In this document: positions 1 to 35,848 of the stretch, in pieces
Position numbering within the stretch: the stretch's first letter is position 1
How the letters are laid out: each line of letters starts with the position of its first letter
Virus record (IMG/VR): IMGVR_UViG_3300017917_002656
Coordinates: 1 to 35,848 of that record
Length of the DNA stretch: 35,848 bases
Source: a virus
Strand: one strand, 5' to 3'
Notes under the pieces: generated by a model
Database searches by the model: none
What the model was told of the DNA's origin: nothing
What the model saw: the letters and a program-made list of their open reading frames with translations, nothing else
Position numbers and translations under genes: made by a program

Positions 1-312
1 AGAGGTAATTTGATTGGTAAATTGATATTGAATACAGATATCGCATATAAAAACGGATCAAAAACCACTCTTTACCCATACCAATCCTATAAAGTTGGCG
101 CTCAATATATTGTTCAAAACGTAAATAATTTGAATTATCAATATTACGGAAAAACAAAGTTAGCCCCAAATAAAAAGAATGGTGTGATTGATATTAATTG
201 TAAAATTAATATGTATACAGATTCAGGATTTACTACATTGATCAATAGTGATCTGACATTATCGGTAAATTTGATAAATACGGCAACTGATAGCGGATTC
301 TTGACAGCATAA
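1..312 (+). CDS. Phage structural protein of unknown role, 5' end outside window
   Basis: The reading frame is open from the first base of the window, and the first possible internal start (TTG at 10) is unconvincing, so the gene probably begins upstream. The visible part is about 103 residues, rich in Asn, Thr and Tyr, with no membrane segment, cysteine or recognised motif. It precedes two other likely virion proteins in the same orientation, which is the only reason to call it structural. It ends in TAA, and a CTATTTATA promoter-like motif follows at 327-335, so it is probably the last gene of its transcription unit. Confidence 0.5.
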   Translation, partial: RGNLIGKLILNTDIAYKNGSKTTLYPYQSYKVGAQYIVQNVNNLNYQYYGKTKLAPNKKNGVIDINCKINMYTDSGFTTLINSDLTLSVNLINTATDSGFLTA

Positions 313-326
313 AATAGAGATAAAGA

Positions 327-335
327 CTATTTATA
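327..335 (+). promoter_or_regulatory. CTATTTATA promoter-like motif
   Basis: CTATTTATA lies 40 bases upstream of the start at 375. The same nonamer occurs directly before both GIY-YIG genes (2783-2791, 12812-12820) and, on the minus strand, upstream of the gene at 22464. No TTTG element sits 20 bases upstream, so it differs from the host-type promoters in this window. A phage late-type promoter is an inference. Confidence 0.35.
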
Positions 336-374
336 AAAAAATATTAATAACTATACTTAAATAAAAATTCAAAA

Positions 375-722
375 ATGGGTTTAATAGCAACAAGTACTAC
401 GGTTGAAATGGTGGTTTATCTAACCGATGCGGGTAGAGAAGCCTTATTAAGACAAGGATTTGCGCCAGTTAGTTTTTCATTGACAGATGAGGATGCTAAT
501 TATAATGCAACTGAGACGTTAACGCAGGTGGCCACGGATTTAACTGGTGATTACGACGATAATGTTTACTCAACATCTAAAAATATCGGTATTAAAAACC
601 AGATAATTTATAAAATCCCAACAACCACAACAACCACAACAACGGCAACGGCAACCGCCGCCACAGCAGCTGCGGCCAACGTCAACCTTGTCGCAATAAG
701 ATCAACAGCGGCAATAGCATAA
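375..722 (+). CDS. Small structural protein with Thr/Ala-rich C-terminal tract
   Basis: A 115-residue protein with no family I recognise. Residues 1-80 look globular (a short hydrophobic N-terminus followed by a mixed alpha/beta pattern). The next ~20 residues are a low-complexity Thr then Ala-rich run, encoded by ACA/ACC/GCA/GCC triplets at about 619-680. The triplet-repeat DNA is prone to slippage, so the length may vary between relatives. It lies between a likely structural gene and the large 645-residue gene, 24 bases from the latter, so a virion or assembly role is inferred. An ATG start with an A-rich leader fits the other genes here. Confidence 0.6.
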   Translation: MGLIATSTTVEMVVYLTDAGREALLRQGFAPVSFSLTDEDANYNATETLTQVATDLTGDYDDNVYSTSKNIGIKNQIIYKIPTTTTTTTTATATAATAAAANVNLVAIRSTAAIA

Positions 723-745
723 TAAATTAAATAATATTTTATATA

Positions 746-2683
746 ATGAGCGCAATATTAAAAATGAGAGTTCCTTTCTTTAGAAAAAAAGAAAGCGGTG
801 GTACTGACGGTAGAGCAACCTTCTATTTAGCCCAATCAGTTAATTATTTACCAGCGGCAAACCAAACAGTAACGGTAACTCACACAAATGTGAGAGGTAC
901 TGCTTTTCAAACCTATTTGAATAACAAATCAACAAATACCTTAACAGCCAAATTTGTTGAATATAACATCGATAATACAACAACCGCACCAGTAAACACG
1001 GACGGTTTTAATTATTATATGACGTTACAGTATACCGATCTTAGTTTATCCACTTATATCAACGGTGGTGACTGTAACGGTTATATTGAGTATGATGTGA
1101 ACCCAACGACATTAAGTGTACTCAAACCAGTTGAAACTCCAGTTGTTGTTTCTGAATCAATACCTTATGATTTATTTGACGGATACAACATCTTGACAAA
1201 TATTGTTACTGGTGGTACAATTCCAACAACAGGTATTACCAGAGGTATGCTTGTAAAAAGAGAAGAAGGTAATACTATATTTGCCAACTTATTAAAGAGT
1301 TTGAATTTACCTGTAACCGAGTTGGATTTGATGAAGTACAAAAGAAGTCAGCTTGGTACGAGTTCATTAGCTACTGGTACAACTTATGATTACTTACTGG
1401 GTGGGCAGAAATACAACTGGACACCATGGACAAGTACAGGATCAACATCTGGCGTAACATTATCAGTACACCCAACAAGTGGTTATACTGGTGAATACTA
1501 CGGTACCGTACTACAAACAATTGGTAGTTATGAATTTATGTCATCTAATAAAGCGGTATTGCCAGTTGAAAATGATATGTATTTGATATTCGAAATACCG
1601 AATAACGAATACGGCGAAATCATTGACGGTAAAACATTCAGAATGACTTTACCTTATTACGCTGCAACTGGCGTTACTGGTAATACACTTATTAACCAGG
1701 TATTTGGTTCATATACTGGATATTCATCAACACCAACACAACTTAGCATATATGGTACATATAACAAATCTGGTTACTCAAGAGGTATCAATATGGATAA
1801 AGCCCTATCTGAGACCGATTTGTCTGTACAAGATATTGGTGTAAGACCCGATCTAAACAATTCAACATTTAATGATACGACCTATCAAAGTAATGTGGTA
1901 TTATTATTCTCAGATACGATAAAAGCGCCATATGATAGTAATTTCTCATCGTGGAGTGGTGGTACTGTGGATTTGATGGAAGGTATAAAAGTATTCAGTG
2001 AAACAGCTGGTATTGAAAAACCAACTTATGATTACTTCAACGATCAGTGCGTTGGTTTTGTGGCCCTGGATAAAGGATTTGTTGTGATTACACATCCATT
2101 AATTGTGGACTCATACTTCAAAAATGTATTCAACGGTACAATATCATCGAGCGGAACATGGAGTGGTGGTACTAAGGTTTATGATTACGGTACGTTATCA
2201 ACAGGAACCACAAGAGGTAAGGTTAAAACTGACCCAACAAAAATGATCACAACTGTGGATAACTCTAACTATGTATATTGGGACAGCTCACAGTTTATCT
2301 TTACTGGTTTAACTGGTACGTATAGCGGTATTACTTCAAATATTGAATATAAGAGTTATAATACTGAAAAATCGCTGAACATAGTTTGTTTAGCATCCGC
2401 TAACGAGTTCTTTAGGTCGACAAGTGATTCGGCGAAAGAATTGTTCGGATTAACCACACAGGGGTCAACAACATCTAAATATGGTTTGGAAATGAGTAAC
2501 TTACTCAACACACCAACATATGCCGACTTCCAAACGGGTAGTGATGAGCTATATCCTGTTATCATCACTGGTTTAGGATTACATGATGCAAATGGTAATT
2601 TATTGGCGATTTGTAAACCATCGCAGCCAGTTAAAAAGTATTGGTATGACGTAGTGTCATTCAACATAAAAATAAGACTATAA
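746..2683 (+). CDS. Large virion structural protein (tail/baseplate type)
   Basis: A 645-residue protein rich in Thr, Gly, Ser and Tyr, with no cysteine cluster, signal peptide or membrane segment. The composition is typical of phage tail sheath, baseplate or fibre proteins. The C-terminal segment (about residues 605-645, reading GLGLHDANGNLLAICKPSQP and then ending in alternating hydrophobic residues) resembles the C-terminal ends of large structural proteins in other phages, as far as I remember. Its length is close to that of T4-type sheath proteins, but I cannot see sheath-specific motifs. It ends the structural run; the next 10 bases lead into a truncated gene start. Confidence 0.6.
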   Translation: MSAILKMRVPFFRKKESGGTDGRATFYLAQSVNYLPAANQTVTVTHTNVRGTAFQTYLNNKSTNTLTAKFVEYNIDNTTTAPVNTDGFNYYMTLQYTDLSLSTYINGGDCNGYIEYDVNPTTLSVLKPVETPVVVSESIPYDLFDGYNILTNIVTGGTIPTTGITRGMLVKREEGNTIFANLLKSLNLPVTELDLMKYKRSQLGTSSLATGTTYDYLLGGQKYNWTPWTSTGSTSGVTLSVHPTSGYTGEYYGTVLQTIGSYEFMSSNKAVLPVENDMYLIFEIPNNEYGEIIDGKTFRMTLPYYAATGVTGNTLINQVFGSYTGYSSTPTQLSIYGTYNKSGYSRGINMDKALSETDLSVQDIGVRPDLNNSTFNDTTYQSNVVLLFSDTIKAPYDSNFSSWSGGTVDLMEGIKVFSETAGIEKPTYDYFNDQCVGFVALDKGFVVITHPLIVDSYFKNVFNGTISSSGTWSGGTKVYDYGTLSTGTTRGKVKTDPTKMITTVDNSNYVYWDSSQFIFTGLTGTYSGITSNIEYKSYNTEKSLNIVCLASANEFFRSTSDSAKELFGLTTQGSTTSKYGLEMSNLLNTPTYADFQTGSDELYPVIITGLGLHDANGNLLAICKPSQPVKKYWYDVVSFNIKIRL

Positions 2684-2693
2684 AAACAAACAA

Positions 2694-2759
2694 ATGATTA
2701 AAAAAGAGATACAAGAAGAATTTTACTTACTTGGACTTGATGTGTCAACCAAAACATAA
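2694..2759 (+). pseudogene. Truncated 5' copy of the downstream RuvC-like gene
   Basis: This 21-codon frame encodes MIKKEIQEEFYLLGLDVSTKT and a stop. It matches the first 20 residues of the RuvC-like protein at 3485, where YLLGLDVSTKT recurs at residues 10-20. The last 18 bases before the junction (2739-2756 versus 3527-3544) are identical, while the codons upstream differ by synonymous changes (Leu, Gly, Tyr). The match ends exactly where the RuvC frame would continue; an in-frame TAA follows at once. I read it as the left-behind original start of the resolvase gene, cut off by insertion of the GIY-YIG cassette. Confidence 0.85.
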
Positions 2760-2782
2760 TTCACACTTTGCTATTTTTCTTA

Positions 2783-2791
2783 CTATTTATA
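2783..2791 (+). promoter_or_regulatory. CTATTTATA motif before GIY-YIG gene 1
   Basis: The motif lies three bases upstream of the preferred ATG at 2795. The second endonuclease gene has the same motif at nearly the same distance. This supports a private promoter giving a very short or leaderless message, and it helps decide the start. Confidence 0.4.
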
Positions 2792-2794
2792 GTT

Positions 2795-3481
2795 ATGGAA
2801 AATAGCAATTTTATTTATGGTTTAATTGACCCTATAACCAACCAATTAAGGTATGTTGGTAAGAGCATAAACCCCAAAAATCGTTTGAGAAAACATATTT
2901 CAGAAAGAAACCTTCATGATAGTTATAAAGATAGATGGGTTAGAAAATTATATAACCTTGATTTACGTCCAGAATTAATTATTATTGATGTGATTAATAA
3001 CGAAACGGATGATTGGAGATTTTGGGAGGTGTTTTACATATCTTATTTTAAGTCTATTGGTTGTAATTTAACTAACGGTACTCTTGGTGGTGATCAACCA
3101 CCATCAACAAAGGGTAGGAAGCAATCACTTGAGACAAGAACGAAAATGTCAAAAAGTAAGTCAGGTAAACCACCAGCGTGGTGGGTACCTGGGACGATAA
3201 GAAGTGAAGAACATAAACAAAATTTATCCAAAAGTTGTAAAGGGCGGGTTTCGCCTAATAAAGGTAAAAAATATTCGGAGGAACATAAAGCTAAATTAGT
3301 TAAAGCATCAACAGTCAATAAACCAGTTTTACAATTAGATTTGGATGGTAACTTAATAAAAGAATGGCCTTCTAAAAATTTAGCACAAAAAACATTAAAA
3401 ATAAGACATATATCCGAATGCTGTAATAACCTTAAAAATTTTAAAACAGCGGGTGGGTATAGATGGGTATATAAAAATTAA
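2795..3481 (+). CDS. GIY-YIG homing endonuclease (Seg-like) with NUMOD repeats
   Basis: A 228-residue freestanding homing endonuclease that should cut DNA of related phages lacking the cassette. The GIY-YIG nuclease domain covers residues 6-100: IYG at 7-9, YVG at 20-22, an Arg/His pair at 30 and 34, the likely catalytic Glu at 78 and the NGTLGGD segment at 94-100. Two or three NUMOD3-type DNA-binding repeats follow (about 105-175, pattern KGRKQS, then RSEEHK, then YSEEHK). A NUMOD1-like helix-turn-helix (about 178-225, QLDLDGNLIKEW, ending GGYRWVYKN) completes it. I chose ATG 2795 because an upstream TTG start at 2768 would add a poly-Phe/Leu leader and because the second endonuclease starts at the equivalent place. 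It ends three bases before the RuvC-like gene. Confidence 0.93.
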   Translation: MENSNFIYGLIDPITNQLRYVGKSINPKNRLRKHISERNLHDSYKDRWVRKLYNLDLRPELIIIDVINNETDDWRFWEVFYISYFKSIGCNLTNGTLGGDQPPSTKGRKQSLETRTKMSKSKSGKPPAWWVPGTIRSEEHKQNLSKSCKGRVSPNKGKKYSEEHKAKLVKASTVNKPVLQLDLDGNLIKEWPSKNLAQKTLKIRHISECCNNLKNFKTAGGYRWVYKN

Positions 3482-3484
3482 TAT

Positions 3485-4090
3485 ATGAAAAAAACTAACG
3501 ATAACGAATACTATCTTTTAGGTTTAGATGTGTCAACCAAAACAATTGGCGTGTCACTTTTTGATAATAAGGGACAACTACTGGAATTAACCCACATCTC
3601 ACCAAAGGCTAAACCAGTACCTGATTCAAAAACAGAAGAATTGATTAAAAAGGCGGATCTTTATGCTGAGTTCATTAAGAAATACGCCAAAATGAAAACC
3701 AAGATTAAACACGTTGTTATCGAGGAACCTTTATTGCGTTCAAACAACGTTAATACGGTGGGTACACTACTTAGATTTAATGGTATGGTAACCAAGATAA
3801 CATATGATATCATTGGGGTAGTACCAGAATATGTGAGTACATACGAAGCCAGAAAAAATGCCTTTCCTGAGTTAATGCAACCAGGATCGAATAAAAAACC
3901 AGTACTATTCGGTGCTTACTCGAAAGACACCGATAAAAAAATGGTAATCTGGGAGAAGGTATCGGAAAGAGACCCAAACATCAAATGGTTATTGGATGCT
4001 AAGGGTGCCTTGAAAAAAGAAAATTTCGATATGGCTGATGCATACACTGTATGTTTGTCATATATGAAAATGAAAAAGATCATCGAGTAA
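3485..4090 (+). CDS. RuvC-like Holliday junction resolvase (RNase H fold)
   Basis: This 201-residue protein should cleave branched recombination or replication intermediates. The acidic residues expected for a RuvC/RNase H fold are in the expected order: Asp15 in LLGLDVSTKTIGV, Glu80 or Glu81 in VVIEEPLL, and Asp182 with Asp185 near the C-terminus in DMADAY. It is somewhat longer than bacterial RuvC. The gene heads the recombination block and ends one base before the promoter of the primase gene. Its first 20 codons appear twice, here and in the stub at 2694, so the present start seems to have been supplied with the GIY-YIG insertion. Confidence 0.88.
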   Translation: MKKTNDNEYYLLGLDVSTKTIGVSLFDNKGQLLELTHISPKAKPVPDSKTEELIKKADLYAEFIKKYAKMKTKIKHVVIEEPLLRSNNVNTVGTLLRFNGMVTKITYDIIGVVPEYVSTYEARKNAFPELMQPGSNKKPVLFGAYSKDTDKKMVIWEKVSERDPNIKWLLDAKGALKKENFDMADAYTVCLSYMKMKKIIE

Positions 4091-4122
4091 TTTGGTTTTT
4101 TTGTTTTTTTTGCTTATTATTG
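4091..4122 (+). promoter_or_regulatory. Bacteroidota-type promoter for the primase gene
   Basis: TTTG at 4091-4094, a 20-base spacer and TATTATTG at 4115-4122 resemble the host primary-sigma consensus (TTTG, then TAnnTTTG). The predicted start of transcription is only about ten bases before ATG 4140, which supports that start codon over the upstream TTG at 4092. Confidence 0.6.
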
Positions 4123-4139
4123 ATGAAAACCATTCAAGC

Positions 4140-5111
4140 ATGTTTTTCTCAGACGATAAGCACGAAGAACTCATAAGTTTATTGGAGGATTTTCTTGGGG
4201 AACCAAGAAAACACTATGAAAGCAGAGGACAGATCAGTTTTGACTGTCCTAACTGTTCTTATGAGAAAGGCCTTGATCATGATGGTAAAGGTAACCTTGA
4301 AATAAACTATGAATTGGGTGTGTATAACTGTTGGGCTTGCGCTGAAACAGATGGTACCAAAGGTAAGTTATATTACCTATTCAAACAATACGCTGATAAA
4401 GAAACTTTAAAGAGATTTATAGATGGCCGTTTCGTGTTCGAAAGCGACTTTTATGAAGATGAGGAGGTTGAAACAAGTAAACAGGTTTTAAAGTTACCAG
4501 AAGGGTTCTACTCTTTAGCTGGTAAACAAGGACATACTTTATTTGTTTCAGCCTTTAATTATTTGTATTCCAGGGGTATTACCGATGAAATAATAACCAA
4601 ATATAAGCTTGGTTTTTGTCTGGATGGAAAATACCAGAATAGGATTATCATACCGTCCTATGATATTGACGGTGACCTAAATTATTTCGTTGCCCGATCT
4701 ATCAGTAAGCAAAATACCAAATATAAGTACCTAAACCCAGATACTGATAAAACCAGCATTATTTTCAATGAAAATATGATTAACTGGGATAGGCCCATAT
4801 TCCTGGTGGAGGGTGCTTTTGATCATATCGTAGTACCAAACAGCATACCTTTACTGGGTAAGAAGATGTATGATAAATTACTGGATACGATATACCATAA
4901 CGCTAAGAGTTATGTCATAATAGTACTGGATTCTGATGCTAATGATGACGCTGTTAAGATATACAATAAACTCGATTCGGGTAAGTTAATGAATAGGATT
5001 CTCATCAACAGAATGCCAGACGAACACGATATCTCGAGTTTTAACCAAACCTACGGCCAGGGTAACTTAAAAGAATGGTTGAAAAATAAAACAACAAGAA
5101 TAATTGATTAA
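4140..5111 (+). CDS. DnaG-type DNA primase (zinc finger plus Toprim)
   Basis: A 323-residue protein, probably the phage primase making RNA primers for the lagging strand. An N-terminal zinc ribbon has CPNC at 36-39 and CWAC at 64-67. A Toprim domain follows in the second half: FLVEGAFDH supplies the conserved Glu, and VIIVLDSDAND supplies the DxD metal site. It is shorter than bacterial DnaG and lacks an evident helicase-interaction domain, like other phage primases. I prefer ATG 4140; the in-frame TTG at 4092 overlaps the promoter and would add a poly-Phe/Leu leader. The downstream nuclease gene begins three bases after the stop, so the two are probably co-transcribed. Confidence 0.87.
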   Translation: MFFSDDKHEELISLLEDFLGEPRKHYESRGQISFDCPNCSYEKGLDHDGKGNLEINYELGVYNCWACAETDGTKGKLYYLFKQYADKETLKRFIDGRFVFESDFYEDEEVETSKQVLKLPEGFYSLAGKQGHTLFVSAFNYLYSRGITDEIITKYKLGFCLDGKYQNRIIIPSYDIDGDLNYFVARSISKQNTKYKYLNPDTDKTSIIFNENMINWDRPIFLVEGAFDHIVVPNSIPLLGKKMYDKLLDTIYHNAKSYVIIVLDSDANDDAVKIYNKLDSGKLMNRILINRMPDEHDISSFNQTYGQGNLKEWLKNKTTRIID

Positions 5112-5114
5112 CGA

Positions 5115-5852
5115 ATGATAAAATTAATACATGAAACACATACCTACGTAAACGACAAGTTCCCGAACATGCAATACACTTCGGTAACGACGATGTTAGG
5201 TAAATACAAAGAAAAGTTTGACGAAGATTTTCACGCTCAAAGAGTAGCGGATAGAAAAGGAATAACAAAAGAAGAGGTAATTGCTGAATGGAGAGAAATC
5301 AACCGCCTGGCGAATGAATACGGAACGAATTTACATGCCATTTTAGAGCGTTTCTTACTCGCACCGCATAGAATATACTCCCCGAGAGATGAGTACGAAA
5401 AAACGGTTATAAATGCCTTTAAAAAGGTATGTTCTGATGAGAAGTTAACCCTGATTAATTCAGATCGTCTAAAACCAGAGTACATCATGTCCTACGAGTT
5501 TAACGATAGGGTGGGTATCGCTGGTACATCCGATATCATCGAAGATATTGATTATGATAAATTCAATGTATGGGATTTTAAAACAAATAAGAAATTTGAA
5601 TATGAGAATGCTTATGGTGAATATTTACATTTCCCAGTAAACCATTTGACTCACTGCCAGTATAACGATTATACGTTACAGTTGTCAATTTACGGCGTAA
5701 TGTATGAAAGGGAGACTGGACGTAAGTTCAATAGAGCAGGTTTATTCTATTGGGATAAATATTCTCAAACGTTTAAGCTAATTCCAGTAGTCTATATGAA
5801 ACGTGAGGCAGAAATGTTGATTGATCACTACAAACTTAAAATGATTGCATGA
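5115..5852 (+). CDS. PD-(D/E)XK nuclease (RecB/Cas4-like exonuclease)
   Basis: A 245-residue nuclease of the RecB/lambda-exonuclease-like class. A conserved His lies at residue 74 in GTNLHAILERF. The acidic metal ligands are Asp140 in GIAGTSD and Asp154 with Lys156 in VWDFKTNKK, followed by the QLSIYGVMYE helix (about 192-201), which matches the QxxxY motif of the family. There is no C-terminal cysteine cluster, so it is not an iron-sulfur Cas4. It lies between the primase and the SbcD-like gene and overlaps the latter by four bases, so it probably works in end resection during recombination-dependent replication. Confidence 0.85.
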   Translation: MIKLIHETHTYVNDKFPNMQYTSVTTMLGKYKEKFDEDFHAQRVADRKGITKEEVIAEWREINRLANEYGTNLHAILERFLLAPHRIYSPRDEYEKTVINAFKKVCSDEKLTLINSDRLKPEYIMSYEFNDRVGIAGTSDIIEDIDYDKFNVWDFKTNKKFEYENAYGEYLHFPVNHLTHCQYNDYTLQLSIYGVMYERETGRKFNRAGLFYWDKYSQTFKLIPVVYMKREAEMLIDHYKLKMIA

Positions 5853-6649
5853 TAACAAAAATAGCACATATAGCGGATATCCATTTTAGGAATATCCAAA
5901 GACATTTAGAATTCAGAGCGGTATGCTCTAATTTCATTGACCAGATGAAAAAAACACAACCCGATAGGATTGTTATTGCTGGTGATATCGTACACTCAAG
6001 AAACCAGATAAGTCCTGAATTAGTAAATGAAGTATCTTGGTTTTTATCTGAATGTTCGGCGATAACCGAAAAGGTAATTATCATACCAGGTAATCACGAC
6101 ATTGTTGAACAAAACAAAGAGCGTATGGATGCTTTAACACCGATCATTAAGGCGCTGGATTTGAATAATATTCACTATTATACTAAATCCGATGTGATTG
6201 AAGATGAAAACGTGGCCTGGGCGGTATATTCCATATTTGATAGTCACGCAACACCAGAACAGTTACACCATAACTCGTATAACGGTAAAAAGAAAATCGG
6301 ATTGTTTCACGGTGTAATAGTTGGTGCTGTTAATGAAATGGGTTACAGTTTTACCCATGGTGTTGACGTTGAAAAGTTCGCCGACTGTGATATTGTTTTA
6401 TGTGGTGATATACACAAAAGACAAATATTGAAAACCAAATCAGGTATCGATGTTATCTATCCTGGTAGTATGGTACAACAAAATTATGGTGAAACGGTAT
6501 CCCAACACGGATATGGTGTCCTTACCATTACTGATAAGGGTTTTGATTATAAACTTTATGATATCGATAATCCTGTGAAATACTTAACGTTTAAGATCAC
6601 GGATTTCTCGGACATAGAAGAAGGTTGTGAAATGTTTACCAATGCCTAA
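5849..6649 (+). CDS. SbcD/Mre11-like recombination nuclease subunit (T4 gp47-like)
   Basis: A 266-residue calcineurin-like metallophosphoesterase that should pair with the SbcC-like ATPase encoded two genes downstream to process DNA ends. The phosphoesterase motifs are clear: HIADIH (Asp10, His12), IAGDIVH (Asp46), IPGNHD, LFHGVIVGAV, and CGDIHKRQ. The length is typical of phage gp47 rather than full bacterial SbcD, with little capping domain. The start overlaps the preceding stop by four bases. Order and identity match the T4 gene 47-46 pair except for a small gene placed between them. Confidence 0.92.
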   Translation: MITKIAHIADIHFRNIQRHLEFRAVCSNFIDQMKKTQPDRIVIAGDIVHSRNQISPELVNEVSWFLSECSAITEKVIIIPGNHDIVEQNKERMDALTPIIKALDLNNIHYYTKSDVIEDENVAWAVYSIFDSHATPEQLHHNSYNGKKKIGLFHGVIVGAVNEMGYSFTHGVDVEKFADCDIVLCGDIHKRQILKTKSGIDVIYPGSMVQQNYGETVSQHGYGVLTITDKGFDYKLYDIDNPVKYLTFKITDFSDIEEGCEMFTNA

Positions 6650-6926
6650 AGTCAGTAAAAAACTACTGGATGAGATTGATGCGTATTGTAAGATAAATGA
6701 AATTACGGACGCAGATAAATTTTTAAATGATCTGATTGTGAATGCATTTTCTGTACTTAAGTACGGCAATAAACCAGACATAGAGATTAAACCAAAACAA
6801 ACCGTAAAAACGGAACCAGTGGAAGACCTTCCGCAACCAGAGATTAAACAACCAGACAATACCATTACCGTAACGAACAAAAGAATAGAAAATGACAAAT
6901 ACAATGATATATACGACGACTTCTAA
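6642..6926 (+). CDS. Small protein between the SbcD- and SbcC-like genes
   Basis: About 94 residues if it starts at ATG 6642 (99 from ATG 6627). The first 45 residues are helical and basic-acidic mixed (PKVSKKLLDEIDAYCKIN, then FLNDLIVNAFSVLKYG), and the rest is a Pro/Lys/Glu-rich, probably disordered tail. The pattern could suit a short DNA-binding or adaptor protein, but I do not recognise a family. It overlaps the SbcD-like stop by eight bases and the SbcC-like start by 35 bases, so its translation is probably coupled to both, pointing to a role with that complex. Confidence 0.65.
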   Translation: MPKVSKKLLDEIDAYCKINEITDADKFLNDLIVNAFSVLKYGNKPDIEIKPKQTVKTEPVEDLPQPEIKQPDNTITVTNKRIENDKYNDIYDDF

Positions 6927-9285
6927 ACCAAAAAACGATGATATTTATGATAGTAACAACCATATAAAGGTTATATGGGAGGATACTTTGGATAATCACT
7001 CGCAGGTAAAGGAGAAACAAATTGAAAAATACTTTCAAAATAAGTACAAGACCAATAAAGTCAAAGTTATCTTTAAGCCAATTATCAGTAAGAATTCTGA
7101 ACTTGTGGCTGAGGGTGGAGCAGATGCTTCTGAGCTCGTTTTAGATGAAAACTACCAGAAGAAACTAATTGAGCAGTATCTCGTTGATAATAAAATCGAG
7201 ATTAATACGGCCCATCTCATCAAACTTGACAGTTCGGTTAATATTGAATTGGAGAACTACAAAGAACAGACAAATAGATATAAGAAATTTAAGATCAAAG
7301 AGATTGAATTCTCTAATTTCTTGTCATATGGTTCTGGTAACAAACTCAAATATGAAAACAAGAACGGTATTACATCAGTAATATCTGACCCAGCTAACTA
7401 CGGCGGTAAAACAACCATGACTGTGGATTTGCTGTTATTCCTATTCTTCGGTACCACAACAAAAACCGATAAGAATGAGGAAGTATTTAACCGTTTCCTT
7501 GACTCCGATTTGGTTGAAGTGAAGGGTAAAGTGGAAATTGAGGGCGATGACTACATCATTAAAAGAACCATCACCAGAAAGAAATCTAAAGATGGTTCAT
7601 ATAGTTGTAAAGGTGATGTGGACTTCTACCAGGTATTACCTCGTGGCGGTGTAAAACAACTCAATGGTGAACAAAGGAAGTATACAGATGAGTTAATTAA
7701 GACGTATGTCGGCACTTACGATGATTTCTTGATTACCATCCTAACCACTGGCGATAATCTCGATGATTTGATAAAGACCAAACCAACAGAGCGTGGTAGG
7801 ATATTGACCAGGTTTATTGGACTTGAATTCTTCCGTGAGAAGGAAAAGATTGCTAAGAAGAAATATACCGACTGGAAAGAAAAGTCAAAACTATACCATA
7901 ACAACAGCCAAGAGATCCTGGCTAAAATCACTGTGGAAGAAGACCACATCAAACAGTATCAAGAAATGCTGATTGGGTTAAATGCGAAACTGAATGAGGT
8001 AAAAACCAAAATAACTGAACTGACAGATGAATCAGAAAAATTATATAAAAAACGATATAACGATATCGATACCGAACTCTACAAATCAAGTGAAGAAAAC
8101 ATCGTTACTGGTATCCAAAAGCTCGAAAGTCTTATCAAAGACAAAGAAGACGGCATCAGAAACCTTATCGATTCTATGCCAGAACCTAAAACTGAGTATG
8201 ACATTGATTTATACGGTACTCTCAAAGGGGAGCTTCGAGATTACACAGAACGAGAGATAAAGACCAAGGTTGAAATACAAACCATTGAGTCAACTATCGA
8301 CATGTTAAAGAACAGCGAGATATGCCAAACTTGTAAAAGAGCCCTGGATGATGTTGACCATAGTGATGAAATTGATAAAAATGAAGCACTACTCGAACAG
8401 AAGAAAGAATCACTTGAAACCACTCAAGAGATTATAAAGATAGCTAATAACAAGATAGAAGACCTTGATAAGGTAAAAGTTGACTGGGATACGTACAACA
8501 GGAACAACCTATTGATTGAGAAGAGCCGTCTTGAGTTGAAAGCGTACCAGGATAGTTTGGTACGTGGTAACGACAAGCTCAAGAAGTACAGGGATATAAA
8601 GGATATGGTTGAAAAGAACCAAATCATCGACACAGATATTCAAAAAATAAAATTTTCTTTGAATTCTTTGAATGATGAAAAAGAATCCGTATCTTTACAA
8701 ATAAATGGTGCTGAGAGAGATATCCTCACCTCTAAAGGTAAAATAGAGGGGTATAATGCACTACTCAAAGAGTTGAAGAGCGAGGAAATGATAGACCACA
8801 TCTTTAAGGTTTACTTGGATATTTACGGGAAGAACGGTATCTCTAAGATGGTATTAAGTACCATGATACCTCTCATCAACAGTCATCTTAAGATACTGCT
8901 TGCGGATAGCTGCGAGTTCGTCCTCGAAATGCGCATGAATGAGAAGGGTGAGGTTGAGTTCTGGATGGTTGATAGCGAAACTGGTGTTGAAAAACCACTT
9001 AACGCTGGTTCTGGTTATGAGAAAACCGTAAGTTCATTGGCACTTAGGTGTGTACTGAGTAAAGTATGTTCATTACCTAAACCTAATATCATAGTATTTG
9101 ATGAGGTTACTGGAAAAGTTTCCAACCAAAACCTCGAAAAGGTCGGTCTATTCTTTGAGAAACTAAAACAGTTTTTCGAACACATATGGATTATTAGTCA
9201 CAATCCGCTGATACAGGATTGGGCCGACCATAGAGTCCTTGTTAAAAAGGAAAATAATATTTCATCACTAATAGACACCATATAA
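6892..9285 (+). CDS. SbcC/Rad50-like ATPase (T4 gp46-like) with N-terminal extension
   Basis: A 797-residue SMC-type ATPase, the partner of the SbcD-like nuclease in DNA end processing. After an unusual ~130-residue N-terminal extension comes the usual start of the ATPase (FKIKEIEFSNFLSYG). The Walker A region is ISDPANYGGKTTM with Lys173; it lacks the usual first glycine but keeps the Asn and the GKT core. Long coiled coils flank a zinc hook, CQTC at 478-481. The C-terminal half has a signature-like NAGSGYEKTVSSLALR, Walker B IIVFDEVTGK (Asp737, Glu738) and a His switch IISHNP. The gene overlaps its upstream neighbour by 35 bases and touches the next gene at its stop. Confidence 0.92.
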   Translation: MTNTMIYTTTSKPKNDDIYDSNNHIKVIWEDTLDNHSQVKEKQIEKYFQNKYKTNKVKVIFKPIISKNSELVAEGGADASELVLDENYQKKLIEQYLVDNKIEINTAHLIKLDSSVNIELENYKEQTNRYKKFKIKEIEFSNFLSYGSGNKLKYENKNGITSVISDPANYGGKTTMTVDLLLFLFFGTTTKTDKNEEVFNRFLDSDLVEVKGKVEIEGDDYIIKRTITRKKSKDGSYSCKGDVDFYQVLPRGGVKQLNGEQRKYTDELIKTYVGTYDDFLITILTTGDNLDDLIKTKPTERGRILTRFIGLEFFREKEKIAKKKYTDWKEKSKLYHNNSQEILAKITVEEDHIKQYQEMLIGLNAKLNEVKTKITELTDESEKLYKKRYNDIDTELYKSSEENIVTGIQKLESLIKDKEDGIRNLIDSMPEPKTEYDIDLYGTLKGELRDYTEREIKTKVEIQTIESTIDMLKNSEICQTCKRALDDVDHSDEIDKNEALLEQKKESLETTQEIIKIANNKIEDLDKVKVDWDTYNRNNLLIEKSRLELKAYQDSLVRGNDKLKKYRDIKDMVEKNQIIDTDIQKIKFSLNSLNDEKESVSLQINGAERDILTSKGKIEGYNALLKELKSEEMIDHIFKVYLDIYGKNGISKMVLSTMIPLINSHLKILLADSCEFVLEMRMNEKGEVEFWMVDSETGVEKPLNAGSGYEKTVSSLALRCVLSKVCSLPKPNIIVFDEVTGKVSNQNLEKVGLFFEKLKQFFEHIWIISHNPLIQDWADHRVLVKKENNISSLIDTI

Positions 9286-9917
9286 TGGATTTCCTACTTT
9301 TTAAATTAAAGTATCATATTTGGGAGAACGTAAGTAAACTCACAAAGTCCCGTAAGCGAGAGTATATGTTATTCTTCCTGGGTAAATACCCAGAGAATTT
9401 CAGGCACGGTATTACTGCTATTATTGACTCTGATTCCCTTGTTAGGTTTAGCATCGGTCAATCAGTCATAATAGTACGCTTTACCAGCAAGAAAAAGATC
9501 AAAGAGATCAGAGACATATTTAACCGTGTGTATAGTGGCTACGTAGATAGCTACATGTTATTCGAAGTGAATGACAGTAATTTCGCTAAAGGACTATGTG
9601 CGGCACATTACAATCACCTGTATGATTTAAACTATTTCAAGTTTACAACCAATGAGGCCCTGGATAAAGTACAAAACTTTATCACGTCTGTGAACCAGAT
9701 GAGGTCTGAGATGTTGGAATTTGTAAACCAACAGATGGCTATAATTCAGGAAGAGGAAGGACTACTTGATAATAACCCAACAGACCAAGACGAACGAGAA
9801 CATAAATTGAGCATGGATGACATCAATCCGATACTGGATAAAATTAAAGACCATGGGATGGACAGTCTTACAGAAAGGGAAAAACAGATTTTAAAAAAAT
9901 ACGCTAAAAATGACTAA
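9285..9917 (+). CDS. Uncharacterised protein between SbcC-like and sigma genes
   Basis: A 210-residue protein with no clear family over most of its length. Residues 1-135 look globular (alternating beta and helix, with SVIIVRFTSKKKIKEIRDIF). Residues ~135-165 are acidic. The last ~30 residues (ILDKIKDHGMDSLTEREKQI and a basic end) resemble a short C-terminal helical module, LDKI-x-G-x-x-SLT-x-x-E, which I recall from other Bacteroidota proteins. Its start overlaps the SbcC-like stop by one base, and its end overlaps the sigma gene by eight bases. That coupling suggests a role in replication, recombination or late transcription. Confidence 0.7.
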   Translation: MDFLLFKLKYHIWENVSKLTKSRKREYMLFFLGKYPENFRHGITAIIDSDSLVRFSIGQSVIIVRFTSKKKIKEIRDIFNRVYSGYVDSYMLFEVNDSNFAKGLCAAHYNHLYDLNYFKFTTNEALDKVQNFITSVNQMRSEMLEFVNQQMAIIQEEEGLLDNNPTDQDEREHKLSMDDINPILDKIKDHGMDSLTEREKQILKKYAKND

Positions 9918-10701
9918 ACAAAACACGGCACACTGGATCGACCAAAGAGAAATTATCACGTACTTACAAGATGTTAGGAAGTACCCAACATTAACCAGAG
10001 AAGAGGAATTAGAGTTGATTCAGCTGATCAAATCAGGTTGTCAGAAATCGAAAGACCGTCTGATTTATTCCAATCTTAGATTCGTAATCACTATGGCAAA
10101 ACAATATGTTGGCCAGGGGTTAGACCTAAACGACCTTATCTCCGAGGGCAACTACGGCCTTATTAAAGCTGCGGAAAGATATGATTATGACCAGACAGAC
10201 GTTAGGTTCTTATCATATGCTGTATGGTGGGTTAGACAGAGCATCCTCCAATCGTTACATGAAAATTCAAGGTCAATTCGTTTACCCGTTAATAAAATTA
10301 ACGAGTTGAACGAATTCAGGAAAACGTTACAACAAGAAACGTATGACATAGATCCAAATGCGGCACTTATGTTGCCAACCGTTGGACAACTTGACCAACC
10401 GATTGATGATGAGGGTAACTCGTTCTACGACATCATCCAGGATGATAGTTGTGAAAGGGTGGACTTAAAGTTCCCCGATGACAGAACACAGCTTATCTTA
10501 AAGTTAAAAACTTTATTGAATAAGTTGAATGAGTCTGAAAGATACGTTATAACCAAGTATTTTGGTTTAGACGGTGAGCCACTGACGCTTCAAGATATCT
10601 CAGATGATCTGGAATTAACCAAAGAAAGGGTTAGACAGATCAAAGAGAAGGGTATCAAAAAGTTGAGGTATAATTGCGCTGGATTATTTGAATTATTGTA
10701 A
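9910..10701 (+). CDS. Phage-encoded RpoD-like sigma factor
   Basis: A 263-residue group 1/2-type sigma-70 factor. Region 1.2 is at the start (DVRKYPTLTREEELELI). Region 2 follows: RLIYSNLRFVITMAKQY, LDLNDLISEGNYGLIKAAER and FLSYAVWWVRQSILQ, the last covering the -10 recognition helix. Region 4 is at the C-terminus (LNESERYVITKYFGL, then the helix-turn-helix LTLQDISDDLELTKERVRQI). Region 3 is short and diverged and there is no region 1.1, as in Bacteroidota primary sigma factors. Region 2 is so like a host primary sigma that it probably reads similar promoters, such as those listed in this window. In T4 the late sigma gene also lies near genes 46 and 47. Confidence 0.92.
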   Translation: MTKQNTAHWIDQREIITYLQDVRKYPTLTREEELELIQLIKSGCQKSKDRLIYSNLRFVITMAKQYVGQGLDLNDLISEGNYGLIKAAERYDYDQTDVRFLSYAVWWVRQSILQSLHENSRSIRLPVNKINELNEFRKTLQQETYDIDPNAALMLPTVGQLDQPIDDEGNSFYDIIQDDSCERVDLKFPDDRTQLILKLKTLLNKLNESERYVITKYFGLDGEPLTLQDISDDLELTKERVRQIKEKGIKKLRYNCAGLFELL

Positions 10702-10718
10702 TTTCAGTGATATTTATT
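10687..10718 (+). promoter_or_regulatory. Promoter-like site before the small membrane protein gene
   Basis: TTTG at 10687-10690, a 20-base spacer and TATTTATT at 10711-10718. The -7 element departs from TAnnTTTG, but the spacing is the same as at the other sites, and ATG 10733 is 15 bases downstream. Confidence 0.45.
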
Positions 10719-10732
10719 GTTAAAGAAAACTT

Positions 10733-11032
10733 ATGAAAAAAATTAAAAATTTTTTTAATGAGAGTGGCTACCTTTTGGTAGTCGCTTTCATGTTTTTACT
10801 GACGGTACATAATTGTAACCAGAGCGGTAAAATGAAGTCAATCAAGAAAGAAATCGTTAACGTAAGACATGCTAATGATAGTATGGCTACGCTTTTAATG
10901 AATGAAATCAAGATAGAAGGTTTGAAATCTGAGCTTAGAATGATTCAGGCCACAGATAGAAAAATACTCGATGTACAAAGACAAAACCAGATCGAGGCTG
11001 AAATAAAGAGTATCCAAAACGCCGCTAAGTAA
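10733..11032 (+). CDS. Small membrane-anchored coiled-coil protein
   Basis: A 99-residue protein with one hydrophobic segment at about residues 12-27 (GYLLVVAFMFLLTVHNC), followed by a charged, helical, probably coiled-coil region. The cysteine after the hydrophobic stretch (HNCNQ) is not a good lipobox, so a single-pass membrane anchor is more likely than a lipoprotein. The architecture recalls phage spanins or small i-spanin-like proteins, but nothing proves that. An 11-pair hairpin lies inside the start of the gene (10763-10786). It abuts the ArdC-like gene, whose ATG overlaps its stop by one base. Confidence 0.65.
   Translation: MKKIKNFFNESGYLLVVAFMFLLTVHNCNQSGKMKSIKKEIVNVRHANDSMATLLMNEIKIEGLKSELRMIQATDRKILDVQRQNQIEAEIKSIQNAAK
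10763..10786 (+). other. Strong hairpin inside the 5' coding region
   Basis: AGTGGCTACC and GGTAGTCGCT pair around a TTTT loop (ten pairs, two of them G-U). A long T run precedes it and a short one follows. It sits ten codons into the gene, in the sense orientation, downstream of a promoter-like site, so it could lower read-through or translation. It may also be chance. Confidence 0.35.
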
Positions 11033-12714
11033 TGTCAGTAATTATAGAAAACGTAAAAATCGTATCAAAAACGGGTACAACCAAAACAGGTAAACCGTAT
11101 AAGAATCTAATATTATCTTCTGATAATGCGGATCTTGGGGCGAGAAACGCCGAAAATGGTTGGATTGCCAACACACTTAAAATTACAAGTAAGTATGAAC
11201 CAGCGTTTTCTGAATTTAAGCAGCAATTTCCAGGCGTTGACGTTCCCACCAGGATGGTGACAACCGATAAGAATGTTTGGGGTTGGGGTTATTGGATTAA
11301 TAACCCAGAAGATGAGGCAAAGAAAATTGAAGGTATTAAAAAGTTAGCCCAGTTCCTAAATAAAGAAAGGAGCGTGGATAATACTGGCGATGAAACCATT
11401 GATAAGTTTGAAGGTTTTGAGGATGTTCAGGCTTTCATCGGTAGACTCAGAGAGATGCTGACTGAAATCAATATCCAGGATGAAGCCAAACAAAAAGAAC
11501 TTACACGAGGTATTGAAAACTTCATTAAGGAACTCGCACAATCAGTTGACGCTGTTGCGGCCAATGAAAAACTGGCTGAATTCTTTGAATGGAGAAGAAA
11601 ATTCCATACATTCTCGTTGAATAACACAATCCTTATTTTTGTGCAGAAACCTAACGCCACCCAGGTAGCGTCTAAGACAACATGGAAAAAATTAGGTTTT
11701 ACACCAAAAGAAGGTGCTACTCAGATTTGGTTATGGAGACCACATCTTAGACCAAAGAGCCCCGAATTTAAGGAGAAAATACGTAAAGAATTCATTGCAA
11801 AATACGGCAAGGGCGGTGTTTTATCTCCGAAGTATGAAAAGATGTTAAAAGATGAGTTGGATAAACCGATGGTTGATACAACAAAGAGACCAATTTTATA
11901 TCCGACTTATGACATAACAGATGTTGTGAATGAGGCTGGTGAATCTGGAGCCGAAAAAGCGCCACAAAAACCAGAACTTATGTGGTCAAATAATACTCCT
12001 AACGAGATTGGTGATAAGATAGCGGAAGCAATGTATAAGATTATACCAGCCTACGGTATTAAATTATCATTCTATAAACCAACTGGCGGTGAAAAGGGTT
12101 ATTCGGCGAGTGGGGATATACACCTATCAGATGAGCTGGTGGGTATAGCAAAAGCATCAACAGCTGTGCATGAATTTGCCCATGAAATAATGCACCAGAG
12201 CTACGTGAAAAGCGTTGCCGCTAAGGGTCAAAAAACGAGTGAAAAATCTAAACTCATCCAAGCCGCCTATGTCGGTAGAGATGTATCAAAAACACTCGAA
12301 TTACAAGCCGAGGGTGTGGCATATGTTGTATTAAGACAATTCGGTATTAACGAAGCTGAACACGCTGTAAACTATATCGCCTTATGGAATGGTGACCATG
12401 ATAGTGTTATGGGTAATCTTGACATTATCACAAGAACAGCAAACTTAATTATCAACGAGATAAATTCTCATTATGATACCACGGTTGACGATACGGGTGA
12501 TGAAACCGAATTTGGTGATTATGAGGCGGAACCAGAGACAGAAACACCAGTGACCGAAAACGAGGGTGGTGATATACCACATGCATCCACTGTAACAAGA
12601 GGTGATGTTGCTAAGATGTTGGGACTTAAAACAACCAAAGAACCAGACCATATCAAAGAACTTGAAACAACATTGAACGAAGCAAAACAACTTATTAAAT
12701 CAATAATAATATGA
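11032..12714 (+). CDS. ArdC-like protein with a zinc metallopeptidase motif
   Basis: A 560-residue protein resembling ArdC-type antirestriction proteins. Residues 1-80 (ENVKIVSKTGTTKTGKPYKN and beyond) read like a small beta-rich, possibly OB-like domain. Residues ~170-240 carry the ArdC N-domain pattern (FHTFSLNNTILIFVQKPNAT, then TTWKKLGFTPKEGATQIWLW), which in ArdC binds single-stranded DNA. A metallopeptidase domain has HEFAH at 380-384, with Glu427 in ELQAEGVAYV as the likely third zinc ligand. A long acidic C-terminal tail follows. In plasmids, ArdC protects incoming DNA from restriction; here it could guard phage DNA or process a host factor. Its stop overlaps the start of the truncated gene at 12711. 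Confidence 0.8.
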   Translation: MSVIIENVKIVSKTGTTKTGKPYKNLILSSDNADLGARNAENGWIANTLKITSKYEPAFSEFKQQFPGVDVPTRMVTTDKNVWGWGYWINNPEDEAKKIEGIKKLAQFLNKERSVDNTGDETIDKFEGFEDVQAFIGRLREMLTEINIQDEAKQKELTRGIENFIKELAQSVDAVAANEKLAEFFEWRRKFHTFSLNNTILIFVQKPNATQVASKTTWKKLGFTPKEGATQIWLWRPHLRPKSPEFKEKIRKEFIAKYGKGGVLSPKYEKMLKDELDKPMVDTTKRPILYPTYDITDVVNEAGESGAEKAPQKPELMWSNNTPNEIGDKIAEAMYKIIPAYGIKLSFYKPTGGEKGYSASGDIHLSDELVGIAKASTAVHEFAHEIMHQSYVKSVAAKGQKTSEKSKLIQAAYVGRDVSKTLELQAEGVAYVVLRQFGINEAEHAVNYIALWNGDHDSVMGNLDIITRTANLIINEINSHYDTTVDDTGDETEFGDYEAEPETETPVTENEGGDIPHASTVTRGDVAKMLGLKTTKEPDHIKELETTLNEAKQLIKSIII

Positions 12715-12803
12715 ATAAAGAAAACGTAACTAAGAATTTTATAATCGGTACATTCGTAACGTTATATGTTTTAGTTTCATTGATATCAACAATCTTTTAT
12801 TAA
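12711..12803 (+). pseudogene. Truncated 5' copy of the downstream membrane protein gene
   Basis: This 30-codon frame starts inside the ArdC-like stop (ATGA overlap) and ends in TAA. Its residues KNFIIGTFVTLYVLVSLIST match the start of the membrane protein at 13596 (DKFVIGSFVVLYVLTSCIST). Homology stops after the shared 11 bases ATATCAACAAT (12783-12793 versus 13665-13675), and three codons later a stop ends the frame. The two copies differ at many synonymous and some replacement sites, like orthologues from different phages. I interpret it as the original gene start, cut off by the second GIY-YIG cassette. Confidence 0.82.
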
Positions 12804-12811
12804 ACAAAACA

Positions 12812-12820
12812 CTATTTATA
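12812..12820 (+). promoter_or_regulatory. CTATTTATA motif before GIY-YIG gene 2
   Basis: CTATTTATA ends three bases before ATG 12824, the same arrangement as at the first endonuclease gene. No TTTG is found at the usual upstream distance. Confidence 0.4.
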
Positions 12821-12823
12821 TGT

Positions 12824-13618
12824 ATGGATACTATTACATATAAAATATACGGGGTTTTGAATCCAAAGTCAAATAAGCACTATGTAGGTAAAACTAAACA
12901 CTCATTATTAAAACGAAAAAAAGAACATATTGCAGCCGCTAACCGAAAAACGGGTTCGCATAAGTTTTATGACTGTATTCTTGTTGAGGGTGATAATCTT
13001 GTCTGGTTTATTATTGAGGATGGGTTGACGGAAGAAAATGTTAATGAGCGTGAGCAATATTATATTTTTCTTTATGATTCTTTCAATAACGGTTATAATG
13101 GTACATTGGGTGGTGATGGTGGTGATACTTGGTCAAATAATGATAAGTTAGAACAGTTCAAAGAGAAACGGAGATTAGAATGGTTGGGTGAGAAAAATCC
13201 AAATTACGGCTCACCGTTACCTGAAGAACAAAAATCAAAAATGATCACTTCAAAAAAAGGCATACCTATCCATAGTCTTGAATATCGTTTTAAACTTAGT
13301 GAACGAATGCGCCAAGAATGGCATGAGGGTAAACGTATAAATTATTTAAGTGATTACGCTAACAATCGTTTAGGTTCTGTCTTGAATGACGAACAAAAAA
13401 GTAAAATTGGTGAGGGGGTTAAAAACTCAGAAAAATATAAAGCGAGTATAAAAACGAGGGCGATTACTAAACGTAAAAAATATAACGAACGAATAGAAAA
13501 ATTTGGTTCTTATTTAAACGAGAATAAGTCAAAGGAAGAAATTATGGCTCTTATGGAGATAAAAGAACCAACATATTACAAATATAAGAAAGATTATGAA
13601 TCAAAAATTAATAGATAA
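12824..13618 (+). CDS. GIY-YIG homing endonuclease, second cassette
   Basis: A 264-residue freestanding homing endonuclease. The GIY-YIG domain has IYG at 8-10, YVG at 20-22, Arg31 with His35, a likely catalytic Glu at 77 in EREQYY and the NGTLGGDGGD segment at 92-101. NUMOD3-type stretches follow (GEKNPNYGS, PEEQKSKM, then NDEQKSKIGEGVK), with a basic helical C-terminus (KSKEEIMALMEIKEPTYYKY) that may be a helix-turn-helix. It resembles the first endonuclease in design, but its C-terminal DNA-binding region differs, which fits a different target gene. Its last 23 bases also encode the first codons of the membrane protein at 13596 in another frame. Confidence 0.92.
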   Translation: MDTITYKIYGVLNPKSNKHYVGKTKHSLLKRKKEHIAAANRKTGSHKFYDCILVEGDNLVWFIIEDGLTEENVNEREQYYIFLYDSFNNGYNGTLGGDGGDTWSNNDKLEQFKEKRRLEWLGEKNPNYGSPLPEEQKSKMITSKKGIPIHSLEYRFKLSERMRQEWHEGKRINYLSDYANNRLGSVLNDEQKSKIGEGVKNSEKYKASIKTRAITKRKKYNERIEKFGSYLNENKSKEEIMALMEIKEPTYYKYKKDYESKINR

Positions 13619-14453
13619 GTTTGTTATTGGTAGCTTTGTCGTACTGTATGTGTTAACAAGCTGCATATCAACAATACACGTAATTGACTTCTTTAGGTTA
13701 TCTAACCCGAATTGGCTGGCTACCACACTCGCAATAGCGTTTGAAGTGGGTGCGGCTGCTTCATTAGCGTCAATTATAGCTCTTAAAAAGATGAATAAGG
13801 GTATTGTGTGGGCATTATTCTTTATGTTAACCCTTATGCAAGCCATGGGTAACACATACTATGCTTATACGCACCTGGTTAATTACCAAAGCTGGATTGA
13901 ACTATTCGGTTTGGTTGATAGTGAGGTAATTGAACAGAAACGTATATTATCTCTTGTTTCTGGAGCCATACTACCATTGGTAGCTCTTGGGTTTATCAAA
14001 TCTTTGGTGGATTATATCAAACCCGATGAAGAACAACCCAAAACACCCGATACAATTCCAGCACCCACCTTCCCTGCTGATTTAATCTTAGTTAATAAAG
14101 GTGACGAAGAGGTGGATATAACAGATCTTAAAGAAGCCAAAGTGGATTATGACGCTGTCATCAAAGCGGGGCAAGAAGCACAACATGCCAAAATAATGGA
14201 AGTTCTCAATAGAAAAGCTAAAGAAAGGGAAGAAAGGGGTGAAACATATGAAGATGAACCAACAGCATTAGCTAACTCTTTCCATACCGAACGGATCACG
14301 GAAGATGAATTAGAAGCTGAGGTGGAATCTGAACCAGAAGATGAAGTAATACCAGAAAGTCAAGAGCCTATTGTTGAAGAAAATAAAGAGGAAGATCCTA
14401 AAATGAAGATCCTCAACAATATAAAGGTTTTTGTTAATGGTGAAGCTAAATAA
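13596..14453 (+). CDS. Four-helix membrane protein with acidic cytoplasmic tail
   Basis: A 285-residue protein with four predicted membrane segments (about 9-29, 40-63, 69-92 and 115-136). A ~145-residue charged, strongly acidic, probably disordered tail follows (clusters such as EDEVIPESQEPIVEENKEED). I do not recognise the family. The hydrophobic segments contain no obvious catalytic or transport motif. The start codon lies inside the end of the second GIY-YIG gene; a diverged copy of its first 28 codons remains at 12711, so the present start was probably brought by the cassette. The gene overlaps the amidase-like gene by about 17 bases. A role in host membrane takeover or lysis timing is possible but unproven. 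Confidence 0.78.
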   Translation: MNQKLIDKFVIGSFVVLYVLTSCISTIHVIDFFRLSNPNWLATTLAIAFEVGAAASLASIIALKKMNKGIVWALFFMLTLMQAMGNTYYAYTHLVNYQSWIELFGLVDSEVIEQKRILSLVSGAILPLVALGFIKSLVDYIKPDEEQPKTPDTIPAPTFPADLILVNKGDEEVDITDLKEAKVDYDAVIKAGQEAQHAKIMEVLNRKAKEREERGETYEDEPTALANSFHTERITEDELEAEVESEPEDEVIPESQEPIVEENKEEDPKMKILNNIKVFVNGEAK

Positions 14454-15054
14454 TGATTATCTTATTGAAAATGATAATATAAGACAATACAACACAATAA
14501 AGGAAAAAATCGTATTGATCAATACGTTATTACCTGCCGAAGACCATTTTAAGAAATTAAAATTAAGATACGGTGGTAAATACGATAAAGTACCAGCTTT
14601 CACAATAGATAGATCGGGTGTAATACACCAACATTTTAACCCAACATATACGTCAAAAATATTGGATAACGATAGTTTGGATCGCCAGGCTATCGTTATT
14701 TCGTTAGAAAATGTGGGTTGGTTGGATTATGATTCCGTTTTTAATGATTATTGCGATTGGAGGGGTATTAGGTACGATGAAGCGGTTATAGAGATACCCT
14801 GGCGAGGAAAAAGATTCTGGGCAACATATTCTGATGAACAATTTTCGTCTTTAACTGAATTAATAGACTATTTATGTAGAGAGCATTCTATTAATAAAAA
14901 ATTCATTGGGAATAACGTTATAAGTGCTATTAAAAACTATAAAGGGATTATAAATCGAAGTAATTTTAGTAAAAATCATTTTGACCTAACACCCGCTTTT
15001 AATTTTGAAAAGTTAACAAAAATATTAAATAATGAATACGAAAAAGCCAATTAA
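14437..15054 (+). CDS. N-acetylmuramoyl-L-alanine amidase-like protein (endolysin candidate)
   Basis: A 205-residue protein with the layout of amidase_2/PGRP-type enzymes: a beta strand with IDRSGVIHQHFNP (the position of the RDG-x-I-x-Q motif), a central AIVISLENVGWL segment, YSDEQFSSLTELIDYLCREH (the Q-x-x-x-L-x-x-L helix), and a late NRSNFSKNHFDLTPAFNFEK that corresponds to the H-x-x-x-x-x-K-x-DPG-x-x-F region. The first zinc His of the usual HHT pattern is not obvious, and the DPG is changed to DLTP, so activity is uncertain. There is no signal peptide; release would need a holin. ATG 14437 is preferred over TTG 14431. It overlaps the next gene by 23 bases. Confidence 0.72.
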   Translation: MVKLNNDYLIENDNIRQYNTIKEKIVLINTLLPAEDHFKKLKLRYGGKYDKVPAFTIDRSGVIHQHFNPTYTSKILDNDSLDRQAIVISLENVGWLDYDSVFNDYCDWRGIRYDEAVIEIPWRGKRFWATYSDEQFSSLTELIDYLCREHSINKKFIGNNVISAIKNYKGIINRSNFSKNHFDLTPAFNFEKLTKILNNEYEKAN

Positions 15055-15592
15055 TGAGTATGACCAGATTAGGAACATGCTCGGAAAGATAAGATTGATA
15101 CAAGAAGACACCATGGGTGCTGGGGCCCCAATTAATCCACAAGGTCAAATGGGTCAACCAGGTAAGATGGGTCAACCAGGTAAGATGGGTCAACCAGCCC
15201 AACAAACACCATCAGGTGAAAAAATACAATTTGATGATATCACAACTGTTGGTTTTATGAATGGTGACGTTCGTGACGATATTAAAAACAATGTAAAGAC
15301 CGCAGTTGGGGCTTTCATTAAAGCAACTGGGTTATTGATGGACACCGTTAATATAACGGTTGAAGATGAGAAAATCAATATAACAACTGACACCTTAAAA
15401 AACCCAGCAATGGGTGCTGTTAAATCGGTTACTTTTGATACGGATGAGGAGAGTCCTTATTTTGAATTGGCTTCTGGTAGACTCGATATTACCGCAGACT
15501 TCACTAATTTAATCCAGACAATATCACGCACATTTAACGATCCACAAGTGGGCAAAACGGCATTAATAACATCAACACAAGGAAATATATAA
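15032..15592 (+). CDS. Probable virion-associated protein with GQMGQPGK repeat
   Basis: A 186-residue protein. Residues ~1-25 are charged and helical, residues ~30-60 are a Gly/Gln/Pro/Met-rich low-complexity stretch with a six-residue repeat (MGQPGK), and residues 65-186 look like a compact alpha/beta domain (FDDITTVGFMNGDV, then VNITVEDEKINITTDTLK). No family is recognised. It is followed two bases later by a membrane-anchored protein gene. The repeat is collagen-like in spacing but far too short for a stable triple helix, so it is more likely a linker. Confidence 0.65.
   Translation: MNTKKPINEYDQIRNMLGKIRLIQEDTMGAGAPINPQGQMGQPGKMGQPGKMGQPAQQTPSGEKIQFDDITTVGFMNGDVRDDIKNNVKTAVGAFIKATGLLMDTVNITVEDEKINITTDTLKNPAMGAVKSVTFDTDEESPYFELASGRLDITADFTNLIQTISRTFNDPQVGKTALITSTQGNI
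15149..15197 (+). repeat. 18-base tandem repeat, 2.7 copies
   Basis: Two perfect copies of ATGGGTCAACCAGGTAAG (15149-15166 and 15167-15184) and a 13-base partial third copy. They encode MGQPGK units. Perfect identity suggests recent slippage. Confidence 0.9.
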
Positions 15593-15593
15593 T

Positions 15594-16400
15594 ATGTTAA
15601 AGGTATTTGAATATATCAAGAAACACATACAATTCATAGGCGGGGCTTTAATGATTCTCTTCCTATGTTTGTGGTTGCAGCAATGCTCTGTTACAAAGGA
15701 TGTAAAAAATCAACTGGCCACAACCCAACACATAGCGGAGCAGAATATGGCGGCCCTGGCTGATAACACAATACAATTAAGGGTGACCAGAGATCAGTTA
15801 GCTAACGTGGATAGCCATATGCATCAAGCCTTAATTAAAATCGATTCGATCGGTAACATCAAATCAACAATGATTACCGTAACAAAACCCGAATATGTGG
15901 GTAAAGATGTTGTGGTTCCAAATAACCTATTGGTGGATACCCCAAGACAATCTTATGGTTTACAGTTTACCAGTGAGGATCCAGTAAGAACAATTAACGG
16001 TGTTTCTTGGTTTAAGTTCGATACCACCAAGAAATCTATCATGATTACACCTGAAAACACTGAGATAAAAGACTTTAAGTTGAATTTCAGTATGGTGATA
16101 TCGCAATATGAAGACCAGGCGACAAAATACACAAGAACCAAAATAGTACCATTCCATGTTAAAAGTGATGGTTCTTTGGGTGATCCAATCCCAGAAACAT
16201 TACTAAAAATCAACTTTAGGAATGCCGAAATATTGGATAAACCATTCACACCAAACGAAGAACCAAAACCAGGAAAAAAACAAAGTATGTTCAAAACTGG
16301 TTGGGCTCTAACAGCTAACCCAATTGGACTGGGTATAAATAATGGAAAGTTTATAGTAACACCAAATATTAGTTTTGGTTATTATATAACATTGAGATAA
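15594..16400 (+). CDS. Membrane-anchored protein with coiled coil and beta domain
   Basis: A 268-residue protein with a single hydrophobic segment at about 12-30 (HIQFIGGALMILFLCLWLQQ) followed by Cys31, which could be a lipidation site, although the context is not a good lipobox. Residues 35-85 are helical and likely coiled coil, and residues ~95-268 alternate in a beta-like way and end in a small aromatic stretch (FGYYITLR). The design resembles the smaller protein at 10733. It might be a spanin-like or host-envelope protein; the amidase-like gene two positions upstream makes a lysis role possible. No family is recognised. Confidence 0.65.
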   Translation: MLKVFEYIKKHIQFIGGALMILFLCLWLQQCSVTKDVKNQLATTQHIAEQNMAALADNTIQLRVTRDQLANVDSHMHQALIKIDSIGNIKSTMITVTKPEYVGKDVVVPNNLLVDTPRQSYGLQFTSEDPVRTINGVSWFKFDTTKKSIMITPENTEIKDFKLNFSMVISQYEDQATKYTRTKIVPFHVKSDGSLGDPIPETLLKINFRNAEILDKPFTPNEEPKPGKKQSMFKTGWALTANPIGLGINNGKFIVTPNISFGYYITLR

Positions 16401-16430
16401 ATCTTAATATTTATATAGAGGAATAATATT

Positions 16431-16766
16431 ATGAAAGTAAAGGTTACAGAGTCGCAATTAAGGGGTTATTTCGGTGAGGTTATCACCGAAATGGATAATG
16501 GTGTTATTAATGAATCATTAACACCCACTGATAAGAGTGACATTAAGTCTATGGTGAAAAAAGAAATCAAAGATTTTTTGGAGAATAACCGTTCTCCTGA
16601 ATTTGAGAACAAGGTTTCAGATATTATTAGGAAAAAGTTAAAGAATGATAAAGAGAATGAGAAGTACCTGGTTGATTTAACTAAGAATGTTCTTATTCAA
16701 TTATATAAAAACTTATGGACAAGAAGAAACTTCTGGTCAAGTGATTTAAAAAACTCTCCGAACTAA
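16431..16766 (+). CDS. Small helical protein, possibly virion associated
   Basis: A 111-residue, highly charged, helix-rich protein with no membrane segment. It begins MKVKVTESQLRGYFGEVITE. I have the impression that short N-terminal peptides of this sort (a beta strand, then ESQLR and a helix) recur in virion-packaged proteins of related phages, but I cannot check this. A TATTTATA motif lies at 16408-16415. The gene overlaps the next start by one base, and the three genes from here to 18771 are contiguous, so they are probably co-expressed. Confidence 0.6.
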   Translation: MKVKVTESQLRGYFGEVITEMDNGVINESLTPTDKSDIKSMVKKEIKDFLENNRSPEFENKVSDIIRKKLKNDKENEKYLVDLTKNVLIQLYKNLWTRRNFWSSDLKNSPN

Positions 16767-17251
16767 TGGATAATAAACACATGGTTGAAAAGGTGATCGA
16801 AAAGCTCAAGCAAGCCAACATTGACGAAGTAACAACTATCGGCAGTGCGGGTGGTTATGTTGGGCCATTGGGTATGGTCTCTAAAAGAAAGTTTTACAGT
16901 AGAGTATCACCAAGCTATAAGGTTGTTAAAACTCCTTTGAGTGAAACAAATGAATACATGTATTCAGTTGAAGGTAACCCAGTTACTGAGCAAAATCTAC
17001 AAGAGTGGTTCGGTAATGATATGAATAAAAAACCATCATGGAATGGCGGTAGATTAGTTAGAATACAGCCAAAATGTCTGGCATTTCCGTATTGTAATCA
17101 GGGTTCGGTTGATAAGCCAGTGAAATTGATTGGTGAAACCAAAGAACACATGTGTGAAAACTGTTACGAATATGTTTCAGAGGTTGCAAAGGAAACTGGT
17201 AAAAAACCAGAGTATATAGCTAAACTAATAAGAGAAAAATTTTTACAGTAA
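16766..17251 (+). CDS. Zinc-ribbon-like protein, unknown role
   Basis: A 161-residue protein. The middle (about 20-105) has Gly/Tyr-rich, beta-like character. The C-terminal third has four cysteines in two pairs, KCLAFPYC (spacing of five) and MCENC (spacing of two), separated by about 25 residues, which suggests a zinc-binding knuckle. The end is helical (KPEYIAKLIREKF). I do not recognise the family. Its start and stop overlap the neighbouring genes by one base each, so it is translationally coupled to the small helical protein and to the acidic 506-residue protein. A structural or scaffold-associated role is inferred from context only. Confidence 0.62.
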   Translation: MDNKHMVEKVIEKLKQANIDEVTTIGSAGGYVGPLGMVSKRKFYSRVSPSYKVVKTPLSETNEYMYSVEGNPVTEQNLQEWFGNDMNKKPSWNGGRLVRIQPKCLAFPYCNQGSVDKPVKLIGETKEHMCENCYEYVSEVAKETGKKPEYIAKLIREKFLQ

Positions 17252-18771
17252 TGAAACTCGACGAATCAATAGAATTAATAAACAAAAAAAATATATCAGA
17301 AATGGAAGAATTAAAAAACATCGATATTTCGGAAATGAGAAATTACATGACCGAAATGATGCATGATGAAAATATGTCATCTTGTCTTTATGAAGTATTA
17401 ACACAAGAAGGGTTTTTACCTAACGAATTAAGTGAAGGTGAAGATCAACCATCTATGTGCGAAATGATGATGGAAGATGACGAAGTTATGTCAGAAATGT
17501 ATAAGTCATGCACTGGTAACATGAGCGAATGTGGTATGACAATGCAAGAATGGCTTAATGAAAAATTATATGGTGGTCAGAAGAAACTCGATAAGAACCA
17601 TAATGGTGTGATTGATGGCCAGGATTTCGCAATGATGAGAGGCTCTCAAGACGAAACTGAGATGGATGAGTATGACAAGGAAGTTATGGGTAAGATGAGA
17701 GATCAGTACGGTAAGAAAAAAGGTACTGGTGTTTATTACGCAACAGCCAATAAGCAAGGTAGAGACCCTGAAACATTTGAAAAAATGGAAGAAGAAAGTG
17801 AGGATCATGAACACGCTCGTTATATGTTCTTCTCTAATTTGGAACAAATCAAATCTCAGTGTGAAACATTATTATCGATGAATCATGAGGAGGTTGAAGA
17901 GGTCTTAAATAATGGCCATGATTGGGCTCAAGACCATATCGCATCGGCAAAAGAAAGTATTGATCAGGTATTTGATTTCTTCTCGGGTGAAAGCAACGAT
18001 GATGACGACATGGCCATGGGGTCAGATGATGATAAAGAGATGATCACTGGTGACGAGGACGAAAGTATGATGAGTGAGGAAATGGATGATGAATCAATAA
18101 ATGAAGATAAATTACCTGCTTTCAAGCCAGTTAAAGGTAAAAATGTTGATACCGATAACAAGAACAACTCTAAGAAAGATGGTAAAACTGAGGTTAAAGA
18201 TGCCGAAAAGTCACAAAAGACAAAAGAGGAAAAAACCGAAGAAAAGATAAACGTGAAGTTTTCGCCAGATATGGAAAGTGATTTCCAGAAGGGTGTTGAA
18301 CAAAAGCGCCTGGGTGCATTTAATAACCTAAATCTCGATTTCCAAAATGAAGTACCGCAATCATACAAAGATAGGGTTGAAATGGAGGTTAAAACTGGCC
18401 ATTCAAGAAAGCGTGACGAAGCTAAATTCGGTAAAGAGGCAAATGTTGACCACGAATCAACTAAGCGTGTGGGTGAAGCTATTTGGAACGCATCGCAAGC
18501 CAATCAAGGTGAAAGAGATGACTTCTATAAACCAAACCCAGTTACGGTTACTAAAACACCTTATGAACAAACAAGTATTTCTGGCAAACCAAAAGGCGGA
18601 AAGAAAACGACTGGTGGTGGTGATTTAACTAACGAAGGTATTGACAAAGACATCGAAAGAATGAAAAAGATGTTTGTGTATGAAGATATGCAATTAAACG
18701 AAAATAAGAAAACAACTTTGAGTGAGGATGAAATACTCCTTCAAAGTGTAAGTAAGAAAAAATTCATCTAA
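17251..18771 (+). CDS. Large acidic Met-rich protein with an EF-hand-like loop
   Basis: A 506-residue, strongly acidic protein. Residues 1-110 are unusually rich in Met, Glu and Asp (about 16 methionines). Residues 114-125 form a perfect calcium-loop pattern (DKNHNGVIDGQD), as in EF-hands and dockerins. Residues ~145-175 (KMRDQYGKKKGTGVYYATAN) look like a compact basic motif. Residues ~250-330 are an acidic then Lys/Glu-rich, probably disordered region. The rest is helical and charged. Composition and position would suit a scaffold or internal virion protein, but no family is recognised. A terminator follows at 18798-18819. Confidence 0.62.
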   Translation: MKLDESIELINKKNISEMEELKNIDISEMRNYMTEMMHDENMSSCLYEVLTQEGFLPNELSEGEDQPSMCEMMMEDDEVMSEMYKSCTGNMSECGMTMQEWLNEKLYGGQKKLDKNHNGVIDGQDFAMMRGSQDETEMDEYDKEVMGKMRDQYGKKKGTGVYYATANKQGRDPETFEKMEEESEDHEHARYMFFSNLEQIKSQCETLLSMNHEEVEEVLNNGHDWAQDHIASAKESIDQVFDFFSGESNDDDDMAMGSDDDKEMITGDEDESMMSEEMDDESINEDKLPAFKPVKGKNVDTDNKNNSKKDGKTEVKDAEKSQKTKEEKTEEKINVKFSPDMESDFQKGVEQKRLGAFNNLNLDFQNEVPQSYKDRVEMEVKTGHSRKRDEAKFGKEANVDHESTKRVGEAIWNASQANQGERDDFYKPNPVTVTKTPYEQTSISGKPKGGKKTTGGGDLTNEGIDKDIERMKKMFVYEDMQLNENKKTTLSEDEILLQSVSKKKFI

Positions 18772-18797
18772 TTTCTTTCATTTCATTATAATATAAC

Positions 18798-18822
18798 GGG
18801 GCTCTTATTCAGGAGCCCCTTA
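18798..18822 (+). terminator. Rho-independent terminator after the acidic protein gene
   Basis: GGGGCTC (18798-18804) pairs with GAGCCCC (18813-18819) around an eight-base loop, followed by a TTATTTATTA tract rather than a pure T run. It closes the 16431-18771 unit. Confidence 0.75.
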
Positions 18823-18845
18823 TTTATTATAAATGAATTTACAGT

Positions 18846-19319
18846 ATGGCAAAAGAACCGATAGGACGATTTGTAGAGTACTTTTCAAAACCAATGAATA
18901 ATGAGCAAATAATATATTTGAATAACATTAACAAAGTGATGCCTGAAAGGGCCGAGTTATATTGTGATTTTATAATCTCATTATCATATTTGGTTTACGA
19001 TACCTACCTTGGAGATGATGTTATCATAACATATGATGATCAAAAAGGGCACTTTAATTGGTGCTGGAATAAAAACATAGAAAACTTTAAAAAAGAAAAT
19101 ATATCAATACCAAGCTCAGGGGAGCATTATTATTACTATTTCAATTATTTCAATGAAATATTTTATAAGAATGGGGATAAAAGTAAGCCTCTATTCAATA
19201 AAATACTCGAATTCTGGTATAACACTTTTTCCCTGGTGAAGAATAAAACCAAATCAGAATACGATCTTTTTGTTGAGATATACAAGATAATGAACAAATA
19301 TTTCATGAAAGGTTCTTGA
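18846..19319 (+). CDS. Uncharacterised 157-residue protein
   Basis: A 157-residue, Tyr/Phe/Asn-rich protein with no cysteine pairs except isolated residues, no signal peptide and no convincing membrane segment. The pattern suggests a mostly helical globular protein (YLNNINKVMPERAELYCDFI, then the HYYYYFNYFNEIFYK stretch). I do not recognise it. It stands alone between a terminator and a promoter-like site at 19315-19346, whose upstream element overlaps its stop codon. No useful functional context. Confidence 0.6.
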   Translation: MAKEPIGRFVEYFSKPMNNEQIIYLNNINKVMPERAELYCDFIISLSYLVYDTYLGDDVIITYDDQKGHFNWCWNKNIENFKKENISIPSSGEHYYYYFNYFNEIFYKNGDKSKPLFNKILEFWYNTFSLVKNKTKSEYDLFVEIYKIMNKYFMKGS

Positions 19320-19346
19320 TATTGCGGATTTCTTTTTTTACTATTG
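19315..19346 (+). promoter_or_regulatory. Bacteroidota-type promoter before 19358
   Basis: CTTG at 19315-19318, a 20-base spacer and TACTATTG at 19339-19346; the gene starts 12 bases downstream. The -7 octamer is identical to those at 22917 and 27398. Confidence 0.6.
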
Positions 19347-19357
19347 TATAAAAAATT

Positions 19358-19567
19358 ATGAATATAATCACATCTATCATCGATAAATCGATGTTTATTC
19401 TATTTTTTATGTCACTCTTTATAACAGGTAGACATATATTTTTATTTAGTAGGCATCTAAATAAACCAGAGGCGGAAAAGTACGCCATAACTAAGAAAGC
19501 CATGATCTATCTCGGCCTGGCGCTTTCATTTTTATTAATGACAATTTTTAAAGGTATCAGTATATGA
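19358..19567 (+). CDS. Small membrane protein with two membrane segments
   Basis: A 69-residue protein with two hydrophobic segments (about 8-27 and 46-66) joined by a basic loop (RHLNKPEAEKYAITKKA). It has no recognised family. The length and topology would allow a holin or an inner-membrane effector, but it is far from the amidase-like gene. It shares an ATGA overlap with the next gene and is probably co-translated with it. Confidence 0.6.
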   Translation: MNIITSIIDKSMFILFFMSLFITGRHIFLFSRHLNKPEAEKYAITKKAMIYLGLALSFLLMTIFKGISI

Positions 19568-19986
19568 ATATAAACGAAGCATTTGAAAAATACCCAGATA
19601 ACGTATTTGGGTTGCGTGTAAATAAAGCAACTAAAATCATTGATTTCTGGTTTAACAAGGATTGGGAATTCCCCGAAAAAACCGATAACGAAAGGGTTAG
19701 ATATCAACTTAAGAAACAAAAAGAAGACGATGGCAGCGGCCCGAGTTATTACATCATATTCAGTGATGTATTGAGTTTTGAAGAGTTGTATGTACAATTA
19801 TCATCGATTATTGATTACAATCTCGAGATTGAGAAGAAACAAAAATTATTTAACCAGAAAGTGAACGATCTTAAAAGATTATTCGTAACTTTGTCTTACG
19901 ACCAGTTAAAGGAGATCGGATTTGAAACACCATTATCGTTAACCACACCACAAGATATACAAACAGAAGAAGTCGAAAATGAGTAA
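19564..19986 (+). CDS. Uncharacterised 140-residue protein
   Basis: A 140-residue soluble protein. The first 75 residues look like a small alpha/beta domain (NEAFEKYPDNVFGLRVNKAT), and residues 85-120 form a charged helix that may be coiled coil. The end is acidic. Not recognised. Start and stop overlap its neighbours by four and eight bases, placing it in a tightly packed accessory operon with two membrane proteins and a methyltransferase. Confidence 0.6.
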   Translation: MNINEAFEKYPDNVFGLRVNKATKIIDFWFNKDWEFPEKTDNERVRYQLKKQKEDDGSGPSYYIIFSDVLSFEELYVQLSSIIDYNLEIEKKQKLFNQKVNDLKRLFVTLSYDQLKEIGFETPLSLTTPQDIQTEEVENE

Positions 19987-20305
19987 TGTGATATTGTTTA
20001 TGTTGGCCTGTTATGGCGTAACCATGCTTATTGTTCAAAGCAAGATAATGAGGCCCATAAGGGAGTTTTTTAAAGGTAAAATTAACTCGGTTTATAACCT
20101 ATTACACTGTATGATGTGTACTGGTTTTTGGGTTGGTTTTTTAACGAGTGTTTTTTTCGACTGCTCGATAACCTATGAACTGATTGGTGGTGGTTCTCGT
20201 TTAATATGGTTTCATTTATTTGATGCCTCATTAATTTCGGGCCTTATATGGTTATTATATCTTGTACAATTAAATCTTGAGAAAAATGTCAAAGACGAGT
20301 TATAA
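19979..20305 (+). CDS. DUF1360-like small membrane protein
   Basis: A 108-residue membrane protein with hydrophobic segments at about 3-19, 42-62 and 82-100. The stretch LLHCMMCTGFWVGFL matches what I remember as the signature of DUF1360-type proteins (a Cys-x-x-Cys-x-Gly-Phe-Trp motif at the start of a membrane helix). Such proteins occur in bacteria and many phages; their function is not known. It overlaps the upstream gene by eight bases and the downstream methyltransferase by about 20 bases. Confidence 0.68.
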   Translation: MSNVILFMLACYGVTMLIVQSKIMRPIREFFKGKINSVYNLLHCMMCTGFWVGFLTSVFFDCSITYELIGGGSRLIWFHLFDASLISGLIWLLYLVQLNLEKNVKDEL

Positions 20306-20894
20306 AACTCATATTAATAGGTTTTATACTGAATATCACGAAGCAAATGCGATGAATTTTTTCAGTTCTGAAAATGTGGCCTGGTCATCTAAAGCAGCCC
20401 AGTATGCCAGATTCAAAGTATTATGTGATATCGGTATCGATAAAGATAGCACAATACTTGATTTTGGGTGCGGTCTGGGTCACTTAACGGATTATCTATA
20501 CACCGAAGTATCGGACTATAATTTGAAAAACTATACTGGGTTAGATATAAACCAGCGGTACATTGATAGTTGCAATCATGTAAGAAGAGGATTACGCTTT
20601 ATTTGTGGCGAAATCTTCGATTTAAGCGAGTCTTTTGATTATGTGGTGGGTTCGGGTGTCTTTACGGTAATGATGCCGAAAAACGAGATATTAGAGGCCA
20701 TAGCTAAGGCGTATGAGTTATGCAACAAAGGTGTGGCTATAAATTTCTTGACTAAGGAATTTTTGGATCTCAGCTGGGTAAGTAGTTTTAACCCAGATGA
20801 ATTCTATTCTGAGATATCATTGTTGTATCCTAATACAAAATTAATAACCAATTACTACGGTAATGAGGATTTTACAATTTATATTTATAAGTAA
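20286..20894 (+). CDS. Class I SAM-dependent methyltransferase
   Basis: A 202-residue methyltransferase. Motif I (ILDFGCGLGHLTDYL, about 57-71) binds the SAM methionine moiety. The acidic residue ending strand 2 is in TGLDINQRY, and the post-motif GEIFDLSESFDYVVGSGVF supplies strand 4. No adenine- or cytosine-specific DPPY/PCQ motif is present, so it is more likely a small-molecule, protein or RNA methyltransferase than a DNA modification enzyme. I prefer ATG 20286 to TTG 20277. It abuts the gene at 20894, whose ATG overlaps its stop by one base. Confidence 0.85.
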   Translation: MSKTSYKTHINRFYTEYHEANAMNFFSSENVAWSSKAAQYARFKVLCDIGIDKDSTILDFGCGLGHLTDYLYTEVSDYNLKNYTGLDINQRYIDSCNHVRRGLRFICGEIFDLSESFDYVVGSGVFTVMMPKNEILEAIAKAYELCNKGVAINFLTKEFLDLSWVSSFNPDEFYSEISLLYPNTKLITNYYGNEDFTIYIYK

Positions 20895-21115
20895 TGGATA
20901 ATAAAAATAGTGATTATTTAAGGGTTAAGGCCTTGTATGATCGTGAGATCACCAGGGATATGATTGAAATAGAAACCCATAAAGAAAAATTCATTAAGGA
21001 AATGAAATCGGGTCTGGGTGAAAGGGTTAATGACATTGAGAGTTATAAAAAACCAGAACCATCGTTTTTCAGTAAATTAGGTGCCAAAATAAGAAAAATA
21101 TTCCGTGCGTTATGA
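20894..21115 (+). CDS. Small charged helical protein
   Basis: A 73-residue protein, charged and almost entirely helical in appearance, with a basic C-terminus (FFSKLGAKIRKIFRAL) that could be an amphipathic membrane- or nucleic-acid-binding helix. No family is recognised. It overlaps its neighbours by one base upstream and four bases downstream. Confidence 0.55.
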   Translation: MDNKNSDYLRVKALYDREITRDMIEIETHKEKFIKEMKSGLGERVNDIESYKKPEPSFFSKLGAKIRKIFRAL

Positions 21116-21321
21116 CGTTAGAAAAGTTATTTAATATTACTAAAGGAATTGATCAGACTGTACCTAAAGCTGAAATAACTTTGTATTTGAGTAAACCAGA
21201 CCATGATAGGTTACAAGAAGAGGTTTACAGAATGAAAGACCCGACATTATCATCATATAAACCACAAACCGTTTTCCAGGTGCAGCTGGATAAAGTCTTA
21301 TTCATTTTGCGCACGGTTTAA
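21112..21321 (+). CDS. Small uncharacterised protein
   Basis: A 69-residue protein beginning MTLEKLFNITKGIDQTV. It is a plausible small alpha/beta fold with no recognised motif. Its stop overlaps by four bases the stop of the convergent minus-strand gene, with no room for a terminator between them. Confidence 0.5.
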   Translation: MTLEKLFNITKGIDQTVPKAEITLYLSKPDHDRLQEEVYRMKDPTLSSYKPQTVFQVQLDKVLFILRTV

Positions 21322-21947
21322 TGCGTACTGACTTTCTGCATGTAATCCCTGCTAATATTGAATTCTTCTTCCAACCTATCATAAATCCTTAGTTTAGTAT
21401 CCAGAGAAGGATCCTGGAAATAAATAAAATTATTTACCCCATTAGTGAGGTTGAATGATTTGATGGTTTCAGATAGAAGATATGAGGCATCTTGGTTTTT
21501 TAAGATTAAAACATTTACGTCGTCATTTTCAAATCTTTCAATTACTACCTTATTGCTGATAACCAAAATAACATAGGTTAAACCTTGTTTCTTGAGAAGC
21601 TCCTTTATTAGGGTTTTAAAAGTATATTTCTTACCTGTGATTCTATCTTTGAATGCATCTTCAATAGCGTATTTATTCACCTTTTTAATTACAAAATCAC
21701 CTTTGGTTTTGATCTTAACCATGGCCCCGAATTCATTTCTCAGATATTCTTTCCCGCTATTTTTAGCGGGGGCCGTTAAAACCAACTCATAATCGGTTTT
21801 GGTTCCGTCCCATAGTTTTTCTTTTGGGAAGAATACCTTATTGGATTTGAGCAAAAAATCATATTTTCTGATGGCGTTTCCGTATCTCACATAGCTGTTG
21901 ATTTTACGAACCCGCTTACCGTTGTTGTATAAAATAATTTCGTACAT
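21318..21947 (-). CDS. Uncharacterised 209-residue protein, minus strand
   Basis: A 209-residue basic protein. The first 90 residues look like a beta-rich domain (MYEIILYNNGKRVRKINSYV, with the YDFLLKSNKVFFP and YELVLTAPAKNSGK segments), followed by an alpha/beta part (KKQGLTYVILVISNKVVIER). No family is recognised. It is one of only two minus-strand genes in the window and lies downstream of the other, separated by a terminator, so it needs its own promoter or read-through. Its 3' end overlaps the convergent plus-strand gene by four bases. Confidence 0.62.
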   Translation of the reverse strand: MYEIILYNNGKRVRKINSYVRYGNAIRKYDFLLKSNKVFFPKEKLWDGTKTDYELVLTAPAKNSGKEYLRNEFGAMVKIKTKGDFVIKKVNKYAIEDAFKDRITGKKYTFKTLIKELLKKQGLTYVILVISNKVVIERFENDDVNVLILKNQDASYLLSETIKSFNLTNGVNNFIYFQDPSLDTKLRIYDRLEEEFNISRDYMQKVSTH

Positions 21948-21969
21948 ATTGATTAAATTTAGTAAATAC

Positions 21970-22003
21970 CAGAAATAAATAAAGGGTGGTAAAAACCACC
22001 CTT
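21970..22003 (-). terminator. Terminator between the two minus-strand genes
   Basis: A nine-pair perfect hairpin (AAGGGTGGT with ACCACCCTT, 21982-21990 and 21995-22003, loop of four) is followed on the minus strand by a T-rich tract. It lies 33 bases after the stop of the gene at 22036-22464. Confidence 0.82.
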
Positions 22004-22035
22004 AAGGAATAAAAAAAACAACAATGATATAAACC

Positions 22036-22464
22036 TTAGTGAACTATACCAAATTCTTTTATCAACTCGAAAGCAAGTTTCTGTGCTTTCTCGTAGTGTG
22101 CGTATATTCTATTTTTAATGTTTTCGTTTTCTTGTTTAGCGGCCACTTTACTTAGGATTGACTTAGCCTCGTCAATTTTATCCAAATATTCTAACAATTC
22201 TTGTGGTGGGGACGGCATATCAATAGGATCGATTTCCTCTTCACCTTCCTCGTCACCTTCGCTATCATGGCCAGTTTTTATGGCTTCGATGTCACCAGCC
22301 GAAGGGTATTCAATTTCCCTATCAGACGGGTCATCACCAATCATTTTTTCAATGTGTGGCGTAACTCTATCCTCATCGTCATCACCGCCTTTCATGCGCT
22401 CTAATTCGTTCTCAGCAAGGAGTTCGATCTGTCTTTGTGTTAATATTATTTTTTTCTTTTCCAT
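22036..22464 (-). CDS. Acidic protein, minus strand, possibly virion associated
   Basis: A 142-residue protein. A short basic N-terminus and helix (MEKKKIILTQRQIELLAENE) precedes a long, very acidic, probably disordered middle (about 27-90), and a helical C-terminus follows (DEAKSILSKVAAKQENENIK). The N-terminal strand plus Q-x-x-x-L helix faintly recalls the start of the protein at 16431. An unknown family. A minus-strand CTATTTATA motif lies about 50 bases upstream, and a strong terminator follows, so it is probably a single-gene unit. Confidence 0.62.
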   Translation of the reverse strand: MEKKKIILTQRQIELLAENELERMKGGDDDEDRVTPHIEKMIGDDPSDREIEYPSAGDIEAIKTGHDSEGDEEGEEEIDPIDMPSPPQELLEYLDKIDEAKSILSKVAAKQENENIKNRIYAHYEKAQKLAFELIKEFGIVH

Positions 22465-22512
22465 AGTTGCTCTATATTTATAAATGTACCTTTTATTGCT
22501 ATATAAGTCTAA

Positions 22513-22521
22513 TATAAATAG
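22513..22521 (-). promoter_or_regulatory. CTATTTATA motif on minus strand (TATAAATAG on plus)
   Basis: Read on the minus strand, this is the same nonamer found before the GIY-YIG genes and the gene at 375. It lies upstream of the minus-strand gene starting at 22464. On the plus strand the octamer TATAAATA equals the T4 late promoter core and would lie 19 bases before ATG 22540, so direction is uncertain. Confidence 0.35.
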
Positions 22522-22539
22522 TTTCTAAATGGTAAAAAG

Positions 22540-22905
22540 ATGCAAAACTTTGATAAAAAGGTAAAATACCTTTTCGACCTGCATATGTACAGGTTTAAAC
22601 AGTATGATTATGAAACAATAAAACTTAAAATTTACTTTATATCGCCAGACAACAGACACCTATATTTAAGCATCGACAGCATTTTTAACCAAGATGGGCT
22701 TTACCATTGTGAAATGGGTGACCTCTTCTTCGATTATGCCAATAATAAAATATTTGAGGATACACCAAACGAAATAGTTTACTTTAATAAAATACAATAT
22801 AATATTATAAAAAAGTTTTATGATAAAACCCCATCATGGTCTAACCGCCTGATTAAGGATATCATGGAACTCACGGACAAATTGGATTTAGATTTGGTTA
22901 ATTGA
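22540..22905 (+). CDS. Uncharacterised 121-residue protein
   Basis: A 121-residue soluble protein, rich in Tyr, Phe, Asp and Lys, with mixed alpha/beta character and no recognised motif (DKKVKYLFDLHMYRFKQYDY near the start). It lies between the divergent minus-strand gene and a promoter-like site at 22893-22924 that overlaps its 3' end. Confidence 0.6.
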   Translation: MQNFDKKVKYLFDLHMYRFKQYDYETIKLKIYFISPDNRHLYLSIDSIFNQDGLYHCEMGDLFFDYANNKIFEDTPNEIVYFNKIQYNIIKKFYDKTPSWSNRLIKDIMELTDKLDLDLVN

Positions 22906-22924
22906 GTTTTTTTGATTACTATTG
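22893..22924 (+). promoter_or_regulatory. Bacteroidota-type promoter before 22929
   Basis: TTTG at 22893-22896, a 20-base spacer and TACTATTG at 22917-22924. ATG 22929 lies at or next to the predicted transcription start, so the message may be leaderless. This argues against the earlier in-frame TTG at 22902. Confidence 0.65.
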
Positions 22925-22928
22925 TTTT

Positions 22929-23270
22929 ATGAAAAACGAAGCAGTAGCACTCACAAACGAATTGATAACTGAATTAGAACGTGATGGTCTTTTCTCTCAA
23001 GGAGATCCTTTTCTTGAGAAAGAATTCCTCTTTGAGGAATTATTACCAAAAATCGAAAATAATTTAATAACCCAAGGTGAATTTATGCTGACGGACGAAG
23101 AGTTCGAAGAAGCCATCACCGAATCCAGGCGCAAATCAAAAGAAGATGCGCTGAATAGTCTTATCCAAAAAGGAATTGTGGTACCAACAGCCATGGATGA
23201 AAACGACGAAATTTTACTCGGATTACATGAGAATATAAAAAATATGAAAAAAAGTGAGCCAGGTACTTGA
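22929..23270 (+). CDS. Small acidic helical protein upstream of the TROVE gene
   Basis: A 113-residue protein from ATG 22929 (MKNEAVALTNELITELERDG), acidic and helix-rich, with no membrane segment or recognised motif. The start was chosen because the promoter ends just before it. Its stop codon overlaps the TTGACA of the first TROVE promoter, so transcription may continue into the TROVE gene. A functional link with the TROVE protein is possible only by adjacency. Confidence 0.58.
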   Translation: MKNEAVALTNELITELERDGLFSQGDPFLEKEFLFEELLPKIENNLITQGEFMLTDEEFEEAITESRRKSKEDALNSLIQKGIVVPTAMDENDEILLGLHENIKNMKKSEPGT

Positions 23271-23297
23271 CAAAACCAAATTTTGTGCTTACTTTTG
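23266..23297 (+). promoter_or_regulatory. TROVE gene promoter P1
   Basis: CTTG at 23266-23269 (part of TTGACA 23267-23272), a 20-base spacer and TACTTTTG at 23290-23297. The -7 octamer matches the Bacteroidota consensus TAnnTTTG at every fixed position. It overlaps the stop codon of the preceding gene. Confidence 0.7.
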
Positions 23298-23355
23298 TAA
23301 AACTTTTAGCAAATGAATCGGTAAGACGATAACACCAAAAAAATCTGAAAAAAAA

Positions 23356-23387
23356 TTTGGTGGTTTCAAAACTTCTTCTTACTTTTG
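23356..23387 (+). promoter_or_regulatory. TROVE gene promoter P2
   Basis: TTTG at 23356-23359, 20 bases, then TACTTTTG at 23380-23387: a full match to the host primary-sigma consensus. The predicted leader is about 30 bases and A-rich, which favours strong translation in Bacteroidota. Confidence 0.75.
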
Positions 23388-23424
23388 TAATCGAAATTTA
23401 AAAACAGTAAAAAACAAAAATTTT

Positions 23425-24825
23425 ATGAACACACTTGTAAATGCATTACGCACAAGAGACAACCGTACCGAAAATGGTATGATGACAAATTCGTCTACAT
23501 TAAACGCATGTGTAGATTTATTCTTCACAATAGGCGCTATGAGGGGCCAGGATAAGAAGAGGCTGATAAGCAACTTCTCGAAAGCCTTTAATGAGGATGC
23601 ACTTACAGCCATGAGAACTTTATTCTGGGTTCGTGACGTTCGTGGTGGTGCTGGTGAACGCCAGATCTTCCGTGACATCATGACTTATCTGGTGGAAAAC
23701 CACGCAGATGCGCTTGGTAAGAACCTTGCCCATATTCCAGAATATGGTCGTTGGGATGACCTTTTGGTACTTTTCGGTACTCGTTTCGATACCGAAGCTA
23801 AGCAGCTGATCGCTGATGCTTTAACGGCTAAGAACGGTCTGTGCGCTAAGTGGATGCCACGTAAGGGTAAAGAAGCAATCGCTATTGAACGCTTCATGAA
23901 GCTGACACCAAAGCAGTATCGTAAGATGCTTGTGGAGAACACAAAGGTTGTAGAAACCGCTATGTGTCAGAACGAATGGGGTCGTATCACATACGAACAC
24001 GTACCATCGGTAGCGATGTCACGTTATACAAAGGCTTTCGGTAAGCACGATACTGATCGTTTCACTAAGTACAAAACTGGTGACACTAAGGTAAATGCAA
24101 GTGCGGTATATCCATACGATGTCGTAAAGACATTGAGGTTTGGTGATAAGACTATGGCTAACAAGCAGTGGTCAGCTATTCCAAACTACATGGAAAATAA
24201 CAACGAACGTTTACTTCCAGTATGTGACGTGTCGGGCTCAATGAGTTCGCCAGCGGGTTCAAACGCAAACGTTACATGTATGGATGTATGTATCTCGCTT
24301 GGTCTTTACATCTCTGAAAAGAATGAAGGCCCATTCAAGAACGCTTTCATTACGTTCTCCGAAAGACCACAGTTACAGTACCTTAACGGTAACTTGTCTG
24401 ACAGATTCAACCTGCTGTCTCGTGCAGAGTGGGGTTTGTCAACAAACCTTGAGTCTGTATTCAGGGTGGTTCTGAACAAGGCTAAGTCTTCCAACTTGCC
24501 AGAATCAGAAATGCCAACTACAATCCTTATCATGTCGGATATGGAGTTCAACCAGGCTTGCCGTGGTGGAAACGACACAGCTCTTGACATGATTAAGAGA
24601 GAGTATGAAAGCGCTGGTTACACAATGCCAAAGATTGTGTTCTGGAACATCCAGAGCCGTCACGCTGGTAACTACCCAGTTCAGGTAACTGACAAGGGTA
24701 CGGCACTGGTGAGCGGATTCTCTCCAGCGATCTTGAAGTCTCTGTTGACAGGTGAAGACATGTCACCAGTGGCTATCATGAACAAAACAGTACATAGCGC
24801 TCGTTACGAAGCTATCACTGTCTAA
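23425..24825 (+). CDS. TROVE/vWA-domain Ro60-like RNA-binding protein
   Basis: A 466-residue protein with a TROVE-like helical-repeat N-terminal half and a von Willebrand A C-terminal half, as in Ro60 and the DUF2828-type relatives. The segment TLFWVRDVRGGAGERQIFRD (about 65-84) is the most characteristic TROVE/DUF2828 stretch. The vWA metal site begins CDVSGSMSS (Asp268, Ser270, Ser272) and continues with ILIMSDMEF. Ro60 proteins form a ring that holds the ends of misfolded RNAs and binds Y RNAs on its outer face. The gene is driven by two tandem promoters, uses CGT and AAG codons far more than its neighbours (high expression or recent acquisition), and ends five bases before a large predicted RNA domain. 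Confidence 0.88.
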   Translation: MNTLVNALRTRDNRTENGMMTNSSTLNACVDLFFTIGAMRGQDKKRLISNFSKAFNEDALTAMRTLFWVRDVRGGAGERQIFRDIMTYLVENHADALGKNLAHIPEYGRWDDLLVLFGTRFDTEAKQLIADALTAKNGLCAKWMPRKGKEAIAIERFMKLTPKQYRKMLVENTKVVETAMCQNEWGRITYEHVPSVAMSRYTKAFGKHDTDRFTKYKTGDTKVNASAVYPYDVVKTLRFGDKTMANKQWSAIPNYMENNNERLLPVCDVSGSMSSPAGSNANVTCMDVCISLGLYISEKNEGPFKNAFITFSERPQLQYLNGNLSDRFNLLSRAEWGLSTNLESVFRVVLNKAKSSNLPESEMPTTILIMSDMEFNQACRGGNDTALDMIKREYESAGYTMPKIVFWNIQSRHAGNYPVQVTDKGTALVSGFSPAILKSLLTGEDMSPVAIMNKTVHSARYEAITV

Positions 24826-24830
24826 AATAA

Positions 24831-25051
24831 AAAGTAAGAAACCAGGTATTGGGAATACTTGCAGCAAACTGAAACTTAAAAATTCAATTATGCAACAGGA
24901 AAGCCATCGACCCCAGTAAACCGTGATGCTTTATGCTCCGTGTGGGTAGGCACAGATTCTCGGTGACGTGAGTGTCTAAGAAAATTGTCGGGGTTTGTCG
25001 CCTGGGTGACCAAAAGACAGACGATTCCGATGATACCTGGTTTATTACTTT
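24831..25051 (+). ncRNA. Candidate Y-RNA-like structured RNA (R1)
   Basis: A 221-base stretch without a credible reading frame whose ends pair. AAAGTAA (24831-24837) pairs with TTACTTT (25045-25051); one mismatch follows; then AAACCAGGTAT (24839-24849) pairs with ATACCTGGTTT (25033-25043), 18 Watson-Crick pairs in all. Inside, TTGCA/TGCAA (24859-24863, 24891-24895), CGACCCC with GGG-bulge-GTCG (24908-24914, 24991-25000), TGTG/CACA (24941-24944, 24951-24954) and ATTGTCGG with CCGATGAT (24985-24992, 25027-25034) can form a branched core. A long helix joining the two ends is the hallmark of Y RNAs, and bacterial Y RNA genes often lie beside Ro60 genes. It is longer than typical Y RNAs; the Ro60 link is an inference. 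No promoter is seen between it and the TROVE stop, so it is probably processed from that transcript. Confidence 0.7.
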
Positions 25052-25057
25052 AAAATT

Positions 25058-25133
25058 AATGTGAGTGGTTACAGCAATCTTCTACTTCTTTAAAATTGGT
25101 TTAAAATGAAAAAAAAGCCACTCAGTTCACATT
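25058..25133 (+). ncRNA. Second structured element with bulged stem (R2)
   Basis: AATGTGAGTGG (25058-25068) pairs with CCACT (25118-25122) and CACATT (25128-25133), 11 pairs interrupted by a five-base bulge on the 3' side. The 49-base loop starts with a pyrimidine-rich run (CTTCTACTTCTTT) and ends A-rich. It lies six bases after R1 and directly before the terminator, so it may be the 3' domain of one transcript or a second small RNA. A bulged lower stem with a pyrimidine-rich loop is also seen in Y RNAs, but the match is only architectural. Confidence 0.55.
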
Positions 25134-25134
25134 G

Positions 25135-25160
25135 AGGCTGACGTAATGTCAGCCTTTTTT
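25135..25160 (+). terminator. Rho-independent terminator of the TROVE/RNA unit
   Basis: AGGCTGAC (25135-25142) and GTCAGCCT (25148-25155) pair perfectly around a GTAAT loop, followed by six T. This defines the 3' end of the TROVE-R1-R2 transcript. Confidence 0.93.
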
Positions 25161-25235
25161 ATTTATATCATGTCATACTGGCTTAAATTTTGGTTTGGCA
25201 CACAATATGCTTTATTGTGGTAAAAACTAAATTAT

Positions 25236-25607
25236 ATGAACATGATTAGAGCACCATTCAGAACAAACACAATGAACTTCATCAAGATGGTAGATGAATT
25301 AATGGAATCGTATGATACGGAATCATACGCATCTAAAGATCAGGACTTTTCCGTGGAAATCCCTTTACCAGGATTAAGTAAAAATGACATCGAATTGGAA
25401 GTGGTGGGTAAAACATTTACCATCAAAACCAAATTAAAGGAACCAACGGGGTATCTTAAGCGATACCAGGACTACCGCTACTCCTATCAACTAACCGATA
25501 AATACGATCTGAGTAAAGTTGAGGCGGCGATGGTAAATGGTTTATTAACAATAAAAGTACCCTTAAAGGAATATAAAACGGAAAGTTTAAAGATCGAAGT
25601 AAAATAA
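25236..25607 (+). CDS. Small heat shock protein (Hsp20/alpha-crystallin)
   Basis: A 123-residue chaperone of the Hsp20 family that would hold unfolded proteins in an ATP-independent way. The alpha-crystallin domain spans about 35-123: FSVEIPLPGLSKNDIELEV at its start, then VVGKTFTIKTK, YSYQLTDKYDLSKVEA, and MVNGLLTIKVPL, which carries the conserved A-x-x-x-x-GxLxIxxP end. The N-terminal arm is short and the C-terminal I-x-I tail is not clear (KIEV). Phages of other groups also carry Hsp20 genes, where roles in virion assembly have been suggested. The gene stands alone between two terminators. Confidence 0.9.
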   Translation: MNMIRAPFRTNTMNFIKMVDELMESYDTESYASKDQDFSVEIPLPGLSKNDIELEVVGKTFTIKTKLKEPTGYLKRYQDYRYSYQLTDKYDLSKVEAAMVNGLLTIKVPLKEYKTESLKIEVK

Positions 25608-25632
25608 TCGGGAGAAATTCTCCCGATTTTTT
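25606..25632 (+). terminator. Rho-independent terminator after the Hsp20 gene
   Basis: AATCGGGAG (25606-25614) pairs with CTCCCGATT (25620-25628) around AAATT, followed by a T run. The run also contains the TTTG element of the next promoter. Confidence 0.92.
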
Positions 25633-25661
25633 GTTTTTATGGTTTTTATTTTGTAATTTTG
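25630..25661 (+). promoter_or_regulatory. Bacteroidota-type promoter before 25685
   Basis: TTTG at 25630-25633, a 20-base spacer and TAATTTTG at 25654-25661, a full consensus match. It overlaps the T tract of the Hsp20 terminator, a compact end-to-start arrangement. Confidence 0.75.
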
Positions 25662-25684
25662 TGGGAACCGTAAAAATATAGTGG

Positions 25685-27391
25685 ATGGAGGATATTGTAC
25701 ATTTTAAACAAGTAATGGAAAACTATTACACAAGGCACATGGAGGAGATAACACATAGCGATTGGGATCTATTACCATTCGACGACACACCAACCACTGG
25801 CGTTATGAAGATAAAGGTTACAGAACAACCCACGGAAGTTGTTACTGTGATCGACCAGGATGAGTTCAAAAAAGAGATGAGCAAGAATAACTGTGTTTCT
25901 ACCAACCGCACCACATATGTTGTTTCAGAAGATCTCACCAAAAACACAATTTCATTTAAGTGTTTCAAGATGGGTAAAACTCTCGTACCCGTCAAAAACT
26001 TAAAAAGAAAGAAATTCAAAATAATTGAACATAGTTTATTTTCTTTAACTGTCAACAAAACAACTGGCGAGTTCTCAACGTATTTAAAAAAATATAATCG
26101 TAGAAAATACTATTATACCATAAGAAAAAATATTATAACCGAACAGCTTAAGAACCAAATACGTAATTATCTCTCTGCTGGCAATAATGATTGCTATGGC
26201 GGCGTTCAAAAGTTTTATGAGTTGTTAGGGTATAAACCTCTTACAAGGTATCGGGATTTTATGAATGAATACTTACCACCGATATCTGAAAATTATTACG
26301 ACCCGAGAATAACAGATTCAATATCTTCATTCCCCTTCTTAAATTATCTTTTTAAGTCTGGTATTAAAGATCTAACATATGAGTATCTTCACATGTTTGA
26401 ATTTATATTCAAATTGGATAAGAAAAGGTTTTATAACCGATCCATATTCGATTATATCAGGTATCGCTATGGCCTAAAAAGTCAAGAGTTATACGATTAT
26501 GTTATTAGCGAATTGAAGAAGCGCAACGCAGATGCTTGGCGGAGCCACCCAACGGCTTACCATGAAAGTAAAGCCAAGCATAGTTATCAATTCTATTTAC
26601 CTGGTATAAATGTTGGGTTATTGGAGATGATATCGAAGTATAATATACCACCAAATGAATTTAAAAAATTACCGTTAATAACAACATCTTTTTATTTTGA
26701 TTTTACACGTCAATATAGTTTTGATACTATCCCTTTTTATATACACAAAATGGTCGATTATTACGGGTTTAATATCGTCGATGTGTTACTCTATTTAAGC
26801 GGGGATCATGAAGGGGTATCCACCAGCCAAATTAAGGCACTAATGTATTTCCAAATGTTTGGGGTTAAATTGAAGATTCGAGAACCAAAAGAACTGATAG
26901 ATTGGTACTACACAGGTAGAAAGATATATGATGCGTTATGTATCGCCAGAGGGGCGACAGGTACGTTTCAGTTTAATAACACCTTTGTTATTGGATTGAA
27001 GAAATTGATACCTGATGGTATGAAATTGGTTATCGAACAAGGGGTAAAACCCACAAATGAAACTGTGGGTTGGTCAACACCAGATATAACATATCAAAGA
27101 AAATATGATGATATTTCAGCGGCGGGTAGGATTGTAGTCTTTGATAAGGGCGATAAAACAGTGTTATCGTATAAAATAAGTGATGTGGATGTTAGATGTA
27201 TTCGTAATAAATCAAATGAATTCGGTGAAAAAAAGATCGAAGGTATTCAAGAAATCGTAAATTATATAACCTATTCTCAGGATAATAACAAAATATTCCT
27301 GAAACAAATATACTCGAAACAATATTTTGAAAAAATACTATACGAAGAATTTGGGTTAAAAGCCGATGAATTTCTTGTTTATACCAATTAA
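25685..27391 (+). CDS. Uncharacterised 568-residue protein
   Basis: A 568-residue protein without a recognised family, signal peptide or membrane segment. The first 150 residues are charged and mixed (a basic stretch VKNLKRKKFKIIEHSLF, then repeated Tyr-Lys-Arg clusters at KKYNRRKYYYTIRKN). The middle (160-390) is aromatic and helix-rich, like a helical repeat protein. The C-terminal part (about 430-568) has alternating beta character (KLVIEQGVKPTNETVGWS, then RIVVFDKGDKTVLSYK). Cysteines are scattered. It has its own consensus promoter after the Hsp20 terminator and is followed by the ClpP promoter, which overlaps its end. The context of chaperone and protease genes suggests, but does not show, a role in host takeover or protein turnover. 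Confidence 0.6.
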   Translation: MEDIVHFKQVMENYYTRHMEEITHSDWDLLPFDDTPTTGVMKIKVTEQPTEVVTVIDQDEFKKEMSKNNCVSTNRTTYVVSEDLTKNTISFKCFKMGKTLVPVKNLKRKKFKIIEHSLFSLTVNKTTGEFSTYLKKYNRRKYYYTIRKNIITEQLKNQIRNYLSAGNNDCYGGVQKFYELLGYKPLTRYRDFMNEYLPPISENYYDPRITDSISSFPFLNYLFKSGIKDLTYEYLHMFEFIFKLDKKRFYNRSIFDYIRYRYGLKSQELYDYVISELKKRNADAWRSHPTAYHESKAKHSYQFYLPGINVGLLEMISKYNIPPNEFKKLPLITTSFYFDFTRQYSFDTIPFYIHKMVDYYGFNIVDVLLYLSGDHEGVSTSQIKALMYFQMFGVKLKIREPKELIDWYYTGRKIYDALCIARGATGTFQFNNTFVIGLKKLIPDGMKLVIEQGVKPTNETVGWSTPDITYQRKYDDISAAGRIVVFDKGDKTVLSYKISDVDVRCIRNKSNEFGEKKIEGIQEIVNYITYSQDNNKIFLKQIYSKQYFEKILYEEFGLKADEFLVYTN

Positions 27392-27405
27392 AATGATTAC
27401 TATTG
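27374..27405 (+). promoter_or_regulatory. Bacteroidota-type promoter before clpP
   Basis: CTTG at 27374-27377, a 20-base spacer and TACTATTG at 27398-27405. ATG 27423 is 17 bases downstream. Confidence 0.65.
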
Positions 27406-27422
27406 TACAAAATTAATGACTA

Positions 27423-28088
27423 ATGAATATCGGAAAGGATTTTAACAACTACGCAACGAAACACATGGGCCTTAACAGCATGACCCTACACAGCTACACA
27501 AGCTCATTAACACCTTACATTATCGAAGAACGTGAGCTTAATGTGGCCTCAATGGACGTATTTTCACGTTTAATGATGGAAAGGATCATTTTCCTTGGAA
27601 CACAAATAGATGACCGTGTTTCAAACATAATTGAGGCTCAATTGCTGTATTTGGAATCAGTGGAGGCTGATAAAGGTATCCAGATCTACGTTAACTCACC
27701 AGGCGGTAGTGTTTACGCTGGTTTAGGTATTTATGATACGATGCAGTACATCAGACCAGAAGTATCGACTTTATGCACTGGATTAGCCGCATCGATGGCT
27801 GCGGTTTTACTTTGCGCTGGCGCTAAAGGTAAAAGATACGCTTTACCTCACTCGAGAGTAATGATTCACCAACCATTGGGTGGTGCTGAGGGCCAGGCGA
27901 CAGATATCGAAATTACGGCGAGAGAAATTGGTAAATTGAAAACCGAATTGTACCAAATTATTTCAAAACACTCTGGCCAGGAATATGACAAAGTTTACAA
28001 AGATTCAGAAAGAGATTACTGGATGATTGCTGCGGAAGCAAAAGATTATGGAATGATTGATGCTGTTCTTGAAAGAAAGAAAAAATAA
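27423..28088 (+). CDS. clpP: ClpP-type serine protease
   Basis: A 221-residue ClpP, complete and probably active. The catalytic Ser124 is in TGLAASMAAVLL and His149 in RVMIHQPLGGAEGQ; the acidic member lies late (in the DSERDYW region). The N-terminal SYTSSLTPYIIEERELNVAS and MDVFSRLMMERIIFLG stretch is very like Bacteroidota ClpP, which suggests acquisition from a host. ClpP forms a barrel that needs a AAA+ unfoldase such as ClpX; none is encoded in this window, so it may assemble with host ClpX or mature phage proteins on its own. The gene has its own promoter and is followed by the fibre genes. Confidence 0.95.
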   Translation: MNIGKDFNNYATKHMGLNSMTLHSYTSSLTPYIIEERELNVASMDVFSRLMMERIIFLGTQIDDRVSNIIEAQLLYLESVEADKGIQIYVNSPGGSVYAGLGIYDTMQYIRPEVSTLCTGLAASMAAVLLCAGAKGKRYALPHSRVMIHQPLGGAEGQATDIEITAREIGKLKTELYQIISKHSGQEYDKVYKDSERDYWMIAAEAKDYGMIDAVLERKKK

Positions 28089-28106
28089 GCATTATTCCAA
28101 ATATTG

Positions 28107-28138
28107 TTTGACATTTATTATTTGTTACTATATTTATG
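28107..28138 (+). promoter_or_regulatory. Promoter-like site before the SprB-like fibre gene
   Basis: TTTG at 28107-28110, a 20-base spacer and TATTTATG at 28131-28138. The -7 element resembles that at 10711 more than the TACTATTG class. ATG 28179 is 40 bases downstream. Confidence 0.5.
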
Positions 28139-28178
28139 ATTAGGAAAATAACATAAATATTAGCTCAACAAATAATAA

Positions 28179-31100
28179 ATGTCTTTAATATTAAGAAAAG
28201 ATTTAACAAGACCGCTCAGCCACGAAGAATTAGATGGTAATTTTACGTATTTAAACGTAAAATATTGGCAAAAACAGCCATATGAGGTGGGTCAGTTTGT
28301 TTTACGTGACGAAAACGACAGTACTGTGTTATATTATTGTAATATAACGCATACCGAATACGAATATGATACACTAAACGGTGGTGATTTCATTGCTGAA
28401 TACATTGATGGTGGTACTGGATTACCAGTTATCATATGGAAAATGGTTGGTGGTACAGGCAACGGTGTTGGTACAATTACTGGGGCGACAAATTTAGAGG
28501 GTTCACCAACTCAACCAACAAATACAGACACATATACAGCGGTATTTAAAAATATAACCGATAATTCTCTTAATTTTAAGACATTAAATTCCCCAGACGG
28601 GTCTATTATCATCACAAATGATAATGGCACAATATACCTATCGGCTAATATAACACCGATAGGGCCAGTTAATTTTAGTGTGGAGAGTGTTACTGGTGTA
28701 ACGTGTTATGGTGGTTTCGATGGCGGCATTACCGCTATCGCCGCTGGCGGATCGGGTAGTTTTAGATTTACCAAAGATAGTGGTATAACTTGGACACCTT
28801 ATTTTAGTGGTACCTCTATTACATATACATTTACTGGGTTAACGGCTGGTAGTTATGGCGTGGGTGTTTACGACCAAGTAATTGGTGCCCAACCATACAC
28901 AACTGTTAATGTGACTGGTAACACACAAATAATCTTAACAAAAACATCGGAAACCAGACCATTGGTGCCAGCATCACCAACTGGCGTGATGAATTTTAGT
29001 ATAACTGGCGGCACCCCACCCTACACCTATAATATGAGCGGTACCACTGGTACTACCATGTCCACATTTAGTAGAAGCTCATTACCTGCCAGCACCTATG
29101 TTGTTTCGGTTACAGATAGTTTAGGTTGCTCAATATCGAATACTTATACATTGGCAGCATTGAATACCCCGATGAATTCGGCAATAGCCACTAAAACAGA
29201 TCCTTTATGCTCTGGTGGTACGGGTACGATCAATGTTACAATTAGTAATGGTTCGGGTTATTACAGATATAGTTTAAATAGTGGATCAACATATAACCCA
29301 ACGGTTATTAGCGGTAGGACATTTACCATAACAACAGGTGCGGGTACCTATAATTTAGTTGTAAAAGACGAGTATGATAACACAACAATATTTGTTGGTT
29401 CTTATACCATAATCAACCCGCCGCAAATTGGTTTGGTTACATTAACTGGTACAACTGGATATTGTGGTGCGGCACCTACGGTATTTGTTAAAGTAAGTGG
29501 TTTTACTGGCACACCATACATATCTGTGAATAACGGTGCAAGCTATGCCTCATCAACATCACTTGGCACAACATTCAACCTACCCGCTAATACCACAGGA
29601 ACAGCTCAAATTAAATATTATGATTCAAACTGTCCTTATACAGGTGGTACAACATTTGCATATAGTGGATTTACGGCGATTGCAACAGGGTCAACAATAG
29701 CAACGGCACCCGTATGCTCGGGTGATTTATGGCAATATGCGTTCACGGTAACAGGTGGTTCGGGATCTTATGATTATAGATTATCGGGTACCACAACCCA
29801 AAGCGTCTGGGGTTCTTATACGGGACAAACAATTAGTATTGGTACATTATACAATAGGATTCAATTCAGGGATGTTAATTCGACTGGGTGTAGTGTGAAT
29901 TATGCGGTGAATAATTCATCACCATCTCCGATAACAGCAACGGTATCTACCGCATCACCGATAGCATGTTCTGGTGGAACGGGTAACATTTCATTTACTT
30001 TGGCGGGTGGTACGCCCCCATATGAGTATATTATATTATCGGGGACTACGTCAAGTTTAACATCTTCTGGTACAACTGGTACAACAAGTGGAACACAGAC
30101 AATATCTGGTTTAAGAGCTGGGTATTATAGCGTAATAGCGAGAACATCTGGCTCAACGTGTTCTTATGTAACTGGTAATACCATACAATTAACCGATCCG
30201 TCACCAATATATTTGAGTGGTGTAACAAACACATCTGGTAGTTGTGGTGGTAATGCCACGGTCATTATAACCGTTACATCGAGTACCGCACCGACCATTG
30301 TCTCAACATTGGGTAGTGGTGGTACGGTTGCGCCACTCGGCGGCAACGTATATCAAAAAACCTTTACATTTACCCCACCGATCAACACATCGGTAACTTT
30401 TAGTTATTATAATGGTTGTCCATACACAGGCACAACTGGTGTTACGGTAACGGCACCAAGCGCATTGGCGGTTACGTTAGGATCCCCTACAAATATACCG
30501 AAATGCCCTGGTGATTATTGGGAATATACCCCAACAATCATAAATGGTACACCCCCGTATCAATATCGAATATCTGGTGGTACTTGGACAAGTTATACCA
30601 CTGGTACGCCTATTAGTATAATCGCAACCTCTTCAACCGTTAATAGTACAACAACCATTAATTTTAGAGACTCTTTAGGTTGTGGTAGCGGTACAACATA
30701 TAATGTAAATAACTCAATTGTAAACCCAATTACGGTAAATACTTTTACGGTAACACAACCATCATGTGCAACTGCGTATTCAGGTTCAATTTATTTCGTA
30801 TTAGGTGGGGGTGCTAATTTTTCGTCACCAGCTAATGTGTTTCAATATTTATTGGTATCTGGTTCAACAAGTGGGTCGGTGACATCATCAGGCGCAACAT
30901 GGGGTAGTTTATCCCCAGGTATTACGGCTGGAACAATAACTGGATTACCAGATGGCTACTATAAGTTAATATTTAGAACACAAGCTGGTTCTGGCTGCAC
31001 ATCATACTACGTGGAATCGGTTGTTAGTGGTGTAACAACGCCAACACCTGTTAGTGGATCAGTTGTTGGTTATACTGGCGTTACAACATGTAGCACTAAT

Positions 31101-32324
31101 AATGGTATGATACAAATTACCGCTACTGGTGGTACGGGTTCATATCAATATAAATTAGACTCGAGCCCAACATGGGTTTCAATGACCTCGCTACCTTTCA
31201 CAATAACGGGTCAAAGCGCAACAACGCATTCAATAGCTATAAGAGACACAAATACATGTGCCGCAGTTAACTCACCTTTATCGGTGGCGTTAACGGGCGT
31301 ATCTAATCCAATATTAACAGGTACTTACACAAAGCCAATATGTGGCGCTGGTAACGCAACAATTACTATGAATGTAACGGGTACACCAGACTTCACCTAT
31401 TATTCGGGTGCAACATCTCTGATTACAACATCAGCCACAAGTTATTCATTTTTTGTTACCCCTTATTCTGGGGCGAACTCATTTAAAGTGATCGATGGTG
31501 CGGGTTGTACAACAACAATTTCAATAACAGGATCGGGCACATCAACACCTATGTCAGCAACTCTAACAATATCTGGTACTACTTTAACGGTTAGCCTTGG
31601 CGGATCGTCAGTACCGAGTTATACTTATTCGTTGTATTCTGGTACAACGGTAGCGGGTGGTACGTTGGTGAGTAGTTATAGTTCGATACCGTTTACAACA
31701 TATAATTTTACTGGGTTGACACCTGGTGGACAATATATTGTTAGGGTTACAGATGCTAACGGTTGTACCGCTGATTCGGGTGTGGCTACTATACCAGCGC
31801 CAGCATATTTATATTATGGGTTTTACCAGACGGGAGCTGGTATAGTTGCAACACCCACAGCACCGATAATATACAGAGGTTCAGGTGCTGGGGCGGCATT
31901 ATCTGATTTTACAACTACGCAAACGTATACGAATAGATTAACAAGTACCACGGGCCAAACAATAAATGATGTTGTTTCATATATGGTTTCCCAAAACTCA
32001 ATTTTAGGTGGACAAAATTCACCTATTGATTTAACAACAGCGTTACCAGGCGGTTTTAGCTCATCAACACCATTAACAATACCGTTAACGGGTGTTTCGT
32101 ATGGTTCGGCTTACATATACGTACTTGTACCAAATCTTAGCCCGTGGACTACTAACTTAGCCGTTGGTAATCACATTTATCAAGGCACAACATTAATCAC
32201 GGGTACGGCTAAATACACTGGTGGTACATCAATTATAATAAGCGGTATAAATTATAATCTATACAGATTAGGTACGAGTTCATATGGTGCGGGTACCTCA
32301 TTTACTAATATTAATATTCAATAA
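28179..32324 (+). CDS. Giant fibre/adhesin with SprB-like repeats
   Basis: A 1381-residue protein, likely a tail fibre. The N-terminal part (1-75) has LILRKDLTRPLSHEELDGNF and a YEVGQFVLRDENDSTVLYYC segment, which I recall as attachment-type N-termini in Bacteroidota phage fibres. Residues ~165-1210 are about ten Ig-like repeats of 80-100 residues with C-x-GG-x-G, GG-x-PPY-x-Y and L-x-AG-x-Y-x-V-x-x-x-D elements, as in the SprB repeats of flavobacterial gliding adhesins. Each repeat starts near a single Cys. The C-terminal ~170 residues are unlike the repeats and may be the receptor-binding tip. The gene is followed two bases later by a second fibre gene. Confidence 0.78.
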   Translation: MSLILRKDLTRPLSHEELDGNFTYLNVKYWQKQPYEVGQFVLRDENDSTVLYYCNITHTEYEYDTLNGGDFIAEYIDGGTGLPVIIWKMVGGTGNGVGTITGATNLEGSPTQPTNTDTYTAVFKNITDNSLNFKTLNSPDGSIIITNDNGTIYLSANITPIGPVNFSVESVTGVTCYGGFDGGITAIAAGGSGSFRFTKDSGITWTPYFSGTSITYTFTGLTAGSYGVGVYDQVIGAQPYTTVNVTGNTQIILTKTSETRPLVPASPTGVMNFSITGGTPPYTYNMSGTTGTTMSTFSRSSLPASTYVVSVTDSLGCSISNTYTLAALNTPMNSAIATKTDPLCSGGTGTINVTISNGSGYYRYSLNSGSTYNPTVISGRTFTITTGAGTYNLVVKDEYDNTTIFVGSYTIINPPQIGLVTLTGTTGYCGAAPTVFVKVSGFTGTPYISVNNGASYASSTSLGTTFNLPANTTGTAQIKYYDSNCPYTGGTTFAYSGFTAIATGSTIATAPVCSGDLWQYAFTVTGGSGSYDYRLSGTTTQSVWGSYTGQTISIGTLYNRIQFRDVNSTGCSVNYAVNNSSPSPITATVSTASPIACSGGTGNISFTLAGGTPPYEYIILSGTTSSLTSSGTTGTTSGTQTISGLRAGYYSVIARTSGSTCSYVTGNTIQLTDPSPIYLSGVTNTSGSCGGNATVIITVTSSTAPTIVSTLGSGGTVAPLGGNVYQKTFTFTPPINTSVTFSYYNGCPYTGTTGVTVTAPSALAVTLGSPTNIPKCPGDYWEYTPTIINGTPPYQYRISGGTWTSYTTGTPISIIATSSTVNSTTTINFRDSLGCGSGTTYNVNNSIVNPITVNTFTVTQPSCATAYSGSIYFVLGGGANFSSPANVFQYLLVSGSTSGSVTSSGATWGSLSPGITAGTITGLPDGYYKLIFRTQAGSGCTSYYVESVVSGVTTPTPVSGSVVGYTGVTTCSTNNGMIQITATGGTGSYQYKLDSSPTWVSMTSLPFTITGQSATTHSIAIRDTNTCAAVNSPLSVALTGVSNPILTGTYTKPICGAGNATITMNVTGTPDFTYYSGATSLITTSATSYSFFVTPYSGANSFKVIDGAGCTTTISITGSGTSTPMSATLTISGTTLTVSLGGSSVPSYTYSLYSGTTVAGGTLVSSYSSIPFTTYNFTGLTPGGQYIVRVTDANGCTADSGVATIPAPAYLYYGFYQTGAGIVATPTAPIIYRGSGAGAALSDFTTTQTYTNRLTSTTGQTINDVVSYMVSQNSILGGQNSPIDLTTALPGGFSSSTPLTIPLTGVSYGSAYIYVLVPNLSPWTTNLAVGNHIYQGTTLITGTAKYTGGTSIIISGINYNLYRLGTSSYGAGTSFTNINIQ

Positions 32325-32326
32325 TT

Positions 32327-34624
32327 ATGTCAACACTTTCTAATATACCGATTACAGGTTTAGCGGTAGCCGCGCCTAATGTAATACCGACCACCGATAC
32401 AAAATTCGGTATTGGGTATTCTATTGAGATGATAGGTGGTTATCAGGAAGTCGCTACTCTTGATGAGATGTTTAATATACCAATAAATTTTGATCAGGGT
32501 GGTTTATACGGCTCTATAAATGAAGACGGAATGTCCTCGGGTCGAAGAAGATTGGGTATGAATGTTTATGTGGCCCAAACAAATAAAACATATAAATTAT
32601 TACCTATAGGTTATCTTGGTAATAGGGGATCTGGTACAATCGATGATTGGTTTGCTTTAGATGAATATAGTAAACTCCTATCCTTAGATCCACGAATCAG
32701 TATTATTAATGATTACATAACACCATCATACCCAACTATTGGCCCGATAACGGGTACGTCAACAGGTACGACATTTACAATTATAACTGGTGATTGTGTG
32801 AGTAACATTATTAATCCAGATGATTATAGCGGGGTAACCGTATCACCATGGGTTGAGATAACTGGCGGCACAGATACGTTTGTTATCTCTGGTTCGGTTA
32901 TTAGTGGTACCAGCGAAATAAACCTCGTTAGAAATGACGGCGGTACTGGTTTCACTGTGAATATAGCTGAAGCCGTATCAAACGGATACCAGGCGTTTAC
33001 GGGTGCAACCGTGGATAGTTCCACAGGTACAACTATATCATTTACTGGACACAATAACACAGGTGCCACATTAGACCTATCTACGATTGTGGATAATGTA
33101 TATCAGGCGTTTACTGGTGCCACATTATCGGGTACCGTTATTTATTTTAGCGGCCATAATGTAAGTGGTAGTATTGATATTCTATCGGCTATTACGGGTA
33201 ATACTGTAACGGTTACGGGTGCAACTATCACTGGTACTTCAACATTAAACATAGCTGAAAGCAACGGCAATATTGTGAGTGTTGATTTAGCACCAGCGGT
33301 AAATAACATATATCAGGCCTTTACTGGTGCCACAACATCAGGTACTAATTTAGTGTTTACGGGTAAAAATACCACTGGTACGACAGTAGATTTAACATCG
33401 GCTGTTAATTTAATATACAGTGCGGTAACGGGGGCAACATTATCTGGTTCAACCTTGATTTTAAACAGTAGAAATTATATAGACCAGGCTTACGATTTTT
33501 CAACAATTATTGATTCAACTTATAAAGCATATACTGGGTCATCATATAATACAACGGGTAAAACTTTAAGTTTATATGGGCATAATATACCAGACGCTAA
33601 TTATACGTTTAGCGGTTTGAGTGTAGGTGTGATTAGTGGTTCGGCTGCGATCCCACCGTCTGGCGGCACCGCAACTGGTATGACATTAACATTAACCAAA
33701 GAAGATTTAACAACAATAGCGATAGAGCTGGCGAATATCTTAACCTTTACAAACCCAAATGCAACAACGGCGGGTGCTGGGGGTATTTCCTCTGGTACAT
33801 CACCATTTGTATCGGGCTTGACGTTTCAACAAATAATGCAAAGAATATTCTACCCATCTATCGCACCAACAATTACAACATGGACGGCTATGACATTTGT
33901 ATTTACAGGTACGACACCATCAGATGGTGGTTTGGCTAAAATAGATGACACTTATAATATAGGGTTGAGATTAACCACAGGAACACGAGGTTCCTCAACG
34001 GTTGTTAGTCAACCAATAAAATATCAAGGTTTAACAACAGGTATGACCATTTCAGGTGACGGCCTCGTCTCACCAGTTAGTGGTGGTGTTGGATTTGGTT
34101 CATCTCAAGTATTATCGACCGTAATATCAGCTTATCCTGTGGTTGAAGGATATAATACCTGGTATGGTGATGGGGGTTATAATACAGGTGAAACGCCTGT
34201 TTATAGTGACGGGTCAACATATACATCACCAACATTTACCAACTCGGGCACGTTTGCACAAAAAACATTACAATTTGAGGGTGTGTACCCAATCTATGCG
34301 ACCACAAGTACTATCACTGGGTTAACTGAATACTCAACATTGTATTCAATGATATCACCGCCACAAATTATAATTGATAGTATGGTTGGTGAATCGGGCT
34401 CTGATAAACAAAAATTTGCAATACCTGCCGTATTTACCAAAACTAATATTCTAACAATAGAAATATATAATGCGGGTACGGGTATGTGGGATAATTTAAC
34501 TTCGGCTTCAACTATTTGGGTAAGGACACCATACGCTATAAGCGGTGTTCCGTATTATTTATTTACGAATAGTGCGGTTGCATTGAGTGGTGCAAGAAAA
34601 TTAAGAATAACATTAACTACATAA
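32327..34624 (+). CDS. Tail fibre protein with about 35-residue repeats
   Basis: A 765-residue Gly/Thr/Ser-rich protein. Residues 1-125 form a distinct N-terminal domain (EVATLDEMFNIPINFDQGGL, then YVAQTNKTYKLLPIGYLGN), probably for attachment. Residues ~220-440 contain five or so repeats starting YQAFTGAT and continuing with a GHN or GKN turn. Residues ~490-765 look like a large beta-rich C-terminal part, in which AGGISSGTSPFVSGLTFQQI and IMQRIFYP recur in phage fibre C-termini. No membrane or signal segment. The order of three fibre genes suggests a fibre or distal-adhesion complex. Confidence 0.7.
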   Translation: MSTLSNIPITGLAVAAPNVIPTTDTKFGIGYSIEMIGGYQEVATLDEMFNIPINFDQGGLYGSINEDGMSSGRRRLGMNVYVAQTNKTYKLLPIGYLGNRGSGTIDDWFALDEYSKLLSLDPRISIINDYITPSYPTIGPITGTSTGTTFTIITGDCVSNIINPDDYSGVTVSPWVEITGGTDTFVISGSVISGTSEINLVRNDGGTGFTVNIAEAVSNGYQAFTGATVDSSTGTTISFTGHNNTGATLDLSTIVDNVYQAFTGATLSGTVIYFSGHNVSGSIDILSAITGNTVTVTGATITGTSTLNIAESNGNIVSVDLAPAVNNIYQAFTGATTSGTNLVFTGKNTTGTTVDLTSAVNLIYSAVTGATLSGSTLILNSRNYIDQAYDFSTIIDSTYKAYTGSSYNTTGKTLSLYGHNIPDANYTFSGLSVGVISGSAAIPPSGGTATGMTLTLTKEDLTTIAIELANILTFTNPNATTAGAGGISSGTSPFVSGLTFQQIMQRIFYPSIAPTITTWTAMTFVFTGTTPSDGGLAKIDDTYNIGLRLTTGTRGSSTVVSQPIKYQGLTTGMTISGDGLVSPVSGGVGFGSSQVLSTVISAYPVVEGYNTWYGDGGYNTGETPVYSDGSTYTSPTFTNSGTFAQKTLQFEGVYPIYATTSTITGLTEYSTLYSMISPPQIIIDSMVGESGSDKQKFAIPAVFTKTNILTIEIYNAGTGMWDNLTSASTIWVRTPYAISGVPYYLFTNSAVALSGARKLRITLTT
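32987..33640 (+). repeat. Degenerate in-frame repeats in the fibre gene
   Basis: Copies of TAYCAGGCNTTTACNGG occur at 32987, 33101 and 33311, with more diverged versions near 33416 and 33520. They encode units of about 35 residues beginning YQAFTGAT. Spacing is about 105-115 bases between direct neighbours and about double between the second and third. Confidence 0.75.
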
Positions 34625-34634
34625 CATATAAAAT

Positions 34635-35848
34635 ATGTCGATTTATACAGGTAGAACATACGGTGGCGGTGGTACAGTATACTCAAACAACTATGAGGTT
34701 ACTTATGGTGCCCCATTCGATGCTCGTTTGGTTGTAAAATATAAAAGTAATTTAACCGATGGGGTTACATTACCATATCCTTATTCGGGTATGACGGTAT
34801 CAGTAACACAAGATACCCCAACAAATAACGGGGTATATTACCTTAGTTATTTCACAGGAGGTACTGTGGCTGGTAGTGAAGCCATGTGGATTAAATTAGC
34901 TAATTCTGGTTCTGAGGCTGGATCATCGGGTTCATCGGGTTCTTCTGGTAGTTCGGGGTCATCGGGCTCGAGTGGTTCAAATGGAAGTTCAGGGTCGTCT
35001 GGTTCTTCTGGTAGCTCAGGTAGTTCGGGTTCATCAGGTCTCCCTGGTACATCAGGTAGCTCTGGTAGTTCTGGTTCATCAGGCTCATCGGGTCGTGATG
35101 GTAGTTCTGGTATGTCTGGTGTTGCTGGAACACCAGGTAGTTCAGGTTCATCAGGCCGTGATGGTTCATCAGGTAGTTCAGGTTCATCGGGCTCATCGGG
35201 TAATTCTGGTAGTTCAGGCTCGTCTGGTTCGTCAGGAACGATTGGCCCAGCGGGTAGCTCTGGTACTTCTGGTCGTGACGGTTTAACTGGTATTTCGGCT
35301 GGTCAGGTTTATTATTATAATTTATGGGGTGGTGCGGCAACATACACTATTGGGGTAACAACATATAATGAGTTAAGTAATATACCACAATCGGCACCAA
35401 CATACACATCAAGTGTGACAGTGTCTGGATCTACAAGTGGTCAAACGTTAAATAATGGTTTTGTAACACCTGTAACACAACCTGGCGTTACGTTGATACC
35501 TGGTGGTATATGGAATTTCCATTTGAATTACACAACAAGCGGATCAACAATTAGTACATATCTTGAGATTTATCTATTTACGGGTGTATCAACAACACCA
35601 ACGTTAATAGCAACGACATCACCAACATTAATATCAGCGTCGTTAACACCAACGGAATACATTATAAATGCATTCATACCATCACAAACCGTATCGGTTA
35701 CAGATAGGTTAATGGTAAAAGTTTTATATAATAATAGCTCAGCATCACCAGTTGATGTAAGTTTTGTTACCATGGGTACGTCAAATTATTCATACGTAAC
35801 AACCTCACTTGGCTTTGCAAGCGGAACATCGGGAACATCAGGTAGTTC
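34635..35848 (+). CDS. Fibre protein with collagen-like region, 3' end outside window
   Basis: An open frame of 404 residues without a stop, running off the window. Residues 1-94 form a beta-like N-terminal domain (SIYTGRTYGGGGTVYSNNYE, then the KLANSGSEAG linker). Residues ~95-219 are a Gly-x-y collagen-like region of about 40 triplets, dominated by GSS with GRDG and GTPGSSG interruptions. Residues ~222-390 are a beta-rich domain (ISAGQVYYYNLWGGAATYTI), and the end starts a second Gly-x-y tract (ASGTSGTSGS). Such tracts form trimeric stalks in phage fibres. It is preceded ten bases upstream by the second fibre gene's stop. Confidence 0.82.
   Translation, partial: MSIYTGRTYGGGGTVYSNNYEVTYGAPFDARLVVKYKSNLTDGVTLPYPYSGMTVSVTQDTPTNNGVYYLSYFTGGTVAGSEAMWIKLANSGSEAGSSGSSGSSGSSGSSGSSGSNGSSGSSGSSGSSGSSGSSGLPGTSGSSGSSGSSGSSGRDGSSGMSGVAGTPGSSGSSGRDGSSGSSGSSGSSGNSGSSGSSGSSGTIGPAGSSGTSGRDGLTGISAGQVYYYNLWGGAATYTIGVTTYNELSNIPQSAPTYTSSVTVSGSTSGQTLNNGFVTPVTQPGVTLIPGGIWNFHLNYTTSGSTISTYLEIYLFTGVSTTPTLIATTSPTLISASLTPTEYIINAFIPSQTVSVTDRLMVKVLYNNSSASPVDVSFVTMGTSNYSYVTTSLGFASGTSGTSGS
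34918..35290 (+). repeat. Collagen-like GGT-TCN-TCN nonamer repeat region
   Basis: About 40 consecutive Gly-x-y codon triplets, mostly Gly-Ser-Ser. Serine codons alternate among AGT, AGC, TCA, TCG and TCT, which lowers DNA-level identity. Confidence 0.9.

Follow-up and report, generated by a model that had tools for sequence, protein, structure and literature searches.

It is commonly assumed that selfish endonucleases reach conserved coding sequence mostly by hiding in introns or inteins. Other arrangements have nevertheless been described, and those closest to the case that we report here come from fungal mitochondria, namely, the mobile-ORF hybrid genes of Allomyces macrogynus (atp6) and of Glomus/Rhizophagus (atp6, atp9, cox2 and nad3), in which an endonuclease ORF near the gene end supplies a foreign C-terminus, fused to the resident gene, and leaves the native C-terminus stranded; the stranded ends cluster with relatives, and the inserted ends do not (PMC3630166). 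Further C-terminal duplications are on record (PMC6279837; PMC4019555). In phages, the T4-type free-standing homing endonucleases (Seg, Mob) are intergenic, with cut sites hundreds to thousands of bp away, and MobE in Aeh1 nrdA and MobA in T4 topoisomerase leave their target in two pieces that must assemble (PMC2988022). Finally, the engineered home-and-rescue drive HomeR, as outlined in PMC7968924, combines a homing nuclease, inserted into the gene that it targets, with recoded sequence that restores this gene.

The locus investigated here lies in a viral contig of 35,848 nt (IMG/VR record IMGVR_UViG_3300017917_002656), which was analysed over its whole length and is referred to as the window. 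It holds a cassette made of a stop, a TATTTATA leader, a GIY-YIG gene and a replacement start, which is inserted after the GLDVSTK(T) codons of a RuvC-like gene. As with T4 Seg and Mob, an intron-less phage endonuclease gene sits beside its target, with presumed co-conversion of the flank; unlike those free-standing genes, it is inserted inside conserved codons, and the start is rebuilt. As with MobE and MobA, the endonuclease gene lies inside a functionally critical coding region, but the RuvC target is a single complete ORF. Like the endonucleases of mobile group I introns and inteins, it occupies highly conserved codons, the most conserved ones of a gene of the essential type, and leaves that gene intact; however, the cassette has no splicing element, and it is a spare gene end that would keep the function. 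The features of this locus are as follows.

746..2683, + strand: upstream gene, 645 aa, function unknown; in endonuclease-free relatives its stop stands ~10-15 nt before the native RuvC start
2694..2759, + strand: stub, in which the native opening of the RuvC-like gene (21 codons) is followed by a stop that the cassette supplies, reading MIKKEIQEEFYLLGLDVSTKT and then stop
2739..2756, + strand: left copy of 18 identical bases, codons DVSTKT, with the cassette insertion point directly after; this point is the same in ten distinct phages, the window included
2757..2794, + strand: left end of the cassette, with the stop, a TTCACAC box and the endonuclease leader
2768..2809, + strand: hairpin with a 12-bp stem enclosing TATTTATA and the endonuclease start codon, a putative regulator
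2784..2791, + strand: promoter-like motif TATTTATA, 3 nt before the endonuclease ATG
2795..3481, + strand: GIY-YIG endonuclease, 228 aa, with NUMOD3 and a sub-threshold NUMOD1
3485..3544, + strand: 20-codon replacement start of the RuvC-like gene, whose GLD holds the presumed first catalytic Asp
3485..4090, + strand: complete RuvC-like resolvase gene, 201 codons (PHROG 159 RuvC-like, E = 1e-9)

We confirmed that the duplicated start is real. The stub ORF (2694-2756) is closed by a TAA stop at 2757-2759 and, as originally described, duplicates the first 20 codons of the gene at 3485: the 20 replacement codons align to the 21-codon stub with 40/60 nt identical, including all of the final 18 (2739-2756 = 3527-3544), and a comparison of the flanks upstream and downstream of the endonuclease recovers the pair with E = 9e-6. 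The differences had been described as mostly synonymous, which holds for codons 9-20 but not for the first eight codons, which are not conserved; 11 codons differ, five of them synonymously, and all five fall in the second half. The live gene opens with MKKTNDNEYYLLGLDVSTKT. Between stub and gene lie only the stop, motif and endonuclease gene that had been named, to which the TTCACAC box and the 12-bp hairpin are to be added, and nothing else. Copies of the stub elsewhere were sought and not found, and a degenerate search for other stubs with a stop directly after STKT returned a single out-of-frame chance match. Since many independently assembled contigs show the same architecture, an assembly artefact is unlikely. 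In the target gene itself, GLDVSTKT could be aligned with GLDLGTKT of 1vhx, but only at E = 0.16; relatives in cultured phages were absent at E 1e-5.

The endonuclease matches the GIY-YIG domain PF01541 with 22.8 bits, just above the cut-off of 22.6, and a PHROG homing endonuclease with E = 3e-17; NUMOD3 (E = 3e-13) lies above the Pfam cut-off and NUMOD1 (0.006) below it. The IY..YVG, Arg, Glu and Asn positions are conserved across nine relatives. Peptide patterns from the window endonuclease by itself missed its relatives, whereas an alignment of three (A4) retrieved 17 close ones, and the family comprises ten distinct loci, namely, the window, L104, L107, L112, L113, L116, L117, L118, L133 and L286, with 53-62% identity to the window enzyme where compared. 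Wherever the contig permits a check, the endonuclease lies directly upstream of a RuvC-like gene, with RuvC start codons just before every family endonuclease and the insertion at the same codons, GLDVSTK; the new RuvC start codon adjoins the 3' end of the endonuclease gene or overlaps it. The two genes each form a complete ORF of their own, and no Rfam family, and so no intron, was matched in the window. The left end is also shared, with the AC of the stub followed by TTTTTCAC(A/G)C, or by TAATTCACAC in the window, and the TTCACAC box (TTTTTCACA/G) is common to the window, L113, L118, L117 and L286. Insertion in a fixed coding motif suggests that the cut site is nearby.

The stubs of this family are of two kinds. 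Fresh ones match 19-20 of 20 informative bases of the motif (window, L113, L117, L118), and older ones 15-17 of 20 (L104, L107, L112, L116, L133, L286), the latter having lost the start codon or the frame and having acquired nonsynonymous changes at residues that are invariant in all live copies. On a tree of RuvC bodies, the presence of the endonuclease is patchy and requires seven changes, at least five of them forced by well-supported branches, a pattern that fits repeated gain or an old insertion with repeated loss alike. In L113 and L118 the serine codon of the motif is recoded from TCN to AGC. The supposition that the cassette had altered its cleavage site finds no support in the 18 junction bases of the window, which are unaltered, although they are recoded in these homologous cassettes; any resistance in the window would have to come from altered upstream bases, from the splitting of the site or from some other cause. 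Some RuvC genes (L249, L148) have a family-1 endonuclease upstream and a related antisense endonuclease downstream.

The leader has features of its own. The hairpin of cassette 1 takes in the start codon along with ACTATTTATAG and folds, as RNA, at -16.5 kcal/mol (z = -4.5), and together with TATTTATA it resembles the hairpin/late-promoter control of T4 I-TevI, SegB and Aeh1 MobE (PMC2988022). As a general trait of the cassettes the hairpin was rejected, being strong only in cassette 1, L107 and L116 and weak elsewhere; in L107 (2940-3020) it is a near-perfect 19-bp hairpin around TATTTATA before the endonuclease start, at -20.5 kcal/mol. Seven of the ten exact copies of TATTTATA in the window fall within 80 nt upstream of an ORF start, a space that makes up ~4% of the sequence, and the motif is seen shortly upstream of ORF starts at 328, 2784, 12813, 16408, 20882, 22475, 22520 (- strand) and 25160. 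It is probably a candidate promoter element of this phage group, even if a sigma-type reading would leave only 3 nt to the ATG.

Which of the two starts is native could be decided by comparison with relatives. A RuvC search of 2.9 million viral contigs yielded 69 RuvC loci, and relatives at ~67-77% protein identity have no endonuclease and a RuvC that opens MxKEIQEE(Y/F)YLLG..., as the stub does. Over the last 51 nt, the stub is identical to the native starts of close endonuclease-free relatives at 41-48 positions, and the replacement start at 28-34 (28-36 for all relatives other than L001). The one exception is the nearest relative, L001 (95% RuvC identity), whose start matches the stub at 31/51 nt and the replacement start at 48/51. 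Because the matches are divided in this way between the endonuclease-free relatives and L001, we take the stub to be the old start and the replacement to be the newcomer, in keeping with the original prediction that the cassette brought in a diverged gene start; cassette 2, described below, agrees. Nor did we find the stub in relatives without the endonuclease, the observation that the prediction had set against itself: in 105 distinct RuvC loci, no second copy of the start occurs in the 390 nt upstream of RuvC. The stub-type starts (2694-2756; L002-L015, L222-L230) are unusually conserved as DNA over these 51 nt (41-48/51), which contrasts with a synonymous identity of the gene body of only ~43% to L003, the sole relative measured.

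L001 has the replacement start and neither the stub nor an intact endonuclease. Its 100-nt gap encodes 18 residues, MLYIYRLFESHTNEASYVR followed by a stop, which is the top match in that locus to a profile of endonuclease N-termini (E = 0.0015) and, over all 69 loci, ranks directly after the genuine GIY-YIG genes (E = 0.089). On this modest evidence, the peptide is probably an N-terminal remnant of a lost GIY-YIG endonuclease. L271 (2252-2560) has a decaying start copy, MIKEPEFLLALILVKNT, a truncated endonuclease remnant with NUMOD only, apparently from another endonuclease family, and a live gene opening with MKNKIEKEPEFLLSLDVSTST, and may represent an intermediate, decayed cassette.

The relationship with L001 extends beyond the start. 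As a measure we used the share of identical amino acids encoded by the identical codon in the window and in L001.

3485..4365, + strand: presumed co-conversion tract common with an L001-like phage, synonymous codon identity 76-96%

In neighbouring genes this share is ~60-65%, as in the upstream gene (349/582), whereas in RuvC it reaches 154/180 (86%; Fisher p = 5e-11 against the upstream gene), being highest near the start (96%) and falling to background ~300 nt into the primase gene. A control comparison with L003 gave no rise in synonymous identity at RuvC. Repair from an L001-like donor, begun at the cassette and running rightwards, would leave such a footprint, and co-conversion seems to have covered RuvC and reached the primase gene; if so, the transferred segment probably included the body of RuvC and not merely 20 codons. 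The predicted entry after codon 20 stands as far as the junction is concerned, which is the same in ten phages, but the transferred segment probably extended beyond the 18 shared bases.

A second cassette of the same kind interrupts a membrane-protein gene of the window, with the following features.

12711..12803, + strand: stub of cassette 2, the start that was native to the membrane-protein gene, reading MNKENVTKNFIIGTFVTLYVLVSLISTIFY and then stop
12813..12820, + strand: TATTTATA motif, 3 nt before the endonuclease ATG
12824..13618, + strand: cassette 2 GIY-YIG endonuclease, 70% identical to the same-site enzyme in L082
13596..13676, + strand: replacement start of cassette 2, with an ATG that still falls within the endonuclease ORF, at its 3' end
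13596..14453, + strand: intact downstream gene, membrane protein, function unknown

The restarted gene opens with MNQKLIDKFVIGSFVVLYVLTSCISTI. L082 has an endonuclease inserted at these codons as well, likewise with a stub and a replacement start of its own. In the window, the stub (86%) and the gene body (81%) are nearest to L078, which is the genome of L001, and in L082 they are nearest to L081 (90% and 87%, respectively). By contrast, the replacement starts of the window and L082 are nearest to each other (75%), with 56-67% identity to every native start, and the window stub has only 60% nt identity to its own replacement start. Since the replacement starts match each other, and the stubs and bodies match the local lineage, the replacement start travels with the endonuclease into different backgrounds. 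Cassette 2 thus supports the cassette idea directly, without recourse to cassette 1. The order stub, GIY-YIG gene and restarted gene (12711-14453) is common to L082 and L089, and relatives of this second endonuclease were absent from cultured phages at E 1e-5.

The flank test also matched L062, in which the endonuclease is located after RuvC, and a search with its endonuclease family led to three distinct phages with a mirror-image layout, that is, a RuvC with a complete C-terminus, then a GIY-YIG gene, then a leftover C-terminus.

L137 (= L062), 2900-3900: 3' cassette
L140, 2900-3850: 3' cassette
L146, 2900-4080: 3' cassette

The leftover C-termini begin at the Met of FD-MxDA and read MADALTCVVGYMRKNNFWK to a stop, MSDSYLCVIGYIQKNGYW and onwards, and MTDAACAVLGCMNKEEVWLAENRK to a stop; in L140 and L146 the leftover shares bases with the stop codon of the endonuclease gene. 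From the 5' and 3' layouts it follows that separate GIY-YIG families target the N- and C-terminal motifs of RuvC, each with a putative supply of the displaced end. These three phages are a direct parallel to the fungal mobile-ORF elements, which share with the window cassettes, and presumably with these three phages, a foreign gene end that is carried along and a native end that is stranded beyond the endonuclease. The fungal elements, however, replace mitochondrial C-termini and mostly encode LAGLIDADG enzymes (GIY-YIG in atp9), whereas the window cassettes rebuild a 5' end with a new start codon in a virus. In the non-subscription literature that was searched, neither the 5' form nor any case from a phage came to light.

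Among about 110 GIY-YIG genes submitted to flank duplication tests, convincing duplications were obtained only at RuvC and at the gene of cassette 2; flank matches in L179 and L183 look like chance. In L171 (897-1925) and L195 (2989-3606), the endonuclease gene ends in codons similar to those for the C-terminus of the gene that immediately precedes it, a likeness that we could not explain. The host could not be named either, as the four genome matches are MAG or single-cell contigs of mixed origin.

Taken as a whole, these observations support the interpretation from which the analysis started, and we consider it very likely that they are best explained by an intronless homing cassette that regenerates the gene end it destroys, much like a natural home-and-rescue drive. 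The endonuclease would cut the uninterrupted RuvC gene at the conserved GLDVSTK(T) motif, and the break would be repaired from a cassette-bearing genome, with upstream DNA and the stub as homology on the left and the rest of RuvC on the right. In one step the recipient would gain both the endonuclease and a working, uncut start, with co-conversion extending rightwards through RuvC. The native start is left behind as a dead stub, and the replacement start, predicted to be uncut, would keep the RuvC gene active, so that the restarted gene should still work. Decay would then reach the stub first and the endonuclease later, until the replacement start alone remains, as in L001. The logic is that of HomeR as outlined in the source cited above, with no kinship implied, the cassette being a natural phage element with a protein endonuclease.

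Other readings have to be weighed against this one. That the body and replacement start of the window RuvC both match the nearest relative, L001, could mean that they are native to the lineage and that the stub is the foreign part, brought in as the left end of the cassette. We regard this as very unlikely, as the stub occupies the exact position of the native start, ~10 nt after the upstream gene, it is RuvC that stands out as the region of abnormal similarity to L001, and in cassette 2 the stub of either phage is that of the local lineage. Recombination is free among phage genomes, and a replacement start without an intact endonuclease occurs in L001, so a second RuvC start might instead have arisen by chance recombination or duplication, with the endonuclease landing between the two copies later. 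To this we give only a slim chance: a doubled start is missing from every endonuclease-free RuvC locus scanned, ten family members share an identical junction, and the architecture recurs at an unrelated gene, again in more than one phage (two).

The stub itself invites two further explanations. It could have been retained because it serves as a leader peptide or regulates RuvC or the endonuclease, given that fresh stubs keep an open frame and that a stub remnant always lies just before the endonuclease; this is highly improbable in view of L104, L107, L112, L116, L133 and L286, where only out-of-frame or start-less remnants with nonsynonymous changes are left. Alternatively, splicing or translational bypass could link the stub to the gene, or a degenerate or undescribed intron could be present, introns and inteins being the usual way for an endonuclease to reside inside conserved codons. 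We find this barely credible, as the intron search against Rfam was negative in the window, start codon and invariant residues are missing from the older stubs, and joining would duplicate the start, because the downstream ORF is complete and repeats it.

The homing cassette with its spare gene end is, moreover, no one-off, as there are ten related 5' cassettes, this one included, as well as the second cassette of the window and the 3'-end family. It seems likely that these belong to a general class in phages, in which several GIY-YIG lineages have independently attached to themselves an end of their target gene and so invade the codons of catalytic motifs without an intron, RuvC being bracketed by two such families, one at the GLDVSTK start and one at the FD-MxDA C-terminus. 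They would be natural home-and-rescue drives, with a life cycle of invasion, decay of the stub, decay of the endonuclease and a replaced end that lasts. For phages, such cassettes would be another route into conserved coding sequence, with a spare, recoded gene end carried along, and they leave a genomic signature that can be searched for, namely, stub, endonuclease and restarted gene. They would also account for mosaic alleles of RuvC in phage genomes, for unusual N-termini and for gene starts that are short and dead, and their fresh, decaying and burnt-out copies let the long-term fate of a home-and-rescue design be read.

Follow-up and report, generated by a model that had tools for sequence, protein, structure and literature searches.

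In textbook accounts, a homing endonuclease can sit harmlessly in an essential gene by means of an intron or an intein. The phage DNA analyzed here raises the question of whether there is another way. The window, that is, the whole 35,848-nucleotide stretch of virus record IMGVR_UViG_3300017917_002656, contains two genes for GIY-YIG endonucleases, each preceded by a stranded 5' fragment of the next gene (hereafter, the stub) and followed by that gene in intact form. The common order of stub, in-frame stop codon, ACTATTTATA, endonuclease ATG and intact target start, which had been proposed in a sequence-only reading of this DNA, was confirmed by direct reading at both loci:

746..2683, + strand: gene preceding insertion 1, 645 aa; 83-86% nucleotide identity to the relative G001 (400-nt bins)
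2694..2759, + strand: stub 1, a 5' fragment of ruvC, 21 codons (MIKKEIQEEFYLLGLDVSTKT) and TAA; homology ends at 2756
2757..2794, + strand: linker 1 with the promoter-like ACTATTTATA at 2782-2791, from sequence reading
2795..3481, + strand: GIY-YIG endonuclease 1, 228 aa, GIY-YIG and NUMOD3 domains, from domain and profile matches
3485..3544, + strand: codons 1-20 of the intact ruvC gene, the part that stub 1 repeats; a start of the G001 type
3485..4090, + strand: RuvC-like resolvase (MKKTNDNEYYLLGLDVSTKTIG...), intact target gene 1; phrog_159, E 1.2e-9
12711..12803, + strand: stub 2, a fragment from the 5' end of target gene 2; 30 codons (MNKENVTKNFIIGTFVTLYVLVSLISTIFY) and TAA
12793..12823, + strand: linker 2 with the promoter-like ACTATTTATA at 12811-12820; resembles the L087 linker by eye
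12824..13618, + strand: GIY-YIG endonuclease 2, 264 aa; 70% amino acid identity to the L087/L088 copy
13596..13673, + strand: substitute start of target gene 2, 26 codons
13596..14453, + strand: intact target gene 2 (MNQKLIDKFVIGSFVVLYVLTSCISTIHV...), 285 aa, with a hydrophobic N-terminal part

Both proteins score above the curated cut-off for the GIY-YIG domain PF01541 (22.8 and 28.5 bits vs 22.6) and match the phrog_314 homing endonuclease profile (E values of 3e-17 and 3e-19). Y9, Y21, R31, E77 and N93 are invariant across 9 members of the family of endonuclease 1 (HEG1), and we take the catalytic roles of these Tyr, Tyr, Arg, Glu and Asn residues from I-TevI. No Rfam family matched at the gathering score within the window, and thus neither insertion shows the RNA expected of a group I intron; the only match, to a snoRNA at 2762-2874, was below threshold. 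Nor do these nucleases lie between genes with no coding sequence disturbed, as in the Seg type, given that each is preceded by a stranded piece of the next gene's 5' end.

At insertion 2, the parts of the locus have different ancestries. Stub 2 runs from the ATG at 12711 to the TAA at 12801-12803, its homology stopping at about 12792, and the first 23 nt of the substitute start overlap the endonuclease 2 ORF. The same cassette is present in a diverged phage (contigs L087 and L088), and the endonuclease and the first 26 codons of the target are common to both phages, whereas the stub and the gene body belong to each phage's own lineage. Stub 2 matches the native start of G001 at 70/81 nt and the L087 stub that of L077 at 75/84 nt; the bodies likewise go back to their own lineages (299/369 nt to G001 for the window, 318/366 for L087). 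By contrast, the substitute starts match each other at 61/78 nt, compared with 49/78 (window) and 48/78 (L087) for the native starts of their own lineages, a fall in identity between body and start with Fisher p values of 8e-4 and 8e-7, respectively. Thus, the mobile unit would consist of the linker, the endonuclease and the substitute start. The nuclease was found in just two of 80 target 2 relatives, L087 and L088; the flank of L143 is too short to judge.

At insertion 1, the direction of replacement is harder to read. The stub, with its ATG at 2694 and its TAA at 2757-2759 as read directly from the sequence, breaks off at the ruvC codons where the stubs of other HEG1 members also end, and its start is of a type resembling clade B. 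The RuvC-like protein of the window is 95% identical to that of L003, and G001, which lacks the nuclease, has the window's ruvC start in a gene about 94% identical, exceeding most other regions. Therefore, the stub, rather than the gene start, may be the imported part here, and judging from these comparisons, which side is native is uncertain. The proposal that both cassettes replace the start of their target is thus supported for insertion 2 and uncertain for insertion 1. Import of the whole 10-kb segment between the cassettes from another clade was rejected because the backbone resembles that of G001 on either side.

The ruvC site is occupied in many lineages. HEG1, the ruvC-targeting family, comprises 13 clusters at 90% identity, and all 12 that have an upstream flank carry a ruvC stub (shuffle p of 0.0005-0.0085 each) that ends 21-41 nt before the nuclease ATG. 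Several of these stubs are decayed, and the ATG of the stub is gone in several lineages. When L197 and L202 are compared in 40-nt bins, identity is 50-78% up to the stub, 90-100% over some 470 nt starting where the stub ends, and about 60% thereafter, the step where the stub ends being from about 60% to about 95%; residues 1-150 of the nucleases match at 142/150 positions, and the ruvC proteins are 65% identical. The left edge of this segment is sharp, at the stub's end, and the identity profile identifies the segment as a recent transfer, which ends within the nuclease, short of the substitute start. In the L202/L329 group, both stubs (MEQSKxVLGLDVSTKT) are nearer at the protein level to the empty relative L042 (MEESNYVLGLDISTKT) than the gene starts are, but at the nucleotide level, the L202 stub is no nearer to L042 (36/48) than to the L329 gene start (37/45). 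The gene starts of L189, L191, L200 and L217 resemble those found in L035 and other relatives without the nuclease. L203 retains a ruvC stub although its nuclease frame is not intact. Recoding of the substitute start against cutting was unsupported, the codon differences being 3, 6, 8 and 3 of 8, with a mean of 5.13 for unrelated empty genes.

The scan for stub-nuclease-gene arrangements that the sequence-only reading had suggested extends the pattern to other targets. The two insertions have stub-to-gene protein scores of 69 and 75, and in the same test on 412 genes of related phages, the only two that reached 60 were stub-type nuclease genes themselves. With the threshold fixed at a score of at least 60, 8 of the 111 endonuclease clusters (two of them the window's own) were positive, compared with 0 of the 453 control genes; most of the scanned clusters have no stub. 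The clustering covered nucleases with intact frames (136 of the 145 items found), leaving aside L203, L216, L220, L232, L257, L271, L281, L287 and L296. L279, with scores of 115 and 120, was excluded from the counts: it contains tandem nuclease genes, each beside a small similar gene, with no stranded end. The score of 41 for L179/L210 originates from a short overlapping ORF. In nine public phage records, none of the 12 nuclease genes has a stub; relatives of endonuclease 1 occur there without one, and endonuclease 2 has no match. A third, unrelated target was found in L223, where the stub (MKLLGVTNNKKILTSVAHYDY) is closer to the native start of the nuclease-free relative L336 (MKLLGVTNGKKILTSIAHYDY) than to the start of L223's own gene. 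The mirror form, at the 3' end, was found in three phage loci, L177, L259 and L229, with ruvC, nrdB and a portal gene as targets. The notion of a repeated start-replacing class is thus supported by the ruvC family, by the L087/L088 copy of cassette 2, and by L223 with its empty relative.

A 30-38 base linker with ACTATTTATA had been taken as part of the cassette. Measured from the end of homology to the nuclease ATG, the linkers are about 38 and 31 nt long, and ACTATTTATA is present in both; however, it is not a mark of the cassette. The exact 10-mer has four copies in the window, and its core TATTTATA has eight on the sense strand and two on the other, vs 2.6 expected, with other copies also standing before ordinary genes. 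By its distribution, ACTATTTATA is a general promoter-like element common to ordinary genes. A hairpin predicted at insertion 1 covers linker 1 and the nuclease start (z about -4). Hairpins with z of -3 or below surround the nuclease start in 4 of 16 loci vs 2 of the 42 ordinary genes compared, numbers too small to support a conclusion, with L324, L326 and L328 placed by match starts rather than start codons. A start codon hidden in a hairpin has been described for T4 I-TevI, and some members may likewise keep theirs within a hairpin enclosing the promoter-like motif.

Taken as a whole, each locus is probably a GIY-YIG homing endonuclease cassette at a fixed position in a coding sequence, bringing with it a promoter-like linker and a replacement 5' end for the target. 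Under this scenario, the endonuclease would cut an uninterrupted allele within the 5' part of its coding sequence, and repair would copy the linker, the endonuclease and the substitute start from the donor. The recipient's old start would stay as a short reading frame with its stop in the linker, and the recipient's gene body would run on in frame from the substitute start, leaving the target whole without splicing. During further spread, the stub and the gene body would serve as two homology arms. In 13 loci, the distance from the nuclease end to the target ATG ranges from a 29-nt overlap to a 19-nt gap, L191 having one further candidate ATG at -53; because the two overlap or nearly touch, loss of the nuclease would damage the target. 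Cutting, homing, expression and a benefit of retention are all inferred from sequence comparison.

The main competing scenario is that a nuclease inserted into the spacer ahead of a native gene that was whole and brought in a fragment of the donor's target, so that the stub is foreign and the gene was never interrupted. This would account for the G001-like ruvC start and body at insertion 1, where the stub and the last codons of the upstream gene are more like clade B, and for the gene starts of L189, L191, L200 and L217. It is nevertheless unlikely, considering that insertion 2, L087 and L223 combine native-type stubs with non-native starts and that the transferred DNA in L197/L202 starts after the stub, not before. 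Alternatively, each target could have received a single ancient insertion that was inherited vertically and lost many times, the extant cassettes being immobile relics. The decay of several ruvC stubs points in this direction, and because the stub, nuclease, start and body of insertion 2 each differ by roughly 20-30% between the window and L087, this insertion also fits one old event inherited by both lineages, with empty alleles later replacing it. However, the native start would have to be restored at each loss, L197/L202 is a recent transfer with a sharp edge, and nearly all of the nuclease frames are intact; we consider this history quite improbable.

A split gene, in which the stub peptide would complement the downstream product, as the parts of split nrdA or of T4 genes 39/60 do, would be compatible with an insertion inside coding sequence, but the downstream gene is full length and holds the entire segment duplicated by the stub, and several lineages have stubs without an ATG, which makes joint function very improbable. 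An assembly or recombination artefact might be suspected from the single virus-record contig that constitutes the window. That the arrangement could be peculiar to one genome is contradicted by the same architecture in separate contigs (L087/L088, L191-L195, L197-L199 and L223/L224/L334/L335), and an artefact is scarcely credible.

Cassettes that take over the start of a target in this manner have close counterparts. In fungal mitochondria, mobile-ORF gene hybrids are known for Allomyces atp6 and for Glomus atp6, atp9, cox2 and nad3, in which, according to the available part of PMC3630166, a homing endonuclease gene lies within a gene, a foreign end is joined in frame, and the native end is stranded past the nuclease. 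The same combination of a stranded native end and an in-frame foreign end around a nuclease is found in insertion 2, L087 and L223. The fungal hybrids, however, swap the C-terminal end and leave the start untouched (PMC3630166), as do L177, L259 and L229 in the end that is replaced, whereas in the window the replaced end is N-terminal, so that the cassette supplies the translation start of the target. Thus, the principle of a gene-end swap is not new, the 3' form being long known, and the suggestion that the class is undescribed holds for the 5' form in phages, for which we found no published description in a literature composed mostly of journals open without subscription. Among phage systems, the T4 Seg nucleases are similarly intron-less GIY-YIG enzymes beside probable targets, with co-conversion of the flank expected, but are listed as intergenic; the accessible text of PMC2988022 describes no stranded partial target copy, and the stem 'duplicat' does not occur in it. 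In mobE of Aeh1 nrdA and mobA of T4 genes 39/60, an endonuclease also lies in a conserved part of a gene, but as far as the available portions of PMC2988022, PMC5009743 and PMC3014915 go, those genes are split into two reassembling products, whereas the window keeps one whole gene and discards the stub. In phage HEG islands, nuclease genes likewise lie where exchanged DNA begins or ends, close to essential genes, but the part of PMC10448857 available describes no swap of a gene end that leaves a stub stranded.

Whether phages hold a general class of end-swapping homing elements, located inside conserved coding sequences, with no intron or intein and with a substitute gene end, is in our estimate evenly poised. 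The start-replacing branch would take over the translation start of the target and, because of this, resist deletion, which gives a reason why end-swapping nucleases would be hard to lose. Engineered home-and-rescue drives offer a comparison, with end-swapping elements as their natural counterpart. Because alleles with and without the nuclease are available for the same site, cutting and protection are directly testable. The existence of such elements predicts that phage genomes contain hybrid genes as well as stubs and start codons that have been misannotated. Along with introns and inteins, the phage loci show another way to be harmless, at gene starts and, at one ruvC site, across many lineages.

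Each of the two GIY-YIG nuclease genes in the window is flanked by a short 5′ fragment of a target gene (stub) and by an intact copy of that gene, so the arrangement proposed in the sequence-only reading, a nuclease between target stub and intact target start, is seen at both loci:

2795-3481, GIY-YIG nuclease 1, between a short 5′ ruvC fragment and an intact ruvC copy
12824-13618, GIY-YIG nuclease 2, between a short 5′ fragment of target gene 2 and an intact copy of that gene

A RuvC-like resolvase (phrog_159) is the target of the first cassette; that of the second, an unnamed protein, has a hydrophobic N-terminal part. At gathering scores, the window contains no match to any Rfam family, and hence no intron is recognised there. 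Comparison with ten related phage records in 400-nt bins identified G001, a 320,934-base contig, as the closest relative along most of the window length (mostly 80-90% nucleotide identity vs about 55-80% for the other relatives). Neither nuclease has a match in G001; among 12 related records, diverged relatives of nuclease 1 are present in G010 only, and nuclease 2 in G007 and G011 only. The gene ahead of stub 2 (11032-12714), which contains a HEFAHEIMH motif and, presumably, resembles ArdC-type anti-restriction proteins, also lacks a G001 counterpart over most of its length (window 11201-12800). Elsewhere, the window contains a short repeated GQPGKM-type stretch (15032-15592) and a repetitive frame close to the contig end (34900-35343).

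Cassette 2 occupies the identical point in L087, a G007 contig, and in L088, a G011 contig, with the stub MQVENKITKNFIIGTFVTLYVMVSLISTNFC*, the linker end AACTATTTATATGT, the gene start MNQNLINKFVITTFVLLYILTSCIST, and a nuclease 70% identical to that of the window; L180, from a set of 50 related phage records, is the L087 cassette. When 16 genes were aligned by codon together with 2 stubs, the stubs proved to resemble native starts (window vs G001, 70/81 nt identical; L087 vs L077, 75/84), and the target bodies likewise track their own lineages (299/369 in the window, 318/366 in L087). The cassette-borne substitute starts, in contrast, resemble each other (61/78) and match the native starts of their own lineages at only 49/78 (window) and 48/78 (L087) positions. 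Therefore, the shared unit consists of the linker, the nuclease, and about 26 codons of the target. Among 80 target-2 relatives, only L087 and L088 carry the nuclease (the flank of L143 is too short to judge); two acquisitions, and a single old insertion followed by replacement with empty, nuclease-free alleles, fit this pattern equally well.

Relatives of nuclease 1 in other phages are 48-63% identical (L188-L203, L217), and a profile scan with their alignment yielded further members, for a family of 13 clusters at 90% identity including the window. In all 12 clusters with an upstream flank, a ruvC fragment ending in LGLDVSTK(T) lies 21-41 nt ahead of the nuclease, either well preserved (window, L197, L202, L329, L201) or decayed, often with loss of the ATG (L189, L191, L196, L200, L217, L324/L326, L328). 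The ruvC gene directly follows the nuclease in every cluster except L201, where the contig stops. In the open reading frame lists of 69 loci found via ruvC, a longer gene, rather than such a nuclease, lies immediately upstream. Because stub 1 of the window resembles the starts of clade B and the intact ruvC, start included, resembles G001, either the stub or the start could be the native part. Nuclease-free G001 has an unusual 97-nt spacer ahead of ruvC (L003:4904-5000) containing TATTTATAG; it might be the deletion scar of a lost nuclease, and no clear nuclease remnant was seen in it.

Two members of this family record a transfer. In an alignment of L197 and L202 that begins 690 nt upstream, identity per 40-nt bin is 50-78% up to the stub, 90-100% from the stub end over about 470 nt (the linker and the first half of the nuclease), and about 60% thereafter; the ruvC proteins of the two are 65% identical. 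This jump indicates that DNA moved between lineages, with the left edge at the stub end; the right edge falls within the nuclease. The two nuclease genes (L197:2483-3181, L202:816-1613) have nearly identical catalytic halves and quite different, probably DNA-binding, C-terminal parts, which by sequence suggests domain exchange inside the nuclease.

A scan of the kind proposed in the sequence-only reading recovered stub and target pairs beyond the window, in the ruvC family, L087/L088, and L223/L224. Eight of 111 nuclease clusters (L279 set aside), in a non-random sample partly drawn as nuclease 1 relatives, scored at least 60, two of these being the window's own. When ordinary genes were treated as inserts in the identical alignment test, the maximum score among 43 control genes of the sampled loci was 46, and among 412 genes of related loci, only two reached at least 60, both nuclease genes themselves. 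A different nuclease alignment served to sample 80 loci, of which 74 had a reading frame. Among them, L223/L224 carry a 5′ stub ahead of another target gene, and L336, a nuclease-free relative of that target, has the type of start found in the L223 stub. The same sample contains a 3′ mirror form, in which the gene end is replaced, at the ribonucleotide reductase small chain (L259) and a P22-like portal (L229). Among the 12 GIY-YIG matches in the 50 related records, L177 (G031; 754-2317, reverse strand of the locus) has the mirror form at the opposite ruvC end: ruvC, the GIY-YIG gene, and then a diverged fragment of the last 20 codons of ruvC. In nine public phage records, 12 nuclease genes were checked, and none has a stub beside it. 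In L279:2188-4500, two tandem nuclease genes each adjoin a small gene of similar sequence (MPTNKEKIEVFLTKIMKEK...), which looks like a nuclease travelling together with a small accessory gene.

TATTTATA or TATTTATT starts 8-28 nt ahead of the ATG in 10 of the 12 nuclease genes listed; TATTTATA is found ahead of ordinary genes as well. Start regions with a predicted fold at z <= -3 were found in 4 of 16 nuclease loci (window nuclease 1, L191, L087, L259) vs 2 of 42 ordinary genes. In the strong predicted hairpins of the window (2740-2830, z about -4) and L191 (upstream of 2489, z about -6.3), TATTTATA is in the loop or close to it, and the 3′ arm contains or adjoins the nuclease start. For T4 I-TevI, PMC2988022 describes a ribosome-binding site concealed in a hairpin and a promoter positioned such that late transcripts escape it; comparable control of the present nucleases, suggested by predicted folds and this analogy, is offered as a lead only.

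Gene-splitting phage nucleases are already known (PMC2988022). Mobile open reading frames of fungal mitochondria, as described in PMC3630166 and, for alternative 3′ ends, PMC4019555, replace C-terminal gene ends, whereas the window cassettes would replace the start. No published description of start replacement was found in the literature searched, most subscription journals being outside its coverage. Under the mechanism we propose, the nuclease would cut an empty allele within its 5′ coding region, and the occupied donor would serve as the template for repair; the recipient's own 5′ piece would stay behind as the stub, and its gene would carry on from the substitute start. The comparison gave no support for special recoding of the substitute starts, which are diverged homologues of the ordinary kind. 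Once formed, the stub and the gene body would provide homologous arms for further spread. At 13 loci, the spacing between the end of the nuclease and the ATG of the target ranges from a 29 nt overlap to a 19 nt gap (with an extra candidate ATG at -53 in L191), and because the two overlap or nearly touch, loss of the nuclease would put the target at risk, similar to the retention argument made for embedded promoters in T4 in PMC2988022.

Follow-up and report, generated by a model that had tools for sequence, protein, structure and literature searches.

Closest Described Systems

The closest precedent for the locus described here lies in fungal mitochondria, where mobile elements carry replacement 3' gene ends. 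Mobile ORFs which include the C-terminus of a host gene have been described for Glomus atp6, atp9, cox2 and nad3 in sections of PMC3630166 that also cite cases at Allomyces atp6, Rhizopus atp9 and Mortierella cox2. As presented there, a nuclease is combined with a foreign replacement end that has diverged in DNA sequence, and the native end is left behind as a stub that is most similar to close relatives. Some Tremella cases are termed N-terminal duplications in the corresponding part of PMC7315562, and we read the duplicated piece as resembling the following exon, such that it is also a downstream part.

Phages provide further parallels. The free-standing Seg nucleases of T4 belong to the GIY-YIG superfamily, overlap their neighbours by 11–24 bases and show co-conversion, and the T4 Seg and Mob genes sit between genes or split genes; replacement of part of the target is not described for them in the portion of PMC2988022 consulted. 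The same portion covers nucleases located within conserved phage genes, including mobE at nrdA of Aeh1, mobA at gene 60 of T4 and a seg gene at gene 43 of phage 25, where the gene halves work together as separate proteins. In ICP1, Gp53, carrying CapR and a T5orf172 nuclease, lies between a truncated RNase H start and a complete RNase H gene, but the nuclease is oppositely oriented and no shared junction was found. Gp53 is present in 82 of the 82 matching records and the locus therefore has no empty site; a start swap is no more than a possibility there, and the stub goes unmentioned in the available part of PMC10448857, which does name Gp53 and RNase H.

The window, by which we mean the whole stretch of 35,848 nucleotides of viral DNA analysed, shares with the fungal elements a nuclease, a foreign replacement end and a native stub. 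Whereas those elements replace the 3' (C-terminal) end (PMC3630166, in part), in this DNA phage it is the 5' end that is exchanged, with a new start codon overlapping the nuclease gene. In contrast to the Seg type, which lies between intact genes, one nuclease of the window (cassette 2) lies inside a coding sequence and, in contrast to the split phage genes, a full-length protein would be rebuilt from the new start. Phage nucleases carrying a replacement 5' gene end were not described in those parts of the open-access literature that were searched, which constitutes weak evidence of novelty.

Organisation of the Membrane Gene Locus

The features of cassette 2, all on the plus strand, are as follows.

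12711–12803, plus strand: stub, the presumed original 5' end of the membrane gene, now displaced, made up of 27 native codons and a junction-derived tail that runs to the first stop (sequence comparison)
12783–12793, plus strand: 11-base repeat ATATCAACAAT, copy 1, left junction
12794–13675, plus strand: predicted mobile unit of 882 bases, comprising leader, nuclease gene and replacement start through the second repeat
12811–12820, plus strand: ACTATTTATA element, candidate promoter, ending 3 bases before the nuclease ATG
12824–13618, plus strand: gene for a GIY-YIG homing endonuclease of 264 aa, catalytic-motif residues conserved (PF01541, phrog_314)
13596–13618, plus strand: 23-base overlap of the nuclease 3' end and the membrane gene start, in differing frames, conserved in the second carrier L017
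13596–13676, plus strand: replacement start spanning 27 codons, not native to the window lineage and nearest that of L017 (sequence comparison)
13596–14453, plus strand: target gene, complete, 285 aa, a conserved phage protein and putative membrane protein (predicted by eye)
13665–13675, plus strand: 11-base repeat ATATCAACAAT, copy 2, right junction

The product of the stub is MNKENVTKNFIIGTFVTLYVLVSLISTIFY*, while the gene at 13596 opens with MNQKLIDKFVIGSFVVLYVLTSCISTIHV. Ungapped alignment of the stub with the first residues of the gene gave a BLOSUM62 score of 70, compared with 31–32 for the best five in a chance control in which the 3 kb upstream were resampled 60 times under a Markov-1 model, and a search of the membrane protein against its own record recovered the stub at E 4.5e-4; the resemblance exceeds chance. 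A sequence-only reading of this DNA had proposed the stub, the 11-base junction common to both ends and a new start codon 23 bases inside the 3' end of the nuclease gene in another frame, and each of these proposals was borne out. The stub ATG overlaps the stop codon of the upstream gene (ATGA), and the start codon of the membrane gene lies 772 bases downstream of the nuclease ATG in a different frame; we infer from the sequence that the gene is initiated at 13596 and expressed.

The two copies of ATATCAACAAT are spaced by 882 bases, and removal of 12794–13675 yields the native membrane gene in frame. Joining the flanks at the repeat also gives an in-frame native gene in L017 and in cassette 1 (see below). 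The insert could thus leave cleanly, either by being excised precisely or by recombining with an empty allele, and the earlier suggestion that the nuclease could not be cleanly deleted is not supported, also in view of a relative, L086, which has a swapped start and no nuclease. The truth is narrower, namely that deleting exactly the nuclease reading frame also takes the new start codon.

The ACTATTTATA element occurs four times in the window, against 0.36 expected, and precedes the nuclease at the same distance in cassette 1 and L017; it is possibly a promoter.

With a PF01541 score of 28.5 bits against a cut-off of 22.6, the cassette 2 nuclease belongs to the GIY-YIG superfamily, and the residues of the GIY...YIG motif, together with R31, E77 and N92, are invariant across three aligned nucleases. 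Alignment to the I-TevI structures 1mk0 and 1ln0 was weak (E 0.014–0.019), and Arg31 and Glu77 align at the positions where these two entries, presumably both active-site mutants, differ from each other. A domain search of the C-terminal half revealed no recognised DNA-binding motif. A present/absent polymorphism, a fixed site and a matching empty site in relatives are all found, as for homing endonucleases, and the nuclease is predicted to cleave the cassette-free allele.

Comparison with Cassette-Free Relatives

Using the best 80 of 104 relatives, we found the cassette in two of 81 other loci, which belong to one phage and are identical where compared, and it was absent from the remaining 79; the codon of insertion is shared. 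A separate stub was seen in none of these 79 cassette-free loci, drawn from the best 80 of 104, and the stub tails differ between carriers, contrary to what would be seen if the stub were a conserved, independent small gene. One of the loci, L073, carries little weight in this count because only 195 bases upstream are present.

The window stub is nearest to the start of the cassette-free gene in L002, with 83.3% and 86.4% nucleotide identity in two separate comparisons and 92.6% amino acid identity (25 of 27 residues), and nine of the 11 changes between them are synonymous and two nonsynonymous (p 8e-6). The body of the window gene is also nearest to L002 (82.3% nt). The start of L002 resembles the window stub and not the replacement start, which was the outcome anticipated for a comparison of 5' ends with and without the nuclease. 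When compared with 43 distinct cassette-free starts, the replacement starts of the window and L017 show median identities of 55.0% and 53.3%, respectively; each of the 43 has a median of 58.3–78.3%, above both. The bodies of the two cassette carriers are, by the same measure of identity, ordinary (69.6% and 71.6%). The 27 codons of the replacement start are not native to the window lineage, and these comparisons support the interpretation of the stub as the original gene start, now displaced, and of the new start as having arrived with the nuclease. A donor lineage was not found for the replacement start.

A Second Carrier

L017 and L018 represent one other phage, seen in two metagenomes, in which this cassette is inserted at the same codon. 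The mobile unit there is 881 bases, its nuclease is 70% identical to that of the window, the 23-base overlap is identical in length and the stub ends at the same codon. The stub tails past the junction are unlike. The left and right edges agree to within a codon in these two diverged phages, both of which show native sequence from the first lineage-specific base to the right of the repeat. Stub and body of L017 are nearest to its own cassette-free relatives L007/L008 (90.0% and 88.7% nt), with four synonymous and two nonsynonymous changes between its stub and the L007 start (p 0.02), and the two replacement starts are nearest to each other (73.3% nt). In a tree of 47 starts, based on an alignment of 60 columns, the replacement starts grouped with support of 99/90 and the L017 stub grouped with L008 at 97/92; AU tests rejected neither a clade of the window replacement start with its own stub (p 0.17) nor a clade of the two stubs (p 0.12).

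Between the window and the L017 contig, the nuclease shows 74% DNA identity, compared with 43–70% for the other full-length matched genes, which points to horizontal transfer. At synonymous sites its divergence (pS 0.58) is little lower than in the flanking genes. Both insertions look recent and independent, because the stubs differ from their own relatives mostly at synonymous sites; alternatively, the few nonsynonymous changes could reflect stubs that are still translated and selected. The case for independence rests on sequence comparison, given that cassette 2 is carried by the window and only one other phage.

A Second Cassette in the Window

The sequence-only reading had also noted that the design is repeated, and this is confirmed by cassette 1 (2694–4090), located at a RuvC-like gene.

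2694–2759, plus strand: stub, the presumed original 5' end of the RuvC-like gene, now displaced
2739–2756, plus strand: 18-base repeat GATGTGTCAACCAAAACA, copy 1
2782–2791, plus strand: ACTATTTATA element preceding the cassette 1 nuclease
2795–3481, plus strand: GIY-YIG nuclease, DNA-binding motifs NUMOD3 and, weakly, NUMOD1
3485–4090, plus strand: RuvC-like resolvase gene, swapped start nearest L086
3527–3544, plus strand: 18-base repeat GATGTGTCAACCAAAACA, copy 2

L086 retains the swapped RuvC start and lacks nuclease and stub, with a short GIY-YIG-like remnant (judged by eye). Identity between the cassette 1 region and L086 is 96% at the swapped start and drops to about 80% within 1 kb, with 83.8% in the left flank, a gradient that shows apparent gene conversion.

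Proposed Mechanism and Alternatives

We consider it very probable that the cassette is a homing element consisting of a GIY-YIG nuclease and a foreign 5' end of its target gene, which breaks and then restores that gene. The insert is placed between the native 5' end (the stub) and the native body, with the 11-base repeat at each edge. The nuclease would cut the cassette-free allele of a co-infecting phage near the ATATCAACAAT site; stub and body would act as homology arms, and repair would copy the nuclease together with the replacement start. The native start would be severed, but the imported start codon would immediately restore the gene, with ribosomes re-initiating at or close to the end of the nuclease gene. 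This start should be a poor target because its DNA sequence is strongly diverged, and would resist recutting, although it could be merely foreign rather than selected to resist cleavage. The net effect would be a natural 'home-and-rescue' element.

Co-conversion is normal in phage homing (PMC2988022, in part), and a free-standing nuclease upstream of a donor gene might have been transferred by recombination that ended by chance in a conserved stretch, making the 5' swap a hitch-hiking accident. The conversion gradient at cassette 1 and the swapped start without a stub in L086 are compatible with this, but edges agreeing within a codon in two diverged phages, with native sequence immediately to the right of the repeat in both, and the presence of the design twice in one window render it unlikely. 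We regard as distinctly improbable a single ancestral insertion, inherited vertically in the window and L017 lineages and later lost in L002, L007 and others, with the start as a long-diverged part of the gene. The shared codon, the nuclease pS value and the AU result for the two stubs would accord with such a history; against it, several exact losses would be required, long-dead stubs should gather nonsynonymous changes, whereas the observed differences are mostly synonymous, and the nuclease DNA is closer than any other full-length gene matched.

Local tandem duplication of the gene start in the window genome, followed by divergence, would explain two copies in direct repeat, but the replacement start has its nearer counterpart in another phage rather than in its own stub, and the stub is in turn closer to starts of other phages, which leaves this origin hardly credible even though the AU test alone does not reject it. 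Phage GIY-YIG nucleases are often intron-borne, as for I-TevI, and the stub could in principle be exon 1 of a gene interrupted by a group I or II intron. Rfam, however, yielded no match at gathering thresholds in the whole window, with one chance-level match (E 0.78) within 12600–13800, such that catalytic intron RNA was not detected, and splicing is unnecessary because the downstream gene has a complete start of its own; an intron is extremely improbable. The homing element with its replacement start is the reading that we retain.

Engineered homing-rescue gene drives have a parallel design, and the proposed element mirrors both these and the fungal mitochondrial cases. By carrying the severed part along, an intron-less nuclease could home into conserved coding sequence without destroying the gene, and such events would generate mosaic gene starts in phages as well as stubs that may be annotated as small genes. 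More tentatively, with chances that we place slightly short of even, there may be a general class of phage homing elements inside conserved genes for which a cleavage-resistant 5' end is a functional part, involving several nuclease families (two types of GIY-YIG in the window and perhaps T5orf172 in ICP1) and foreign starts that spread even after loss of the nuclease. Empty, filled and scarred alleles are all present in sequenced phages and render the model testable.

Occurrence in Other Genomes

A blind scan of 156 records for upstream truncated copies of gene starts (score at least 45) found both window cassettes, L017/L018 (also as L082/L083) and a copy of the window, L084; the contigs L018/L017 recur as L082/L083 and L165/L166, and L084/L085 are the window itself. 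Matches in L097 and L127 were short low-complexity or chance similarities and were dismissed by eye. A second scan (score at least 42) covered another 22 records, among them the complete T4 genome and the first 50 kb of ICP1; T4 contained no stub, and L167 and one L170 match, short or of low complexity, were similarly dismissed. A wider search for carriers by protein scan, alignment scan and a DNA pattern across the nuclease/start overlap returned the two known contigs only. Among reference phages, the cassette 2 nuclease gave one match (27%), and a search with the cassette 1 nuclease gave one partial match (45%).

GIY-YIG was found in 4 of 30 related records. The element resides in a large phage, probably of Bacteroidota. 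A search of a genome collection located one cassette-free membrane gene on a Bacteroidetes MAG contig.

Cassette 2 and the displaced start of the membrane gene

In cassette 2 the sequence-only reading had correctly placed the stub, the nuclease, the new gene start, the 23-base overlap between the last two and the 11-base repeat:

12711–12803, stub, with the 11-base repeat at its junction
12824–13618, GIY-YIG nuclease gene
13596–14453, membrane protein gene with replacement start, and the second copy of the repeat at its junction

Pfam and PHROGs both assign the nuclease to the GIY-YIG proteins, and it retains the motif residues; the similarity of stub to gene start (score 70, compared with at most 32 in 60 resamplings) is far above chance. 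Comparison with other membrane-protein loci, namely the best 80 of 104 relatives from a viral contig scan and one in a reference record, bears out the proposal of the same reading that the membrane gene's native start survives, displaced, as the stub. No stub was present in 79 of these 81 loci, and L002, the closest cassette-free relative, begins MNKENITKNFIIGTFVTLYILVSLISTIHVIDFF, like the stub of the window and not like its gene. The cassette occurs at the same site in the other two loci, on contigs L017 and L018 of another phage, which are identical where compared.

The spacing of the repeats is 882 bases in the window, as against 881 in L017. To the right of the second repeat, the first base that tells the lineages apart already has the native state in each carrier: the window shares A with L002, and L017 shares C with its cassette-free relative L007. 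When the flanks are joined at the repeat, the native start is recovered in frame in every case and, therefore, the claim that the nuclease could not be cleanly deleted is not supported.

Origin and movement of the replacement start

Sequence comparisons indicate that the nuclease element moves together with its own gene start. Stub and gene body of the window are both nearest to L002 (83.3% and 82.3%), and those of L017 to the cassette-free loci L007 and L008 (90.0% and 88.7% of nucleotides); the two replacement starts are nearest to each other (73.3% nucleotide and 80% amino acid identity), with the qualification that the tree of starts has few columns and AU tests do not reject alternatives. 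When compared with 43 distinct cassette-free starts, the replacement starts show median identities of 55.0% and 53.3%, below every corresponding median for the cassette-free starts (58.3–78.3%), and the bodies of the two carrier genes are ordinary by the same comparison (69.6% and 71.6%). A conserved serine just before the junction is encoded by AGY in both carriers, rather than the usual TCN, and AGT also occurs in cassette-free L003.

The window stub differs from the L002 start by nine synonymous and two nonsynonymous changes (p = 8e-6), and the L017 stub from the L007 start by four and two (p = 0.02). The stubs would therefore have been coding, and under selection, until recently, past the split of each lineage from its cassette-free relative, which argues for two separate insertions. 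Nuclease DNA is 74% identical between the window and the L017 contig, a value that none of the other matched full-length genes reaches (43–70%); it is exceeded only by short stretches, namely the replacement start and the two stubs (76–89%).

The gene upstream of the stub (11032–12714) shares 26% of amino acids with its positional counterpart in L002's contig and 37–41% with counterparts in genomes G010 and G005, most of its neighbours being 75–96% identical to L002's contig; by these values it is another recombination patch at the cassette 2 site.

Cassette 1 and a possible scarred allele

The design is repeated at the RuvC-like gene (2694–4090), with a different GIY-YIG nuclease (29% identical) and an 18-base repeat:

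2694–2759, stub
2795–3481, GIY-YIG nuclease gene
3485–4090, RuvC-like gene

In relatives L087–L100 the gene begins like the stub. L086, which shares a contig with L002, has a replacement-like start without stub or nuclease; a GIY-YIG search of its contig found none, and it retains a 19-codon GIY-YIG-like remnant, its kinship judged by eye. From the swapped start, DNA identity between the window and L086 runs, in successive 120-base steps, 96, 95, 95, 93, 87, 90, 90 and 87%, then 78–85%, and the left flank of cassette 1 is 83.8% identical. Such a gradient would be expected after co-conversion from a common source. With its swapped start and remnant, L086 (2904–3060) looks like a scarred allele and suggests that a swapped start can outlast its nuclease.

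The native RuvC start (L087–L099), of only 17 codons, tends to vary less in DNA between phages than the gene body does (pS 0.36 against 0.71 for L090/L093), a trend absent for L093/L097.

Proposed mechanism and comparable systems

The sequences establish how the cassette is built, that its gene start is foreign, that two phages carry it at one site and that the empty site can be restored. In the mechanism proposed for it, the nuclease would cut empty alleles, the break being repaired with stub and gene body as homology arms, and the replacement start would resist cleavage. Translation of the membrane gene would begin at 13596, perhaps with ribosomes re-initiating behind the nuclease gene; a similar suggestion accompanies the 20–24 base overlaps reported for T4 nucleases in PMC2988022.

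The nearest kind is found in fungal mitochondria, where mobile ORFs bring a replacement for the C-terminus of their host gene (PMC3630166); in the window the opposite (5') gene end is swapped, and in a phage. Many homing nucleases are annotated in T4, and a stub scan of T4 found no start-swap case. The T4 annotation describes alt.-1/alt.-2 (L179, 25066–25451) as an old duplication that covered the first part of gene alt, and it places no nuclease between them. The 462 kb uncultured phage record LR756500.1 (L001) has four GIY-YIG matches; a stub scan of L156–L159 found no start swap.

In ICP1 the stub scan detected, ahead of Gp53 (CapR + T5orf172), a truncated start of the RNase H gene, with the full gene beyond:

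L177 (ICP1, HQ641347), 20424–22284, truncated RNase H start, antisense CapR/T5orf172 nuclease (ORF53), ORF54, complete RNase H gene

ICP1, a studied phage, may thus hold a start swap; the arrangement is present in all 82 matching records and, therefore, they offer no empty site for a test.

A repeated element and the host

The element ACTATTTATA ends three bases before the ATG of both window nucleases and of L017's nuclease. It occurs four times in the window (0.36 expected):

326, +
2782, +
12811, +
22522, −

and also in L167, L168, L170, L172 and L174. In 12 of the 12 listed places, some of them orthologous, it lies 3–49 bases before a same-strand ATG of a frame of at least 60 codons, and it may be a phage promoter.

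The 35,848-base viral record also encodes recombination and repair proteins (SbcD-like, exonuclease, primase and RuvC-like), a sigma factor and an SprB-repeat protein. The SprB repeats, together with a Bacteroidetes MAG contig that encodes a relative of the membrane protein at 75% identity, suggest a host among the Bacteroidota.

Follow-up and report, generated by a model that had tools for sequence, protein, structure and literature searches.

Does a phage carry its own counterpart of the Ro60 protein together with RNAs that such a protein could hold? The question is raised by one locus in a 35.8-kb virus record (the window, meaning the whole stretch of DNA analysed here), for which a sequence-only reading had proposed that a TROVE/vWA gene and a single RNA behind it form a ribonucleoprotein (RNP) of the Ro60–Y RNA type. 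Ro60 first became known as an autoantigen in humans, and what it does is still under debate.

Pfam places the encoded protein in DUF2828 and DUF7788, with a conserved vWA-type site (DVSGSM) and no sequence match to TROVE (PF05731), and the protein also matches PHROG 850 'RNA-binding protein' at 2e-152. An AlphaFold (AF2) model, built from 31 sequences comprising the window protein and its IMG/VR and genome-contig relatives, has a pLDDT of 78 and predicts both the ring of helical repeats and the vWA domain; the best eight matches of this model in a Foldseek search of the PDB were all TROVE/Ro60 structures (E 1e-8 to 7e-6, TM 0.43–0.59, identity 10–18%), including Thermus phage phiLo Ro60, D. 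radiodurans Rsr, and vertebrate Ro60 (2i91, 1yvp). What had been called a TROVE/vWA gene is thus Ro60-like in its predicted fold, but belongs by Pfam to DUF2828 plus DUF7788 and not to TROVE. Given the pLDDT of 78, the likeness is claimed at fold level only, that is, the protein as modelled has the same fold as TROVE/Ro60 and no close kinship with it. Searching the PDB with phmmer returned no Ro60 match for the DUF2828 protein, so that a profile was needed to reach TROVE chains, which it did weakly (E 0.005) and at the vWA site only. The metal site (MIDAS, DxSxS) is present, with D268, S270, S272, T340, and D372 invariant in 34 sequences. The DUF2828 family occurs in 681 of 50,697 phage records, with hosts spanning Escherichia to Mycobacterium, Listeria, and Campylobacter, and at five loci when 85,000 prokaryote genomes were scanned for close relatives; judged from these records, the family is essentially phage-borne.

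The gene stops at 24825, five bases before the RNA begins at 24831, and the stretch behind it is free of genes (no plus-strand ORF of at least 60 aa from 24825 to 25236) and contains the perfect terminator with its 9-bp hairpin (25134–25161), in line with the first description. The ends of the RNA, 24831–24849 (AAAGTAAGAAACCAGGTAT) and 25033–25051 (ATACCTGGTTTATTACTTT), pair at 18 of 19 positions, with 18 Watson–Crick pairs and one mismatch, and the fold of 235 nt reaches −68 kcal/mol against −51.0 ± 4.5 for shuffled sequences (z = −3.7), a value equalled by none of 200 shuffles. The end pairing, the fold score, and the terminator together confirm the original observation. Its description of the helix was nevertheless incomplete, since the best register comprises 13 pairs including G–U (Table 1) and extends through one mismatch to 24831/25051, and the inner GGAAU/AUUCC stem and the CAGCAA motif had been missed. 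The 221-nt RNA stands as described, but it is not the only RNA after the gene, as a second RNA of the same class, 63 nt long (25062–25124), had been overlooked. Both RNAs are kept in unchanged order in two relatives (L001 and L002). The short window copy, RNA 2, folds no better than shuffles (z = −0.8), and the same holds for the short elements taken singly; a tRNA T-arm was found in none of the window RNA copies. The pattern of the Bacteroidota-type promoter occurs five times in the window against 2.4 expected, statistics that are weak by themselves. Another such promoter-like site (25630–25661), upstream of the next gene (25685), suggests that the DUF2828–RNA–Hsp20 stretch may be a separate unit; the Hsp20-like small heat-shock gene (25236–25607) directly follows the RNAs, and a Clp-type (head maturation) protease is encoded farther downstream (27423–28088).

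Table 1. Features of the DUF2828 locus, in window coordinates.
Feature	Position	Strand	Evidence or remark
Bacteroidota-type promoter-like site, TTTG-N20-TACTTTTG	23356..23387	+	Pattern match, just upstream of the DUF2828 start codon
Ro60-like protein gene (466 aa; DUF2828 + DUF7788)	23425..24825	+	Pfam, PHROG, AlphaFold, Foldseek
Large structured RNA, putative partner RNA 1, ~221 nt	24831..25051	+	Fold z −3.7; homologues in the same place in relatives; outer helix covaries
RNA 1 outer helix, 5′ arm (AAACCAGGTATTG)	24839..24851	+	Partner 25031–25043
RNA 1 inner stem GGAAU	24852..24856	+	Pairs with AUUCC 25024–25028; (nearly) invariant in 17 relatives
RNA 1 CAGCAA motif	24862..24867	+	Five bases after GGAAU
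RNA 1 inner-stem 3′ arm AUUCC, then unpaired GA	25024..25030	+	Conserved G after the stem
RNA 1 outer helix, 3′ arm (TGATACCTGGTTT)	25031..25043	+	Partner 24839–24851
Small putative partner RNA 2, 63 nt + G: TGAGTGG-TTA-CAGCAA...CCACTCA-G	25062..25125	+	Strict element scan
Intrinsic terminator	25134..25161	+	Perfect 9-bp hairpin and U-run, z −5.9; end of the predicted gene-plus-RNA transcript

The RNA signature was first noticed in gene-free stretches flanking DUF2828 in unrelated phages, and the comparison resolves it into a stem of 5–7 bp, 2–5 nt (mostly UUA, about 3 nt), CAGCAA, an A/U-rich stretch forming the loop, the second arm, and an unpaired G. Such elements lie beside DUF2828 in Listeria P100, Felix O1-like phages, KVP40, mycobacteriophage Archie, and Campylobacter, Enterococcus, Bacillus, and other phages. 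When all hexamers were scanned at 83 loci (± 3 kb) for a 7-nt arm exactly 3 nt upstream and its perfect complement 10–150 nt downstream, CAGCAA ranked first of 4096, with a stem at 80 of its 335 occurrences (24%), where the background rate was 1.8%; it had a stem in 53 of the 83 loci, and in antisense at 2 of 163 occurrences. The base directly after the 3′ arm, which was not a criterion of the element search, is G in 60 of 62 nonredundant short elements. A relaxed test, confined to 1.5 kb and requiring this G, recovered 56 of 83 loci in sense and three in antisense, against a mean of 2.7 for other permutations of the hexamer, among which ACAGCA (49) picks up the identical sites one base out of register. 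The elements are mainly 50–70 nt or 105–144 nt long, and 83% of them are less than 500 nt from the DUF2828 gene, with none inside it. Seven long copies, from S13, a Felix O1-like phage, Archie, Klebsiella, Bacillus, and Enterococcus (two), include a perfect tRNA T-arm located some 50 nt into the RNA, and many of the copies of about 120 nt have a T-arm.

Several loci show features of their own. Two annotated tRNA genes of Cronobacter S13 (121 and 113 nt; L081 4896–5138) have an inserted hairpin and then UAUUCAGCA in the anticodon arm or close to it, resembling bacterial tRNA-shaped Y RNAs. Sinorhizobium phage N3 (L093 390–1700) has CAGCAA elements with unusually long arms of 12 nt, scattered as far as 2.6 kb away from DUF2828. 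At L016, L019, and L023, a different RNA of about 250 nt with a UGCAGCAAACAAAA hairpin loop lies 3′ of DUF2828, and its 5′ arm can pair with the local CUCCGUGUCUU or the distal CCCCGCAUCUU, so that alternative folds are possible. The strict CAGCAA element was absent from the DUF2828 loci of DLP6, Erwinia 12, and Munch; in the latter two (L092, Erwinia phage pEa_SNUABM_12, and L094, Salmonella phage Munch), an RNA ligase gene lies two genes upstream of DUF2828.

The association could also be followed from the RNA to the protein. When IMG/VR was searched for the RNA pattern only (inner stem, CAGCAA, 3′ arm), using no protein information, there were 18 matches in which an outer helix of no fewer than 7 bp lay adjacent, and all 18, some of them near-copies of each other, had DUF2828 just upstream. 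The outer-helix sequences diverge widely with their pairing kept, and none of 2000 between-species permutations of the arms reached the observed pairing. A subset of nine related long RNAs (A4), outside which the interior of the window RNA falls, has five helices with two-sided changes at 13 of 26 pairs; the covariation score is 0.331, compared with 0.108 in shuffles (0 of 500) and at most 0.09 in slid controls, a control that favours the structure somewhat because the structure was read from the same sequences. Conservation of the end helix next to the gene in relatives, and its covariation, had been named in advance among the checks that could refute the idea, and both were found. RNAalifold on a MAFFT alignment of 17 long RNAs recovered the inner stem only, because the outer helix was misaligned, and this result was replaced by the anchored arm-swap test and the A4 alignment. 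A pseudoknot considered for the A4 interior was dropped, as nested helices suffice. For the interior of the window RNA, the near-identical L122 was the sole homologue found, and blastn of the RNA against phage records gave chance matches only. The Y RNA match sought in Rfam did not appear, with no match in the window at the gathering score and nothing relevant up to E 10.

In the P100-like Listeria phage CKA15, very abundant noncoding RNAs occur within 2 kb of the DUF2828 gene, purified virions contained the DUF2828 protein, and the authors pointed to Rsr and Y RNAs (PMC12282133). This phage (CKA15_055) resembles the window in the protein family and has three CAGCAA elements ahead of its DUF2828 gene, at about 25,290–25,552, but the study left the RNAs and their motif undefined, and its most abundant RNA, with up to 67% of phage transcripts, comes from a separate region of about 490 nt (PMC12282133). 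The coordinates of that noncoding RNA (about 26,236–26,727; L084 3420–4010), which has no CAGCAA and no Rfam match, rule it out as a CAGCAA RNA. Phage Ro60 homologues and phage Y RNAs were mentioned earlier (PMC7824862, PMC7765460, PMC12363180, and PMC12282133). A full-text literature search for DUF2828 returned plant papers only, and nothing was found that describes an RNA signature particular to the DUF2828 branch, with the full text of Chen et al. 2014 outside this search.

It is unlikely that the elements are cis-acting 3′-UTR or leader structures controlling the DUF2828 messenger, through its stability or by autoregulation, rather than free RNAs. The window RNAs lie in the DUF2828 3′ UTR and have no recognised promoter of their own, which would fit such control, and in the Vibrio phages KVP40 and 1.081.O (L085 3966–4005 and L100 2966–3005) the element spans the DUF2828 start codon with its 3′ arm AAUGUC, which suggests autoregulation of DUF2828 by its own protein in these two phages. 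However, the elements of Listeria, Enterococcus, Campylobacter, and Aeromonas phages occupy gene-free stretches that precede the gene, those of Listeria P100 have their own sigma-A-like promoter, and Felix O1-like copies stand hundreds of bases downstream among tRNAs; furthermore, multiple copies per phage and tRNA-mimic inserts would be unexpected for a simple cis element. Many DUF2828 genes are indeed situated in tRNA clusters, and the Cronobacter S13 copies are annotated as tRNAs, so that the structures might be ascribed to tRNA-array processing or to degenerate tRNA genes linked with DUF2828 by shared location. This explanation is highly improbable, given that the window has two elements yet no tRNA gene and that most copies are 50–70 nt long without a tRNA part, and it is largely refuted by the RNA-only searches, which also recover DUF2828 phages whose RNA has no tRNA module.

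A doubtful but more serious possibility is that the RNAs are diverged canonical Y RNAs, already covered by Chen et al. 2014. That work reportedly surveyed bacterial and phage Y RNAs, and its abstract is said to mention phage species. The architecture is the same, with a docking stem and a permuted tRNA module, UUACAGCAA and UUACUUCGA have UUAC in common, a possible vestige of shared ancestry, and a passage of PMC12282133 cites mycobacteriophages in this connection. Nevertheless, DUF2828 loci consistently have another docking site than TROVE loci do, and no Rfam family matches.

The best reading is a Y-RNA-like RNP of DUF2828 phages that is analogous to the Ro60–Y RNA complex, has its own recognition motif, and is absent from Rfam, and for which we infer binding and function. 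The locus probably encodes a phage RNP working like Ro60 with Y RNAs, in which a protein ring is combined with two docking-element RNAs. The Ro60-like fold, the rank of CAGCAA, the G in 60 of 62 elements, the proximity, the 18 of 18 reciprocal matches, the covariation, the T-arms, the contrast with TROVE loci, and the CKA15 hint count in favour of the RNP, whereas the fold of the short elements, the top CKA15 RNA without CAGCAA, the lack of a T-arm in the window, an interior shared with L122 only, and the loci of DLP6, Erwinia 12, and Munch count against it. What was proposed at the outset therefore survives as an RNP of the Ro60–Y RNA type, through the conserved and covarying end helix, the Ro60-like predicted fold, and the T-arm copies in several phages, but its RNA is no canonical Y RNA, having neither a UACUUC-type site, nor an Rfam match, nor a tRNA module in the window copy.

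A single transcript would contain the DUF2828 message and, in its 3′ untranslated region, the two noncoding RNAs, both of which could be freed by processing. The DUF2828 protein, a ring of helical repeats with a vWA domain according to the model, would bind the CAGCAA docking element, as suggested because the association of gene and RNA is tight and reciprocal. The short RNA might be a gate occupying the ring, and the long RNA might add an effector domain as a tether for a second partner, for example a nuclease or an RNA-repair enzyme; passages of PMC7790460 and PMC12282133 cite the Deinococcus Y RNA as a tether of Rsr to PNPase. This effector domain appears to be a tRNA mimic in many other phages and a different branched domain in the window lineage. 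During infection, the RNP could act on structured RNAs, probably tRNAs or pieces of rRNA, by sorting, protecting, or degrading them, and the tRNA-cluster sites, the RNA ligase in two jumbo phages, and the CKA15 virion protein with its noncoding RNAs provide circumstantial support for RNA handling. We lean toward regarding DUF2828 phages as their own branch of Ro60 RNPs, with a code (stem, 3 nt, CAGCAA, unpaired G) unlike that of bacterial Y RNAs; a Bacteroidota-phage lineage would have exchanged the tRNA-mimic effector for the branched domain, so that docking and effector modules would be swapped independently. Since protein and RNA signature recur next to each other in phages whose hosts differ widely, viruses would carry this RNA–protein machine as a unit.

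A compact and recurrent viral version of Ro60 with its RNAs would be available in well-studied lytic phages, such as Felix O1, KVP40, Listeria P100, and Campylobacter phages, where the role of Ro60 in cell or virus and the recognition of its RNA partners could be tested by gene deletion in ordinary laboratory phage–host pairs. The signature also allows existing phage RNA-seq data to be re-read and could become a new Rfam family. Phage Ro60 homologues and phage Y RNAs were already known; the distinct signature of the DUF2828 branch, as defined from sequence, appears to be new here.

True TROVE loci of bacteria and of phages (Streptomyces, Gordonia, crAss-like, and Caulobacter) were compared, their RNAs being called Y RNAs by a tRNA-like module and a position beside rsr. 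These RNAs have a GAGG...CCUC stem and a UACUUC site, and their tRNA modules are permuted or inserted; no sense-strand CAGCAA element was found at the examined bacterial and phage loci, whereas the bacterial docking site (GAGG...UACUUC / CCUC) is absent from DUF2828 loci, which have CAGCAA elements instead. In the crAss-like phage PhiCrAssBcn2 (L282 3664–4515), a gene-free stretch of 850 nt after the TROVE gene contains several canonical UUACUUC Y-RNA-like elements and tRNA-like parts. Two Y RNA traits are present in the window, namely the helix joining the 5′ and 3′ ends and the position beside a Ro60-like gene. Vertebrate Ro60 with its Y RNAs is similar in the fold match (2i91, 1yvp) and the helix of the RNA ends but shows no RNA sequence similarity, and the conserved site of Y RNAs is absent. 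Canonical TROVE phages (Thermus phage phiLo, 9l5y; Streptomyces, crAss-like, and Caulobacter phages) likewise combine a phage Ro60 with adjacent RNAs, but the Streptomyces, Gordonia, crAss-like, and Caulobacter phage loci have Y RNAs of the bacterial UACUUC type and no sense CAGCAA. Bacterial Ro60/Rsr with its Y RNAs (YrlA, Deinococcus Y RNA) is comparable in the Ro60-like fold, in adjacent small RNAs with a closing helix, in one short and one longer RNA type, and in the tRNA-mimic module of many copies; it differs in having PF05731 TROVE where the phages have DUF2828/DUF7788, a UACUUC-type site where they have CAGCAA and an unpaired G, and a tRNA mimic where the window RNA of about 220 nt has a branched domain.
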